Shown here in pieces: positions 1 through 50,805 of a stretch of DNA of 50,805 nt. The notes beneath the pieces are model-generated. The model did not search any database, was not told the origin of the DNA, and saw only the letters and a program-made list of their open reading frames with translations. The translations under genes were made by a program, and so were the position numbers. The DNA comes from Akkermansiaceae bacterium (GTDB lineage: Bacteria; Verrucomicrobiota; Verrucomicrobiia; Verrucomicrobiales; Akkermansiaceae): assembly GCA_028822935.1 (NCBI GenBank), contig JAPKCM010000035.1:1-50805 (forward strand). The letters are read 5' to 3'. Within the stretch, counting starts at the first letter, position 1. Each line of letters starts with the position of its first letter.

Positions 1-65
1 GCTCTGGTTTGCTCTGGTTTGCTCTGGTTTGCTCTGGTTTGCTCTGGTTTGCTCTGGTTTGCTCT
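1..65. repeat. 10-bp tandem repeat, six copies plus a half copy
   Basis: Six perfect head-to-tail copies of GCTCTGGTTT are followed by the half unit GCTCT. The array starts at the first base of the window, so its real length is unknown. Copies are identical and have no spacers, which excludes a CRISPR. No function can be read from it; a slippage-prone minisatellite next to the sulfatase cluster is the simplest description. Confidence 0.95.
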
Positions 66-245
66 ACCCTGATTTCCGATCTCGCAGGGTGAACGATGAA
101 CTTTTGGTTCCAACCCCATTCGGAAAAAATGAATGTTCCAAATGCTCCTACCACCTTCATCAAGGCCTATCTAACGGGGCCTATTCGACACAAAGGAATA
201 ACTTCCCCTCTCCCCCTCTCCCCCCTCATCTGCTATGCATCCGGC

Positions 246-512
246 ATGGCTCACGATGACCTCCAGCATCTCCTAAAAGCGCGGGACCGGGACGAACTCG
301 TCGTCGTCCCAAAGAGGACCGCAGGCCTCTCCCTCGCCGCGATGTCCTTCTTCTGCCTTGGGATTGGATTCTCTCTCGGCTGCTACGTATCCGGATCCCC
401 GCACCTCCTCTGGGGTGCCGGAATCGGCGGCGCCCTCGCTCTCTTCCTCGGCCGATGGAACCAAAGAATCGAAGCCAAAGCGCTCCACAAATACCAAAAG
501 TCTCCCTCGTAG
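246..512 (+). CDS. small two-helix membrane protein, uncharacterised
   Basis: An 88-residue protein starting at ATG 246. A longer frame runs upstream to 96, but its extra 50 residues look non-coding. The protein has a charged N-terminus (MAHDDLQHLLKARDRDEL), then two hydrophobic stretches at about residues 27-47 and 52-67 separated by a short GSPHLLWG loop, and ends in a basic, Lys/Gln-rich tail. This is the layout of a small inner-membrane hairpin protein. I do not recognise a family. It ends about 38 bases before the likely start of the first sulfatase and could be co-transcribed with it, but nothing links the two functionally. Confidence 0.5.
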   Translation: MAHDDLQHLLKARDRDELVVVPKRTAGLSLAAMSFFCLGIGFSLGCYVSGSPHLLWGAGIGGALALFLGRWNQRIEAKALHKYQKSPS

Positions 513-549
513 CACACGCTTCCAACCAGTGCCCAATCTCTCAAATCTC

Positions 550-2253
550 GTGATCAAATCTCATCTCTCAAAACTCCTCCTTCTCATCGTTCAGAGCTCG
601 TGCTCACTGTTCGCCGATCAGACTCCGCCCCCGCTCAACATCCTCTTCATCGCCGTCGATGACCTCAACGACTGGATTAGCCCCCTCGGAGGTCACCCTC
701 AAACCCTCACTCCGAACTTCCAGCGACTCGCCTCCCAGTCCGTCCTCTTCACCAACGCCCACTGCCCCGCTCCTGCCTGTGGCCCCAGCCGCGCCGCCAT
801 TCTTTCCGGGATCGCCCCGCACCTCTCCGGCCTCTACGAAAACCAGCAACCCCTCCGGGAAGTCCAACCGGAAGTCACTCTCATGCCGCGCCATTTTTCC
901 AACCACGGTTACCACGCCGCCGGCTCCGGAAAAATTCTTCACTATGTCATCGATCCCCAATCATGGGATGACTACTTCCCGGCCAAAGAAAAAGACAACC
1001 CGTTCCCCTTCACCCTCTATCCGGAAAAGCGTCCGGTCTCCCTCCCACGCGGCGGCCCCTGGCAATACCTCGAGACCGACTGGGGCCCACTCGACGCCAC
1101 CGATGAAGAATTCGGCGGCGACTACTCCGTCTCCCAATGGGTTTCCCAACAACTCGCCAACCCGCCCGCCAACAAACCCTTCTTCCTCGCCTGCGGCCTC
1201 TACCGCCCCCACGAACCCTGGTTTGTCCCCGCCAAATACTTCGAGCCCTTTCCCCTCAATCAAGTCCAGCTCCCGCCCGGCTATCGCCCCGATGACCTCG
1301 ACGACCTGCCACCCGCCGGCCGCGCCCTCGCCCGCAACCGCTACTTTCCCCACATCCAGTGGCACGGCCAATGGCGCGCTGGTGTCCAAGGTTACCTCGC
1401 CTCCATCCACTTCGCCGACGCCATGCTCGGCAACGTCCTCGATGCCCTCGAAAAATCACCCCGACGCGACAACACCATCGTCGTCCTCTGGTCCGACCAC
1501 GGTTGGCATCTGGGAGAAAAAGAACACTGGCAAAAATTCACCGGCTGGCGCGCCTGCTCGCGTGTCCCCCTCATGATTAAGGTCCCCAAAAATAACCCGG
1601 GCATCTGTGACCAACCTGTCTCCACCCTCGACCTCTTCAAGACCCTCATCTCCCTCACCGGCATCCCTGAGCGCGACAACCTCTCCGGCCACGACCTCAC
1701 CCCACTCCTCAAAAACCCCACCGCCGAGTGGCCCCACCTCGCTCTCACCCAACTCCGCGGCCCGAAAGACTTCGCCCTCTCCGGCAAACAATTCCGCTAC
1801 ATTCACTACACCAACGGCGACGAAGAACTCTACGACATCGCAGCTGACCCCCACGAGTGGACCAATCTCGCCCCCGATCCTGCTCACAAGGAAACCCTCT
1901 CATCCTTCCGCTCTAGGGCTCCAAAAAACGCCATCTCTCACAAACGCCCTCAGCAGTCGACCAAACTAAAAAAAACCCCACAAGTCGCCCTCACCACCGA
2001 AGGCGAGCCACCCCCATCTCTCCCCGGCTCCGGCAAAGTCCCTTTTCAAATCAAAAACCAATCCAACCGCCATCTTCAGCTCATCTGGATTGACCAACAG
2101 GGCAATCACAAACCCGTTGAAAAGATTGCCAAAGCCTCCACCCGCACCATCCCAACCCACGTAGGTCACACCTGGCTCATCAAAACAAAATCAGGCACCA
2201 TCCTCGGCCACCTCATCATCCCCAAAAACGGCGCCCGCCTCTACATCGAATAA
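550..2253 (+). CDS. secreted sulfatase (iduronate-2-sulfatase-like) with C-terminal VHL-beta-like domain
   Basis: Predicted formylglycine-dependent sulfatase that would hydrolyse sulfate esters on a glycan outside the cytoplasm. I chose GTG 550 because the next residues form a signal peptide (basic start, LLLLIV core, then SCSLFA); the frame is open back to 358 but that part reads as low-complexity filler. The length is 567 residues. Metal-binding VDDLNDW lies just after the leader. The sulfatase signature CGPSR is at about residues 77-81, with Cys77 the residue matured to formylglycine. Later motifs include GKILH, PHEPW and SDHGWHLGEK, typical of the iduronate-2-sulfatase/choline-sulfatase group. 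After the usual C-terminus there is a linker and a last ~70-residue domain (nt 2044-2250) with N-x-S, LIWID..G and GH.W motifs that resemble the beta domain of von Hippel-Lindau protein. The substrate cannot be deduced. Confidence 0.88.
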   Translation: MIKSHLSKLLLLIVQSSCSLFADQTPPPLNILFIAVDDLNDWISPLGGHPQTLTPNFQRLASQSVLFTNAHCPAPACGPSRAAILSGIAPHLSGLYENQQPLREVQPEVTLMPRHFSNHGYHAAGSGKILHYVIDPQSWDDYFPAKEKDNPFPFTLYPEKRPVSLPRGGPWQYLETDWGPLDATDEEFGGDYSVSQWVSQQLANPPANKPFFLACGLYRPHEPWFVPAKYFEPFPLNQVQLPPGYRPDDLDDLPPAGRALARNRYFPHIQWHGQWRAGVQGYLASIHFADAMLGNVLDALEKSPRRDNTIVVLWSDHGWHLGEKEHWQKFTGWRACSRVPLMIKVPKNNPGICDQPVSTLDLFKTLISLTGIPERDNLSGHDLTPLLKNPTAEWPHLALTQLRGPKDFALSGKQFRYIHYTNGDEELYDIAADPHEWTNLAPDPAHKETLSSFRSRAPKNAISHKRPQQSTKLKKTPQVALTTEGEPPPSLPGSGKVPFQIKNQSNRHLQLIWIDQQGNHKPVEKIAKASTRTIPTHVGHTWLIKTKSGTILGHLIIPKNGARLYIE

Positions 2254-2306
2254 AGCATATTATAGTCTTCCCGGCCTGTGCCCCCCAACCCAAGCTCTCA
2301 AACCTC

Positions 2307-3725
2307 ATGCCCAAATCTCATCTTTCATTCTTTCTCTCCTGTTTAGGATTTCTCATTTCGAGCCTGGGGCTTCTTGGCGCAGCCAAGCCAAACGTCCTCA
2401 TCATCATCGCCGACGACTGCACTTTCTCCGACCTCCCCCTCAACGGCGGACAAAACGCCAAGACGCCCCACCTCGACGCCCTCACCAAACAATCCCTCGT
2501 CTTCGACCGCGCCTACCTCGGCATGGCGATGTGCTCCCCCTGCCGATCCGAACTCTACACCGGACGCTACCCCCACCGCAACGGCTGCGCCTGGAACCAC
2601 GGCACCGTTCGTCCCGACACCAAAAGCATCCCGCACCTCCTCCGCCCCCTCGGCTACCGCGTCGGCCTTGCCGGAAAAGTGCACGTCAAGCCCAAGTCCG
2701 CCTTCCCCTTTGATCAAGTCCTGGGCTTCGACCCCAACTGCGTCCGCAATCCCACCAACCCACACGACCTCGCCGGAGCCAAATCCTTCCTCACCCAAAA
2801 AAGCGACCAACCCTTCTGCCTCGTCGTCGCCCTCACCGAACCCCACGCCCCCTGGGTCATGGGCGATGCCTCAAAGTATCCTCCCAAAAAATTAAAGCTC
2901 CCGTCGTACTTAGCCGACACTCCAGTCACACGCGAATCCTACTCAAAATATCTCGCCGAAGTCACCTACATGGATTCTCAGATTGGCGAACTCCTCGCTC
3001 TCCTCGACGAAACCAAACTCACTGATAACACCCTCGTCCTCTTCACCAGCGAACAAGGAGCCCAATTCCCCGGCTGTAAATGGACCAACTGGGATCAAGG
3101 TCTCCACACCTCCCTCGTCGCCCGCTGGCCCAACAAAATCCCCGCCGGCAAACGCACCAAGGCGATCGTGCAATATGCCGACATCCTCCCCACCCTCCTT
3201 GACCTCGCCGGCCAAAAAGCGGATCTTGAAAAATTCGACGGCTCCTCCTTCGCCAAAGTCCTCCACGGCCAGTCCCACCAGCACCGCCAACATGCCTTCG
3301 GCATGCACAACAACTACCCCGAAGGCCCATCCTACCCCATCCGCTCTATCACCAACGGCGAATGGCGCTACATCCGCAACCTCACCCCTGAGAGTCTCTA
3401 CATCGAAAAACACCTCATGGGCAAAAACGAGCACAACCCCTACTGGCAAACCTGGGTCTACTCCTCCTTCTCAAAACCCCACCACAAAACCCTCGTCAAC
3501 CGTTTCATGATCCGCCCTGCCGAAGAGCTCTATCACACCACTAAGGATCCCCTCGAAATGACCAACCTCGCCGCCAACCCCACCCACGCCGAAATCAAAA
3601 AACAACTCTCACAAATCCTAACTCAACAGCTCAAACAACAAGGCGACCCCGGCCCCTCTCTCGACACCAAAAAAGCCCACCGCGCCGCAGCCAACCACAC
3701 CCCTCTCTTCCCCTCCAAGCCGTAA
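2307..3725 (+). CDS. secreted sulfatase, heparan N-sulfatase-like
   Basis: A 472-residue sulfatase starting at ATG 2307, 53 bases after the previous stop. The signal peptide is clear (basic MPKSH, hydrophobic core, cleavage near GAAKP). Asp residues of PNVLIIIADDC form the metal site. The active-site signature is CSPCR at about residues 76-80; Cys76 would become formylglycine, and the Cys at the fourth position is less usual than Ser or Thr. GRYPHRNG, GKVHVKP and the C-terminal ELYHTTKDPLEMTNLA block are characteristic of the family. Several family members act on N- or O-sulfated glycosaminoglycans, but the substrate here is unknown. A separate maturase (formylglycine-generating enzyme) is required and none is in the window. 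Codon use is very C-rich, like the neighbouring sulfatases. Confidence 0.9.
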   Translation: MPKSHLSFFLSCLGFLISSLGLLGAAKPNVLIIIADDCTFSDLPLNGGQNAKTPHLDALTKQSLVFDRAYLGMAMCSPCRSELYTGRYPHRNGCAWNHGTVRPDTKSIPHLLRPLGYRVGLAGKVHVKPKSAFPFDQVLGFDPNCVRNPTNPHDLAGAKSFLTQKSDQPFCLVVALTEPHAPWVMGDASKYPPKKLKLPSYLADTPVTRESYSKYLAEVTYMDSQIGELLALLDETKLTDNTLVLFTSEQGAQFPGCKWTNWDQGLHTSLVARWPNKIPAGKRTKAIVQYADILPTLLDLAGQKADLEKFDGSSFAKVLHGQSHQHRQHAFGMHNNYPEGPSYPIRSITNGEWRYIRNLTPESLYIEKHLMGKNEHNPYWQTWVYSSFSKPHHKTLVNRFMIRPAEELYHTTKDPLEMTNLAANPTHAEIKKQLSQILTQQLKQQGDPGPSLDTKKAHRAAANHTPLFPSKP

Positions 3726-3732
3726 CCCCCAG

Positions 3733-3785
3733 TTCGCAGTGTAGGTAAAATGTCCTAGGGTGCCTCAGCCGAACTCCCCCAACCA
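3733..3785. repeat. 53-bp intergenic repeat, copy A
   Basis: This element lies 8 bases past the stop of the second sulfatase. It aligns without gaps to the element at 5316-5368, which sits at the same place after the third sulfatase. By eye 42 of 53 positions match and all 11 differences are transitions. It reads TTCGCAGTGTAGG near the left end and TCAGCCGAACTCCC near the right end. Whether it acts as a transcript-end element or is only duplicated with the genes is not known. Confidence 0.85.
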
Positions 3786-3849
3786 CTTGTCGCGCCGTAG
3801 CCTTGGCTTAGGAGGAAGCCCCTTAACCCGGATTGGCCCCATTCGAAAG

Positions 3850-3903
3850 ATTCGTGTTCCTCCCTCCCCAACCAAGTTTCGTTCCTTTCGTATATTTCGT
3901 GGG
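3850..3903. repeat. TTCGTG-rich phrase, dispersed-repeat-like
   Basis: The stretch contains the successive phrases TTCGTGTTCC, TTTCGTTCCTTTCG and ATTTCGTGGG in the leader of the third sulfatase. From memory, similar phrases recur between genes in several unrelated bacterial phyla. The frame of the sulfatase is open through it, but I regard it as untranslated because a convincing signal peptide starts downstream at 3934. Confidence 0.5.
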
Positions 3904-3933
3904 TCATCCCACTCCCAACCAAGCTCAAATCCC

Positions 3934-5307
3934 GTGCTCAAACCACCCCTCTCAATCCTCCTTCTCTTACTTCAGAGTTCGTGTTCACTGTTCGCTGCTC
4001 AGAGTTCCTCACCGCCCAACATCGTCCTCATCCTAGCCGACGACCTAGGCTACGCCGACACCGGCTTCAACAACAGCCTCACCGCGAAAACTCCCCACCT
4101 CGATCGCTTCGTAAAAAGCGGCGTCAATCTCACCGACTTCCGAGCCTGTCCCATGTGCTCGCCCACCCGCGCCGGCACCCTCACCGGACGCTGGCCTCTT
4201 AGATTCGGCATGATGCGCGCCGTCATTCCTCCGTGGTCCAAATACGGTCTCCCAGAAAAAGAAAACACCCTCCCTGAGTTCCTCGCTCAAGCCGGCTACG
4301 ACCGCCGAGGCATTATCGGAAAATGGCACCTCGGCCACTCCAAGAAATCCTATCTCCCCACCGCCCACGGCTTCACCCATTTCGTCGGCCACTACAATGG
4401 AGCTATCGACTACTTCACCCACGAACGAGAAGAACAGCTTGATTGGCACCAAAACGAAAAACCTCTCCGCGAAAAAGGCTACGCCACCGATCTCCTCGCC
4501 AATCACGCCGTCCACTTCATCAACGAGTCACCCTCCGAAAAACCCTATTTCCTCTACCTCCCCTTCAATGCTCCCCACTCCCCCTTTCAAGCAACTAAAT
4601 CCGACCTCGCCCCATATTCTTCCATCAAAGATAAAAAGCGCCGCACCTACGCCGCCATGGTCACCTCCATGGACCGCGCCATCGGAAAGGTCCTCAACGC
4701 CGTGGAATCCCGACCCGACGCCGACAACACCCTGATCATCTTCTACAGCGACAACGGAGGAATCCCCAGCGCCGGTAGCAACGCCCCCTATCGTGGCGCA
4801 AAACTCAACCTCTACGAAGGCGGCACCCGCGTCGCCGCCGCCCTCCGCTGGCCCGCCCAAAAACTCACCGGCGGAAAAACCTTCGCAGGCCGCATCGGCT
4901 ACATCGACATCCTCCCCACCATCCTCAAAGCTGCCGAAGTCTCCCTCCCCGAAAACATCGACGGCCTAAACTTCCTCCCCGCTCTCAAAAAAAATACTCC
5001 ACTCCCCGAGCGCCCTTGGTTCAGCTACATGCATCAGAGCAAAAATGCTTCATCATCCCTCCACCTCGGCCCCTGGAAACTCATCGTTAGTGGCGACGCC
5101 TTCAACTCGAACACCCTCACCCTCGAACTCTATAATCTCGAAAACGACCTGCGCGAAACAACTAACCTCGCCGTCAAACACCCCGCCCGCGCCGCCCGCA
5201 TGCTTGCCCAAATCAAAAAATTCGGCACCCTCCAAGTCCCCGGAGCCACCCTCTACAAAGAAGGCCGCAAAGACTTCACCGCCCCCAAAGACTGGCTCAT
5301 CAAATAA
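3934..5307 (+). CDS. secreted arylsulfatase A-like sulfatase
   Basis: A 457-residue sulfatase. GTG 3934 is the preferred start because it opens a signal peptide (PLSILLLLLQSSCSLFAAQ) that matches the first sulfatase's leader nearly residue for residue; the frame is open upstream to 3760 through repeat-like DNA. The metal-binding ADDLGYAD follows the leader. The active-site signature is CSPTRAGTLTGR, with Cys75 to be oxidised to formylglycine. GKWHLGH, YAAMVTSMD and FYSDNGG are canonical sulfatase blocks, and the C-terminus carries the usual ELYNLENDLRETTNLA segment. It is most like arylsulfatase A/B and N-acetylgalactosamine-sulfatase relatives. Substrate unknown. A duplicated 53-bp element follows its stop. 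Confidence 0.9.
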   Translation: MLKPPLSILLLLLQSSCSLFAAQSSSPPNIVLILADDLGYADTGFNNSLTAKTPHLDRFVKSGVNLTDFRACPMCSPTRAGTLTGRWPLRFGMMRAVIPPWSKYGLPEKENTLPEFLAQAGYDRRGIIGKWHLGHSKKSYLPTAHGFTHFVGHYNGAIDYFTHEREEQLDWHQNEKPLREKGYATDLLANHAVHFINESPSEKPYFLYLPFNAPHSPFQATKSDLAPYSSIKDKKRRTYAAMVTSMDRAIGKVLNAVESRPDADNTLIIFYSDNGGIPSAGSNAPYRGAKLNLYEGGTRVAAALRWPAQKLTGGKTFAGRIGYIDILPTILKAAEVSLPENIDGLNFLPALKKNTPLPERPWFSYMHQSKNASSSLHLGPWKLIVSGDAFNSNTLTLELYNLENDLRETTNLAVKHPARAARMLAQIKKFGTLQVPGATLYKEGRKDFTAPKDWLIK

Positions 5308-5315
5308 GCACCCAT

Positions 5316-5368
5316 TTCGTAGTGTAGGCAAGATGCCCTGGAATACTTCAGCCGAGCTCCCTCAACCA
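5316..5368. repeat. 53-bp intergenic repeat, copy B
   Basis: This is the second copy of the element at 3733-3785, 8 bases past the stop of the third sulfatase. All 11 mismatches with copy A are transitions. A short stem can be drawn from CTGGA and TTCAG in this copy; the equivalent stem in copy A has one position where both partners changed together. Confidence 0.85.
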
Positions 5369-5382
5369 AATGCTCAAATCTC

Positions 5383-6004
5383 ATGATCAAATTTCGCATC
5401 TCAAACTTCATCTTTCTTCTCCTCCTCTGCGCCTCCGCGTCTCTGCGTAAGGCCTAAGCGTCAACCAGGCCCAACGTCATCGTGGTCTTCATCGATGACA
5501 TGGGCTACTCCGACTTCTCCTAAGGAATCAAGTTCACCAACTTCGAAGGAATCGGCCCCAAGCTCCTTCCCCTCACTCTCAAGCCCAACCCCAAAGGTGG
5601 CGACTGTCGTCGGCAAAATCTGGGCCGATGCCGAACGCCTCGGCGAAGGCTCCCAGTGGATGCAGCGCTCCGAAATCACCACCGGTTTCGTCGACGAAGC
5701 TCTCAACTTCATCGACCAAACCCAGGCCGATCAAAGACCCATCTTCTGGCGGCGACCACCCGATCGACCCGGCTTCGGTCACGGCTTCAAGGAAGACAAC
5801 CCCGACCTCGCCGTCCGCGATGGTGATTGGAAATACCTCATCAACCATGGTGGTTCAGACCCCCAACTTTACAATCTCCCAAAAGATCCCGGCGAAAGAC
5901 AAAACCTCGAAGCAAAGCATCCAAAAATCGTCACCCGCCTCGACAAAGATCTCCGTGCATGGAACTCAACAATGCCGATCGACGGCTCTGATCAAATTTT
6001 TTAA
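5383..6004 (+). pseudogene. decayed sulfatase with two stops and internal deletions
   Basis: ATG 5383 opens a leader like those of the other sulfatases (MIKFRISNF, LLLLCASASL) and then meets TAA at 5455. The same frame continues with RPNVIVVFIDDMGYSDFS, a clear sulfatase N-terminus, then a second TAA at 5521, then GIKFTNF. The C-S-x-P-x-R active-site region is absent. The frame then changes, and from about 5597 the 5495-6004 frame gives mid-domain sequence (VGKIWADAERLGEGSQ, TTGFVDEALNFID). It jumps from RPIFW to the C-terminal GFGHGFKEDN, DGDWKYLINH and QLYNLPKDPGERQNLE blocks. About two thirds of a normal sulfatase is missing, so no activity is expected. Both stops could be single G-to-T changes of GAA codons. 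Confidence 0.88.
5425..5452. repeat. CTCTGCGCC/CTCTGCG phrase, dispersed-repeat-like
   Basis: The phrases CTCTGCGCCTCCGCG and TCTCTGCGTAAGG occur inside the leader-coding part of the decayed fourth sulfatase. Similar CTCTGCGTCTCTGCG text is, from memory, a common dispersed intergenic phrase in many bacteria. Here it encodes the hydrophobic core and end of the signal peptide (CASASLRK). Confidence 0.45.
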
Positions 6005-6045
6005 AAAATTAAGGTTCGGCCTCTAAAGCCAAAACGTTAACTTAC

Positions 6046-7227
6046 TCAACGAGTCGATGCAGGATCAATCCGATCAGGACGATTTTCAAAAAATGTCCTT
6101 ACCCATTCAGTCGAGGGCACCCCTTTCGCAACTTCTGGCAGTAAGTCATCCGGCTTCATTTTTAAAAGAGTCTGATCGGTCAGCGTAAACATAAAGGCGA
6201 CTAAATCATCGATCTCCTCCTTCGTCATCTTAAGATCACCCATATCATCGTGATTCACCGTCTCCGGATAATCTGTCTTCCCCCAGCGCTTGGGTTCTAA
6301 ATCTCGGGTATTGTAAAATTCCATCAGCTCCTTGAGCGTGCCGATGGACCCGTTGTGGAAATAAGGTGCCGTAAGAGCGACGTTCCGAAGCGAAGGCACC
6401 CTAAACTGTCCCATTTCATTTTCCCGCTTCGTCAACTCCCCCAATCCCGGATCCTTCGATCCTCGTGATGGCGCTCCGAGATTATCGTAGCCGTAATCAG
6501 TCAACAAAGGTTTGGGCCAGACTCCGGTTCCCACAAAGTGACATTTGGCGCACTCCCCCTTCGTAATAAAAACTGCCAAGCCCCGTTTCTCCGCTGGAGT
6601 GATGGCATCTTCTTTCCCCGCCCAGAATTCATCGATGCGGGCATTGAAGGGACGAAAGAGCGGCTCACGGAGAAAGGAGACCAAAGACCGATAGGCGAGC
6701 CCCGCAACCATTTCATCGTTCCCCCAATCCGCTCCATTAAAAGCCTTCCGAAGCTCAGGCGCATAGCTAGCCCGGCGCAACCGCGCCGCCAGTTCCTTTT
6801 CGCCCGAGAGATTCATCTCGTTCTTCTCAAAGAATGGCTGCTTCACTTGATCCAAAAGATCATGAGCTCGACCATCAAGAAACAACCCTCCTTCGATGAT
6901 GTAGCTCAGCTCGCTATTTTCATCATAAACATCCTCCACCGCCATCGCAGGAATCAGCGCGGCATACATCAGGCTCGGAGCGTTTCGATTTCCTTCCCGA
7001 CCTTGAACGGCCCCTAGTGAAACCGGCCTCGGATCCGAGAACGCTTTCTTGGGATCATGGCAGGACGCACAAGATTGTCCGACGGGTTGGGAAAGTCCGG
7101 TATCAAAAAAGATCTTCTGCCCCATCCCGGCCAAGTGAGGCTCAACCCCATTGGCAGGCTGCAGAAATAGCGCCACGAGCATGCAAGAGAATCGCAGTCC
7201 CTTGGTAGATGAATGGTCCCCTCGCAT
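6046..7227 (-). CDS. di-haem cytochrome c peroxidase (CcpA/MauG family)
   Basis: A 393-residue periplasmic protein of the di-haem peroxidase family, which reduces hydrogen peroxide with electrons from cytochrome c or, in MauG relatives, oxidises other substrates. ATG 7227 is chosen; a GTG directly before it is equally possible. A leader with a hydrophobic core (LVALFLQPANG) precedes the mature protein. The first haem site is CASCH at about residues 53-57, followed by the family's DPKKAFSD. The second is CAKCH in the block beginning GECAKCHFVGTG, and the conserved APYFHNGSIGTL follows near the C-terminus. Length is normal for the family. It stands alone, facing the sulfatase cluster, with no obvious electron donor beside it. 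The exact substrate (peroxide or a MauG-like target) is open. Confidence 0.9.
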   Translation of the reverse strand: MRGDHSSTKGLRFSCMLVALFLQPANGVEPHLAGMGQKIFFDTGLSQPVGQSCASCHDPKKAFSDPRPVSLGAVQGREGNRNAPSLMYAALIPAMAVEDVYDENSELSYIIEGGLFLDGRAHDLLDQVKQPFFEKNEMNLSGEKELAARLRRASYAPELRKAFNGADWGNDEMVAGLAYRSLVSFLREPLFRPFNARIDEFWAGKEDAITPAEKRGLAVFITKGECAKCHFVGTGVWPKPLLTDYGYDNLGAPSRGSKDPGLGELTKRENEMGQFRVPSLRNVALTAPYFHNGSIGTLKELMEFYNTRDLEPKRWGKTDYPETVNHDDMGDLKMTKEEIDDLVAFMFTLTDQTLLKMKPDDLLPEVAKGVPSTEWVRTFFENRPDRIDPASTR

Positions 7228-7230
7228 CAC

Positions 7231-7645
7231 GGCTTTAATCTAAGGGTAAGTAGATTACATTTCAAGGCCCTCTGGAAGATCCTGCCTGACTCATCGACCA
7301 CCGTCGTAAGACCCACACTGATCTTGCTCCCAAAGCCTCGTAAATCGAACGCCAGTGCGACAAGGAGGGCACTTGCTGGCTCAGGCACTGCGGTAATCCA
7401 GACATGTTATCGAAGTAAGAACGTCCAGTAGGACCATCAGCACCAAGGAATACGACAACGTTTCCAGCAGGAACTACGGCACCTGTCGTGAAGACAAGAT
7501 CAGGAGCGTCGCCAAACGCTCCTTCAGTGACATTTGCAAACGCGTCATACTGGGCTGAAGCCTCAGTAATACTTCCATCGGCACTGAACCCAGCGATATA
7601 CTCCTCAAAGGAACCTCCGTTACTGGCGGCGGAACCCGATGGCAC
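7231..7645 (-). pseudogene. remnant of a PEP-CTERM-anchored exported protein, frameshifted
   Basis: The minus strand reads as an exported-protein fragment (GGSFEEYIAGFSADGSITE ... FTTGAVVPAGNVVVFLG) down to GRSYFDN near 7406. A one-base frame change there brings in WITAVPEPASALLVALAF. VPEPASALLVALA is a textbook PEP-CTERM sorting signal; its VPEP is encoded at 7388-7377. The expected basic end after the helix is replaced by unrelated sequence that runs to the start of the cytochrome c peroxidase. The N-terminal part and signal peptide are missing, and at about 7650 the frame runs into the oppositely oriented remnant. The intact ancestor would have been anchored by an exosortase; none is in the window. 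Confidence 0.75.
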
Positions 7646-7656
7646 CGCAGAGCTAA

Positions 7657-8292
7657 CAAAACTCGGCAGCTTCCGGAATCGTAAGCACCAGTGTCACGCT
7701 CGGCGGAAACGTCAGCGATGTCGGCGATGGCGCTCCCTCCGTCACCATTTTTTACGGACCGCCCGACGGTGGAAACACCCCGGGTTCCTAGGATGCTACC
7801 GCCGCCGCCAGCTGGACCACCGGAGCAATCGTCGGAGGAACTCCGGGCGAAGAAGAACCGACCTCAAACGGATACGATCTCTGGCTCAGCAGTCAATTCT
7901 CCCCCACCCAACTCGCTGACCCGAATATCTCGGGAGATGATGCCGACCCCGATGAAGATTCCTACTCGAACCTTCTTTAGTATGCCTTCCTGACCGACCC
8001 TCTGACCACACCCGTGAACGGAAGCCTAATCTCAGCTGGTATTGTCACCCTCGGTATGGAAAGCTCCCTCACGCCTACCTATCCTCAGCGCACCCCTTCC
8101 GGAGATCTCACTTACTTGCCGCAAATCGGTGACACTCTGGCGGGCTGGGATGATAGCCCTGCGCATCTCGCCGAAGTCTCAAACGTCGATCAAGGCAATG
8201 GCTCGTCGCTCGTCACCATCCGCTCACTTTCCCCCATCTCTGACCAGAACAAACAATTCGCCAGGATCAAAATCACCCACACCACTCCCTAA
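7657..8292 (+). pseudogene. remnant of an Ig-like/surface protein with two TAG stops
   Basis: One frame gives an extracellular Ig-like module (STSVTLGGNVSDVGDG, PSVTIFYGPPDGGNT), then TAG at 7789. The same frame continues (ATAAASWTTGAIVGGT, ADPNISGDDADPDEDSYSN) to TAG at 7978. It resumes with YAFLTDPL and runs to TAA at 8290 through the usual verrucomicrobial C-terminal domain (WDDSPAHLAEVSNVDQG). N-L-L-stop-Y-A-F strongly suggests an original LLEYAF, that is GAG to TAG. There is no start or signal peptide, so the 5' end is gone. The following isomerase gene starts only 3 bases past the final stop. Confidence 0.78.
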
Positions 8293-8295
8293 AAA

Positions 8296-9198
8296 ATGAA
8301 CCGCCGCTCTTTTACCTCGCTCACCTCCCTTGCTGCCTTAGCTCCCGGACTTTCCTTCGGTCGCGAGGCTGGCCGAAATCCCATCGGCGTATCAACTTAC
8401 AGCTACTGGGGCTTCCAGCGGGATGAATACCGCGACGTCGGCAAATGCATCGATCTCGCCGCCGCAACCGGCTTCGATGGTGTCGAAATCCTCCAAGTCC
8501 AACTCGAAGACTTCTCCCCTGCCGCTCTCCAGAAGATCAAACGACGCGCGCTCCTTGCCGGAATCGACCTCATGGGCTTCTCGACCCACCAGGACTTCGT
8601 TGACCCCGTCGAAAGAGTCCGTCGTAGAAACGTCGAGCAAACCATCGCCTATATCGAGCAAGCCTACGCCCTCGGCATTCCCACCCTCCGCATCAACACC
8701 GGCGGCTGGGGAACCCGAAAGGACTTCGATGACCTCATGGCCCACCGTGGCATCGAAGAGGTCCTCGAAGGCCACACCGAAAAAGAGGGATTCGAATGGG
8801 TCATCACCGCCATGAAACAGCTCGTCCCTTACGCCAAAAAATGCGGCGTCGTCCTCGGACTCGAAAATCATTGGGGCCTCGGCATCAGCCCCGAAGGCGT
8901 CCTCAAAGTCGTCGAAGCGGTGAACTCCCCTTGGCTTCAGGTCACCCTCGACACCGGAAATTTCCTCGAAGATCCCTACGCGCGTCTCGAGAAGTTGGCC
9001 GCCAAAACCGTCCTCCTTCAAACCAAAACCTACCACGGTGGAGGCCGCTGGTATACCCTCGACCTCGACTACGCCCGCATCGCCAAGATCATGAAGAAGG
9101 CAAACTACAAGGGCTACGTTTCTCTCGAATTCGAAGGAAAAGAAGACCCCCTCACCGCAGTCCCCAAGAGCCTCAAAATGCTCCGGGAACATTTCTAG
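8296..9198 (+). CDS. exported xylose-isomerase-like TIM barrel (sugar phosphate isomerase/epimerase family)
   Basis: A 300-residue protein with a twin-arginine-type leader (MNRRSFTSLTSLAALAPG). The barrel follows with the expected acidic and His metal ligands: LENHWG around residue 193, TLDTGNF around 222, and SLEFEGKEDP near the C-terminus. Members of this superfamily isomerise or epimerise sugars and inositols or cleave DNA at abasic sites; the leader argues for a sugar-directed role outside the cytoplasm. No strong Shine-Dalgarno is visible, and the start lies 3 bases after the stop of a decayed surface-protein gene. The substrate is not predictable from sequence. Confidence 0.85.
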   Translation: MNRRSFTSLTSLAALAPGLSFGREAGRNPIGVSTYSYWGFQRDEYRDVGKCIDLAAATGFDGVEILQVQLEDFSPAALQKIKRRALLAGIDLMGFSTHQDFVDPVERVRRRNVEQTIAYIEQAYALGIPTLRINTGGWGTRKDFDDLMAHRGIEEVLEGHTEKEGFEWVITAMKQLVPYAKKCGVVLGLENHWGLGISPEGVLKVVEAVNSPWLQVTLDTGNFLEDPYARLEKLAAKTVLLQTKTYHGGGRWYTLDLDYARIAKIMKKANYKGYVSLEFEGKEDPLTAVPKSLKMLREHF

Positions 9199-9582
9199 AA
9201 AGATGCCCTATCCCATTTGAACGCTTAGTTTGAGGGAATGGGAGGCGAGCACCCGACACCAAAGCTGTCGCGTATTTCAGCCCGGGTTGTCGCAGTGAAA
9301 CGGAGCTAACCGAGATCACCTCTGCCGAGTCGTATTGATATCGAACCAAGAAGAACACCTTCTACAGCTGCTATGACCCATGGATCCAACGCAGAATGAG
9401 CAAAATTTGTTGGAGCTAGTGGATTAGCCAAAATCATCAAGCTCACAACGACTGCTCCTCAATTTTCTTAGGCTAACAGTTAGGATCATCAGCCACGTGG
9501 AACGGGGTATTGATTCACCCCCTATTTTCTCCTTCATGGGCTTTAAATAGTTTGCTTCCTAAATAAACCGTTCACCAAGAAC
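9199..9582. other. non-coding gap between converging isomerase genes
   Basis: No reading frame here looks like a gene. The frames present are short and have no recognisable motif. I see no RNA gene. The only structured element is the minus-strand terminator at the right border. Confidence 0.6.
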
Positions 9583-9625
9583 AAAAAAGCCAGCTTCCCT
9601 CCTGCAAACCAGAAGGAAAAGTGGC
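9583..9625 (-). terminator. rho-independent terminator of the isomerase at 9634-10551
   Basis: Read on the minus strand, GCCACTTTTCCTTC pairs with GGAGGGAAGCTGGC (one C-C mismatch, several G-T pairs) around a 9-base loop and is followed by a run of six T. It lies 8 bases past the stop of the upstream minus-strand gene. Confidence 0.75.
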
Positions 9626-9633
9626 TCAAAAAT

Positions 9634-10551
9634 TTACGCGTCGATCTTACGGTAAGCAGCAATAAGTGCATCAAGGCCTTCTTGGCCCTTCTTGCTGGCT
9701 CCGTGCTCCATGCCAATGATCCCGGTGAAGTTCTTCTTACGAAGGAACTTGGTGACGGCGACGTAGTCGAGGTTTCCAGTGCCAGGCTCTTTGCGTCCCG
9801 GTGAGGCTCCGTATTGGACGTAGCTGACCTGATCCCAGACCTTCTCGGCGTTTGCGATGAGCTTGTCACCATTGCCGATCTGCCCTTCGTGGTAGAAGTC
9901 GGCGAGAAGCTTGCATGATTTACGATCCACAAGTTTACAGAGAAGGTGTCCGTCCTCAAAAGAGCGGATGAGAGGCTCGCCTCCCTTGACGTTATGGGAA
10001 AGGGGCTCTTGAGCCATGATGATGCCGTGCTCTTCGACCAAGTCGCAGCAGAGTTTCATGGAGTCGACGGAGGCCTTGATCTGCTCTTCACGAGTCATGG
10101 ATTTATCCCGTGCGCCGGGAATCATGGTCATGTTGGTTTGACCGGTGATTTTGGCGACTTCAATGCCTCGCTCGAGGTCTTTTTTAACCGCTTTTTTCTG
10201 GTCTTCGGTGGGCTTGTTGAACATTGCTCCGGCTCCGCCTGTAATGACACAGACGCCGAGTTCCATTTTCTTATCCTTCATGAACTCGGCGATTTTTTCG
10301 ATCGTTTCGTTCTTCTGTCCCTTGAGACCATTGTCTTCCCATGCGCGGAAGCCAAGGTCGTAGGCTAGCTTAAGTTGATCGACATAGCTGAGCTTCTTAT
10401 CTTTACCGCCGAAGAGGAGGCCCGGATGCGGACCAAAGAGCGCCTTAAAGGCTTCTCCCTTATGTTTCCCATGGTGATCAGCAAAAGCTGGGTTTCCGGC
10501 AAGGGTGGCGAGCGAGGCTCCTGTAAGCAGACTAAAGTGACGACGGGTCAT
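9634..10551 (-). CDS. exported TIM-barrel protein, hydroxypyruvate-isomerase-like
   Basis: A 305-residue protein with a twin-arginine-type leader (MTRRHFSLLTGASLATLAG, cleavage near AFADHH). The mature part is an AP-endonuclease-2/xylose-isomerase-type barrel with ligand motifs AQEPLSHN, LADFYHEGQIG, YVQYGASPGRKEPG and GIIGMEHG, the pattern of hydroxypyruvate-isomerase-like proteins. Many of those are cytoplasmic, so the leader is notable. It is transcribed away from the Fur-family gene at 10672; the space between holds an inverted repeat that could serve as a shared operator. A terminator follows the gene. The real substrate is unknown. Confidence 0.85.
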   Translation of the reverse strand: MTRRHFSLLTGASLATLAGNPAFADHHGKHKGEAFKALFGPHPGLLFGGKDKKLSYVDQLKLAYDLGFRAWEDNGLKGQKNETIEKIAEFMKDKKMELGVCVITGGAGAMFNKPTEDQKKAVKKDLERGIEVAKITGQTNMTMIPGARDKSMTREEQIKASVDSMKLCCDLVEEHGIIMAQEPLSHNVKGGEPLIRSFEDGHLLCKLVDRKSCKLLADFYHEGQIGNGDKLIANAEKVWDQVSYVQYGASPGRKEPGTGNLDYVAVTKFLRKKNFTGIIGMEHGASKKGQEGLDALIAAYRKIDA

Positions 10552-10586
10552 AGTGCTGGAAGTTCTAAAGTGAATTGGCCCTCAGG

Positions 10587-10601
10587 GGAATTTCGAATTC
10601 C
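10587..10601. promoter_or_regulatory. 15-bp inverted repeat between divergent genes, candidate operator
   Basis: GGAATTTCGAATTCC is a perfect 6-3-6 inverted repeat. It sits between the divergent starts of the isomerase (10551) and the Fur-family regulator (10672), immediately left of TATTAT at 10602-10607, which could be a -10 box for the regulator. Autoregulation by the Fur-like protein is a reasonable guess. The sequence is not a textbook Fur, Zur or PerR box. Confidence 0.4.
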
Positions 10602-10671
10602 TATTATTTTACCCGCCTTTCATTCTGGCATTTCCAGAAGGTCAGAAATCCGTATGATCCGCCGTAATACC

Positions 10672-11172
10672 ATGGATCAGAACATTCGAGAGCGACTCGA
10701 CAAGTTCATCAGCAAAAAGGGACTGCGTCAAACAGCCCAGCGCGATGAAATCGTAGAGGTCATTTTTGCCTCGGATGAGCACTTCACGCCCGATGAACTC
10801 TTCGATCGCCTGCGACGCGCCCGCTCAGAAGCATCCCGCGCCACCGTCTATCGCACCCTCGGACTCCTCGAAGAAGCCAACCTCATCCACGAGATCGACC
10901 TCGGCGATGGCCACAAAAACTACGACCCCAATTTCGTCGACCGCCCCACTCACAACCATCTCGTCTGCGTCGATTGCGGAAAAGTGGTCGAATTTGAGGA
11001 CTCCCATCTCGATCTTCTCAATGACTGCGTCACCCGCCGCCTCGGCTATCGCCCGCTGAGACAATCTCTCCGAATCGAGGCCAATTGCGACAAGCTACGC
11101 AACAACGGTGGCTGCCCCGATCTCATTCAGGCTCGCCTCAAAGGCAAGCGCCTCCCCAATCAGAAAAAGTAG
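10672..11172 (+). CDS. Fur-family metal- or peroxide-responsive repressor
   Basis: A 166-residue Fur-superfamily DNA-binding regulator. An N-terminal winged helix (GLRQTAQRDEI ... SRATVYRTLGLLEE) is followed by the dimerisation domain with HNHLVCVDCGKVVEFED. His94, His96, Cys99 and Cys102 are candidate metal ligands, and a second pair (Cys139, Cys148) could complete a structural zinc site. ATG 10672 fits the usual family N-terminus; ATG 10654, better placed relative to an AGAAGG at 10636, would add six residues. Which metal or signal it senses (Fe, Zn, Mn or peroxide) cannot be told. The secreted peptidase gene starts 7 bases after its stop, so the two are probably co-transcribed. Confidence 0.9.
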   Translation: MDQNIRERLDKFISKKGLRQTAQRDEIVEVIFASDEHFTPDELFDRLRRARSEASRATVYRTLGLLEEANLIHEIDLGDGHKNYDPNFVDRPTHNHLVCVDCGKVVEFEDSHLDLLNDCVTRRLGYRPLRQSLRIEANCDKLRNNGGCPDLIQARLKGKRLPNQKK

Positions 11173-11179
11173 GCTATTA

Positions 11180-11932
11180 ATGAGAGTCTTCCTCATCCTC
11201 CTTCTCGTCCTGCCCACCTTCCTGCGTGCCCAGCTCAGGATCGACCCCAAGCGCTTCGCCATCCCGGAATCCGAGATCCGCGAAGTCCTTGAACTCACCA
11301 TCGCCGCCTTTCCCAAGGGCGACCTCCCACCCCTTTTCGTCACCAGCTCTCCCGATGGCCCCATCACCTTGTTCGATCGCAGCGCCCGCGGCGAAGTCAT
11401 CATCAAGCTCGATGTGCGCGAGCGCTACTGGGCCCAGATGATTTACCAATTTGCTCACGAACTCGCCCACGTCCAGGCCAACTTTCGTCCCGATGCCCGC
11501 GATAACAAATGGTTCGAGGAGACCCTCTGCGAGACCGCTTCCCTCTATGCCCTGCGAAAGCTCTCCATCTCCCTTCGCGATCACCCCAACTTCGGCAGCT
11601 ACCGGCACCACCTTCACGACTACGCGCAAAAAATCATCGCCAACCGTGAAAAGGTCGATCTCAAAACCCTCTCCGCCTTTTACCAGAAGCACGAAGCCAC
11701 TCTCCGCAAGAACGCCACCGAGCGACCGCTCAACGGCGCCATGGCCGTCGCCCTCCTCTCTCTCTTCGAAAGCGATCCAAGTCACTGGAATTCTCTCGAC
11801 ACTTTAAACAAGACGCCCGCCAAGAAAGGCCTCCCGCTTTCCGGCTATTTTAAAAAGTGGCACGACGACACATCCGCCCCCCAGCGCCCTTTCGTCCAGA
11901 AGGCAAAAAGCTACTTTCTCCCCGAAAAATAA
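11180..11932 (+). CDS. secreted HExxH zinc peptidase, family unassigned
   Basis: A 250-residue protein from ATG 11180 with a signal peptide (MRVFLILLLVLPTFLRAQ). It carries FAHELAH (His93, Glu94, His97), the HExxH zinc-peptidase motif, and about 20 residues later WFEETLCETAS, which offers a Glu as third ligand in the gluzincin manner. The rest is helical and basic with no family I recognise. It sits 7 bases behind the Fur-family regulator, an arrangement suggesting metal- or stress-linked expression. The substrate may be cell-surface protein, but there is no direct evidence. Confidence 0.75.
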   Translation: MRVFLILLLVLPTFLRAQLRIDPKRFAIPESEIREVLELTIAAFPKGDLPPLFVTSSPDGPITLFDRSARGEVIIKLDVRERYWAQMIYQFAHELAHVQANFRPDARDNKWFEETLCETASLYALRKLSISLRDHPNFGSYRHHLHDYAQKIIANREKVDLKTLSAFYQKHEATLRKNATERPLNGAMAVALLSLFESDPSHWNSLDTLNKTPAKKGLPLSGYFKKWHDDTSAPQRPFVQKAKSYFLPEK

Positions 11933-11933
11933 G

Positions 11934-11959
11934 TTTCCAGCGCCCCCTCGATCTGGAAA
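11934..11959. promoter_or_regulatory. 7-bp inverted repeat ahead of the 11972 gene
   Basis: TTTCCAG and CTGGAAA form a perfect inverted repeat with a 12-base loop, between the peptidase stop and the next ATG. No T-run follows, so it is not a standard terminator. It could be an operator or a leader hairpin. Confidence 0.35.
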
Positions 11960-11971
11960 TGTAGTCTCCAC

Positions 11972-12976
11972 ATGACTATCTCGAACAAATCAGGCGTCGA
12001 ACTCGGAATTCTCGGCACGCACCTCGGCTTTCTCGAAGCCCTTGTGCCCAATGACGAAGGCCACCTCCCGCGCGATGCCTCCGGTGAACTGGTCGTCTTT
12101 GCCGGAGCCCGCGACATTTGCGAACTCTCCCCGGTCAAGGTTGACGCCATTCAAATTTCCGCCTTCGGCACCACCATTCCCGGAGACATGGACGAACTCC
12201 TCACCAAGGTCCGCACCATCGGCCTCGAGCCGCAGCTCGTTATGATGGTCGGAGGCGCAAACCCTTACGACCCAGCCGATGAAGACGCCGCCCTCGCCCA
12301 GCTCCAGGTCAATATTGGCGCGGCCCTTCGCAACGACGTAAAGCAAATAAACTCCACCTCCATCGAGGAGTGGATGAGCGGAACCGAGCCCACCAGCGCC
12401 GAAGAATTTCAAGCCCGTGTCGCTCAAAACATCAAACTCCACGCCCGCGCTTATCGCGAAAGTGGCTTGGCCGATTCCTGTGTCAAAAACTGGAACATCG
12501 AGTTCCTCCGTCCCGGCGAGTTTGCCAATTTCACCTCTCTCGAAAAAATAATGCCCATCATGAAGGGACTCCTTGCCGAGATTAGCGCCCCCTTCTTCCG
12601 CGTCCTCGTCGATGCCGCCCACTGTGGCGACTCCGATCTCGATATCCCGCAAAACGAAGCCCTCATCGCCGAGCTCGCCGACGCCGGAATGCTCGGACCC
12701 TTCCACTGCTCCGTTCCAACGACCCGCGGCTGCCTCACTTCCGACGACGGCTGGATCCCCGCCCTCCTCGCCGCTTCTGCAAAAACCGGCAAACTCGAAA
12801 GCGCCTTCGTCGAACTCTTCACCCACGATGACCCCGCCCTCCAAGGCCTCCGCGACCTCGAACCCGGCCACGGCGTCGATACCACCGATGGCCGCAGCTA
12901 CACCCAAGTCATGGTCGACGGCCTCATCGAAACCGCCCGCCGCCTGAACAATTTTAAAGCACGCGGAATTCTCTAA
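11972..12976 (+). CDS. cytoplasmic xylose-isomerase-like TIM-barrel protein
   Basis: A 334-residue protein without a signal peptide. Ligand-like motifs NIEFLRPGEF, VLVDAAHCGDSD, PFHCSVPTTRG and AFVELFTHDDP appear in the order and spacing expected of the xylose-isomerase-like barrel superfamily, though the protein is divergent. It is likely an isomerase or epimerase of a sugar or cyclitol phosphate; the specific reaction is not recognisable. It follows the Fur-peptidase pair on the same strand after a 39-base gap containing a hairpin, and converges with the CotH gene. Confidence 0.65.
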   Translation: MTISNKSGVELGILGTHLGFLEALVPNDEGHLPRDASGELVVFAGARDICELSPVKVDAIQISAFGTTIPGDMDELLTKVRTIGLEPQLVMMVGGANPYDPADEDAALAQLQVNIGAALRNDVKQINSTSIEEWMSGTEPTSAEEFQARVAQNIKLHARAYRESGLADSCVKNWNIEFLRPGEFANFTSLEKIMPIMKGLLAEISAPFFRVLVDAAHCGDSDLDIPQNEALIAELADAGMLGPFHCSVPTTRGCLTSDDGWIPALLAASAKTGKLESAFVELFTHDDPALQGLRDLEPGHGVDTTDGRSYTQVMVDGLIETARRLNNFKARGIL

Positions 12977-12999
12977 CAGCAAAAGAATCAGTTCCCAAC

Positions 13000-15657
13000 T
13001 TACTCGAAGATTGCGATGACTGAAACCGACGCGCCGTTGAGAGGCAACTCGATCGTGGGAGAACTACTTGTGCTGTCCCCGGACCAGCGGACAAAGCTGG
13101 CTCCCTCTTTCGGTTTCGCGGTGAGAGTTGGTGGGAAATCGCGAAAGTATTGCCCGGTCCAGGGCGAAGCCTCCAGATCGATGGTATTAATATGAACGGT
13201 TCCCTTGGAGGGATCACTCGACGCGACAGTGACCGCGGCGAGTCCTTTGGAGAGATTGAAATGGTCGATCAAATCCTGCCGCAACTTGTCTGGACGCGCT
13301 CTGGCAAACTCGCGCATCGACTCCACATTTGATTCCCAATGCGCCACGGTGAGAGGTTCATCTTCTTCCTTGTGCGGGATGCCGAAACCGCGCGATTGGA
13401 TCCCCTCCCAGCTCCAGCGGGAAAGGTGGCGACCCATTTCGGGCCGAATTACCCCTGCCATGGTGTCGATGCGCGCCAACACACGCTCACTCTCGAACAA
13501 GGTGTTCAACAGATCGGCACAGCGTTGCACGAAGCTATTTTCGAATTCGTCGCTCTCCAGCATTTCGCGCAACAGCAAGGTCCGCCCACCACTGTTAGGC
13601 CAGCCGGTGCCACTCCCAACCGGGTTGGTGTAGAACGCGAACATGTTCTCGTAATCCGAGTAGTCGCGCCTCATCGCGGGGATGTAGACGTCGGGTTTCC
13701 ACAGATTGAAACTGTAGTCTTGATCGTAGAGCATCCAGTGGAACTGTCGATCTACGCCACTTCGTTGGCGCCAGCACTTGATATTTCCGATGTCAAAATT
13801 CTGCCCATAAATGACCGCCAAATGGTAGTCGATGAAATTGTCAATATCCAGGTAGAAGTCCTGGACGGTCTGGTAGTAGACACTGTTGTTCATCGGGCGA
13901 GATTGGATGAAATTACGCATCAGGTTGTAGGCCGATGACGAACCCGAGTTGGCGCTGCCATAGCCTTCGATCAGATCGATGTCGTCGGCCGGAACATCGT
14001 GGGTCGATTCGACATAGTGCTCTGAAAATTTTTCGCGGATGTTGTAAATACCCCAGTAGTCACCATTCAGGTAGAGCACCGCCGGACGGTATCCTTGGGT
14101 GTCGAGCCCGGTTTCTTCGACGAGGCTCTGCATCATCGCATCGCGGAACATCGTGAAGTTGCCGTTCACAAAATAGCTCCCGTGACTTACCGGTGTGCCG
14201 AACTCTCTGATTGGCGGGCGCGGGTAGGTCAGCCAGGTGCTCTGGTTGTCGTTGCCTGAATTGCGCAGGACGATCGATTCGAAGGAATCGACAGCCTTGT
14301 TCGGGAAGAAAGGGTGACGAATTTTCCCGTAGCCATATTCGCTGCGCGCGAACAAGGCCATCGATTTCTGCGCGTATCCACGCGATCCCCAACCGCCAAA
14401 TATTTTTAAGCCAACGTTGATGCGAAGTTTCTCACCATCTCCGGGCTCGTAGACTTCGAAACTCGCCTCCACCTCGCGGTTGCGTTTCCAGGCATTGGAC
14501 GCGCTGTAGGGAAAGTTGCCAATGATGTTCCCGCCGGCGGTAAACATATGATCCCCAAAGCCGTAAAGGTAGCCCTCAGCGAAATCAAAGTGGTCGGGAT
14601 CGGCCGCCATCGAAATCACCGGGAGTTCGTGATCGGTGCCGACAAAATAGGTGTGGGTCACGACCCGGCTACTGTGGGAACCGACCACCATCGCACGGAT
14701 TACCGTGGTCTCGCTGATCTCGATCGGATCGCTGGAAACGGTGGAACTGCTGTCCGGTTCAGAACCATCAATCGTGAAGTGGACGACGTTCCCCTCAATT
14801 GGACCGACCAGCTCCAAGGTGACCGGCTCGGCGAAAACGCCCCCGCGCACACTGAACATCGGAGCCTGAATAAACGAATCGGGAGCACCCGCGCCAAATT
14901 CGTGATTCGCTTCGCCGGGGGTCACCAGGGCGGAGCCGAACAAGTAGAAAGTTTGCAAATCATCGCGCGCGCGACCGACCGTCGTGTCGGATGTGAGTGG
15001 ACCAGGATCCAAGCGATCGATTATTGTCGAACCAGGATCGCTGAGAATAACGGGTTCACTGCCGTTGCTCAGTCTAAAGGTAGCATGCAGCTCGCCAGCC
15101 GGAACTTCGTCGTCAATTTTTCCCGATGCGAAAACGACCAGGTGCTCACCGGCTTCGAGGATCGTGCCTGGCGGAAATGCCCACTTGTCCCGGTTGATGT
15201 CGTTGTCGCTCAAGTAGTGCCCGCCCAGGTCGGCAGGCGTTTCGCCGTGATTGTAGAACTCGATCCAATCCGGAAAATCGCCATCGCCATCAGTGAAGCT
15301 GGTCTTGTTGTTGGTCATGACTTCGTTGATCACAACGGACATCGCTCTCGTTTCCGCGGGTCCCGCGATGACCCGCACGTAGCCCGCGCTTGCCCCCTCC
15401 ACAGACAGGTTCAGCTTCACTCGCAAAGGACCTAGCACGGTCAGGGTGACGTTTTTCTGACTGACCCATGAGCCCGCCGAGAGATCTGGAGAGTGCTGCA
15501 ATGTGTAAGTCAGATCTTCCCCACTGGTATTTTCAACCGTCACCCCGAGTTGCGCGCCATCGTGCCCAACTTCGACAATTCTGATTTTCACCGCGTCTTG
15601 AGCCATTGTAAAATTGATCCCTAGCAAAAGGATCGCGAGACAGAAGCAAACATGCAT
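13000..15657 (-). CDS. exported CotH-kinase-like protein with lamin-tail domain
   Basis: An 885-residue secreted protein. A signal peptide (MHVCFCLAILLLGINFTMAQ) is preceded by AGGAA. Domains in order: a short beta domain; a lamin-tail domain at about 105-230 (VINEVMTNN ... DWIEFYNHG); a chitobiase C-terminal-type domain near 265-345 (VHFTIDGSEPDSSS); a CotH domain at about 350-720 with RDAMMQSLVEETG, LYLNGDYWGIYNIREKF and HWMLYDQDYSFN; and a C-terminal repeat-like strand domain (FVRWSGDS). CotH proteins are atypical kinases that phosphorylate surface or spore-coat proteins, but activity in bacterial lamin-tail fusions is unproven. It is divergently transcribed from the FG-GAP protein, with about 100 bases between their starts. 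Confidence 0.85.
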   Translation of the reverse strand: MHVCFCLAILLLGINFTMAQDAVKIRIVEVGHDGAQLGVTVENTSGEDLTYTLQHSPDLSAGSWVSQKNVTLTVLGPLRVKLNLSVEGASAGYVRVIAGPAETRAMSVVINEVMTNNKTSFTDGDGDFPDWIEFYNHGETPADLGGHYLSDNDINRDKWAFPPGTILEAGEHLVVFASGKIDDEVPAGELHATFRLSNGSEPVILSDPGSTIIDRLDPGPLTSDTTVGRARDDLQTFYLFGSALVTPGEANHEFGAGAPDSFIQAPMFSVRGGVFAEPVTLELVGPIEGNVVHFTIDGSEPDSSSTVSSDPIEISETTVIRAMVVGSHSSRVVTHTYFVGTDHELPVISMAADPDHFDFAEGYLYGFGDHMFTAGGNIIGNFPYSASNAWKRNREVEASFEVYEPGDGEKLRINVGLKIFGGWGSRGYAQKSMALFARSEYGYGKIRHPFFPNKAVDSFESIVLRNSGNDNQSTWLTYPRPPIREFGTPVSHGSYFVNGNFTMFRDAMMQSLVEETGLDTQGYRPAVLYLNGDYWGIYNIREKFSEHYVESTHDVPADDIDLIEGYGSANSGSSSAYNLMRNFIQSRPMNNSVYYQTVQDFYLDIDNFIDYHLAVIYGQNFDIGNIKCWRQRSGVDRQFHWMLYDQDYSFNLWKPDVYIPAMRRDYSDYENMFAFYTNPVGSGTGWPNSGGRTLLLREMLESDEFENSFVQRCADLLNTLFESERVLARIDTMAGVIRPEMGRHLSRWSWEGIQSRGFGIPHKEEDEPLTVAHWESNVESMREFARARPDKLRQDLIDHFNLSKGLAAVTVASSDPSKGTVHINTIDLEASPWTGQYFRDFPPTLTAKPKEGASFVRWSGDSTSSSPTIELPLNGASVSVIAIFE

Positions 15658-15760
15658 TCTCTATTCCTAACGGGTCACAGATCCCAAAGCAAGATTGGCC
15701 ACCTGCCCGGGGGAGCGGCAAGCTTGACGTACCTTTGCCGCAGCATCACGATTGACACGA

Positions 15761-17614
15761 ATGAGGAGGAACCCACTTTTAACCCTCGTCTCATTCCGGT
15801 CAGCAGATGGCAAGGCGAGATCGCTTGGTATTTGCTTATTCGGAGTAGGCCTGTGCGGTATCGTCTTTGTCCTGGCGGGATATTTCCTTAAGGACAAGGC
15901 CTCTGAAATCGAGGCGAATCCCCCCAAGCTCGATCCGGGCGCACTTGACTCGAATAGTGCCCCCGGGGGCGCGAATGAGATCACGGATTTGTGGAGCACT
16001 TCGATCAAGGAGCAGTTGGTTCATATCGCAAATGCGATTTCGAACCCCGATGGAGATGAGATCTCGATGTCACTCGCTGACCGCGTCAGCATCGTCGATC
16101 CCCAACAATTTCGTGAGAAGGAACTCTACCATGGCCAGTCGGTAAGAGTCGTCGGGCTCAGCCTGCCCGAGGAGCTGGAGACTTCGGCTGTGATCGAGGT
16201 GGATAAGAGCGACTTCATCGATCGGATTCGGCCGTTGCTTTTTCTCGGTTCTGAGGCGCCTGAGGATGCGGTCCACCTCAAATTGTTTGGCATTAGTAGG
16301 GATGGCGCAGATCTCAGCACAAAGCAGCGCCTGACGGCAGAGGGGACACGGGGAGGGAATGATTTTCGGTCGTCTGCGGTGGTCGAGGCAACCTGGATCA
16401 CGCCGACCACAGATGACCCGCCCCAACTGACAGGTTTTACTCTGACAAACCTTGTCCAGAGCGAACTTACGTCCGCGCCGACTTCGATTTTTGAGGACAT
16501 CGCCGGCAGTGTCCTGGGGGGCAACCCTGCTTGGGAACAGCTTCGCCTAGGCATGAATACCTGGGGGCGCCACATCGAACATTCTCTGAATCCTGATTTT
16601 TTGGGTTATCATGGACTTGCGATTGGAGATGTTGATGGAGATGGATTAGAGGATCTCTACCTGTGCCAGCCGGGAGGATTGCCGAACCTTTTGTTCCGAC
16701 AGACCCCTGACGGGAAGATGACAGATATTTCTGCCGCTGCGGGTGTCGATTTCCTCGATAATTCGACAGGAGCATTGTTGGTGGACTTGGACAATGATGG
16801 AGATGCAGATATAGCGGTGGCGACGAAAGCGGCCTTTCTGGTGATGGAGAATGACGGTACAGGGAAGTTCACCTTGCGAGGGAGCTACCCCGCAGTCGGA
16901 ATGGGCTATTCTCCGACTGCTGCGGACTATGATCTTGATGGCGATCTCGATCTCTTTGTGCTGAGATATGCTGCAACGGGATCGGATATCGGCGACTTTC
17001 CGACCCCTCACCCTTTTCGGGATGCTCGTAACGGTGGCGCGAATGTTCTTTTGGAAAACCAAGGAGCCTTTCGCTTTTTAGATGCCACTGAAAGGTGTGG
17101 CCTGGGAGCGGAAAACCATCGCTTTTCGTTTGCAGCTTCGTGGGAAGACTTTGATAACGACGGCCTGCTTGATGTTCACATCGTCAACGACTTTGGTCCG
17201 AACCAACTCTTTCGAAACGATGGAAAACGCTTTAAGGATGTTTCCGTCCAGAGCGGATCACAAGATTGGGGATTTGGGATGTCGGCAACATGGGCCGACT
17301 ATGACCGTGATGGTCACATGGATTTGTATGTCTCGAATATGTTCTCAAGCGCTGGGAACCAAATTTTGCCTCAAAGCAATCTCGATACCACTATAAGCGA
17401 AGAGATCCGGAAGAAATACCTTAAGATGGTACGCGGGAATTCCTTGTTACGGAATTCCGGGAGTGGAAGTTTTTCTGATGTGACCGATCCCATGAACGAG
17501 GGCTTTGGGGGATGGGCTTGGGGCTCTCAATTCGCAGACCTCAATAACGATGGCTGGGAGGATCTTTACGTGGCGAACGGCTACATTACGCAAGAGGACG
17601 AAGACGATTTGTGA
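15761..17614 (+). CDS. CRTAC1-type FG-GAP propeller protein, N-terminal part of an interrupted gene
   Basis: A 617-residue reading frame. ATG 15761 is preferred over the TTG at 15752 because it opens MRRNPLL and a single membrane anchor at about residues 22-42. After a unique ~240-residue region come six calcium-binding repeats of the D-x-D-G-D type (IGDVDGDGLEDLYL, LDNDGDADIAV, YDLDGDLDLFVL, FDNDGLLDVHIV, YDRDGHMDLYVS, LNNDGWEDLYVA), which build a beta-propeller on the cell surface. The frame ends at TGA 17612, directly followed by ATG in the same frame and by the missing C-terminal part of the family. The break falls inside a conserved region (VANGYIT ... DDL, then FFWRRV), so this is probably one gene split by a stop. 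Confidence 0.85.
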   Translation: MRRNPLLTLVSFRSADGKARSLGICLFGVGLCGIVFVLAGYFLKDKASEIEANPPKLDPGALDSNSAPGGANEITDLWSTSIKEQLVHIANAISNPDGDEISMSLADRVSIVDPQQFREKELYHGQSVRVVGLSLPEELETSAVIEVDKSDFIDRIRPLLFLGSEAPEDAVHLKLFGISRDGADLSTKQRLTAEGTRGGNDFRSSAVVEATWITPTTDDPPQLTGFTLTNLVQSELTSAPTSIFEDIAGSVLGGNPAWEQLRLGMNTWGRHIEHSLNPDFLGYHGLAIGDVDGDGLEDLYLCQPGGLPNLLFRQTPDGKMTDISAAAGVDFLDNSTGALLVDLDNDGDADIAVATKAAFLVMENDGTGKFTLRGSYPAVGMGYSPTAADYDLDGDLDLFVLRYAATGSDIGDFPTPHPFRDARNGGANVLLENQGAFRFLDATERCGLGAENHRFSFAASWEDFDNDGLLDVHIVNDFGPNQLFRNDGKRFKDVSVQSGSQDWGFGMSATWADYDRDGHMDLYVSNMFSSAGNQILPQSNLDTTISEEIRKKYLKMVRGNSLLRNSGSGSFSDVTDPMNEGFGGWAWGSQFADLNNDGWEDLYVANGYITQEDEDDL

Positions 17615-19738
17615 ATGTTTTTCTGGCGGCGGGTCGCGCTGCAGAGTCCGGAGGATGATCTCAAGCCGACTGCGACGCCTGGCTATTCGCGCAATTTTCG
17701 AGAATTGAATGATTTGCTTTCAAGAGGAAAATCTTTCAGTGGTCGCGAGCGGAATCCTTTATTCTTGAACCTCAAAGGCGAGGGCTTCGCAGAGGTCGGC
17801 GGGCTCCTTGGTGTCGATTTTCCAGATGATGCTCGCGCAGTGGCAACTATGGATTGGGATCGGGATGGTGATCTCGATCTGTGGATGACGAATCGCAACG
17901 CCCCTCAAGTAAGACTTTTGAGAAACAATCAGCCCGCTGGCTCATCTTCGCTTTTGATCCGACTCATCGGAAATGGGACAACGACCAACCGGGATGCCAT
18001 CGGGGCGCGGCTTGTCCTCGGACAAGCGGGTGATCCCGAACAAGAGCAAATCAGGACGGTTCATGCGGGTGGAGGATTTCTGGCCCAATCAAGTGCAGTG
18101 ATTCACTTCGGCCTGGGTGAGTCTGCCAGTGATCTTCAATTGAGCGTCACTTGGCCGGGAGGAAAAACCGAAACCTTGTCCGGCCTGAAATCGGGGAACC
18201 GTTATGTCATCACCCAAGGTCGTAAGGAATTCGAAGTGATGTCTTTGTCCGACCCGATTCAGGCTTCGATGAGTCGTGATGAGATCCCGGACACTCTGGA
18301 AAACACCGTCCCAGGGGGACTTTGGCTTGCCAATCGAGTGCCCTTTCCATCGCTGGACTATACCGACAATACGAGGGAAGCCCGTTCGACTACTTCTTCC
18401 ATCGGCAAGCCAATCTTGGTGAATCTATGGGCAACCTGGTGTGAATCTTGTGTCCGGGAACTTCAAGAATTTGGCAAGCTTGACAAGTTCCTGCAATCCA
18501 GAGGAGCGACAATTCTAGCCCTCAATGTCGATGGGCTTGCAGCAGATGGAGGGGCTTTGTCAGAGGGAACGATCGAGGAAATTCTGAAGCGCGCCGGATA
18601 CGATTTGCCTCACGGAATCGCAAGCCGTGAGGGTTTAGCGAAAGTGGAAATGATGATCGAATTTCTGACCTCCCGCCGAGATCCGATCACCATCCCATCG
18701 AGTTTCCTAATCGATGGGGAAGGAAATCTTTCGGCTATTTATGTGGGGGAGATTCAGGGAAAGCAGTTGATCAAGGATATTGATCTTTTGAGAAGCCCGC
18801 CCGCTGAGCAACTGAAACGAGCGACTCCTCGGGACGGACGATGGTTCTACGATCCACGCCAAATCGATCGAGTTGCCTTTCTTGGCGACTATGCAACTTC
18901 TTTTGCGAAGGGAGGATTCCCCGAGGAATCGCGGCGTCTCTCGCGATTGATTAAGCCACAGGATGGGACTCTCACTGCAAAAGATTATTATAACCGGGCG
19001 AAGGCCGCGGCGCGGCAAAAATTGATGGCAGAGGCGGAGCAGCTCTACCGGGAAGCGCTCCGTCTGGAGCCGGAGTTCGGTCAGGCGCTGACGGGTCTAG
19101 GAGCACTATTTCTAATGCAAAAACGTGTCGAAGAAGCGGAGAGTCTCTTTGAGAAAGCTCTCTCTATCGATCCAAATCATGCCACGGCCTTGATCAATTT
19201 AGCGATGATTGACCAATCCCGGGGACAGAAAAATCGCGCGCTTGCCCGCCTTAGAAAAGTGGTCGCCAAGAATCCTGACTATGCGGAGGCCCACCTGAAT
19301 TTGGGTTCTCTCTTGGCATCCATGAAGAAATTTGACGAGGCGATTTTACACCTCTCGAAAGCTATCGAACACAGTCCAAAGCGGGCGATTGCGCACCTTA
19401 ATCTGGCATCCATCTACATGGAAAAGCAGGAGTGGAAGAAGGCTGAACAACGATATCGACTCGTCCAGCAACTCAGCCCGAAAATGCCTTATTCGTATCT
19501 TGGCCTTGCGACCTTGCAGGCCCGCCAGGAACTTCATCCCGAGGCTGTCATTTCCTTACGCAAGGCAATCTCGCTGGGCGGTGGGAACGCAAAATCTTAT
19601 ACTCAGCTCGCGCGTTCATTGCTGGCCCTCGGCGATAAAAAAGGTGCTTCCAAAGCGCTGCTGACGGCCTTGAAAATTGATCCGAAATACGCGGAGGCAA
19701 AACAGATCATTAAGGAAAGCGGACTTCTTAGCCAATAG
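17615..19738 (+). CDS. continuation of the CRTAC1 protein: UnbV domain, thioredoxin-like domain and TPR repeats
   Basis: A 707-residue frame, in phase with the preceding one and starting at the base after its TGA. It begins with the family block FFWRRVALQSP, contains a last FG-GAP-like repeat (MDWDRDGDLDLWMT), and then an ASPIC/UnbV domain at about 115-205 (RDAIGARLVL, VTWPGGKTE). Next is a TlpA-like thioredoxin domain with WATWCESC (Cys276 and Cys279), about 255-395, and finally a TPR array from about 440 to the end (AEQLYREALRLEPEFGQAL and similar). Made alone it would lack a signal peptide and stay cytoplasmic, so it makes sense only as part of the full 1,300-residue product. ATG 17615 could in principle allow reinitiation. 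Confidence 0.8.
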   Translation: MFFWRRVALQSPEDDLKPTATPGYSRNFRELNDLLSRGKSFSGRERNPLFLNLKGEGFAEVGGLLGVDFPDDARAVATMDWDRDGDLDLWMTNRNAPQVRLLRNNQPAGSSSLLIRLIGNGTTTNRDAIGARLVLGQAGDPEQEQIRTVHAGGGFLAQSSAVIHFGLGESASDLQLSVTWPGGKTETLSGLKSGNRYVITQGRKEFEVMSLSDPIQASMSRDEIPDTLENTVPGGLWLANRVPFPSLDYTDNTREARSTTSSIGKPILVNLWATWCESCVRELQEFGKLDKFLQSRGATILALNVDGLAADGGALSEGTIEEILKRAGYDLPHGIASREGLAKVEMMIEFLTSRRDPITIPSSFLIDGEGNLSAIYVGEIQGKQLIKDIDLLRSPPAEQLKRATPRDGRWFYDPRQIDRVAFLGDYATSFAKGGFPEESRRLSRLIKPQDGTLTAKDYYNRAKAAARQKLMAEAEQLYREALRLEPEFGQALTGLGALFLMQKRVEEAESLFEKALSIDPNHATALINLAMIDQSRGQKNRALARLRKVVAKNPDYAEAHLNLGSLLASMKKFDEAILHLSKAIEHSPKRAIAHLNLASIYMEKQEWKKAEQRYRLVQQLSPKMPYSYLGLATLQARQELHPEAVISLRKAISLGGGNAKSYTQLARSLLALGDKKGASKALLTALKIDPKYAEAKQIIKESGLLSQ

Positions 19739-19884
19739 CTTTCTGGGGAATCAGCTTGACGGCACTGACGGGAATATTGAATAGTCCACAAATCTGATTT
19801 TGGTGGGTGTTCTAATCCATCGATATCTGGAGAGATTTCACCAATCTTGACGTGAAAATTTCTCAATCAATCCCTAATGGAAAT

Positions 19885-22800
19885 ATGAATACTCGAAAAA
19901 CCCTAAAGCCTGTCTTGGCAATCACGCTCTTTCTGGGAGCCGCCGCGCAAGCCAACAACATCGAAGAAGGTAAAGAATTCTATACGGCTGTTAAGGCCAG
20001 AAACCCCATCGTTCTTGATGGCGATCTCTCGGAGTGGTCTGGAGCCAACGTGATCGCAGATCCAAGGTTCTGGGAACCGAAAAATAGCGCAAGGGAGGAT
20101 CAGGAACTCGTCAACTTTGAGCTCTGGCAGGGCGGCGACTGGACAGGACCCGACGACCACACCTCTGCAGTGCGGGTTGTCTACGACGATGAAAACGTCT
20201 ATTTCGGATTTGTCGTTACAGACGAGTACCACGAGAACTCCGCTAACAGCGCATGGAACGGCGACTCGGTCCAGCTGATGGTTGCAAATGCAGCTCGCGA
20301 CAACCAGGTCGGGCTCTACAACTACGCGATCGGTGGGATCGAAAACGCCCTGGGTGAGATCGTCATCATGCACGAGTCGGGACCAGGGGGGACCGAGGCG
20401 GTTGTGACGCGTAATGCGGAAACGAAACGCACCGTTTACGAAATCAAGCTGCCCAAGTCGGCACTTGAGCTAGACGAACTCACCAGCGGAGTTCAGTTCG
20501 GACTCGGAATGGCCATCAACGACGGCGACGAGAATACCCCAGGTCAAAAGGGCTGGGGCGGCTTGGGCGCTCACTCCATTGTCCATGGAAAATCTCCAGA
20601 GCAAACTGCCCTGATCACCCTCTTTGAACCCCCAGTCTTTCCGGAGGGTAATAACATCGAAGAAGGAAAAGAACACTATACCGCCATTAAGGCAGCGAAC
20701 CCTATTGTCCTCGACGGTAATCTCGACGAGTGGAGCGGAGCCCAGGTGGTCGCCGATCCGAGATTCTGGGAACCAAAAAATAGCGCAAGAGAGGATCAGG
20801 AACTCGTCAACTTTGAGCTCTGGCAGGGAGGAAACTGGACGGGTCCCGATGATCAAACTTCGACCGTGCGGGTCGTCTACGACGATGATAACGTCTATTT
20901 CGGATTTGTCGTTACAGACGAGTATCACGAGAACGGCGCGAACAGCGCGTGGAACGGCGACTCGGTTCAGCTCATGATCGCCAACGATACGCGCGACAAC
21001 CAAGTAGCACTTTACAACTATGCCCTCGGCGGGGTCGAAGACGCCCTAGGTGACATCATCATCATGCACGAGTCGGGACCAGGGGGGACCGAGGCAGTTG
21101 TCACGCGTAATGCGGAAACAAAACGCACCGTTTACGAAATCAAGCTGCCCAAAGCGGCGCTCGATCTCAATGAATTGACTGGCGGAGTCCAATTTGGCCT
21201 CGGTATGGCCATCAACGACGGCGACAAGCTTACCCCAGGTCAAAAGGGATGGGGCGGCTTGGGCGCTCACTCCATCGTCCACGGCAAGTCGCCTGAGGAG
21301 ACCGCACTTGTCACCTTGGCCACCGCCAACAACATCGAATCGGGCAAAGAATACTATTTCGCCAGTCCGGTGACATCACCGATCGCCTTGGACGGCGAAC
21401 TCAACGATTGGGGCGGCATTGGAATTCTATCCGACCCGAGATTCTGGAGTGAAAAAGCGAAGGCGAGGGAAGATCAGGAACTCATCAATTTCGAACTCTG
21501 GCAGGGAGGAAACTGGACGGGTCCCGACGATCACACCTCGGCGGTGCAAGTCGCTTTCGATCTAGACAACGTCTATTTTGCTATCGTGGTGACGGACGAG
21601 TATCATGAAAACTCCGCCAACAGCGCGTGGAACGGCGATTCCGTTCAGCTCATGATCTCCAATGACAAGCAAGACACACAGGTTGCTCTCTACAACTATG
21701 CCCTTGGCGGCATCGAGGACGCGCTGGGAGATGTCATCGTCATGCACGAGTCGGGGCCAGGTGGAACCCAGGCAATTGTCAAGCGCGATACCGAAGCGAA
21801 GCGGACGACCTACGAGATTCTGCTGCCCAAGGCATCCTTGGGTATCGATAGCCTGGAACTGGGAACGCAGTTCGGACTCGGCATGGCAATCAACGACGGT
21901 GATGAGACCACCCCAGGTCAGAAGGGATGGGGCGGCCTCGGTGCACACTCTATCGTCCACGGGAAATCCCCTGAGCAAACCGCTCTGGTAACCTTGGGTA
22001 TCGGAGGCGGCAGCGGCTGCTTTCTTTCGGCGATCAACTCGCCGACAGTTACCTCGATAGACAAATTCAAATTTCGCGCCAACGACTTCGAGGGCTGCGT
22101 ATTTGATCCGGCGCTCACCACACTTCTCATCGATGGGCAAGCCGTTGAATTGGTCGCCAGCGAAAGAAAACAGGGGGCGGTCGATTTCACCCATACCCTG
22201 GCAGCACCCTTTGCAACCGGATCCGATCACACATTCGTGATCGAGTTACGGGACAGCAACGGAAATGTCGTTGCGTCAGATTCGGGCGACTTTGTTTCCC
22301 CCAGATTCGGAATCATAACGGCAGACATGAAGGTGACTTCAGTGGGCGATCCAGGATTTATGTGGAGAGTCTTTCTGAGTGAATTCCCCCCCGCAGCAGG
22401 CGACTTGCTCGGAGATACGGAACTTGCGTTGGCCGGTGAACTAGGCGGCGCCGCCGGCAACTTCGCCAACCCGGAACTTTTTGGCCCGGCGATAGGACAA
22501 GGCATCGTTGCTGGTCCGCTTGTCGAGTTTGAGATCCCTACGGTGATCAACTTGAGCTTAATTGAAGGAGAAGCGAACGGCAACTTCGAGCTGGACGACC
22601 AAATGCCAGGCGTCCCGGGGGTAAACAATATCGGCGACGGCGCCAGCGCTGAAATTCTCACGTTCATCGAGTTCCCGACGGCTGGAATCATCACACTCGG
22701 CGTGAATAGTGACGATGGCTTTCGGATGGAAGGCGGTCCTCATGATCAACCCCAGCTGCGCGAGACTTTGGGCCAGGAGCCCAACGCCCGTGGAGCAGCG

Positions 22801-23217
22801 GATTCCATCTTTTCCTTCCAAGTCGATGAACCGGGCATTTACCCGATTCGAGTCATTTGGTGGAACGGTGGCGGGGGTGCGAATATCGAGCTCTTCAGCG
22901 TGAAAGATGATGGGACGAAGGTCCTCTTGAATGATGTCGCAAACGGAGGCCTCCAAACATACAGCTCCCAAGTGCGTGCTCCATTTGAATTCACCAGCAT
23001 CACACGGGATGCCGACGAAAACTTGACCTTGGTGTGGAATTCAACGCCTTGGATCATCTATGCCTTGGATTACGCCACCTCATTGGATTCACAGTGGCAG
23101 GAATTGGATGACTCCTTGCCATCACAGGGAACCAGCACCGAAATCGTAATCAGTGCGGCGACTGCAGATTCCCTCAGTGAATCTGGACGCCTCTTTTTCC
23201 GAGTTCGGAAACCATAG
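19885..23217 (+). CDS. secreted protein with three tandem CBM9-like domains and a PA14-like region
   Basis: A 1,110-residue protein. ATG 19885 is chosen over GTG 19852 because it starts a clean signal peptide (MNTRKTLKPVLAITLFLG, cleavage after AQA). Three consecutive ~226-232-residue domains follow (from 19954, 20650 and 21328). Each carries PIVLDG.L.EWSG, DPRFWE, NFELWQGG.WTGPDD, VTDEYHEN and GQKGWGGLGAHSIVHGKSPE. The pattern resembles family 9 carbohydrate-binding or DOMON-type beta-sandwiches that bind sugar chains. After about residue 710 come an Ig-like segment and a PA14-like module (GVNSDDGFRMEGG, WWNGGGGANIELF), and the C-terminal domain common in verrucomicrobial exported proteins (WNSTPWIIYALDYATS). 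No catalytic domain is visible, so it is probably a glycan-binding surface protein. A strong terminator follows. Confidence 0.85.
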   Translation: MNTRKTLKPVLAITLFLGAAAQANNIEEGKEFYTAVKARNPIVLDGDLSEWSGANVIADPRFWEPKNSAREDQELVNFELWQGGDWTGPDDHTSAVRVVYDDENVYFGFVVTDEYHENSANSAWNGDSVQLMVANAARDNQVGLYNYAIGGIENALGEIVIMHESGPGGTEAVVTRNAETKRTVYEIKLPKSALELDELTSGVQFGLGMAINDGDENTPGQKGWGGLGAHSIVHGKSPEQTALITLFEPPVFPEGNNIEEGKEHYTAIKAANPIVLDGNLDEWSGAQVVADPRFWEPKNSAREDQELVNFELWQGGNWTGPDDQTSTVRVVYDDDNVYFGFVVTDEYHENGANSAWNGDSVQLMIANDTRDNQVALYNYALGGVEDALGDIIIMHESGPGGTEAVVTRNAETKRTVYEIKLPKAALDLNELTGGVQFGLGMAINDGDKLTPGQKGWGGLGAHSIVHGKSPEETALVTLATANNIESGKEYYFASPVTSPIALDGELNDWGGIGILSDPRFWSEKAKAREDQELINFELWQGGNWTGPDDHTSAVQVAFDLDNVYFAIVVTDEYHENSANSAWNGDSVQLMISNDKQDTQVALYNYALGGIEDALGDVIVMHESGPGGTQAIVKRDTEAKRTTYEILLPKASLGIDSLELGTQFGLGMAINDGDETTPGQKGWGGLGAHSIVHGKSPEQTALVTLGIGGGSGCFLSAINSPTVTSIDKFKFRANDFEGCVFDPALTTLLIDGQAVELVASERKQGAVDFTHTLAAPFATGSDHTFVIELRDSNGNVVASDSGDFVSPRFGIITADMKVTSVGDPGFMWRVFLSEFPPAAGDLLGDTELALAGELGGAAGNFANPELFGPAIGQGIVAGPLVEFEIPTVINLSLIEGEANGNFELDDQMPGVPGVNNIGDGASAEILTFIEFPTAGIITLGVNSDDGFRMEGGPHDQPQLRETLGQEPNARGAADSIFSFQVDEPGIYPIRVIWWNGGGGANIELFSVKDDGTKVLLNDVANGGLQTYSSQVRAPFEFTSITRDADENLTLVWNSTPWIIYALDYATSLDSQWQELDDSLPSQGTSTEIVISAATADSLSESGRLFFRVRKP
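19954..22002 (+). repeat. three in-gene tandem repeats of about 0.68-0.70 kb
   Basis: Units start at 19954, 20650 and 21328 (spacing 696 and 678 bases). Units 1 and 2 share long identical DNA stretches, for example around the blocks encoding EPKNSAREDQELVNFELW and HESGPGGTEAVVTRNAETK. Unit 3 is more divergent, so the last duplication probably produced units 1 and 2. Confidence 0.9.
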
Positions 23218-23243
23218 CGACGAAGTTAATCCTTCTCATTTGT

Positions 23244-23291
23244 AGGCGGCGGAGACACGTTTGGAATTTCCAAAGTTCTCCGCCGCCTTTT
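23244..23291 (+). terminator. strong rho-independent terminator
   Basis: AGGCGGCGGAGA (23244-23255) is perfectly complementary to TCTCCGCCGCCT (23277-23288) and is followed by T residues. The 21-base loop itself contains the palindrome TTTGGAATTTCCAAA. It lies 26 bases after the stop of the triple-CBM9 gene. Confidence 0.9.
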
Positions 23292-23295
23292 CTCT

Positions 23296-23620
23296 GTTGT
23301 CGGAGAAGAAGATCACGAGTGTATCTTCAGCCAATTCGATCGCCTCCGGTTTGCAAAGGACGCGACCCAGACTTTCGTCCATCGCTTCCACCATGGCGGC
23401 GAACTATTCGGGACTGCTTGTCGGAATTGTGCTCGGCTTGTGTGTGTCCGCCCAGAAGCACTACGATGAGGCTTGTGAGTGCCATGTGAAGACACTATCC
23501 CAAAAATGGTCGATTACGTGTTTCGCATTCTCAAGCGGCACCGTCCAAAAAACGCCATCTCTACCCAGTGTGCCTGCCATCCCGTCCTCTATCCTAACCG
23601 GATTTCTCCCTACCTACTGC
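23296..23620 (-). pseudogene. fragment of a sulfatase gene
   Basis: On the minus strand SSPE-stop-FAAMVEAMDES is followed by LGRVLCKPEAIELAEDT and LVIFFSDN (ending at 23296). This is the conserved sulfatase block that precedes the metal-binding S-D-N-G segment; the intact genes have YAAMVTSMDRAIGKVL and LIIFYSDNGG. A TAG interrupts it where a Tyr would be expected, and the sequence breaks off after SDN at the neighbouring terminator. Upstream on the same strand the frame stays plausible (GVFWTVPLENAKHVIDHFW), with one more stop, but I cannot align that part. The active-site Cys region is not present. Confidence 0.7.
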
Positions 23621-23654
23621 GCCCTTGGCTAATTAGAAAAGGAAGGAGTTTAGG

Positions 23655-24150
23655 CTTATTTTGGTCGAGGCGGGAATTCTCGCTCTATTGTATTTTGCTT
23701 CCGCTGCCGACCTCCTCTCCACCTTGAGCCGACCAGTCATCACTGCAATTCTGGCTCGCGCGGGATACCCGTCGGTCAATCAAGGGGATCCCTCTGGCTT
23801 CCCTAGCTCCTCGTCTGTCTCTAGTTCTGTCCGGTCAGACGGCAGGGCACGAAATTTCTGCTACTCCCGGCGACCATCACCGTTTTCGCCGTCAATCCCT
23901 GACTGATCGCTTTCACTGTCCTAGTCCTGACCTGGGAACTGCGTAAGATCGCGGCAAAGGTCAACGAACCCGAAAGTCGCATGACAATTCATCTCCCGAC
24001 CCTCGGAATCTGGACGGAAGTATTTCACAAAGCAGGCGATATTTACTACCAAAGCATATTCAATATTTTCGCAGCCAAAAACATCACTACCCACTTTGTC
24101 ATCGAACAAGCTGTCGAAGTAAAACCTCCCATCCCAAGACCCTGTCTCTG
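23655..24150 (+). other. gap with possible coding debris, unidentified
   Basis: No intact gene. Two short stretches in different plus frames look like former protein: EAGILALLYFASAADLLSTL near 23665-23725, which is hydrophobic, and LVLTWELRKIAAKVNEPE followed by TLGIWTEVFHKAGDIYYQS around 23920-24040. They could be remains of one membrane-protein gene with frameshifts. I could not identify a family, and chance open frames remain possible. Confidence 0.3.
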
Positions 24151-24237
24151 AAGAGTGTCCATCGTCAGGGACGGGTCAACTTCTCCGCTTAGGCCGTCTA
24201 AAACCCGGTTGATAACAGCTCTAAAAGACCAATCATC

Positions 24238-25241
24238 ATGAAGCCCCTTTCCATCTCAGTCGCCCTTCTCACGGTCTATTCCACTTTCATCCTCACCGCA
24301 CGCGCTGAACTCCTTGTCTACTACCCATTCGATACCCAGAATGGTGTAACAGTCAAAAATGAGGGGATCCTCTCGGATGACGGCACGATCATGGGTGGAG
24401 GGAGATACGGAACCAGCAAGGATGGCACCTTCGGCACCGCATTCATTGGAAACCGCGCAGGGACAAACAATGCACGGGTCCATACCGGTTTTTTGGGCAC
24501 ACAACTCGGCCAGGGCGACAACGGAGAATCCTACACTGCGATGGCCTGGATTCGCTGGGACGGTTCGAGTGGGAGTGGCGACCACATGGTCTTCGGGACG
24601 ACAGTGTAAACAATATCCACTTCGGCGGTTGGGGAGGATCCCAAGATATTAGCGATGCCGGCGCAGTGGCTGCCGGGGAATGGACACACGTTGCCTGGCA
24701 ATATGATGGGGAACAGCTGGTCCTCCTGGCTGACGACAACTCAATCATCCGCAATTTCACCTACAACGATCAGGCTCCATGGCCCGATAGCTCCGATGGA
24801 GATGGCTTCAGCCTCACTCTCATCAAACCCACCAGTAATCCAATTCACGCCGATCCGTTCAACTGGCGCTCCAGTGTAGACACTCATGGATCACCAACTG
24901 TCTCAGATGCAATGAATTTCACCGGTGACCCCACCGACGACGAAGCCCTCTTCGATTACCTCCTCGGTGACTCCGGTTCACTAAACGCCCGTTTCGAAAC
25001 TCTCGCGGTCGATGGAGTGACTGCGGATTACCTCACCTTATCCGTGACCGTGGAGCTGGCAGCGGACGACGTTTCCTTCGTAAGTGAAATCTCCTACGAT
25101 CTCGAAGCTTGGCAAAGCAACACCACTCTTCTCAGCCGCACTAACAATGGCGACGGCTCCGCAACCCTCCCCTTCCGCTCAGAGAACCCGGTCACAGTCG
25201 ACAAAGAACTCTATATGCGCCTGAGAATCACAACTCGATAG
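24238..25241 (+). pseudogene. LamG-domain exported protein, frameshifted
   Basis: ATG 24238 starts a signal peptide (MKPLSISVALL ... LTARA) and the beginning of a concanavalin-like LamG domain (LLVYYPFDTQNGVTVKNEG, MAWIRWDGSSGSGDHMVFGT), then stops at 24609. Removing one base near 24594-24597 restores the domain in another frame (DDSVNNIHFGGWGGSQ, GEWTHVAWQYDGEQLVLL), which continues to TAG at 25239 through NWRSSVDTHGSPTVSDAMNF and a verrucomicrobial C-terminal domain. WRSSVDTHGSP normally closes a lamin-tail domain, so an internal deletion is also likely. Either a pseudogene or a sequencing error explains the single frame change. Confidence 0.75.
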
Positions 25242-25381
25242 ACGATCAGATGAGCGTTCCGCCTGGCGATCTCGGTTCATCCGACTTCAAGGAAGCCGAG
25301 ACTCACCATCAGGGTCAGAACAATTTCTAAAAATCAATGAGGCTATTCTTGAGGCGGGCGGATGCAAATTTGGACCGTCAG

Positions 25382-28039
25382 TTAAGGAAGCTCGCGGAGG
25401 GTGTAATAGACTTCCAGAGTTGGCCAAGCGGAAGCCTCGAAGAGAGCTTCCGTTTTTATTTTGAGGTAATGGATGCGATCAATGGAGCGCTTCTTTGAGA
25501 AGTCCTTGATCGTGATTTCAAGAGATTGATTGGAACGAAGGAACTTTGCGGAAGTGATTTCCTCTTTCCGTTTGTCGTGCTCGGGTGAGCCATACTTGCC
25601 GGTGTTGGCGTAGAACCATGATTCCATTGAGAGGGCTTCCAAGAGGGCCTTCTCGGTAACACCCTTTTTGATTGGAGCCGTGAAGCGAATGACAAAGCCC
25701 TCCTGGGTTGGAGTCATATGATGAATGTCGGCGGGGTTCGTCTTTCCGTCGTAAATGACTCGTTGAAGGCTATCTTGCTTGCCTCCGCGAGCTCCCCAGC
25801 CGCGGCCGGTTTGACCGATGAGCAATGAACCATCAGGGAGGAAGCAAGGACGCATCGCTCCGGCGTGAAGGCCTCGGGCAAATGGAATGACGCAACCTTG
25901 ATCGATGCCGTTAAGTTGCTCGGTTTGGACACGCAGCATCGTCGAGAGCGTTTGGTCGCCAATGAACATTTGCTTCTGAAAAGGGCCGAACTTTCCGGCG
26001 GTGACATCCCAGGCAGGATGTCCGGGTGAGTTTGCCAGGCGTCCATGTGGAAGCCAGACGGCACCTTTACGAATCTTCTCGTCCCAGTTCTTGAACTGGA
26101 GCTCAGGAGAATCAGGTTTCATTTTCCCGGGGAGAGTGACCAAACCGGAAAGGTGGCCGTAGAATTTGCCCTCCTCCAAGGGAACCACTTTGGACGAACC
26201 GACGTATTCGCCTTGGTTTTCGGCATACCAAAGGCGTCCATCGGGACCGACTCCAATTCCTGCAGGTGAGCGCAGTCCGTTGGCGTAAGGTTCGAACTTT
26301 CCTTCAGGTGTGACACGACATGCCCAGCCGCGATAACCACCCATGGAGCCCATGAAGGGGCCTCCAGCACGCCATGATGTTTTTTCGTCACCTCCGTGGG
26401 AGAGGTTGAGGGCGAAGTAGTAATTCCCCTTGGCGTCACGAGCGGGCCCGTGAGCGTATTCGTGGTAGTTTCCGTGGAACCCGTAATCATCGCAGAGGGT
26501 GTCGAATTGATCGGCACGGCCATCGCCAGTGGTGTCGGTGAGGCGGGTGAGTTCCGGCTTTTGCATGATGACGATACAATCGCCTTTATCGTCTTCAATT
26601 TGAACACCGAGAGCTTCATAAGTTCCTTCCGCAAAGAGACTCCACTGGTTGTTTCGGATGCGCCAGACACCCGCTGTCCGGGTGGTGACGACAATCGTGC
26701 CGTTCTTGGCAACCGCGATCCCGATGGGCTCGAAGAGTTGGTTGCGACCGTAGAGATCTTTTGGAGCCACCCAAGTTTCGATAGAATATCCTGCGGGCAG
26801 TTCAAGTGGGCGGTTGCCAGGTTGGGATGGGCGTTTCTCGACCGCTTGAGGCTCCCAATTCTCACTCTTCGCTAAAGCAGGGCGCGCGATCAAGCCAGTT
26901 GGCAGCTGGGCCGTGATGAGGTAATTTGGGCCTTTCCTTGGATCGAGAGTGATTATTTTTCCGCTGAGAGAACCTCCAGTGACTTTGACTTCGGAGAGTC
27001 CTTGGTCACCCAACTGAAATTTTTGGGGAGAAACCAGTGTCCCTGAGATCGCAATTTCAAGTCGGTGAGCGTCCGTGAAGCGAATGGATTGGCTGAGCTG
27101 ATTCCTGCCAACCCGGAATTGGAAAGAAGGAGCTGAGTCCTCTTTTGAAAGGGAATGGCCGAGGAATTCGGCGTCTACCGATGCCAGGAGCTCCAGAAAA
27201 TCACGATCTTCCCAGAGCCACTTCTTAATGGAGCCGTGATCGAGGACGTCAGGTTCTTTAAAGTCAAAGCTGATCGGTTCACCTGACTGAGTCAGTGGTT
27301 GAAGAAGTCCCTTGCTGTCAGCGATCCCTTTGTTGATGAAGCCACGTGCCGAACCGGGTTTACCCCGACCTCTTCTCTCTTGTGAAAGGTTGAGGAATCC
27401 ACCGGTCCAAACATTCCTCAGAGAGAGGGTTTGTGGATCAAAGGTGTAGTTCATTCCGTTCGGAAGACCAACATGCAAAGCGCGTCCGCTTGATCCACGG
27501 AGTGGCGCCCGAAAAACCCGTGGACGACTTGTTACTGGAATTTCGTTGGCGATTTCCAACAAGGAATTGACCTCTGCGGCTTTCGCTTTCTCGACCATTA
27601 CGGTGGCAGGGCCAGCTTGTGCCGGGGGCGAGAGAGTGCGAAGATAGTGCCAAAGGTTCTCAAGGTCGTGGTCGGTAATAATCTCCTTGGGATACATCGG
27701 CATGGCCGGAGGATAGGCGACTCCTTTTGTTGGGCCGGATTCCGAGACTGCGAGTTGGTCCCATGATTGACGAACGGAACGATCGAAGTATCCCCGATCT
27801 GCTTTGATCGTGGCATGCTCGGTTTTCCCCTTTGGGAGAACCGCTCGATCCCTTGCATCGTTAGGGAAAAGCCCCCAAAGTGAAGGACCAGTCTTAATGG
27901 AATCATCGGTGGGCGAACTCACGTGACACTCCATACAACCCATGGTGTCGAAGGTCTTTTTTCCTTCGGCAACAGCATCGATTGTCTCCTGGGCAAGGAG
28001 AGCTGGCGAGAAAAGAGAGAGAAGGGCGTATCGTTTCAT
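25382..28039 (-). CDS. cytochrome c plus beta-propeller oxidoreductase, exported
   Basis: An 885-residue protein with a signal peptide (MKRYALLSLFSPALLAQ). A cytochrome c domain comes first, haem motif CMECH at residues 35-39, with axial Met candidates in PPAMPMYP. A unique middle region of about 270 residues follows. Then a six-bladed sugar-dehydrogenase-like propeller starts near residue 420 (LPAGYSIETWVAPKDLYGRN) and carries DTTGDGRAD, YHEYAHGPARDAKGNYYFAL, LRSPAGIGVGPDGRLWYAEN and GLHAGAMRPCFLPDGSLL. This resembles the PVC-specific membrane-bound dehydrogenase group, thought to oxidise sugars or alcohols outside the cytoplasm and pass electrons to the haem. The gene is flanked by gaps of 140 and 174 bases. 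The substrate is unknown. Confidence 0.8.
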   Translation of the reverse strand: MKRYALLSLFSPALLAQETIDAVAEGKKTFDTMGCMECHVSSPTDDSIKTGPSLWGLFPNDARDRAVLPKGKTEHATIKADRGYFDRSVRQSWDQLAVSESGPTKGVAYPPAMPMYPKEIITDHDLENLWHYLRTLSPPAQAGPATVMVEKAKAAEVNSLLEIANEIPVTSRPRVFRAPLRGSSGRALHVGLPNGMNYTFDPQTLSLRNVWTGGFLNLSQERRGRGKPGSARGFINKGIADSKGLLQPLTQSGEPISFDFKEPDVLDHGSIKKWLWEDRDFLELLASVDAEFLGHSLSKEDSAPSFQFRVGRNQLSQSIRFTDAHRLEIAISGTLVSPQKFQLGDQGLSEVKVTGGSLSGKIITLDPRKGPNYLITAQLPTGLIARPALAKSENWEPQAVEKRPSQPGNRPLELPAGYSIETWVAPKDLYGRNQLFEPIGIAVAKNGTIVVTTRTAGVWRIRNNQWSLFAEGTYEALGVQIEDDKGDCIVIMQKPELTRLTDTTGDGRADQFDTLCDDYGFHGNYHEYAHGPARDAKGNYYFALNLSHGGDEKTSWRAGGPFMGSMGGYRGWACRVTPEGKFEPYANGLRSPAGIGVGPDGRLWYAENQGEYVGSSKVVPLEEGKFYGHLSGLVTLPGKMKPDSPELQFKNWDEKIRKGAVWLPHGRLANSPGHPAWDVTAGKFGPFQKQMFIGDQTLSTMLRVQTEQLNGIDQGCVIPFARGLHAGAMRPCFLPDGSLLIGQTGRGWGARGGKQDSLQRVIYDGKTNPADIHHMTPTQEGFVIRFTAPIKKGVTEKALLEALSMESWFYANTGKYGSPEHDKRKEEITSAKFLRSNQSLEITIKDFSKKRSIDRIHYLKIKTEALFEASAWPTLEVYYTLRELP

Positions 28040-28213
28040 CGCCTACTTCCTAGTGGGCGGCGGGAGGCTCGTCGAGATAAGAAGATGGAACTCTTCAATG
28101 AAGTATAGTTGACAGACCGGCCGGGATAAGGCCTGGCGTTCCCGCCATTGTGTTGTGGCACAATTATATCGGGCCATACTTCGAGAGAAAATCTCTCCGG
28201 TCTTAAGGTGCCG

Positions 28214-29125
28214 CTACTTCAGGAGCGCCGCCATTTCTGTGAGGATTCCGGGCACTGCTTTTTCGGCATCCTCTTCCTCTTCGTACTCCAGCGTAAACCA
28301 CCCTTGGTAATTTGCCGTTCGGAGAATTTTAAGGAGCCTGGGAAGATCCATCGGCTCCTTCTCTTTCGCGCCCTTCCTTTTGAGCGACATCTTCATCTGC
28401 ACATTCACGGCATAGGGCGCGATCTTAGCCAGATCGCCATAGGGATCTGCAGTGTGAAAATTTCCACTGTCCAAATTAATCCCCGCCCACGGACTATCGA
28501 CCGACTTCATAAGTCTCACCAAAGCATCGGCTTCGGAAACAATCCCGCCATGGTTTTCCAAGCCGAGAAAAATCCCCTTCTCTCCCGCCAGTTCCAAACA
28601 CTCCTCGTAGCACTCCAGGAAATTCTTCTCCGCTTCCTTCTGACTCACCCCTTTTCGCGCGTTCCCTGCAAAGACCCGGATGTGCGGAGCCCCCATCACC
28701 GCAGCATGCCGAATCCACATCTTTACATAGTCAATCTCCTTCCTCCGCTCCTCCCCCTTCGGATGTGTAAAGACATTCCCAACCGCCGTCCCGGAAACCG
28801 CCACCCCGCGCAGATAAGCGTGCCGTTTGAGTTTCAGTAAATAGGCCTCATCAAACTCCGGAGGGAAAAAGTAACTCGTCAATTCCGCCCCGGCACATCC
28901 GTGATCCGCGCAGTAATCAATGAAGTCGATCATATCCCAGTCCCCTCCTGCCCGCGCCTCTTCATTCCGCTTTCCCTTCATCCACTTCATCTTCCTACGA
29001 AAAGAATAGGCGGCCAGCCCCAGCAAGAGCTTCGGATCACCCTGACGCCTAATCGGCTCAATCGCACCCAACGGTCCCACTCCAAGACAGGCTCCACTCA
29101 TCGATAAAAATTGACGTCTCTTCAT
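28214..29125 (-). CDS. exported xylose-isomerase-like TIM barrel
   Basis: A 303-residue protein with a twin-arginine-type leader (MKRRQFLSMSGACLGVGPLG). The barrel carries LENHGG, NLDSGNF and FTLEYEEEED, matching the ligand positions in the 8296 gene (LENHWG, TLDTGNF, SLEFEGKED), so the two are paralogues. It is probably an isomerase or epimerase of an oxidised or free sugar. It lies between a cytochrome-propeller oxidoreductase and the giant secreted protein on the same strand, so oxidation followed by isomerisation is conceivable; the 174-base gap means co-transcription is not certain. Confidence 0.85.
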   Translation of the reverse strand: MKRRQFLSMSGACLGVGPLGAIEPIRRQGDPKLLLGLAAYSFRRKMKWMKGKRNEEARAGGDWDMIDFIDYCADHGCAGAELTSYFFPPEFDEAYLLKLKRHAYLRGVAVSGTAVGNVFTHPKGEERRKEIDYVKMWIRHAAVMGAPHIRVFAGNARKGVSQKEAEKNFLECYEECLELAGEKGIFLGLENHGGIVSEADALVRLMKSVDSPWAGINLDSGNFHTADPYGDLAKIAPYAVNVQMKMSLKRKGAKEKEPMDLPRLLKILRTANYQGWFTLEYEEEEDAEKAVPGILTEMAALLK

Positions 29126-29205
29126 TCGCTCAAGCTGAAGACATTTTCCATCCCCGCCAATCTCAATCCGCTCAACACGAAGGACTGAGTTTGAACTTTC
29201 CTCAG

Positions 29206-32200
29206 TTATCGTTGCGGGACGGAGGCTTCCAGGACGGTGGCTCCATCTTTTTCGCTCATGACGAGGATGCTTAGACGCTCAACTTGACCCAGGTCTGATG
29301 TGCTGACACTGGCGTAGTCGAATTTTCCTCGCAGATCAGTATAGCCGTCTTTGAAAAATTTCACTCCGCCTTTGGTCTTGGCGTAGACTTTCACATAGAC
29401 CTTCGAGAGAGGCATCCCGGATTTGTCATGGCGCACCGTGAGCAGGCCCATCGCTTCGCTGAGGGTGGTCTTGAGATCGTTGGCGTAGACTGCTTGCGAG
29501 GTCGTCTTGCCACCGCCCAGGATTTCCACGATAACATTGCTGGCATGGTAGGTTTTAGGGAGTTCAAAGGAGGTGACTTTCTTTCCTTTGGGCAGTTTCA
29601 TGCTGATCGATTGGTTCGGACGAATGATGGAGAAGCGTGAGGTTCCGCTCGAGACGAAGGGGTTGGTGCTGAAGAGGAATTCGAGATCCATTTCGTAATA
29701 GTTCACGGTCACTTCGGCGATATTATAGTGGTCGAGGCTGGCTTTAACGCCTTCCACCTTGAGGTCGAGTGATGGTTCGCGGGCGGCTGCGACTTGTTGT
29801 TCTTGCTCGCGATTTCCCTCGTCGATTACGAGCGGATTTGCTCCTTCGATTTCGGCAATCTGAGCGGTAATATCCGCGAACTTTTCGCGCCAATGATCGA
29901 CGGGATACTTGTCGTATTTCCTGGCGATGCTACGGGCCTTGCCGAGATCGGCCTGGTAAAAGGCGGCATAGGCCTGGAAGTAATCAAACTGCATTTGTGA
30001 CTGCAGTTTTTTGGGATCGACCAACTTGAGATGAGCGAGGGCCTCTTCGACTCGGTCTTGCAGGAGGAGGTAGTAAGTGGCGCTCAGGCGATCCATGGCA
30101 TCGAGTGCCTTTCGCTGACTCAAGACTGCCAGGTAATTCTGATACTGTGAGCGGATGACCGGATTGAGAATCCGGTTCTCTCCGCCCAGAGCGTGGGCCC
30201 GGTTGTTGATGAGAGGTTTGTATTCGAGGTGCTGGTAGCTTCGCCGGGCGATGGGATCGATGGTCACCAGCTCGCAATCGAGGGCGAGTCCGCATTGATT
30301 GAGGAAGTTGCCTTGCATGAGAAGATACTGGGCAATTCCGGCCTTGTTGTTTTGAGCGATGGAGTAGCTCTGGAGGGTTTCATGATAGAAGCCCCGGGAG
30401 TTGAGGATGGTGAGAACTTTTTGGTGGAAGTCCGCACTTCCCCGGACGCGCCAGGCAATCTTGCTTAGATCAACCAGGTGAAGATTCTCGGATTTGAGGT
30501 AGTTGAGGAGGAGTGCGTCGTCGCCCCACTGGCTGATCCAAGTCCATGAAGTTTTATCAACAGATGTCGGCTCATCGACAACGTTGAGAACGAGCGAGTC
30601 GGCGTGGGCGACCACTTCTCCGCTTCGCGAGAGGTGAGCAGGATACACCGGAAATTTACCGGAAGAGGGAAAGTAGAAAGCAAGTTCAACCCGATGTGTT
30701 GAATAGGCCTCCAACTCAACGGGCTTCGTGGCAGAAGTGCGTTGTCCCATCATGGGAATGGCTCCTTTTGGAAGCTGGGTCAGGACGTCGAGTCGTTGAC
30801 GTGAACTGGTGGGATTGGTCACGACAACCTCTGCTCCATAGACCAGTCCCCGGACGAATTCTTCGGTAATAAATTTGTCGACTTTCTGTCCATCCTCGAC
30901 ACGGAAGCGATCATTGAGCTCGAAGTAGCTCTGACTCATCAAAAGAGGAGGACGCTTGGCGGCCATTCCGGCTTCCTTGATTTCGCGATGGAAAAAAAGA
31001 AGAGTGCCGCCAGCGGTGAAATCGAGGGCACCATTCTTGATCTCGTCCTGATGCTTGGGCGCATTGAAGGGGAGGTCGAGGAAGGCCAGAGCCAGGATCA
31101 TTTCGTGGAAATTCCCGGTCGCTTCGCCGAGGTGGCGGGAGCCGAAGCCCGGCTTTGCTCCATGCTTTGCCAAATCCAGCCAGAAGCGGTTTTCCTCGAC
31201 GAGCTTGTAGTGATGTTGCGCGATGGGGAGATGGTAGTAGTTATTTTCCGCCCATTCTTTGGTGGGTTCGATGACACGGTAAAGTTGTTCGATTTTTTCC
31301 AGCAGATTCCTTTTTTGAGGCGCAGCGAAGGCGTCCGCACCGCCATCAGACTTGAATTCCCGGACGGTATCTTCCAGCTCGGCTAGTGCCTCGGCTCCTC
31401 TTACCATCTTACGTTGTCTTTCTTCGACGCCTGCTCTTCCGGCCTTTCTTGTCGTTCCCAGTGGACGTCCACCGGAGGCGAATGGGTCACTATCACCAAG
31501 CTCAATATTGCTCGACTTCCCTGTTACTACGAACCTTGAGGCCGTCTCTTTCTTTTTGCTGGCATAAGTATCGCCGAAGGCACCGCCAGAGATGGCATTT
31601 CCGAACCATTGTTGGGCTTGTCCGGGGTTGGGGGTCTTGAGGGCGAGACGGTTTTCGAGATCAAGCGTTAGAGCGGCGAGGCGCTTGGGATCTTTTTGGG
31701 ATAATAGGATTCGCTCGACGACATTCAGGCGGGCGTATTCGAAAGCGGTGAAGTATTTCTCCAGCGGTTCCCCGAGGAGGAAATCGTCCATGAAAGTGCG
31801 ATCTTTTTTATTCGCGAGATGCGGACCGACGACCTTCTTAAAGAAGGAGGGATCTTTGCGGAAGAGGAAGAAGCTCAGCTCGTGGCAGGCATACTTGGAA
31901 TAGTTTTCTGTTTTCTCCTCATCGGTTAGACTAGGCCAATTAATGATGAAGGAAAACTCGCGCAGGGTGGCGTCGTTTTTGAGAGTGAGGAAGTAACGAT
32001 GCACCGAGCCGAGATGATCGAATAATTCGAACTGTGAATTGGCGAGATCAGGGAGCTTGATGGTGTCGCCTTTCTTGAGGAGAGAGACACGGTCCTGCTC
32101 GGTGAAATGGCGTTTTGGATCGAGTGCTTTGAGGAGGCGGAGGTCGCGAAGTTCGGTTTCGCGGTCTGGAAGCGAGACACTGCGGTAGGTCGAGCCCTCT

Positions 32201-35200
32201 GGGTCAACGAGGAGAACGTGAACGTGCTGACGATCTCCAAAGGCATCGAGATTAATCGAGAGCTTGCCGTTTTTATCAGGGACGAGATTAGAGACTAGAA
32301 CTGGATCGTTGAGAAGAAATTCGTATGACGGACTCCCTATTGCACCATCTTTGCGGGCGCTTGATCTTTCTTTACCATTTTTCGCCCGTCCGGACGCAGG
32401 AGCTGCAGGAGCGGTAGGCTTACGATTAAACTTATCTCCGCCTACGAGTTTCTCTTCATCTGTTTTGGTATCACGAACCGCCCACGGGTTGAGGAGAATT
32501 TCGGGGCGAATGAGCATATTGCCTGGGAAATTTTGAGCATAGCGACGCTCGAGAATGTAGCGAAGCTCATCTCCCAGATTACGTCCGTTGATATAGAGGC
32601 TGGGCAGGAAGCGAGCGGTCCCAGTGACGAGCCCTGCACGTTGGGAGCCGCCAAGGGCCTGAAAGGGATCGTGACCTGGAAGGAAACGGGTCGCGATGAC
32701 ATGAATGCGGGTCAGGGAATCGGCCCCAGAGACATCGATCTCCATCGTCTTCTTGTCGGTCGCTATTTTCGAGATGTGAGATGGTTGCCGAGTCGTAAGC
32801 TCCAGCATGCGGGTGTCATTGAAGGCATGGCCTTGCGAAACAGTGCCATCGGCGACCATAATCTTGATTGACTGGCCACTGTCCTTTAGGAGGAGGCGGT
32901 AGTCGCCCGCCGCGAGGTCCGAGGCCACGAGATTTCCATCGATTAATTTTAAAAGAGAGAATTCGTCGGAAAGGTATCCGCCAGCCGACTGTGAGTAGAG
33001 AGCGACTTCACGGCGATTGAGTTGGCCGACGAAGGGGATTTTCAGATCCTTTCCTTGGGAAACCGTGAGGAGCCCGATTTGATCGCGACGATCATTTTGA
33101 AGAGTCCACGAGCGAGTGTGTCCGCCAGGCTCCCGAACGGTCACGTAATGAATGCCATCGAGCTTTCCTAGCTCCACCGCTCCAAACTGATTGGATTTGA
33201 GAGTGACGTTGCGCGGATTTTTGAAGTCCTTGCGGCGGAAGTTAACGTTGAGGTTTTGGGCGTCGAGAGCTTCGCCATTGCGACCGAGGAACTCGATGCG
33301 GTAGCTGTCGTCTATTCTGCTGAGGTAAAGATCGCCTACCTTGTCGCCACGGAGAACACCATTTATTTCAAAGACCCGGGAGTCGATGAGTTCGACTTCT
33401 TTTCCCCCCAGGCTCGCGATCTTTACCTTCACGCGCAATGTCGCGGTGATTTGAGTGAGGCGGTCCGGGACACTAAATTCATGGATAGATTCACGATCGC
33501 TTGCCAATTTAAAATTGGGGACGCTCGTGGAGGCAGAGAAATTGTCGAGATTTTTGGAGAGAAGCTGAAGACTGGCGCTTTCGATCTTCATCAAGGAGAT
33601 TGTTTCACCTGCCAAGGTAAGAGTAGGACGAATAAGAATCTTTGCTTTCCCTCCAGAGCGCAGGGATTCCTGGTCGAGATGCATTCCAGCGGAGAGCTTA
33701 TACGTTTCTCCTGACTGGACGAGGCGGGCCATCGTGGAAAATCCAGCTGCGTCTTGCACCACAGCGGAGCGTTCGCCAGGAGAGTTGGAGAATGGAAGAA
33801 GGGTTTGTCCCTGATCATCGCAGTTGTATCGGCGTTGTCCCAACCAAACTCCCGCGCCTTTGACGGGTTGGTGCTTTTCATCGAGAACGGTGAGAAGTTC
33901 TCCCTGGGCGATGGTTTTTTTTAGGATTCCCAATGCGCCTTTTCTAATGATGGCCCGGCTGCTTTTCCCACCACCAATGAATTCGACGACCCAAAGTCCG
34001 CGACGGTTTCCAATGACGGGGATCTTAAAGTCACGTTGAATCCGGAGTTGAGAAGCTTCCTTGTATTCGTGAACTTCAACGTGGTTAGCGACGAGGCCGT
34101 CGAGGTCGATATCGGTGCTCACTTCATTACCGAGATTGCGGTAGTAGTTAAGCGTGTTGATCTCGAAAATCTTCACGATAAGCTTGGGGACATTTTTGAG
34201 ATTAACAAAGAGAGTGACTTCGTCATTGAGGCCGTGGACTTCTTGGCTGTTGGGGACGAACTCAATATCGACGCGATTTTTGAGGACTTGGAATTCGGAG
34301 GGAGAGAGAAGAGAAGCCCAATCGCCGGGCTTGCCAATGCCGTGAGTGATTTTTGATTCCGCCAATACCCGGCGCAACCAGCTCTCGCGGAGAAAGGGAG
34401 CGAACTTCTTGGCGTTGGGGGCGTCCTTTAGAAAGTGAAGGAGATAATGCTTTACCAAAATTTCATCGCTTCCTGAAACGGGTGGGAGAGTGGTGACGGG
34501 ACGGAAGTTCCGGCCAAGGTCGGCGGCATGACGCCAAGCAACGGCGTCGTTTTTACGCCAGTCTGGATTAAGGTAGGAGACGTTGCGGGGAAGGGCAAGG
34601 TAAGTGAGGAAGCGTTTGGGGTCGATCTTGCCTAGCGCCCGGTCGTGCACCAATCGCTGATAGAGAATGTGGGCTTTGAGAGAATTGAATGAAGGAGCAA
34701 GCGTGGAAACGAACTTCCATGCACGGTTTAGGTATGCTTCGCGAACGGCGGGAGAGGCCGCAAGGTTTTCGTCGGCTCCAGGGAGGAGTTTGACGAGGTA
34801 GGTTTCAACATAGGCCTCGTTATTGAGGAGGTCTTTTTTTCCATCGAGTAGTTTTACCAACTGCGCTTTGGTGAGAGCGCGATGGATGGTGAATTCACCA
34901 AAGCCCTTGCTTTCTTTGCCCTTGAGATCGGTGAGGATGAGATCGGCGAGGCCTGGGAGGTCGGGCAGGGTGGCTCGTGAGAGCAGGTCTCGGAGTTCGG
35001 CGGAGTTCAACTTAGGCTTTGATTCAAGGAAGAGGTGAAAGGCTGAATCATCGAGGTTCTGAAGGGTGTCGATATTTCTCAGTGCGTCGTCGAGAAAGGT
35101 TTTCCATGAAATGAGCTTCTGATCGAGCGAAGAGGGATAATTCGCATCCTGAGCTTTTCCTTCCTGCTGATGATTGAATTGCAAGCCAAGCTCTTTTTTA

Positions 35201-35547
35201 AGATAAGCCAGAGTGGCCTTGGGATCGTCGGAGTAGCGGATCAAGGCCTCCCGATTTTCGATCTGCTTGCGGTAGGAGGAACGAAGAAAGTGCTTTTCCC
35301 ACTCGCCAAGAATACGATCCAGTTCCTTTACCTGTCGCTCATTTTGAAAATGGAGGGCATGGTAGTAATAGTAATCCTCGGTTCCTTGAATAAGCTGCTT
35401 GAGGGCTTCGGTGCGGTTTTCCGCTAGCGCGAAGTCTTCGATAAATCTGACTTCCTGCTGAGCCGTCAGGCTTGAGGGTGAAATAAGTAGTCCGCTAAGA
35501 ACGGCGAGGCATTGGAAGCGTCGCAATGGTCGAGTGATCATTTTCAT
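29206..35547 (-). CDS. giant secreted protein, alpha-2-macroglobulin-like architecture, uncharacterised
   Basis: About 2,113 residues from ATG 35547; the frame is open back to 35580, but the N-terminal MKMITRPLRR and the hydrophobic core after it (CLAVLSGLLISPSSLTAQ) mark a signal peptide. I see a helical N-terminal region (to ~430), then many beta-sandwich segments (VDIEFVPNSQEVHGLNDE, GELLTVLDEKHQPVKGAGVW, ARFLPSLYINGRNLGDELRY). A helical, possibly TPR-like region follows near 1330-1560, and a C-terminal domain with SEAMGLLTVRHDKSGMPLSK and KVYAKTKGGVKFFKDGYTD of the carboxypeptidase-regulatory type. No thioester motif (GCGEQ) is seen. The overall plan recalls bacterial alpha-2-macroglobulin relatives, but I cannot assign a family. 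There is no catalytic motif, and I would not propose a function beyond a surface or periplasmic scaffold. Confidence 0.7.
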   Translation of the reverse strand: MKMITRPLRRFQCLAVLSGLLISPSSLTAQQEVRFIEDFALAENRTEALKQLIQGTEDYYYYHALHFQNERQVKELDRILGEWEKHFLRSSYRKQIENREALIRYSDDPKATLAYLKKELGLQFNHQQEGKAQDANYPSSLDQKLISWKTFLDDALRNIDTLQNLDDSAFHLFLESKPKLNSAELRDLLSRATLPDLPGLADLILTDLKGKESKGFGEFTIHRALTKAQLVKLLDGKKDLLNNEAYVETYLVKLLPGADENLAASPAVREAYLNRAWKFVSTLAPSFNSLKAHILYQRLVHDRALGKIDPKRFLTYLALPRNVSYLNPDWRKNDAVAWRHAADLGRNFRPVTTLPPVSGSDEILVKHYLLHFLKDAPNAKKFAPFLRESWLRRVLAESKITHGIGKPGDWASLLSPSEFQVLKNRVDIEFVPNSQEVHGLNDEVTLFVNLKNVPKLIVKIFEINTLNYYRNLGNEVSTDIDLDGLVANHVEVHEYKEASQLRIQRDFKIPVIGNRRGLWVVEFIGGGKSSRAIIRKGALGILKKTIAQGELLTVLDEKHQPVKGAGVWLGQRRYNCDDQGQTLLPFSNSPGERSAVVQDAAGFSTMARLVQSGETYKLSAGMHLDQESLRSGGKAKILIRPTLTLAGETISLMKIESASLQLLSKNLDNFSASTSVPNFKLASDRESIHEFSVPDRLTQITATLRVKVKIASLGGKEVELIDSRVFEINGVLRGDKVGDLYLSRIDDSYRIEFLGRNGEALDAQNLNVNFRRKDFKNPRNVTLKSNQFGAVELGKLDGIHYVTVREPGGHTRSWTLQNDRRDQIGLLTVSQGKDLKIPFVGQLNRREVALYSQSAGGYLSDEFSLLKLIDGNLVASDLAAGDYRLLLKDSGQSIKIMVADGTVSQGHAFNDTRMLELTTRQPSHISKIATDKKTMEIDVSGADSLTRIHVIATRFLPGHDPFQALGGSQRAGLVTGTARFLPSLYINGRNLGDELRYILERRYAQNFPGNMLIRPEILLNPWAVRDTKTDEEKLVGGDKFNRKPTAPAAPASGRAKNGKERSSARKDGAIGSPSYEFLLNDPVLVSNLVPDKNGKLSINLDAFGDRQHVHVLLVDPEGSTYRSVSLPDRETELRDLRLLKALDPKRHFTEQDRVSLLKKGDTIKLPDLANSQFELFDHLGSVHRYFLTLKNDATLREFSFIINWPSLTDEEKTENYSKYACHELSFFLFRKDPSFFKKVVGPHLANKKDRTFMDDFLLGEPLEKYFTAFEYARLNVVERILLSQKDPKRLAALTLDLENRLALKTPNPGQAQQWFGNAISGGAFGDTYASKKKETASRFVVTGKSSNIELGDSDPFASGGRPLGTTRKAGRAGVEERQRKMVRGAEALAELEDTVREFKSDGGADAFAAPQKRNLLEKIEQLYRVIEPTKEWAENNYYHLPIAQHHYKLVEENRFWLDLAKHGAKPGFGSRHLGEATGNFHEMILALAFLDLPFNAPKHQDEIKNGALDFTAGGTLLFFHREIKEAGMAAKRPPLLMSQSYFELNDRFRVEDGQKVDKFITEEFVRGLVYGAEVVVTNPTSSRQRLDVLTQLPKGAIPMMGQRTSATKPVELEAYSTHRVELAFYFPSSGKFPVYPAHLSRSGEVVAHADSLVLNVVDEPTSVDKTSWTWISQWGDDALLLNYLKSENLHLVDLSKIAWRVRGSADFHQKVLTILNSRGFYHETLQSYSIAQNNKAGIAQYLLMQGNFLNQCGLALDCELVTIDPIARRSYQHLEYKPLINNRAHALGGENRILNPVIRSQYQNYLAVLSQRKALDAMDRLSATYYLLLQDRVEEALAHLKLVDPKKLQSQMQFDYFQAYAAFYQADLGKARSIARKYDKYPVDHWREKFADITAQIAEIEGANPLVIDEGNREQEQQVAAAREPSLDLKVEGVKASLDHYNIAEVTVNYYEMDLEFLFSTNPFVSSGTSRFSIIRPNQSISMKLPKGKKVTSFELPKTYHASNVIVEILGGGKTTSQAVYANDLKTTLSEAMGLLTVRHDKSGMPLSKVYVKVYAKTKGGVKFFKDGYTDLRGKFDYASVSTSDLGQVERLSILVMSEKDGATVLEASVPQR

Positions 35548-35570
35548 AGGATCGATAGGGGTAGGGTGAT

Positions 35571-35825
35571 TTGAGGACACGAAGATTGTCGGAGGTCTTA
35601 CGCCCCGGGTTATACTACAAAGAACCGCGAACCACGATCTTCTTGGAAAAAGGACAATTTTTCCGTAAATATCTATTTTCCGAAAATGAGGAACCCACGG
35701 CTGATGAAGTTCACTATGGCCGAGTAGATTACGAAGCAGATGAGATGGAGGGGATCGAACTTCAGGAACTTCTTGCAGATTGTTTGGAATACCAGAGAGA
35801 CATCAACTTTCTTATTGGTGGATGA
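35571..35825 (+). CDS. possible small acidic protein, doubtful
   Basis: An 84-residue frame from TTG 35571 that fills the space between the divergent giant protein and the DUF1592 gene. Its C-terminal half is acidic and natural-looking (DYEADEMEGIELQELLADC). Its stop overlaps an ATG at 35822, in frame with the DUF1592 protein, as ATGA. Against it: a TTG start without a Shine-Dalgarno, no recognised family, and a position where promoters are expected. It could be a remnant. Confidence 0.25.
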   Translation: MRTRRLSEVLRPGLYYKEPRTTIFLEKGQFFRKYLFSENEEPTADEVHYGRVDYEADEMEGIELQELLADCLEYQRDINFLIGG

Positions 35826-35902
35826 AAGATCTTCGCCTTTTTTGTCTCGGGCAATCCTTGGCTTCCATGGGAAGCCGGGATTTGCTTCTCTTCCGTAAAC
35901 AA

Positions 35903-37849
35903 ATGCGATCTTTTTTATATGGACTCGTTTTCACGGCCAGGCTTTCGGCATCGTCGCTGGCCTTCGAGCACGACGTGCGACCAATCTTGGAACGCTCTTG
36001 CGTGAAATGCCACGGCGGAGAAAAACTGAAGGGCGAAGTCGATTTCACCAAAATCCTCACCAAGCAGGATGCTGACGCACAGTTCGAGTTGTGGGAAACC
36101 GTGATCGAAGTCATCGAAGCGAACGAAATGCCACCCGAAGATGAGCCTCAGCTGAGCGATGCGGAAAAGAAAACGATCCTCAATTGGTATCAAGGACGTT
36201 CGCAAGTCGTTATCGAAGCGAAACCTGCCGTCTTCAAGCCCCGCCGCCTCTCCGGCCCGGAGTATCGAAACACCCTGCGTTCGCTCTTCGGTTTCGACCT
36301 CGAGGTCGCGGTTGCCGAGGCTGAGCAGACCGTCATCAGCGAGAAATCGCTGGTTCTAAAACTTCTTCCCACCGACCCACCCGGAGCCAGCGGATTCATC
36401 AACGACACCCACCGCGCGCGACTGTCTCCAGTGATCTGGGATCAATATCTTCACCTGAGCAATGCGGCTCTTGAAAACCTCTTCTCGAAAAATGGCCGCG
36501 CCCAGCTAGGCGGGTTCATTGGCAACCAACTATCCGAGGATTGGCAACCGGTTGATCTGTCCCGTGACCAGGCTGAAAGACTCATCAGGGCGTTTGTGCC
36601 GCGAGCACTGCGACGACCGACTCCCGAGGAACAACTCTCCAAGATCCTGGCCGGAATTTTCGGAAAACATGGCGAAGCACTATTGGCCGCCACCAAGTTC
36701 GAACTCAAAGCCATCCTCATGTCACCCGCCTTTTTCTATCGCGGCCTATTGATGGAAGGAGATCCGAGCAAACAACAAGCAGTCGATAATTTCGAACTAG
36801 CCGAACGCTTATCGTATTTTTTATGGGAGGATCGTCCCGACGAAGAACTCACCCAACTTGCGACAGATGGTTCCCTCGGCGACAGACAAGTTTTGAACAA
36901 GCAGGTGACGCGAATGTTATCCTCCCCTAAAGCCCGTAATCTCGCCCGGAGCTTCGGCACCCAGTGGCTCAAGATCGACAGCCTCGACGGCTTACTCGCA
37001 AAAGACCCGATTCGCCACCACGCCCTCAAGACGCAGCCCCTCGATTTTCTCAACTACCTCTTTACCGAAAATCGTCCAGTGCTGGAGCTGATCGATTCAA
37101 AGATCACTTTCGTCAACGAGGGCACTTCAGGCTTCTACGGTAAAGATCGCCAACGAATGAAACGTCATGTAAAACCAAATGGCATCGAGCGACAGCGAAC
37201 GCCCAATCAAAAATTGAAACTGGTGCACGCCGAGGGTCGTGGTGGCCTCCTCACCATGCCCGGAATCCTGACAATGAACCAAGGTCCCATCCAGCGTGGC
37301 ACCTGGATGTTGAGGCAAATTTTGGGTATACAGGTTAGTGAACCACCAGCCAACACACCGCCGATCCAGGGAAGCCCGCACGGCGAGAATCTCACTTTCC
37401 GAGAACGATTCGAGGCACATCGCAGCGACCCCAGTTGTGCTCGCTGTCACGAGAAGATCGACCCGCTGGGATTCGCTTTGGAAGGCTACGATAAAAACGG
37501 CCAGTTTCTGCGCTCCACCGATCACTCCAAGAAAAAACCGGACAAAGCGATCGAACCAATCGACACCTCTGGCAAACTTCCGAGCGGTGAAACTTTCGAG
37601 ACTTTCGCGGAGCTAAAGACGATCCTCCTCACGCGCAAACGCGAACCGATTGTGCGAAACATCGTCGAACGAACTCTCGCTTACGCGCTTTGTCGAAAAC
37701 TGGAGCGCAACGACCAGCCGGTCGTGGATACCATCACGAAAAACCTGTGCGAAAATGACGGGACATGGCTTGGCCTCTTCCAACAAGTGGCAAACAGCCT
37801 TCCCTTTCGCGAAACCATTATTAAAACTGCAAATACCAGCCATGAATAA
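35903..37849 (+). CDS. planctomycete-type cytochrome c protein (DUF1587/1592/1588/1585)
   Basis: A 648-residue exported haem protein. ATG 35903 is preferred because it opens a signal peptide (MRSFLYGLVFTARLSASSLA, then FEHDVRP); ATG 35822 would add 27 residues in front. The haem motif is CVKCH at residues 33-37, within the PSD1-type cytochrome. The DUF1587 region (RRLSGPEYRNTLRSLFG), DUF1595 (YFLWEDRPDEELTQLA), DUF1592, DUF1588 (GGLLTMPGIL ... RGTWMLRQILG) and DUF1585 (ETFAELKTILL ... ERTLAYALCR) follow in the usual order. A second CARCHEKIDPLG carries a CxxCH. The stop overlaps the start of the DUF1552 gene by 8 bases, a conserved pairing. Biochemical function is unknown; glycan or peptide oxidation at the cell surface is often supposed. 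Confidence 0.9.
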   Translation: MRSFLYGLVFTARLSASSLAFEHDVRPILERSCVKCHGGEKLKGEVDFTKILTKQDADAQFELWETVIEVIEANEMPPEDEPQLSDAEKKTILNWYQGRSQVVIEAKPAVFKPRRLSGPEYRNTLRSLFGFDLEVAVAEAEQTVISEKSLVLKLLPTDPPGASGFINDTHRARLSPVIWDQYLHLSNAALENLFSKNGRAQLGGFIGNQLSEDWQPVDLSRDQAERLIRAFVPRALRRPTPEEQLSKILAGIFGKHGEALLAATKFELKAILMSPAFFYRGLLMEGDPSKQQAVDNFELAERLSYFLWEDRPDEELTQLATDGSLGDRQVLNKQVTRMLSSPKARNLARSFGTQWLKIDSLDGLLAKDPIRHHALKTQPLDFLNYLFTENRPVLELIDSKITFVNEGTSGFYGKDRQRMKRHVKPNGIERQRTPNQKLKLVHAEGRGGLLTMPGILTMNQGPIQRGTWMLRQILGIQVSEPPANTPPIQGSPHGENLTFRERFEAHRSDPSCARCHEKIDPLGFALEGYDKNGQFLRSTDHSKKKPDKAIEPIDTSGKLPSGETFETFAELKTILLTRKREPIVRNIVERTLAYALCRKLERNDQPVVDTITKNLCENDGTWLGLFQQVANSLPFRETIIKTANTSHE

Positions 37850-39455
37850 AAACTGGAACATCGAGCGCAGAACATTCCTGCGCAGCGCAGCAGGAGCGCT
37901 CGTCCCCCTGCCCTTTCTTAACCTGATGGAGAACAGCGCCAAGGCAGCATCACTGGATCTCGCCGGCGACTCTAGTCCTCCGCTGCGCTTCGTCACCCTG
38001 TTCAAACCGAACGGCGTTCATCCGCCCTCTTGGAACATCGCAGGCGGCAAGGAAACTGATTTTCGCATGTCTCCGCTGATGGCGCCATTCGCGAAACACA
38101 AGAACGACTTGCTCATTCTCGACAACATGGGCGACTTCGGCTTTTCCTCACACAGCAACTCAACCCGCCGCTTCCTCTCCGGACACCACCAGAACAAAAA
38201 CTCGGCCTCAGTTGATCAGCTCATTGCGGACAAGATCAGCGGCGACACAGCCCACCGCTCGCTCGAACTTACCACCGAGGGACTGTTCACCAATCAGATC
38301 GACTGCAGTTACATTTCCTACGACAAGAACGGAAGTCCTATTCCGCGAGAGAGCGATCCGCAACTTGTTTTCGACCGCTTGTTCCGCAACCCGATGCGTG
38401 ACCCAAATCAGCGGGAGGAAATCTCCAGTCTGCTGGACCGCGTGCGCGACGATGCAAAATCCCTACAGCGCAAAGCCGGGCGAGAAGACAAGGAAACCCT
38501 CGAAGAGTATTTCACCGTCATCCGCGAAACAGAGCAGCGCCTGGAAAACATGACCCCAGTCAGTGGCCCGGAAGGTGTTGATTTCTCCAGCCTCAAGCGC
38601 CCCGAAAGCGCAGGCAATCTCAACGAGCAAGTTGAATCGATGCTCGATGTCATGGCGATGGCCCTCTGGACCGACTCGACCCGCTGCATCAGCTACATGC
38701 TTGGCAACAGTAACAGCCGCATGATTTTCGACTTCCTCGGAATCAAGAAACAGCACCACTACCTCTCGCACTTCTTCCGTAACTTCAGCCGCTCGAACAT
38801 CGATGACCTGCTCAAGATCAGCCTGTGGCACATGGAAAAATTTGACTACCTGCTGACCAAACTAAAGTCCTATAAGGATCAAAACGGATCGCTTCTCGAT
38901 CACAGCGTCGTGCTATTCGGATCGGGCATGGGTCACAGCGACAACCACACCGCCCAGCGCATCCCGATGATTCTCGCCGGCAAGGGTGGCGGAATGCTCA
39001 AAACCGGACGCTACCTGAGGTATTCCAAAAACCAGGAAATCGGCCGATTGCACCTCGCCCTGCTTGAAAAATTCGGCATCGACTCCCCTTCCTACGCCAA
39101 CTCTTCGGCCCCCCTCCCCGGCCTCGATGGCGGCGCCTTCGAAGAATACCAGGAGCGCCCGTTCGACACCTGGGTTAAAACCGGCAAGGGAACGATCACA
39201 GTCCAGGGACGATTGCGGATGTCGGACAATCTCGATGAAGCCAAGGTCTTCTACATCGATGTGGCAGACAAACCTCCGGTGAGAATCGAGGTAAGCTTCG
39301 GCGACTTCCATGGCTTCAACCTCGCCTACCACGTCGGCACGCCCATCACCCTGACCGGGAAAATCAGCGAACGGAATGGTCGACTCGTGCTCACCAAAGT
39401 CACCGAACTCAAATCCGTCTTTGGAAAAAGCAAACCCGGAAAAGCCAAAGGATAG
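37842..39455 (+). CDS. DUF1552 Tat-exported protein with an extra C-terminal OB-like domain
   Basis: A 537-residue partner of the preceding haem protein. ATG 37842 overlaps its stop. A twin-arginine leader (ERRTFLRSAAGALVPLPFL) is followed by the DUF1552 body: FVTLFKPNGVHPPSW, GHHQNKNSASVDQLIA, SYISYDKNG, HHYLSHF, VVLFGSGMGHSDNHT, GGGMLKTGRYLRY. The fold is related to alkaline-phosphatase/sulfatase-like DUF1501 proteins, but without a proven reaction. Ordinary DUF1552 proteins end soon after that last block; this one continues from about residue 440 for about 95 residues (GTITVQGRLRMSD, FYIDVADKPPVRIEVSFG, ITLTGKISERNGRLVL) in a pattern like a small OB-fold, then a basic tail. Confidence 0.85.
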   Translation: MNKNWNIERRTFLRSAAGALVPLPFLNLMENSAKAASLDLAGDSSPPLRFVTLFKPNGVHPPSWNIAGGKETDFRMSPLMAPFAKHKNDLLILDNMGDFGFSSHSNSTRRFLSGHHQNKNSASVDQLIADKISGDTAHRSLELTTEGLFTNQIDCSYISYDKNGSPIPRESDPQLVFDRLFRNPMRDPNQREEISSLLDRVRDDAKSLQRKAGREDKETLEEYFTVIRETEQRLENMTPVSGPEGVDFSSLKRPESAGNLNEQVESMLDVMAMALWTDSTRCISYMLGNSNSRMIFDFLGIKKQHHYLSHFFRNFSRSNIDDLLKISLWHMEKFDYLLTKLKSYKDQNGSLLDHSVVLFGSGMGHSDNHTAQRIPMILAGKGGGMLKTGRYLRYSKNQEIGRLHLALLEKFGIDSPSYANSSAPLPGLDGGAFEEYQERPFDTWVKTGKGTITVQGRLRMSDNLDEAKVFYIDVADKPPVRIEVSFGDFHGFNLAYHVGTPITLTGKISERNGRLVLTKVTELKSVFGKSKPGKAKG

Positions 39456-39500
39456 GACGATCCCGAACGGATCAAAAGACCGCAGCCGCAGTATTTAGTC

Positions 39501-42500
39501 ATGATGATTTCTTGTTTCCCTTCCCTACTTGCACTCCTCCTCTTACTTCCAGCCGGGGGGGACGACTTCCCACTGGTAGCGGACGATCTTGAGGTTTCTC
39601 TCTTTGCGAAGAATCCGCTGGTACGAAATCCCTGCGCGATTACCTTCGATGCGAAGGGCCGGCTCTGTGTTGGGATGGGACCACAGTATCGTAACCCAAA
39701 GCCAGACACTCCCGGCGACTCGGTTTGGATCCTGATCGATGAAGACGAGAACGGATCAGCGGATTCGCGCAAGCAGTATGCCACCGGCTTCAACTCAATC
39801 CAGGGATTGGCTTGGCGCGGGCGGGATCTCTATGTTGCCAATGCTCCGGACCTCACCATCGCCCGCGATCTGGATGGCGACGACGTGGCGGATGAATATA
39901 TCCGTCTCTTCACCGACCTCGGAAACCTCGAACACGCCTTGCACGGACTGCAGTTCGGCCCCGACGGAAAGCTCTACATGTCGAAAGGGAATTCCAAGGG
40001 ACTCACCCGACCACCAGATCGGATTGCCCCGAAGCCCTTCCGTGAGCTGTGGGGCGTGGAGATGCCAGTTGCGCCGGACTTCCCAAAGCCGATTGCCTTT
40101 AAAAAGGGTGACTTCGAGAAGAACTACCACGATCCGGCCGATGACTGGGGACTGTCCGGGGGTGTGCTGCGCTGTGACCCGGACGGATCGAACCTTGAGA
40201 TCGTCTCGCGTGGTTTTCGTAATCCCTGGGACATCTGTTTCGATGATTCCTTTAACTGGCTCGGCACTGACAACGACCAAACCCAGGGCGACAAGATTTT
40301 CTCGCCGTTCTACGGAGCGCACTTCGGCTGGGGCCATCCTTGGTCATTCGACTGGAAGGGCGACGGTCATCTTCCCACCGCTCCCTCTTCCGGACCACTC
40401 TTCGAAGGCTCGGGAACCGGGGTCACCTATTGTGGACTGGAGCACTATCCTAAAAAATACCGTGGCATCTTTCTGATCAACGACTGGCTGAGGCGAGAAG
40501 TCATCATCTACCGGTCAAAGTGGGAAGGCGCATGGATGAAGCCGGACCGGGAGAAGCTTGAGATTTTTGCACACGCGGGTGGAGGTCGCTCGATGGGTCA
40601 GAGCACCGGGCGCAGTTTTGATCCGGTCGATATTGAAGTAGGACCCGACGGCGCGATCTACATCTCGAGTTGGGGCCGGGAATACGGCTTGAGCGAAAAG
40701 GACGGGGAACAGATCAATGAGGGTCGCATTTACCGGATCTGGCCGAAGGCGGTGCCACCGCGGATGAAGAAGGAACCCAAGAGGCAAAGATCAATTCGTG
40801 AGTGGACCACCCAGCAATTGTTGGACGATCTCGAGGAATCACTCCCGGTGTGGAGAACCAACGCACAGAATGAACTTGTGCGGCGGGGCAAAAGAGAGCT
40901 CAACTCTGAGGAATCACACTCGCATGCCTCGAAGCAGGGCTCGGTTTGGGCGTTATGGACAATGGGCCGCATGGCCCCAAAAAATGACAAATGGGATGAC
41001 ATCTTCCTCACTAGCTTGGCCGGTGATCATGGAACCGAAGACCGCACTCAGTTGATCCGGATTCTAGCGCATCGGGCCAAGGCGCGTGGGGCAAATACCC
41101 TGCCCGATCTCCTGATACGCGACCTGGAAGGAGAGAACCCGCGCTCTCGGCACGCCACCGTTCTTGCGATGCGGCAGGTAGGCGAGACCCGCTGGAACAA
41201 GAAGCTTCTGCGTCTGATCGAGCAGGAACAAGATCGCATCGTCTCCTACTCGGCTTGGGGAGCGCTCGGTGAACTCATGCCACGGGAGGAGCGGAAAGCT
41301 CTGCTCAACAACCAAGTTCCCGCAGTGAGGAGAGCGGCCTTACTTTCCCTCCTGGAGGAGGACGCCTTGAGTGAGGAAGAACTTAAACCTCTGACCAGGG
41401 ATTCCGACCAGGTAACGGCTGAACTTGCGATCAGGCGTCTCGGAGGAAAGCACCGCACCGAGATTCGCGGGGCCAGGCTGAATTCGAAAAACACAAACGT
41501 CATTCCCGAAAGGGCCGAACGAACACCAGTCTCAGTGGTCTCTGCAATTCATTCACTTCCCGACCGGAGCTACAAGGAAGCAATTCTCACCGCAGGTGCA
41601 CGCGCCTTCACCGATCGCCCTTATCGTCTCACCACCATCCCCGCCCAACTGGAAGGACTAACATTCATTCGCCCCGCCAACAACGATGCCGACCACGCCA
41701 GCGGTCCATTCCTCAACCTAACCCTGCGCTACGACTCGAAAGTCTATTTCGCCGACGACATACGGGGTGAGAAGCTGCCGACTTGGGCACGCGGGAAGTG
41801 GACCCCGACTGACATGTTTATTAAAACGAACGACTCCGCGCACCGCGTCTACTCGGCGGAGTTTTCAGCGGGCAAAATCTGCTTTGGAGCGAATCGCGAT
41901 GGCGTGAATGGGCGCAAGGGCAACTACTTCATCATCATCAAGCCTAAACTACTTCAGCCACAGGCGACCACCGCCACAGTTGCCGATGTTCTCCCCTTGC
42001 TAAAATCAGCGAACTCCTTGCGCGGTCGAGCCCTCTTCCTGAGTACGAGCGGAGCCTCTTGCGCCACCTGCCATCAGCTGGAAGGATTCGGAAACATCTT
42101 CGCTCCGGATCTCACTGGGATCGGGACACGTGCCACTCCGGAGTTCCTCGTGCGGTCCATCCTCGAACCCAGTAGCGAGATCACGGAGGGCTTCGCAATG
42201 CAGATCCTGACGACGAAGTCAGGCGACACCACGGCCGGGATTGTCTTGGAGGAAACCGGGCTTTCCGTGAAAATAGCGATGATGGATGGGGCATTGGTGA
42301 CAATCTTAAAGAAGAACATCATCAAACGCCAAACGGCTCCAATCTCCGCCATGCCACCCATCTTCTCAGGCCTCCTCTCGCCGCAGGACGTGGCTGACAT
42401 CACGGCCTATCTTCTCGTTCCGAAGGAGGAGCCAAAGACCATCCAGACTCCGAGACCACACGCAAAGCAACTCCCCAAGATTTCGCCTCGTCAGCCCTCC

Positions 42501-43397
42501 CCTCTCTCAGGGAAACAATGGGGTCATAAAGGCAAGGGCTTCTACTTCGACTGTCACGATCAACGACTTGAAATCCGTTACGACGGAGTGGAAATCGCAT
42601 CCTACTACTACAATCATCCCGAGACACAGCGCCCCTTCTTCGCACACGTCAAGACACCCTCCGGAATCCAAGTGACCCGCAACTTCCCACCGATCGCGGG
42701 GAAAGACGCAACCGATCACGCCACAATGCACCCCGGAATCTGGATGGGCTTCGCTAATCTCGACGGGATCAGTTTCTGGCACAACAACGCTGGAAAGGTG
42801 AACCATATCGAGTTCCCGGTGGAGCCAAGCGCTGGTGTCACCGCTTCCTTCGCGGTAAAAAATTGTTACCTCGCCCCCGACAACCGGGTGGTGTGCGAAG
42901 AGTGGACCAGCTATCATTTAATCCCGAATAAGGACGGCTTCCTCATCTCGATCGATTCCCGCTTTTTCGGCGACAGGCCCTTCTCTTTCGGCGTGAAGGA
43001 AGAGATGGGGCTCGGGCTGCGAGTCGCGTCGCCCATCACGGTGAAGGGCGGAAAAGGGTCAATCCTGAGCGCGACGGGTGGAAAAAATGAAAAAGGCACC
43101 TGGGGAATGATCGACCAGTGGTGGGACTACTTCGGTCCACTCGGAGGAATGAGCGCCGGGGTTCAGATCATGTCGGGATCCGGCAATCCTGCGGTGTGGG
43201 CCCACAGCCGCGACTACGGAGTGCTGGTGGCAAATCCCTTCCCCGTGGACCGACCCGGGAACCGCGACAAAAAAATAGCGGTGCAGCCAGGTGAGTCATT
43301 TCGTCTGAAGTTCGGGGTGCAAGTCCACGAACACAACGCACGCGAGAATTACGATCCAGCCAAAGCCTATCGGCGTTATCTCAATGGCGCAAAGTAG
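39501..43397 (+). CDS. multi-domain dehydrogenase: propeller, HEAT repeats, binding domain, cytochrome c, DUF6807
   Basis: A 1,298-residue exported protein with a short hydrophobic leader (MMISCFPSLLALLLLLPAGG; ATG 39501 or 39504). Modules: a sugar-dehydrogenase-like propeller at about 30-420 (GFNSIQGLAWRGRDLYVAN, GLSGGVLRCDPDGS, FRNPWDICFD); a HEAT-type helical region at about 430-640; a beta domain at about 670-820; and a PVC-type cytochrome c with CATCH at residues 854-858 and an axial Met candidate in SAMPPIF. A C-terminal DUF6807 domain runs from about residue 1005 (GKGFYFDCHDQRLEIRYDG, PGIWMGFANLDG). The first four modules match known PVC membrane-bound dehydrogenases, but the DUF6807 extension (a domain usually seen alone, labelled PmoA-like) is unusual here. 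It would oxidise an unknown substrate and hand electrons to its own haem. Confidence 0.85.
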   Translation: MMISCFPSLLALLLLLPAGGDDFPLVADDLEVSLFAKNPLVRNPCAITFDAKGRLCVGMGPQYRNPKPDTPGDSVWILIDEDENGSADSRKQYATGFNSIQGLAWRGRDLYVANAPDLTIARDLDGDDVADEYIRLFTDLGNLEHALHGLQFGPDGKLYMSKGNSKGLTRPPDRIAPKPFRELWGVEMPVAPDFPKPIAFKKGDFEKNYHDPADDWGLSGGVLRCDPDGSNLEIVSRGFRNPWDICFDDSFNWLGTDNDQTQGDKIFSPFYGAHFGWGHPWSFDWKGDGHLPTAPSSGPLFEGSGTGVTYCGLEHYPKKYRGIFLINDWLRREVIIYRSKWEGAWMKPDREKLEIFAHAGGGRSMGQSTGRSFDPVDIEVGPDGAIYISSWGREYGLSEKDGEQINEGRIYRIWPKAVPPRMKKEPKRQRSIREWTTQQLLDDLEESLPVWRTNAQNELVRRGKRELNSEESHSHASKQGSVWALWTMGRMAPKNDKWDDIFLTSLAGDHGTEDRTQLIRILAHRAKARGANTLPDLLIRDLEGENPRSRHATVLAMRQVGETRWNKKLLRLIEQEQDRIVSYSAWGALGELMPREERKALLNNQVPAVRRAALLSLLEEDALSEEELKPLTRDSDQVTAELAIRRLGGKHRTEIRGARLNSKNTNVIPERAERTPVSVVSAIHSLPDRSYKEAILTAGARAFTDRPYRLTTIPAQLEGLTFIRPANNDADHASGPFLNLTLRYDSKVYFADDIRGEKLPTWARGKWTPTDMFIKTNDSAHRVYSAEFSAGKICFGANRDGVNGRKGNYFIIIKPKLLQPQATTATVADVLPLLKSANSLRGRALFLSTSGASCATCHQLEGFGNIFAPDLTGIGTRATPEFLVRSILEPSSEITEGFAMQILTTKSGDTTAGIVLEETGLSVKIAMMDGALVTILKKNIIKRQTAPISAMPPIFSGLLSPQDVADITAYLLVPKEEPKTIQTPRPHAKQLPKISPRQPSPLSGKQWGHKGKGFYFDCHDQRLEIRYDGVEIASYYYNHPETQRPFFAHVKTPSGIQVTRNFPPIAGKDATDHATMHPGIWMGFANLDGISFWHNNAGKVNHIEFPVEPSAGVTASFAVKNCYLAPDNRVVCEEWTSYHLIPNKDGFLISIDSRFFGDRPFSFGVKEEMGLGLRVASPITVKGGKGSILSATGGKNEKGTWGMIDQWWDYFGPLGGMSAGVQIMSGSGNPAVWAHSRDYGVLVANPFPVDRPGNRDKKIAVQPGESFRLKFGVQVHEHNARENYDPAKAYRRYLNGAK

Positions 43398-43497
43398 GAG
43401 GCCAGCTGGACTGGAGATACCCACTCCGGAGGTAGGAGATCAGCCTTCGCCCCGTTTTCATGAACGAAATTGACCCAAGTCCACGTTCACATACTGC

Positions 43498-45315
43498 GTG
43501 CGTTTTCCTTCAACAACAACTCGGACCTTTACCGGAAATCTGCTGCGCTTCATCCTGGGAAACCTGCTGGCCTTGAGCGGCCTGTTAATGGCGAAAGAGA
43601 AGACGGTCGAAGATCACTGGGCCTTCATTCTTCCACAGAGTCATGAGGCACCCGCAGTTCGGGACGCGCAATGGCCTTCCCGTCCCCACGACGCCTTCAT
43701 CCTGAAGAAGATCGAGAAAGACGGGCTTGCACCAAATCCTCCTGCAGATCCCCGTACCCTCCTTCGCCGACTCTCCTTCGATCTCAACGGCCTCCCTCCA
43801 ACTCCGGAAGAAGTGGCCGCTTTTGAAAAGGCTTTCCGGGAGGACCCTGATGCCAGTCTGAAAGAGTTCACGGACAGTCTCCTCGCCAGTCCACAGTTCG
43901 GCGCACGCTGGGCGCGGACCTGGCTCGATCTTGCCCGCTACGCCGAGGACCAGGCCCACATCGTGGGCGACAACAGCAAACTTTTCTATCCCAACGCGTG
44001 GCTCTACCGGGACTGGGTGATCGGAGCCTTCAATCGCGACCTGCCTTACGACCAATTCGTCAAATTGCAACTTGCGGCAGATCTGTTAGAGGAGAACCAC
44101 GATCAGGATCTCGTCGCCTTGGGCTTCATTGGGCTCGGCCCCAAATACTATCGGCGCAACGACCCGCTCGTGATGGCCGACGAGTGGGAGGACCGGGTCG
44201 ATACCGTGTCGCGCGGCTTGCTCGGCCTCACCGTGGGTTGCGCGCGGTGCCATGATCACAAGTTCGACCCGATCTCTACCGAAGACTATTACGGATTGGC
44301 CGGAGTCTTCGCTTCCATCGAGATGTTCAACCGCCCCCTCGAAGGAAAGAACGCCAAGAAGCCAGCGATTGCCATGCACATCGTGCGGGATCGTCCCAAG
44401 CCCACCAACCTCAAGGTCCACCTGCGCGGAGATCCCAATGACCTCGGGTCTGAGGTGCCACGGCGTTTTCTGACCATCCTCAGCAAGAATGCAAACCCTC
44501 CAAACTTTCAGAAAGGAAGCGGGCGGCTCGAACTTGCCGAGGCCATCGCCTCTCCCGACAACGCCCTCACCGCCCGCGTCTTCGTGAACCGAATCTGGGG
44601 CGAACTCTTCGGCACGCTCCTCGTTACGACCGCCAGCAATTTCGGCACCCTTGGCACTCCTCCTTCACATCCTGAACTCCTCGACGATCTCGCAGTACGC
44701 TTCATGGAATCCGGCTGGTCGGTGAAGTGGCTAATGCGTGAACTGGTCCTCTCCTCCACCTACAGACAGAGTAGCGACCTCTCCGGGGAAAAACTGGAGC
44801 GCGATCCGGACAACATTCTCTACAGCCGCGCCAACCGACGCCGCCTCGACGTCGAAATGTGGCGCGACGCCATCTACGCGGCAGCGGGCACTCTCGATCT
44901 CAAGATCGGCGGACCTTCCTTCAAGGCCAGTGCGCCGGACGCCAACCGCCGCGCTGTCTACGCCCGGATCAGCCGCCTTAAGCTTGATCCCATGCTCGCC
45001 CTTTTCGATTTTCCCGATCCGAACCTCCACTCTCCCGGGCGCTACAAATCGACCACGCCCCTCCAGAAGCTCTTTGCCATCAACAATCCTCTCATGGTGG
45101 CGCAGGCCGGGAAGTTTTCAGCCCGCCTGCACCGTGAGGCGCCAACCGGCGACCGGGCCCGCATCCAGCGCGCCTACACGCTTCTCTACGGTCGTAAAGC
45201 CAGCGCCGAAGAACAAACCCTCGCCCTCGGTTTCCTGACCACTGGTGGCGAGGACGCCTGGCAAAACTACGCGCAGGTCCTCCTCGCCTCAAACGAACTT
45301 CTCTACCTCGACTGA
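43498..45315 (+). CDS. DUF1549/DUF1553 protein, compact form
   Basis: A 605-residue exported protein starting at GTG 43498 with a hydrophobic leader (LRFILGNLLALSGLLMA). DUF1549 comes first (LLRRLSFDLNGLPPTPEE, ARWARTWLDLARYAEDQ, YPNAWLYRDWVI), with CARCHDHKFDPI around residues 248-252. DUF1553 follows (LAEAIASPDNALTARVFVNR, HPELLDDLAVRFMESGWS, RRRLDVEMWRDAIYAA). Many relatives are longer and carry a PSCyt1 cytochrome domain in front; this one lacks it, so it may rely on the haem of another protein in the cluster. It ends 2 bases before the DUF1501 gene, its usual partner. Reaction unknown. Confidence 0.9.
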   Translation: MRFPSTTTRTFTGNLLRFILGNLLALSGLLMAKEKTVEDHWAFILPQSHEAPAVRDAQWPSRPHDAFILKKIEKDGLAPNPPADPRTLLRRLSFDLNGLPPTPEEVAAFEKAFREDPDASLKEFTDSLLASPQFGARWARTWLDLARYAEDQAHIVGDNSKLFYPNAWLYRDWVIGAFNRDLPYDQFVKLQLAADLLEENHDQDLVALGFIGLGPKYYRRNDPLVMADEWEDRVDTVSRGLLGLTVGCARCHDHKFDPISTEDYYGLAGVFASIEMFNRPLEGKNAKKPAIAMHIVRDRPKPTNLKVHLRGDPNDLGSEVPRRFLTILSKNANPPNFQKGSGRLELAEAIASPDNALTARVFVNRIWGELFGTLLVTTASNFGTLGTPPSHPELLDDLAVRFMESGWSVKWLMRELVLSSTYRQSSDLSGEKLERDPDNILYSRANRRRLDVEMWRDAIYAAAGTLDLKIGGPSFKASAPDANRRAVYARISRLKLDPMLALFDFPDPNLHSPGRYKSTTPLQKLFAINNPLMVAQAGKFSARLHREAPTGDRARIQRAYTLLYGRKASAEEQTLALGFLTTGGEDAWQNYAQVLLASNELLYLD

Positions 45316-45317
45316 GC

Positions 45318-46736
45318 ATGATAAATCACCCCCAATTTCCTATTCTCTCCCGCCGCCAGATGCTCGCACGCATGGGCGGCGGCTTCGGTCTACTCGGTCT
45401 CAGCGGAGCCCTGAACAATGCCGGATTGCTTACCGCATCGGCGTCGGAAATCCCGGTGGGAACTCCGCACTTCGCGCCGAAGGCAAAGCGGGTGATCTTC
45501 CTCATGATGAACGGGGGTCCGTCCCATGTGGACACCTTCGATCCAAAACCGGCCCTCGCCAAACACGAGGGCGAGACACCTGGCGAACAGGCTAAAAACA
45601 AGAAAAAGACCAGCGGCTACATGCCCTCGCCCTTCGAGTTCAAGCCGCGTGGACAGTGCGGCATGATGATGAGCGAACTCTTCCCGCAACTCTCGCGGCA
45701 TGCAGATGACTTATGCCTCGTGCGCTCGATGCACACGGATCAACCCAACCACGAACCCGGCCTCCTCATCATGCAGTCGGGCAACCCCCAACCGGTGCGC
45801 CCCTCGATAGGATCATGGATCTCCTACGGCCTCGGAACGGAGAATGAGAATCTTCCTTCCTATGTCGCGATCTCGCCCGGGCGACCGGTGGTTGGACCAC
45901 AACTCTGGTCGAATGCTTTTCTCCCCGGCGAGCACCAGGCCACAGCGGTCGACACCAATAACCTCAAGGTTGATCAGCTCATTGCCAACCTGCGTCATCC
46001 AAAGCTCAATCACGAGGCGCAGCGCCGCCAGGTCGATCTACTCGGCGCTCTCAATCGCCTCCACTCCGAACAACGTCAACGCGACGCCGCTCTTGAAACC
46101 GAGATCAAGAGCATGGAACTCGCCTACGCCATGCAGGCCGAGGCCGCAGAAGCTTTCGACGTGAGCCGCGAACCGGACGCCGTGCGTGATCGCTACGGGC
46201 GCACCTCTTTTGGTCAATCCTGCCTCCTGGCCCGCAGACTGGCGGAATCGGGAGTGCGCTTCACCCAAGTCTTCTACGTCGACAAAAAGAACAAGCAGCC
46301 CTGGGACACTCATCAGGACAACGATGGAGGGCATCGCCGACTCTGCGCCGATTCCGACCGAGCCAGCGCGGCACTACTGACCGACTTGAAAGAGCGGGGA
46401 CTGCTCGAAGACACCCTCGTAATCTGGGGCGGCGAGTTCGGGCGCACGCCCTATTCCCAGATCGACAAAAAGAAAAGCAAACCCGGTCGCGACCATCATC
46501 ACACCGCGTTCTCGATGCTCCTCGCGGGCGGCGGCATCAAGCCGGGCACAACCTATGGCACCACTGATGAATTCGGGATGCATGTTGCCGAGAATCCAGT
46601 CCATGTCCACGATCTCCACGCAACAATTCTCAACCAACTTGGAATCAACCACGAGAAGCTCACCTACCGCTATTCAGGCCGTGATTTCCGCCTCACGGAC
46701 ATCCACGGAGAGGTCGTGCAGGGGATCCTGAGCTAA
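45318..46736 (+). CDS. DUF1501 Tat-exported protein
   Basis: A 472-residue protein from ATG 45318, two bases after the DUF1549/DUF1553 stop. Leader LSRRQMLARMGGGFGLLG fits twin-arginine export. The body has typical DUF1501 motifs: FLMMNGGPSHVDTFDPKP, MHTDQPNHEPGLLIMQSG, RPSIGSWISYGLG, TLVIWGGEFGRTPYSQ, GRDHHHTAFSMLLAGGG and HVHDLHATILNQLGI. The family adopts an alkaline-phosphatase-like fold and is almost always found with DUF1549/DUF1553 proteins, but its reaction has not been established as far as I know. It is the last gene of the plus-strand block and converges with the nag operon. Confidence 0.92.
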   Translation: MINHPQFPILSRRQMLARMGGGFGLLGLSGALNNAGLLTASASEIPVGTPHFAPKAKRVIFLMMNGGPSHVDTFDPKPALAKHEGETPGEQAKNKKKTSGYMPSPFEFKPRGQCGMMMSELFPQLSRHADDLCLVRSMHTDQPNHEPGLLIMQSGNPQPVRPSIGSWISYGLGTENENLPSYVAISPGRPVVGPQLWSNAFLPGEHQATAVDTNNLKVDQLIANLRHPKLNHEAQRRQVDLLGALNRLHSEQRQRDAALETEIKSMELAYAMQAEAAEAFDVSREPDAVRDRYGRTSFGQSCLLARRLAESGVRFTQVFYVDKKNKQPWDTHQDNDGGHRRLCADSDRASAALLTDLKERGLLEDTLVIWGGEFGRTPYSQIDKKKSKPGRDHHHTAFSMLLAGGGIKPGTTYGTTDEFGMHVAENPVHVHDLHATILNQLGINHEKLTYRYSGRDFRLTDIHGEVVQGILS

Positions 46737-46802
46737 ACGACGACATCGATTAAAGTGCCGTCCTTCGAGGAAACGAAGTCATGAGCTACGGGGATTGCAT
46801 TG

Positions 46803-48053
46803 TCACCACCCCAGCTTTTCGAGCACTGCCACGACCGTACGACCGGCCAGCGCTAACGCGACGATAAAGCCTACCCAGCCAAGGCTAAGTATCCAACGAG
46901 GGACCTTCCGCTCGCCGGTGAGATCGGGACGCGTCCCAAGATAAAGAAGCGCCAGAGCCAAAGCGGGCAGGCCCAGAACCGTGAGCGCTTGGGCGAAGGT
47001 GATCAGATTCACGGTGCTCTCAGCATCACTCAAATTGAATAGCGCGACGACAAGACCGCACAGTAAAGCAACGGTCGTCAACGAGAGCGTCCACCCCTCT
47101 CCCAAGCGTGAACCTTTCCCCAAAGAATCGGAAAGCACCGTCCCGCCAACGAGGGCATTCACGAGGAAGGAACTAAAAGCGCCCGCGAAAATCCCGAGAC
47201 AAAAAACGACTTTCGCCCACGTTCCAAATAGGGGTTGTAACTGCATCGCCACGTCGCCGGCGCTCGACAATACAACCGGGTCAGGACGGCCATGAAAGAC
47301 TCTCGCAGCGGTCATCAAAATGATCGTCGAGATCACCCCCACCACACTGATACTGATGACCGAATCAAATAGTCCACGTTGTGCATCAGGTAACTTCCAC
47401 CCTTTTTCCTTAACCAGGTAGGCTTGGTAGAATGCGCCCCCAACAGAGAAGGTCGTCCCCATCAAACCGAGCAATACGATAATGTCAGGCTCCTGTGCCG
47501 AAGAAACCGGCACGTAGCCACGTGGACTTGAAAAGACGACCAGGAAATTGATCAAAAAGGCCACGACCATCAAGCCGATGAGCCATTTCATCAATGACTC
47601 AATCGAGTCATAAAGATGACGCATGCGGTAGAGGCAAAAAATGACGACCGCATTAAACGACACTAGAATAATGGCCGGAGTCGCTCCTGAAGTGAGAGAG
47701 AAACCCTCGGAATCAAAAAGCGGTGCGAGACCAGAAATGATGGCGACATTATTCGAATACTGAAAGATCGCCACGAGCGCGAAAAGGATGGCACCCACAA
47801 TGACGGCCACCGGTCGACCGAGACGTTTCGCTAGTTGGTCACATGGGCTATCGTCATAGATCACTCCGATGCGCGCAGCCAAAGCCACCATCGCAATCAT
47901 AAGAACGACCGCCAAAACGATCGCCGTGACAGCCGGGTAACCATATTGAGCACCCACCTTGGAACTCGTCAGAATGGAGCCTGGACCAAGGACAATCGCC
48001 GCAACGATGATTGCGGGACCGAAAGAGCTGAATAGTTGCTTGAGACGTGTCAT
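46803..48053 (-). CDS. NRAMP-fold transporter lacking the DPGN metal motif
   Basis: A 416-residue membrane protein with about eleven hydrophobic segments. The first helix reads IVLGPGSILTSSKVGAQYGY. It clearly aligns with NRAMP helix 1, but the metal-binding Asp and Asn of DPGN are replaced by Gly23 and Ser26. Around helix 6 the expected M-P-H is not found (LMGTTFSVGGAFYQAYLV). A divalent-metal function is therefore doubtful, although automatic annotation would call it a manganese/iron transporter. The ATG overlaps the nagA stop by four bases (ATGA), and the gene ends an operon of amino-sugar enzymes, so uptake of an amino sugar, its product or another small solute is possible. This last step is inference only. 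Confidence 0.8.
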   Translation of the reverse strand: MTRLKQLFSSFGPAIIVAAIVLGPGSILTSSKVGAQYGYPAVTAIVLAVVLMIAMVALAARIGVIYDDSPCDQLAKRLGRPVAVIVGAILFALVAIFQYSNNVAIISGLAPLFDSEGFSLTSGATPAIILVSFNAVVIFCLYRMRHLYDSIESLMKWLIGLMVVAFLINFLVVFSSPRGYVPVSSAQEPDIIVLLGLMGTTFSVGGAFYQAYLVKEKGWKLPDAQRGLFDSVISISVVGVISTIILMTAARVFHGRPDPVVLSSAGDVAMQLQPLFGTWAKVVFCLGIFAGAFSSFLVNALVGGTVLSDSLGKGSRLGEGWTLSLTTVALLCGLVVALFNLSDAESTVNLITFAQALTVLGLPALALALLYLGTRPDLTGERKVPRWILSLGWVGFIVALALAGRTVVAVLEKLGW

Positions 48054-48964
48054 ACCGAAAGACCGATCGCTCGGCGGGGATTAATGGAAGTGAGGCGGTT
48101 GATGTCCTCCGAAGATTGGCCAAGCGAGTCAGCAAGATTTTGACAAACTTGCGGCATGGTGACTGTTGATCCCGCAAGATAACGAGAGCCGGGACGGCGG
48201 GCAACGCCCTGGACATCCACCTCAATCTCCATCCCTGACAAGCGATGTGATCCCGGCCCCATCTTGGTCGCGCCGATGGCATCAGTCACGACAAAGACGC
48301 GATCGAGCCCCGCCTGCTTCAAATAAAGTTCAAGCGCGAAGAAATCGATATGCGCACCATCAGGAATGAATCCGATCCAGAGCTGATCACTGAGGGACAA
48401 GACGCGATTGATAATGTTATCGTGACGTGGGAGTTCAATCGGGCAGCCATTTCCCAGATGGGTAAACATCGTGAGACCGTTGTCGATCGCCTCCTTCAGT
48501 TGATCGAGACTTGGATTGCAATGCCCGGCAGAAACTACGATCCCTTGATCACTCAAGGCCTTTGTCGTCATCATTTCCGGATCACATTCAGGCGCCAGAG
48601 TCACCAGTTTCACCAAGCCGTCCCCCGCCTCGATGAGTCGCTCGGCATCTGCGGGATTCGCGGGAATCACGGCCTCCACCGGATGCGCCCCAATCCAACC
48701 TGCTCCGGGATTCAAAAATGGCCCCTCAACATGGAACCCTTGAATCAAACTCCGCGCGAGTGGATCTCTCTCCCGGAGATTCACCAGATGACGGAGCTTT
48801 GCACAGAGTGAATCAACCTGATCCGTGATGATGGTCGCCAGGATCGTCTCCACGCCGTCCTCCTCCAAAGCAACACAGGCTCGGTGGAATTGTTCATCAG
48901 TGAGATCAAGCGAAGAGAAATCAGCTCCCGCATAACCATTGATTTGTAAATCACAGTAATTCAT
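48050..48964 (-). CDS. nagA: compact N-acetylglucosamine-6-phosphate deacetylase-like protein
   Basis: A 304-residue amidohydrolase. ATG 48964 is chosen; the TTG just upstream is less likely. The protein begins almost directly at DLQINGYAGADFSS, the segment that lies about 55-60 residues inside E. coli NagA, so the small N-terminal beta domain is missing. Catalytic and metal motifs are kept: FHVEGPFLN (Glu), AGHCNPS (His), THLGNG (His) and VTDAI (catalytic Asp). It would remove acetate from N-acetylglucosamine-6-phosphate to feed NagB, which is encoded two genes upstream. Its start overlaps the oxidoreductase stop by one base (TGATG) and its stop overlaps the transporter start (ATGA), indicating translational coupling. 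Confidence 0.85.
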   Translation of the reverse strand: MNYCDLQINGYAGADFSSLDLTDEQFHRACVALEEDGVETILATIITDQVDSLCAKLRHLVNLRERDPLARSLIQGFHVEGPFLNPGAGWIGAHPVEAVIPANPADAERLIEAGDGLVKLVTLAPECDPEMMTTKALSDQGIVVSAGHCNPSLDQLKEAIDNGLTMFTHLGNGCPIELPRHDNIINRVLSLSDQLWIGFIPDGAHIDFFALELYLKQAGLDRVFVVTDAIGATKMGPGSHRLSGMEIEVDVQGVARRPGSRYLAGSTVTMPQVCQNLADSLGQSSEDINRLTSINPRRAIGLSV

Positions 48965-50097
48965 CAACTCTCATCATCAAAGTGGGCACGAGCGATTTCG
49001 CGATCAAGCGGGAAATCGACAGGCACCCCTGTTGCGACAGAGAGCAAGATCCCCCACCCCAATTCCGCAGTCGATGCCGAATTTTCAAACCCTAAAAACG
49101 ATTGCTCGCCAGAACGCACACAGTCGATGAAGTGCTCCACACAAGATCCGGTCTGATGTTGCATCACGTCGCCACTATCAGGAGTCGTTGTTTCTTCACC
49201 CCAGAAGTGCTCGGCCGAACTCGCGGGATCAAGCGGGCGAATCCACTCCCGCTCCGTCTCGGTCTCAGACCAATAGCGGACTTTGTGAGAACGCTCGAGG
49301 TAGCTATCGAAAATGAATCCTCCCTTCGTTCCGTGAAGATTATGGTAAGCATCATAACCATTCGCTTGGTCAACATTTCCCAAGCAACAACCCGAGGCTC
49401 CATTGCTGAATTCCACTTGGATATTATAAATGGCATCTACTTCAAAGGGACGTGTTTTCTCCCCTCCGGAAGTTGCGTAAACACGCACCGGCCTGGCGCC
49501 CTGCGCCGCCATGATGTTCAACATCACACTCAGTGCGTGAATGATCCCCATCCCAATTGCATCGCCCATGATTTCGCGACTGAGCTTCCAAACCTTGTCT
49601 TCTGAAATATTAATCGGGTGACGGTAGTTGACCTGCAGCTGCGTGATGGTGCCGAAGGTTCCACCTTTCACCATCTTAAGCAAACGCTGCTCCATCGGGT
49701 CAAAATTCAGGAGGTAATTGACGTAGGTAATCAACTCAGGATAAGCCTTCGCAAGCTCTAATTGCCTTTCAAAATCCGCAAAAGTGGTGGAGCAAGGCTT
49801 TTCACAAAAGACATGCTTCCCCGCTTCCATCGCCGCGATCGATTGCGGGCCATGCGAACTATTTGGGCTGCACAGAAAGACCGCATCAACCTCGGGATTC
49901 GCGAGCATCTCCGCATAATCGTTATGGTAGGCCGAACCCGGAAGACCCATTTCCTCTAACGTCGCAACGGCATTCTCACGAGACCGTTGATGAAGGGCCA
50001 CCACCTTGGCATTCGGATGCTCAATCAATCGCTGCATTAAGGTAGATCCCATCCAGCCAGCTCCCACAAATCCGATTCGTATAGGGTTTTCGCTCAT
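48964..50097 (-). CDS. Gfo/Idh/MocA-family NAD(P)-dependent oxidoreductase
   Basis: A 377-residue cytoplasmic enzyme from ATG 50097, where [18 protein letters not shown] gives the expected start just before the dinucleotide-binding GAGWMG; the frame is open to 50142, but the extra residues have no motif. EKP in [10 protein letters not shown] is the second signature, followed by the alpha/beta C-terminal domain ([29 protein letters not shown]). The family oxidises or reduces sugars and inositols, and some members hydrolyse glycosidic bonds through a transient oxidation. Its place between nagB and nagA suggests a modified amino sugar as substrate. Its start overlaps the nagB stop by four bases. 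Confidence 0.88.
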
Positions 50098-50805
50098 GAT
50101 GATAATTTTGAAGCTGCCGGTTGATCGAGATACAGATGGCAATCTGCATGCTTCTGCATGATCGAAGCCGGGACAGCGGGCGTCACTGCACCCTGCAAAG
50201 AATTTGCCACCGCCTCAGCCTTCCGCTCATCAGGCACCGTGCAGACTATCGCCGCGCTCTTCATAATCTGATTTACTGACATCGAGATCGCCTGCTTTGG
50301 GACATCATCAAAGGTGGGGAACCAACCTTCGCCAAGCTGCTGCTGCCGACACGCGTCATCCAGATCAACGACCAGATAAGGACTTGTCGTTTCAAAATCT
50401 GCCGGTGGATCATTAAAGGCGATATGCCCATTTTCACCAATTCCAATGAAGGCGACATCCACCTCTCTCTCTTTAATCAAAGCACCCGCTCTTTGGCATT
50501 CTGCCAAAGGATTCTGCTCACCGTTGAGAAAATGAAATCCACTAAGCGGCAAAGGAAGTTGACTGACAAAACGTTGCCAAAGATACCCTCGAAACGATGC
50601 AGGATGGTCAATGGAAATCCCAACATACTCATCAAGATGGAACCCCGTCACCTGCGACCAATCAATCCCTGACTCAGCGACCAAGGCCTCAAGCATCTCA
50701 AACTGTGACGCGCCAGTAGCCACGATAATAGTCGCCTCCCCCTTCTCCTGAATCGCTCGCCGAATATACCCCGCTCCGCATTGCGCCGCCAGCCGGCCTG
50801 ATTCT
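50094..50805 (-). CDS. nagB: glucosamine-6-phosphate deaminase, 5' end beyond the window
   Basis: The frame is open to the window edge; 236 codons are present and the start lies outside. Motifs are [13 protein letters not shown], the active-site block [31 protein letters not shown], and the C-terminal [13 protein letters not shown]. The enzyme converts glucosamine-6-phosphate to fructose-6-phosphate and ammonia. The stop overlaps the following oxidoreductase start (ATGA), so this gene leads, or lies early in, an operon nagB, Gfo/Idh, nagA, transporter. Confidence 0.92.

Follow-up and report, generated by a model that had tools for sequence, protein, structure and literature searches.

An in-frame TGA that very probably encodes selenocysteine in a CRTAC1-type protein of an Akkermansiaceae bacterium

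What is the meaning of a single TGA in the middle of an otherwise uninterrupted coding region? In the window, i.e., the whole stretch of 50,805 nucleotides of the Akkermansiaceae contig JAPKCM010000035.1 analysed here, translation of positions 15761 to 19738 of the forward strand gives 617 codons (protein 1), one TGA (17612-17614), 707 codons (protein 2), and a final TAG. A preliminary description of this locus had reported two in-phase frames split only by this TGA in the context DDL-stop-MFFWRRV, an ATG (17615) directly adjoining the stop, and intact modules downstream, and each of these observations is confirmed by translation and by Pfam. Four explanations had been offered there, i.e., nonsense mutation, sequencing error, reinitiation, and programmed readthrough, with a leaning toward a lesion either very recent or not real. 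Among the four, only programmed readthrough stands, in the form of selenocysteine (Sec) insertion. We propose that the TGA very probably encodes Sec, by means of SelB and of a downstream hairpin, within one CRTAC1-type family protein of about 1,325 residues. The support for this reading is drawn from the sequence: the conservation of the TGA, the covariation of the hairpin, the Sec machinery of the genome, and the existence of a Cys subfamily.

With the TGA read as Sec, the 15761-19738 region most likely encodes one selenoprotein of 1,325 residues, made of an FG-GAP propeller, the Sec residue, a UnbV/ASPIC domain, a TlpA/ResA-like thioredoxin domain, and TPR repeats, all on the + strand. Pfam places the FG-GAP repeats 5' of the TGA (FG-GAP_3, 125.9 bits for a cut-off of 26.9; the best of four stretches at 17147-17332, residues 463-524 of protein 1). 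The UnbV/ASPIC domain (PF07593, 17996-18205, 56.3 bits for a cut-off of 23.4), the redoxin/AhpC-TSA domain, and the TPR repeats (18989-19690, residues 459-692 of protein 2) all lie 3' of it. The Redoxin or TlpA/ResA-like thioredoxin domain was delimited by profile searches (18344-18754), and WCESC, a thioredoxin active-site motif, was read from the sequence at 18437-18451. Near the N-terminus, a hydrophobic stretch (LGICLFGVGLCGIVFVLAGYF, 15824-15886), noticed by eye in the translation, is likely a membrane anchor or export signal; also by eye, a lipobox-like LLAGC is found close to the start of the relative L009. The protein resembles the CRTAC1 and UnbV-ASPIC FG-GAP proteins, which likewise associate FG-GAP repeats with a UnbV/ASPIC domain, and it matches human cartilage acidic protein 1 (PDB 9etn; E 1.2e-13, residues 438-547 of the searched piece). 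Its insert, with the proposed Sec codon, and its tail of thioredoxin and TPR modules set it apart from CRTAC1 proteins. The AlphaFold2 model, built from a three-row alignment (window, L009, and L010), has a mean pLDDT of 36.8 and is unusable, and inspection of the genes neighbouring 15761-19738 gave no clue to function.

The comparison of homologues at the stop position, which the preliminary description had suggested, was carried out on 130 distinct contexts (matches below a score of 40 and repeated contexts being left out, and two contexts from a more distant family, with Phe and Ile, being included). The column contains TGA in 91 contexts, Cys in 19, and neither in 20. The matched domains were searched with all three stops read through, and no TAA or TAG was found there among the 130 contexts. 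An identical TGA occupies this codon in L009 (94% identity, MAG Akkermansiaceae ANT-87), in L010 (from an uncultured Verrucomicrobia bacterium, known as a MAG; 59% identity in the best segment), and in 10 paralogues within the window's own genome. A recent nonsense mutation, which would make the locus a pseudogene, or a sequencing or assembly error has one point in its favor, namely a reading frame that is broken while all the downstream domains are intact. Both are rejected on account of this conserved column, shared by paralogues and by many genomes of two phyla and never occupied by TAA or TAG, and we consider them extremely unlikely. Moreover, substitutions are mostly synonymous both 5' and 3' of the TGA, which also contradicts a lesion of very recent origin.

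The TGA falls inside a conserved insert, DL-U-(S/M)-x-x-W-R-x-V. This position also weighs against the locus being two genes, where ribosomes would stop at the TGA and start again at ATG 17615, so that the propeller and the UnbV-thioredoxin-TPR part would be made as separate proteins. The TGAATG overlap, present in the window and in its nearest relatives, would suit such an arrangement. However, ATG follows the TGA in only 5 of the 54 fetched TGA copies, the codon for Ser (AGT or AGC) being found in 46 of them, and this rarity leads us to reject reinitiation as a general explanation. In addition, the sister subfamily and other members have a sense codon at this place and a single frame; no ribosome-binding site was seen by eye just 5' of ATG 17615, and the second product would, also as judged by eye, be devoid of an export signal. 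Reinitiation is thus very improbable.

The evidence for Sec extends to the DNA that follows the TGA. A SECIS-like hairpin is found at 17626-17642 (+ strand), with a stem of 6 bp (17626-17631 paired with 17637-17642), a GGTCG loop (17632-17636), a spacing of 17 nt from the TGA, and an MFE of -14.2. The bSECIS model, as given in the available part of PMC13188914, allows a loop of 3-9 nt with a G within its positions 1-2, a stem of 4-16 bp, a spacing of 16-37 nt, and an MFE of at most -7.5. This published model is passed by 53 of 54 TGA forms, by 44% of synonymous recodings (drawn from a codon pool without the hairpin region), and by none of 5 Cys forms, and 11 of the 17 other forms, i.e., neither TGA nor Cys, pass it as well. 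The generic model is therefore too permissive to stand alone, and a position-specific stem test was added. A stem of at least 5 bp at the hairpin position is present in 85 of 91 TGA forms, in 0 of 19 Cys forms, and in 1 of 17 other forms. For the counts over the 91 TGA, 19 Cys, and 17 other forms and for the homologue tree, which took in 90 of the 91 TGA contexts, matches below a score of 80 and repeated contexts were left out. Across the alignment, 97.7% of the cells are paired, and the covariation reaches 0.369 versus 0.122 in shuffled alignments, none of the 500 shuffles being as high. The GGTC loop is missing from 17 of the 91 TGA forms and from the genome's own selD. A search of Rfam with 17500-17800 returned no SECIS family and one match, far below its cut-off. 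The arrangement recalls E. coli FdhF (formate dehydrogenase H), the bacterial model of Sec insertion, where an in-frame TGA is likewise followed by a GGTC-loop hairpin, the loop starting 18 nt after the TGA in fdhF and 17 nt in the window. The window protein itself is unrelated to FdhF.

The window's genome has the complete set of factors for Sec insertion: SelA (485.6 bits), SelB (278.3 bits, with SelB-wing_3), tRNA-Sec, i.e., SelC (53.9 bits, ARAGORN also calling a tRNA-SeC), and SelD (386.5 bits), which has its own in-frame TGA at the UxxK site (GGUASK). SelB accompanies the TGA copies in 21 of 24 genomes versus 5 of 14 in a first genome sample, and in 47 of 51 versus 15 of 29 in a second one. 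No SelB above the cut-off was found in 3 of the 24 and 4 of the 51 TGA genomes, and 5 of 14 control genomes likewise score above the cut-off of the tRNA-Sec model. These data bear on whether the TGA could be read through with another amino acid, by a near-cognate tRNA or under a changed code. The several residues found at the column in relatives devoid of TGA would fit such a decoding, but the full Sec machinery, a hairpin of SECIS type that goes along with the TGA forms, and the association with SelB argue against it and make it highly unlikely.

Under the Sec reading, SelB carrying Sec-tRNA-Sec would recognise the hairpin just 3' of the TGA, and Sec would be inserted at residue 618, giving a single protein. 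The propeller protein would probably be exported, its Sec would form a redox centre outside the cytoplasm, and this Sec could perhaps be recharged by the protein's own thioredoxin domain. The insertion of Sec, the export, and the extracytoplasmic redox role are steps that we infer. The proposed Sec precedes the WCESC motif by about 275 residues and has no CxxU or UxxC partner. All 19 Cys contexts belong to the sister subfamily. Close relatives without TGA carry Glu, Asp, Gln, Ala, Asn, or Leu (Asp in G343 and G256), and not Cys, so that a thiol or selenol is not essential to every member.

Decoding of UGA as Sec competes with termination. Both outcomes could then be used as a selenium switch, with a truncated propeller made without selenium and the whole protein with it, and such a switch would supplement the Sec reading rather than displace it. 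This competition and the location of most FG-GAP matches 5' of the TGA are in its favor, but the proposed Sec lies inside the conserved insert, and propeller-like sequence continues after it. We regard the switch as unlikely.

Is this protein a member of an already known selenoprotein family? The TlpA/ResA-like domain in its chain relates it to TlpA/ResA-like thioredoxins, of which Sec-bearing forms are among the entries of Table 1 in the available part of PMC13188914. Unlike the latter, the window protein has ordinary Cys in its WCESC motif, and its Sec is located upstream. This 2026 table of 119 prokaryotic selenoprotein families, as far as it is available and with its entries lacking a descriptive name compared by sequence through NCBIfam only, has no CRTAC1, UnbV, ASPIC, or FG-GAP entry. 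No NCBIfam 20.0 selenoprotein model exceeded its curated cut-off with a 782-residue piece (E up to 1). The selenoprotein-type matches were NF041054 (14.7 bits, cut-off 300) and NF045694 (9.5 bits, cut-off 805), a further listing covering the best 25 of 34 and 37 matches. The family was not found in searches of an open-access literature library, nor by a term search of PMC9312934, nor in the available parts of PMC12013277, PMC13188914, and PMC4807772.

The protein is best explained as a member of a CRTAC1-type selenoprotein family, large and multi-copy, that occurs in Verrucomicrobiota and Planctomycetota. We tentatively go further, with somewhat less than even confidence, and suggest an undescribed and very large family of extracytoplasmic selenoenzymes, whose CRTAC1-type propeller has an insert bearing Sec, served in many members by a thioredoxin domain of the same chain. 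In many Verrucomicrobiota and Planctomycetota, this family would, by copy number, account for most use of the Sec machinery and be a reason for keeping it. Gene finding that takes TGA as a stop would split each gene into propeller and UnbV/TPR fragments, and selenoproteins of roughly 800-1,400 residues from two environmental phyla would thereby stay hidden. Large selenoproteomes are tied mainly to anaerobes in the available part of the review PMC13188914. If our proposal is true, selenium use in both phyla exceeds what its 119-family catalogue, as available, implies, and the selenol would be a first clue to the role of bacterial CRTAC1/UnbV proteins. At least 11 TGA copies of the family are present in the window's genome, and among 294 Planctomycetota genomes sampled, at least 60 possess the family. 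One member, L237, may contain three Sec.

The gene under study (15761-19738, + strand) is translated in frame as 617 codons, a TGA (17612-17614), 707 further codons and a terminal TAG. Pfam places FG-GAP repeats 5' of this TGA and the UnbV/ASPIC, redoxin/AhpC-TSA and TPR domains 3' of it. The translation and the domains agree with the preliminary description, which had rightly depicted one frame split by a single TGA. We are nearly certain that this TGA (residue 618) is a selenocysteine (Sec, U) codon.

Scanning genome contigs with the gene's downstream half gave 16 loci. The two best relatives, L009 from the MAG Akkermansiaceae ANT-87 (94% identity) and L010 from the MAG of an uncultured Verrucomicrobia bacterium (59% over the best segment), carry TGA at the identical codon; L009 and a further locus, L075 (G004 contig 91), lie on contigs of equal length that are probably one contig, and are therefore counted once. 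Codon comparisons for selection show mainly synonymous differences on either side of the TGA. Of the 99 codons 3' of the TGA, 92 are identical in the window and L075, 6 differ synonymously and 1 non-synonymously; for the 100 codons 5' of it the figures are 95, 3 and 2. The stretch 200-300 codons downstream, which lies between UnbV and thioredoxin, is more variable (62, 19 and 19). Between the window and L010, third positions changed about three times as much as first positions, again on both sides.

In the genome from which the window comes (156 contigs, 4.59 Mb), the pattern GAYYTNNNNNNNTTYTTYTGGMG occurs four times, always with TGA at the codon in question. This genome holds at least 11 TGA copies (contigs C28, C118, C7, C11, C106, C46, C154, C8 twice, C86 and C10) and two Cys copies (C133 and C143); on contig 8, in the L184 region, TGA copies form a convergent pair. 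In a protein search covering 38 relatives, most rows among the matches listed showed one TGA within the open frame. Among 60 fetched homologue loci, the column held TGA in 54 and Cys in five, and was not spanned in one; in an alignment of 36 rows (A4; 31 TGA, 5 Cys), it is among nine invariant columns. We then tallied the column with TGA, TAA and TAG all read through, keeping contexts scoring at least 40 (n = 130 distinct). TGA was found in 91, Cys in 19, Glu in seven, Asp in four, Gln and Ala in two each, and Asn, Gly, Leu, Phe and Ile once each (Phe and Ile from a more distant family), a TGA to non-TGA ratio that is not a population estimate because loci were chosen by similarity to the TGA protein. 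No TAA or TAG occurred within the matched domains of these 130 contexts, and the 93 TGA found there are the 91 at the column and two elsewhere in a single locus, L237.

The own genome encodes the machinery for Sec insertion. The tRNA-Sec model scores 53.9 bits (gathering score 47) and ARAGORN calls a tRNA-SeC with anticodon tca. All three Sel proteins score above their cut-offs: SelA 485.6 bits against 267.9, SelD 386.5 against 125 and SelB, along with SelB-wing_3, 278.3 against 242.25. Five of 14 control genomes likewise yield a tRNA-Sec score over the cut-off, so the ARAGORN call and the three proteins weigh more. The selD gene (contig 53, 6429-7358) has a TGA within GGUASK, and UxxK is the site of SelD selenoproteins in Table 1 of PMC13188914; judging by its sequence, the selD product is likely itself a selenoprotein. 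Among relatives, SelB was present in 21 of 24 genomes with TGA rows listed vs 5 of 14 others (Fisher p = 0.0026), and in Planctomycetota, where 51 of the 60 TGA genomes found were taken, in 47 of 51 vs 4 of 9 with non-TGA matches only and 11 of 20 lacking any match (p = 6e-5), both tests ignoring phylogeny and completeness. SelB above the cut-off was not found in TGA genomes G005, G007 and G015 (80, 88 and 65% complete), nor in G706, G693, G650 and G571; these seven may miss contigs or hold copies without a decoder.

In the window, a hairpin begins 11 nt 3' of the TGA, with a 6-bp stem and the loop GGTCG. Across 44 distinct sequences, 97.7% of cells are paired and both sides changed in 28 cells; covariation reaches 0.369 vs 0.122 in shuffles, none of 500 being as high, and slid versions of the hairpin are paired in 15-67% of cells. 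Both-side changes affect three of the six pairs, a count that 158 of 500 shuffles also reach. The pair closing the loop is A-U in 35 sequences and G-C in nine, its two sides lying in different codons (RQVV vs RRVA). A second subfamily (8 sequences) shares the stem, with the loop GGTC and weak covariation (17 of 500 shuffles as high). We applied the published bacterial SECIS (bSECIS) model, as given in PMC13188914 (section 5): it accepts 53 of 54 TGA forms, 44% of their synonymous recodings and none of five Cys forms. By folding energy alone, 14 of the 54 TGA forms are better than 95% of their own recodings. In the larger set, 90 of 91 TGA forms, none of 19 Cys forms and 11 of 17 other forms pass, the last figure marking the model as permissive. 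A stricter stem test (at least 5 bp, loop 16-18 nt 3' of the codon) retains 85 of 91 TGA forms, one of 17 other forms and none of the 19 Cys forms. The loop carries GGTC in 74 of the 91 TGA forms and in none of the Cys or other forms. The GGTC of E. coli K-12 fdhF lies 18 nt after its own TGA, that of the window gene 17 nt. The own-genome selD has no GGTC within 48 nt after its TGA, so this motif is not needed everywhere. L133 and L134 (G020 and G014) form a small divergent class, DG-U-TCLWR, with a different hairpin. In L237 (G445 contig 78), the matched domain contains TGA in frame three times, once at the usual column and again 21 and 25 codons past it. The first is followed by a stem of 8 bp whose loop lies 18 nt from that TGA, and the third by a hairpin with GGTC exactly 17 nt after it, which makes this locus a candidate triple-Sec protein.

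In a maximum-likelihood tree built by a quick method from 126 rows, whose reading is limited by that method and several long branches, a supported long branch separates 19 Cys and 6 other rows from 90 TGA and 11 other rows; the Cys evidence hence stands at the level of a sister subfamily. On the TGA side, Glu, Gln, Ala, Asp, Asn and Leu rows are scattered, for which loss of Sec is the simplest reading of the sequences. In close relatives from Planctomycetota (L189, L193, L238, L239, L242-L245, L247), the Sec position holds Glu, Asp, Gln or Ala, and some of the genomes concerned possess TGA copies or SelB as well; these relatives seem to have lost Sec with no Cys taking its place.

Within the window's phylum (387 genomes), TGA rows came, among the matches listed, from the own genome and from G376, of another family, an undercount since only 10 candidates per genome were scored. 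In this phylum G343, G256, G322 and G372 supplied Asp or Gly forms, the last two also Cys forms. G420, from which L010 comes, carries TGA in two copies and Glu in three. In Planctomycetota, the phylum of L020's genome (G422), 83 of 294 genomes match at 1e-15; among the matches listed, TGA copies are present in at least 60 and nine match without TGA, the rows of 14 falling outside those matches. Some genomes carry arrays of TGA copies, e.g., four TGA rows on G571 contig 204.

Selenoproteins have been reported in two planctomycetes (PMC4807772), and the main text of that paper names no UnbV, CRTAC or ASPIC. PMC13188914 Table 1 (119 families) has no CRTAC1, UnbV, ASPIC or FG-GAP family, and a CRTAC1/UnbV selenoprotein family is not among the nine new families as far as PMC12013277 was available. 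Terms for such selenoproteins are absent from the text of PMC9312934, no title or abstract opening among the open-access papers listed joins them in a bacterial setting, and NCBIfam 20.0 has no selenoprotein model matching the window protein. Selenoproteins as a kind are already known; given these absences, this family is apparently undescribed in the open-access literature and NCBIfam.

The protein would lie outside the cytoplasm, with Sec performing redox chemistry; Sec lacks a partner of the CxxU or UxxC type. A WCxxC motif (WCESC in the window) lies downstream in 22 of 44 fetched class A (DL-U) proteins and 3 of 8 from class B (EVDL-U), and in none of the five Cys forms or the two DG-U proteins, some fetched loci ending at contig ends. 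Where present, the fused TlpA/ResA-like domain may recharge the selenol; half of class A is without WCxxC in the fetched part, so thioredoxin recharge cannot hold for all. The gene is flanked by a CotH-kinase/lamin-tail protein (13000-15657, - strand) and a CBM9-like protein (19852-23217, + strand), and 35780-45315 (+ strand) holds a series of PSD/cytochrome c and DUF7133/DUF6807 genes.
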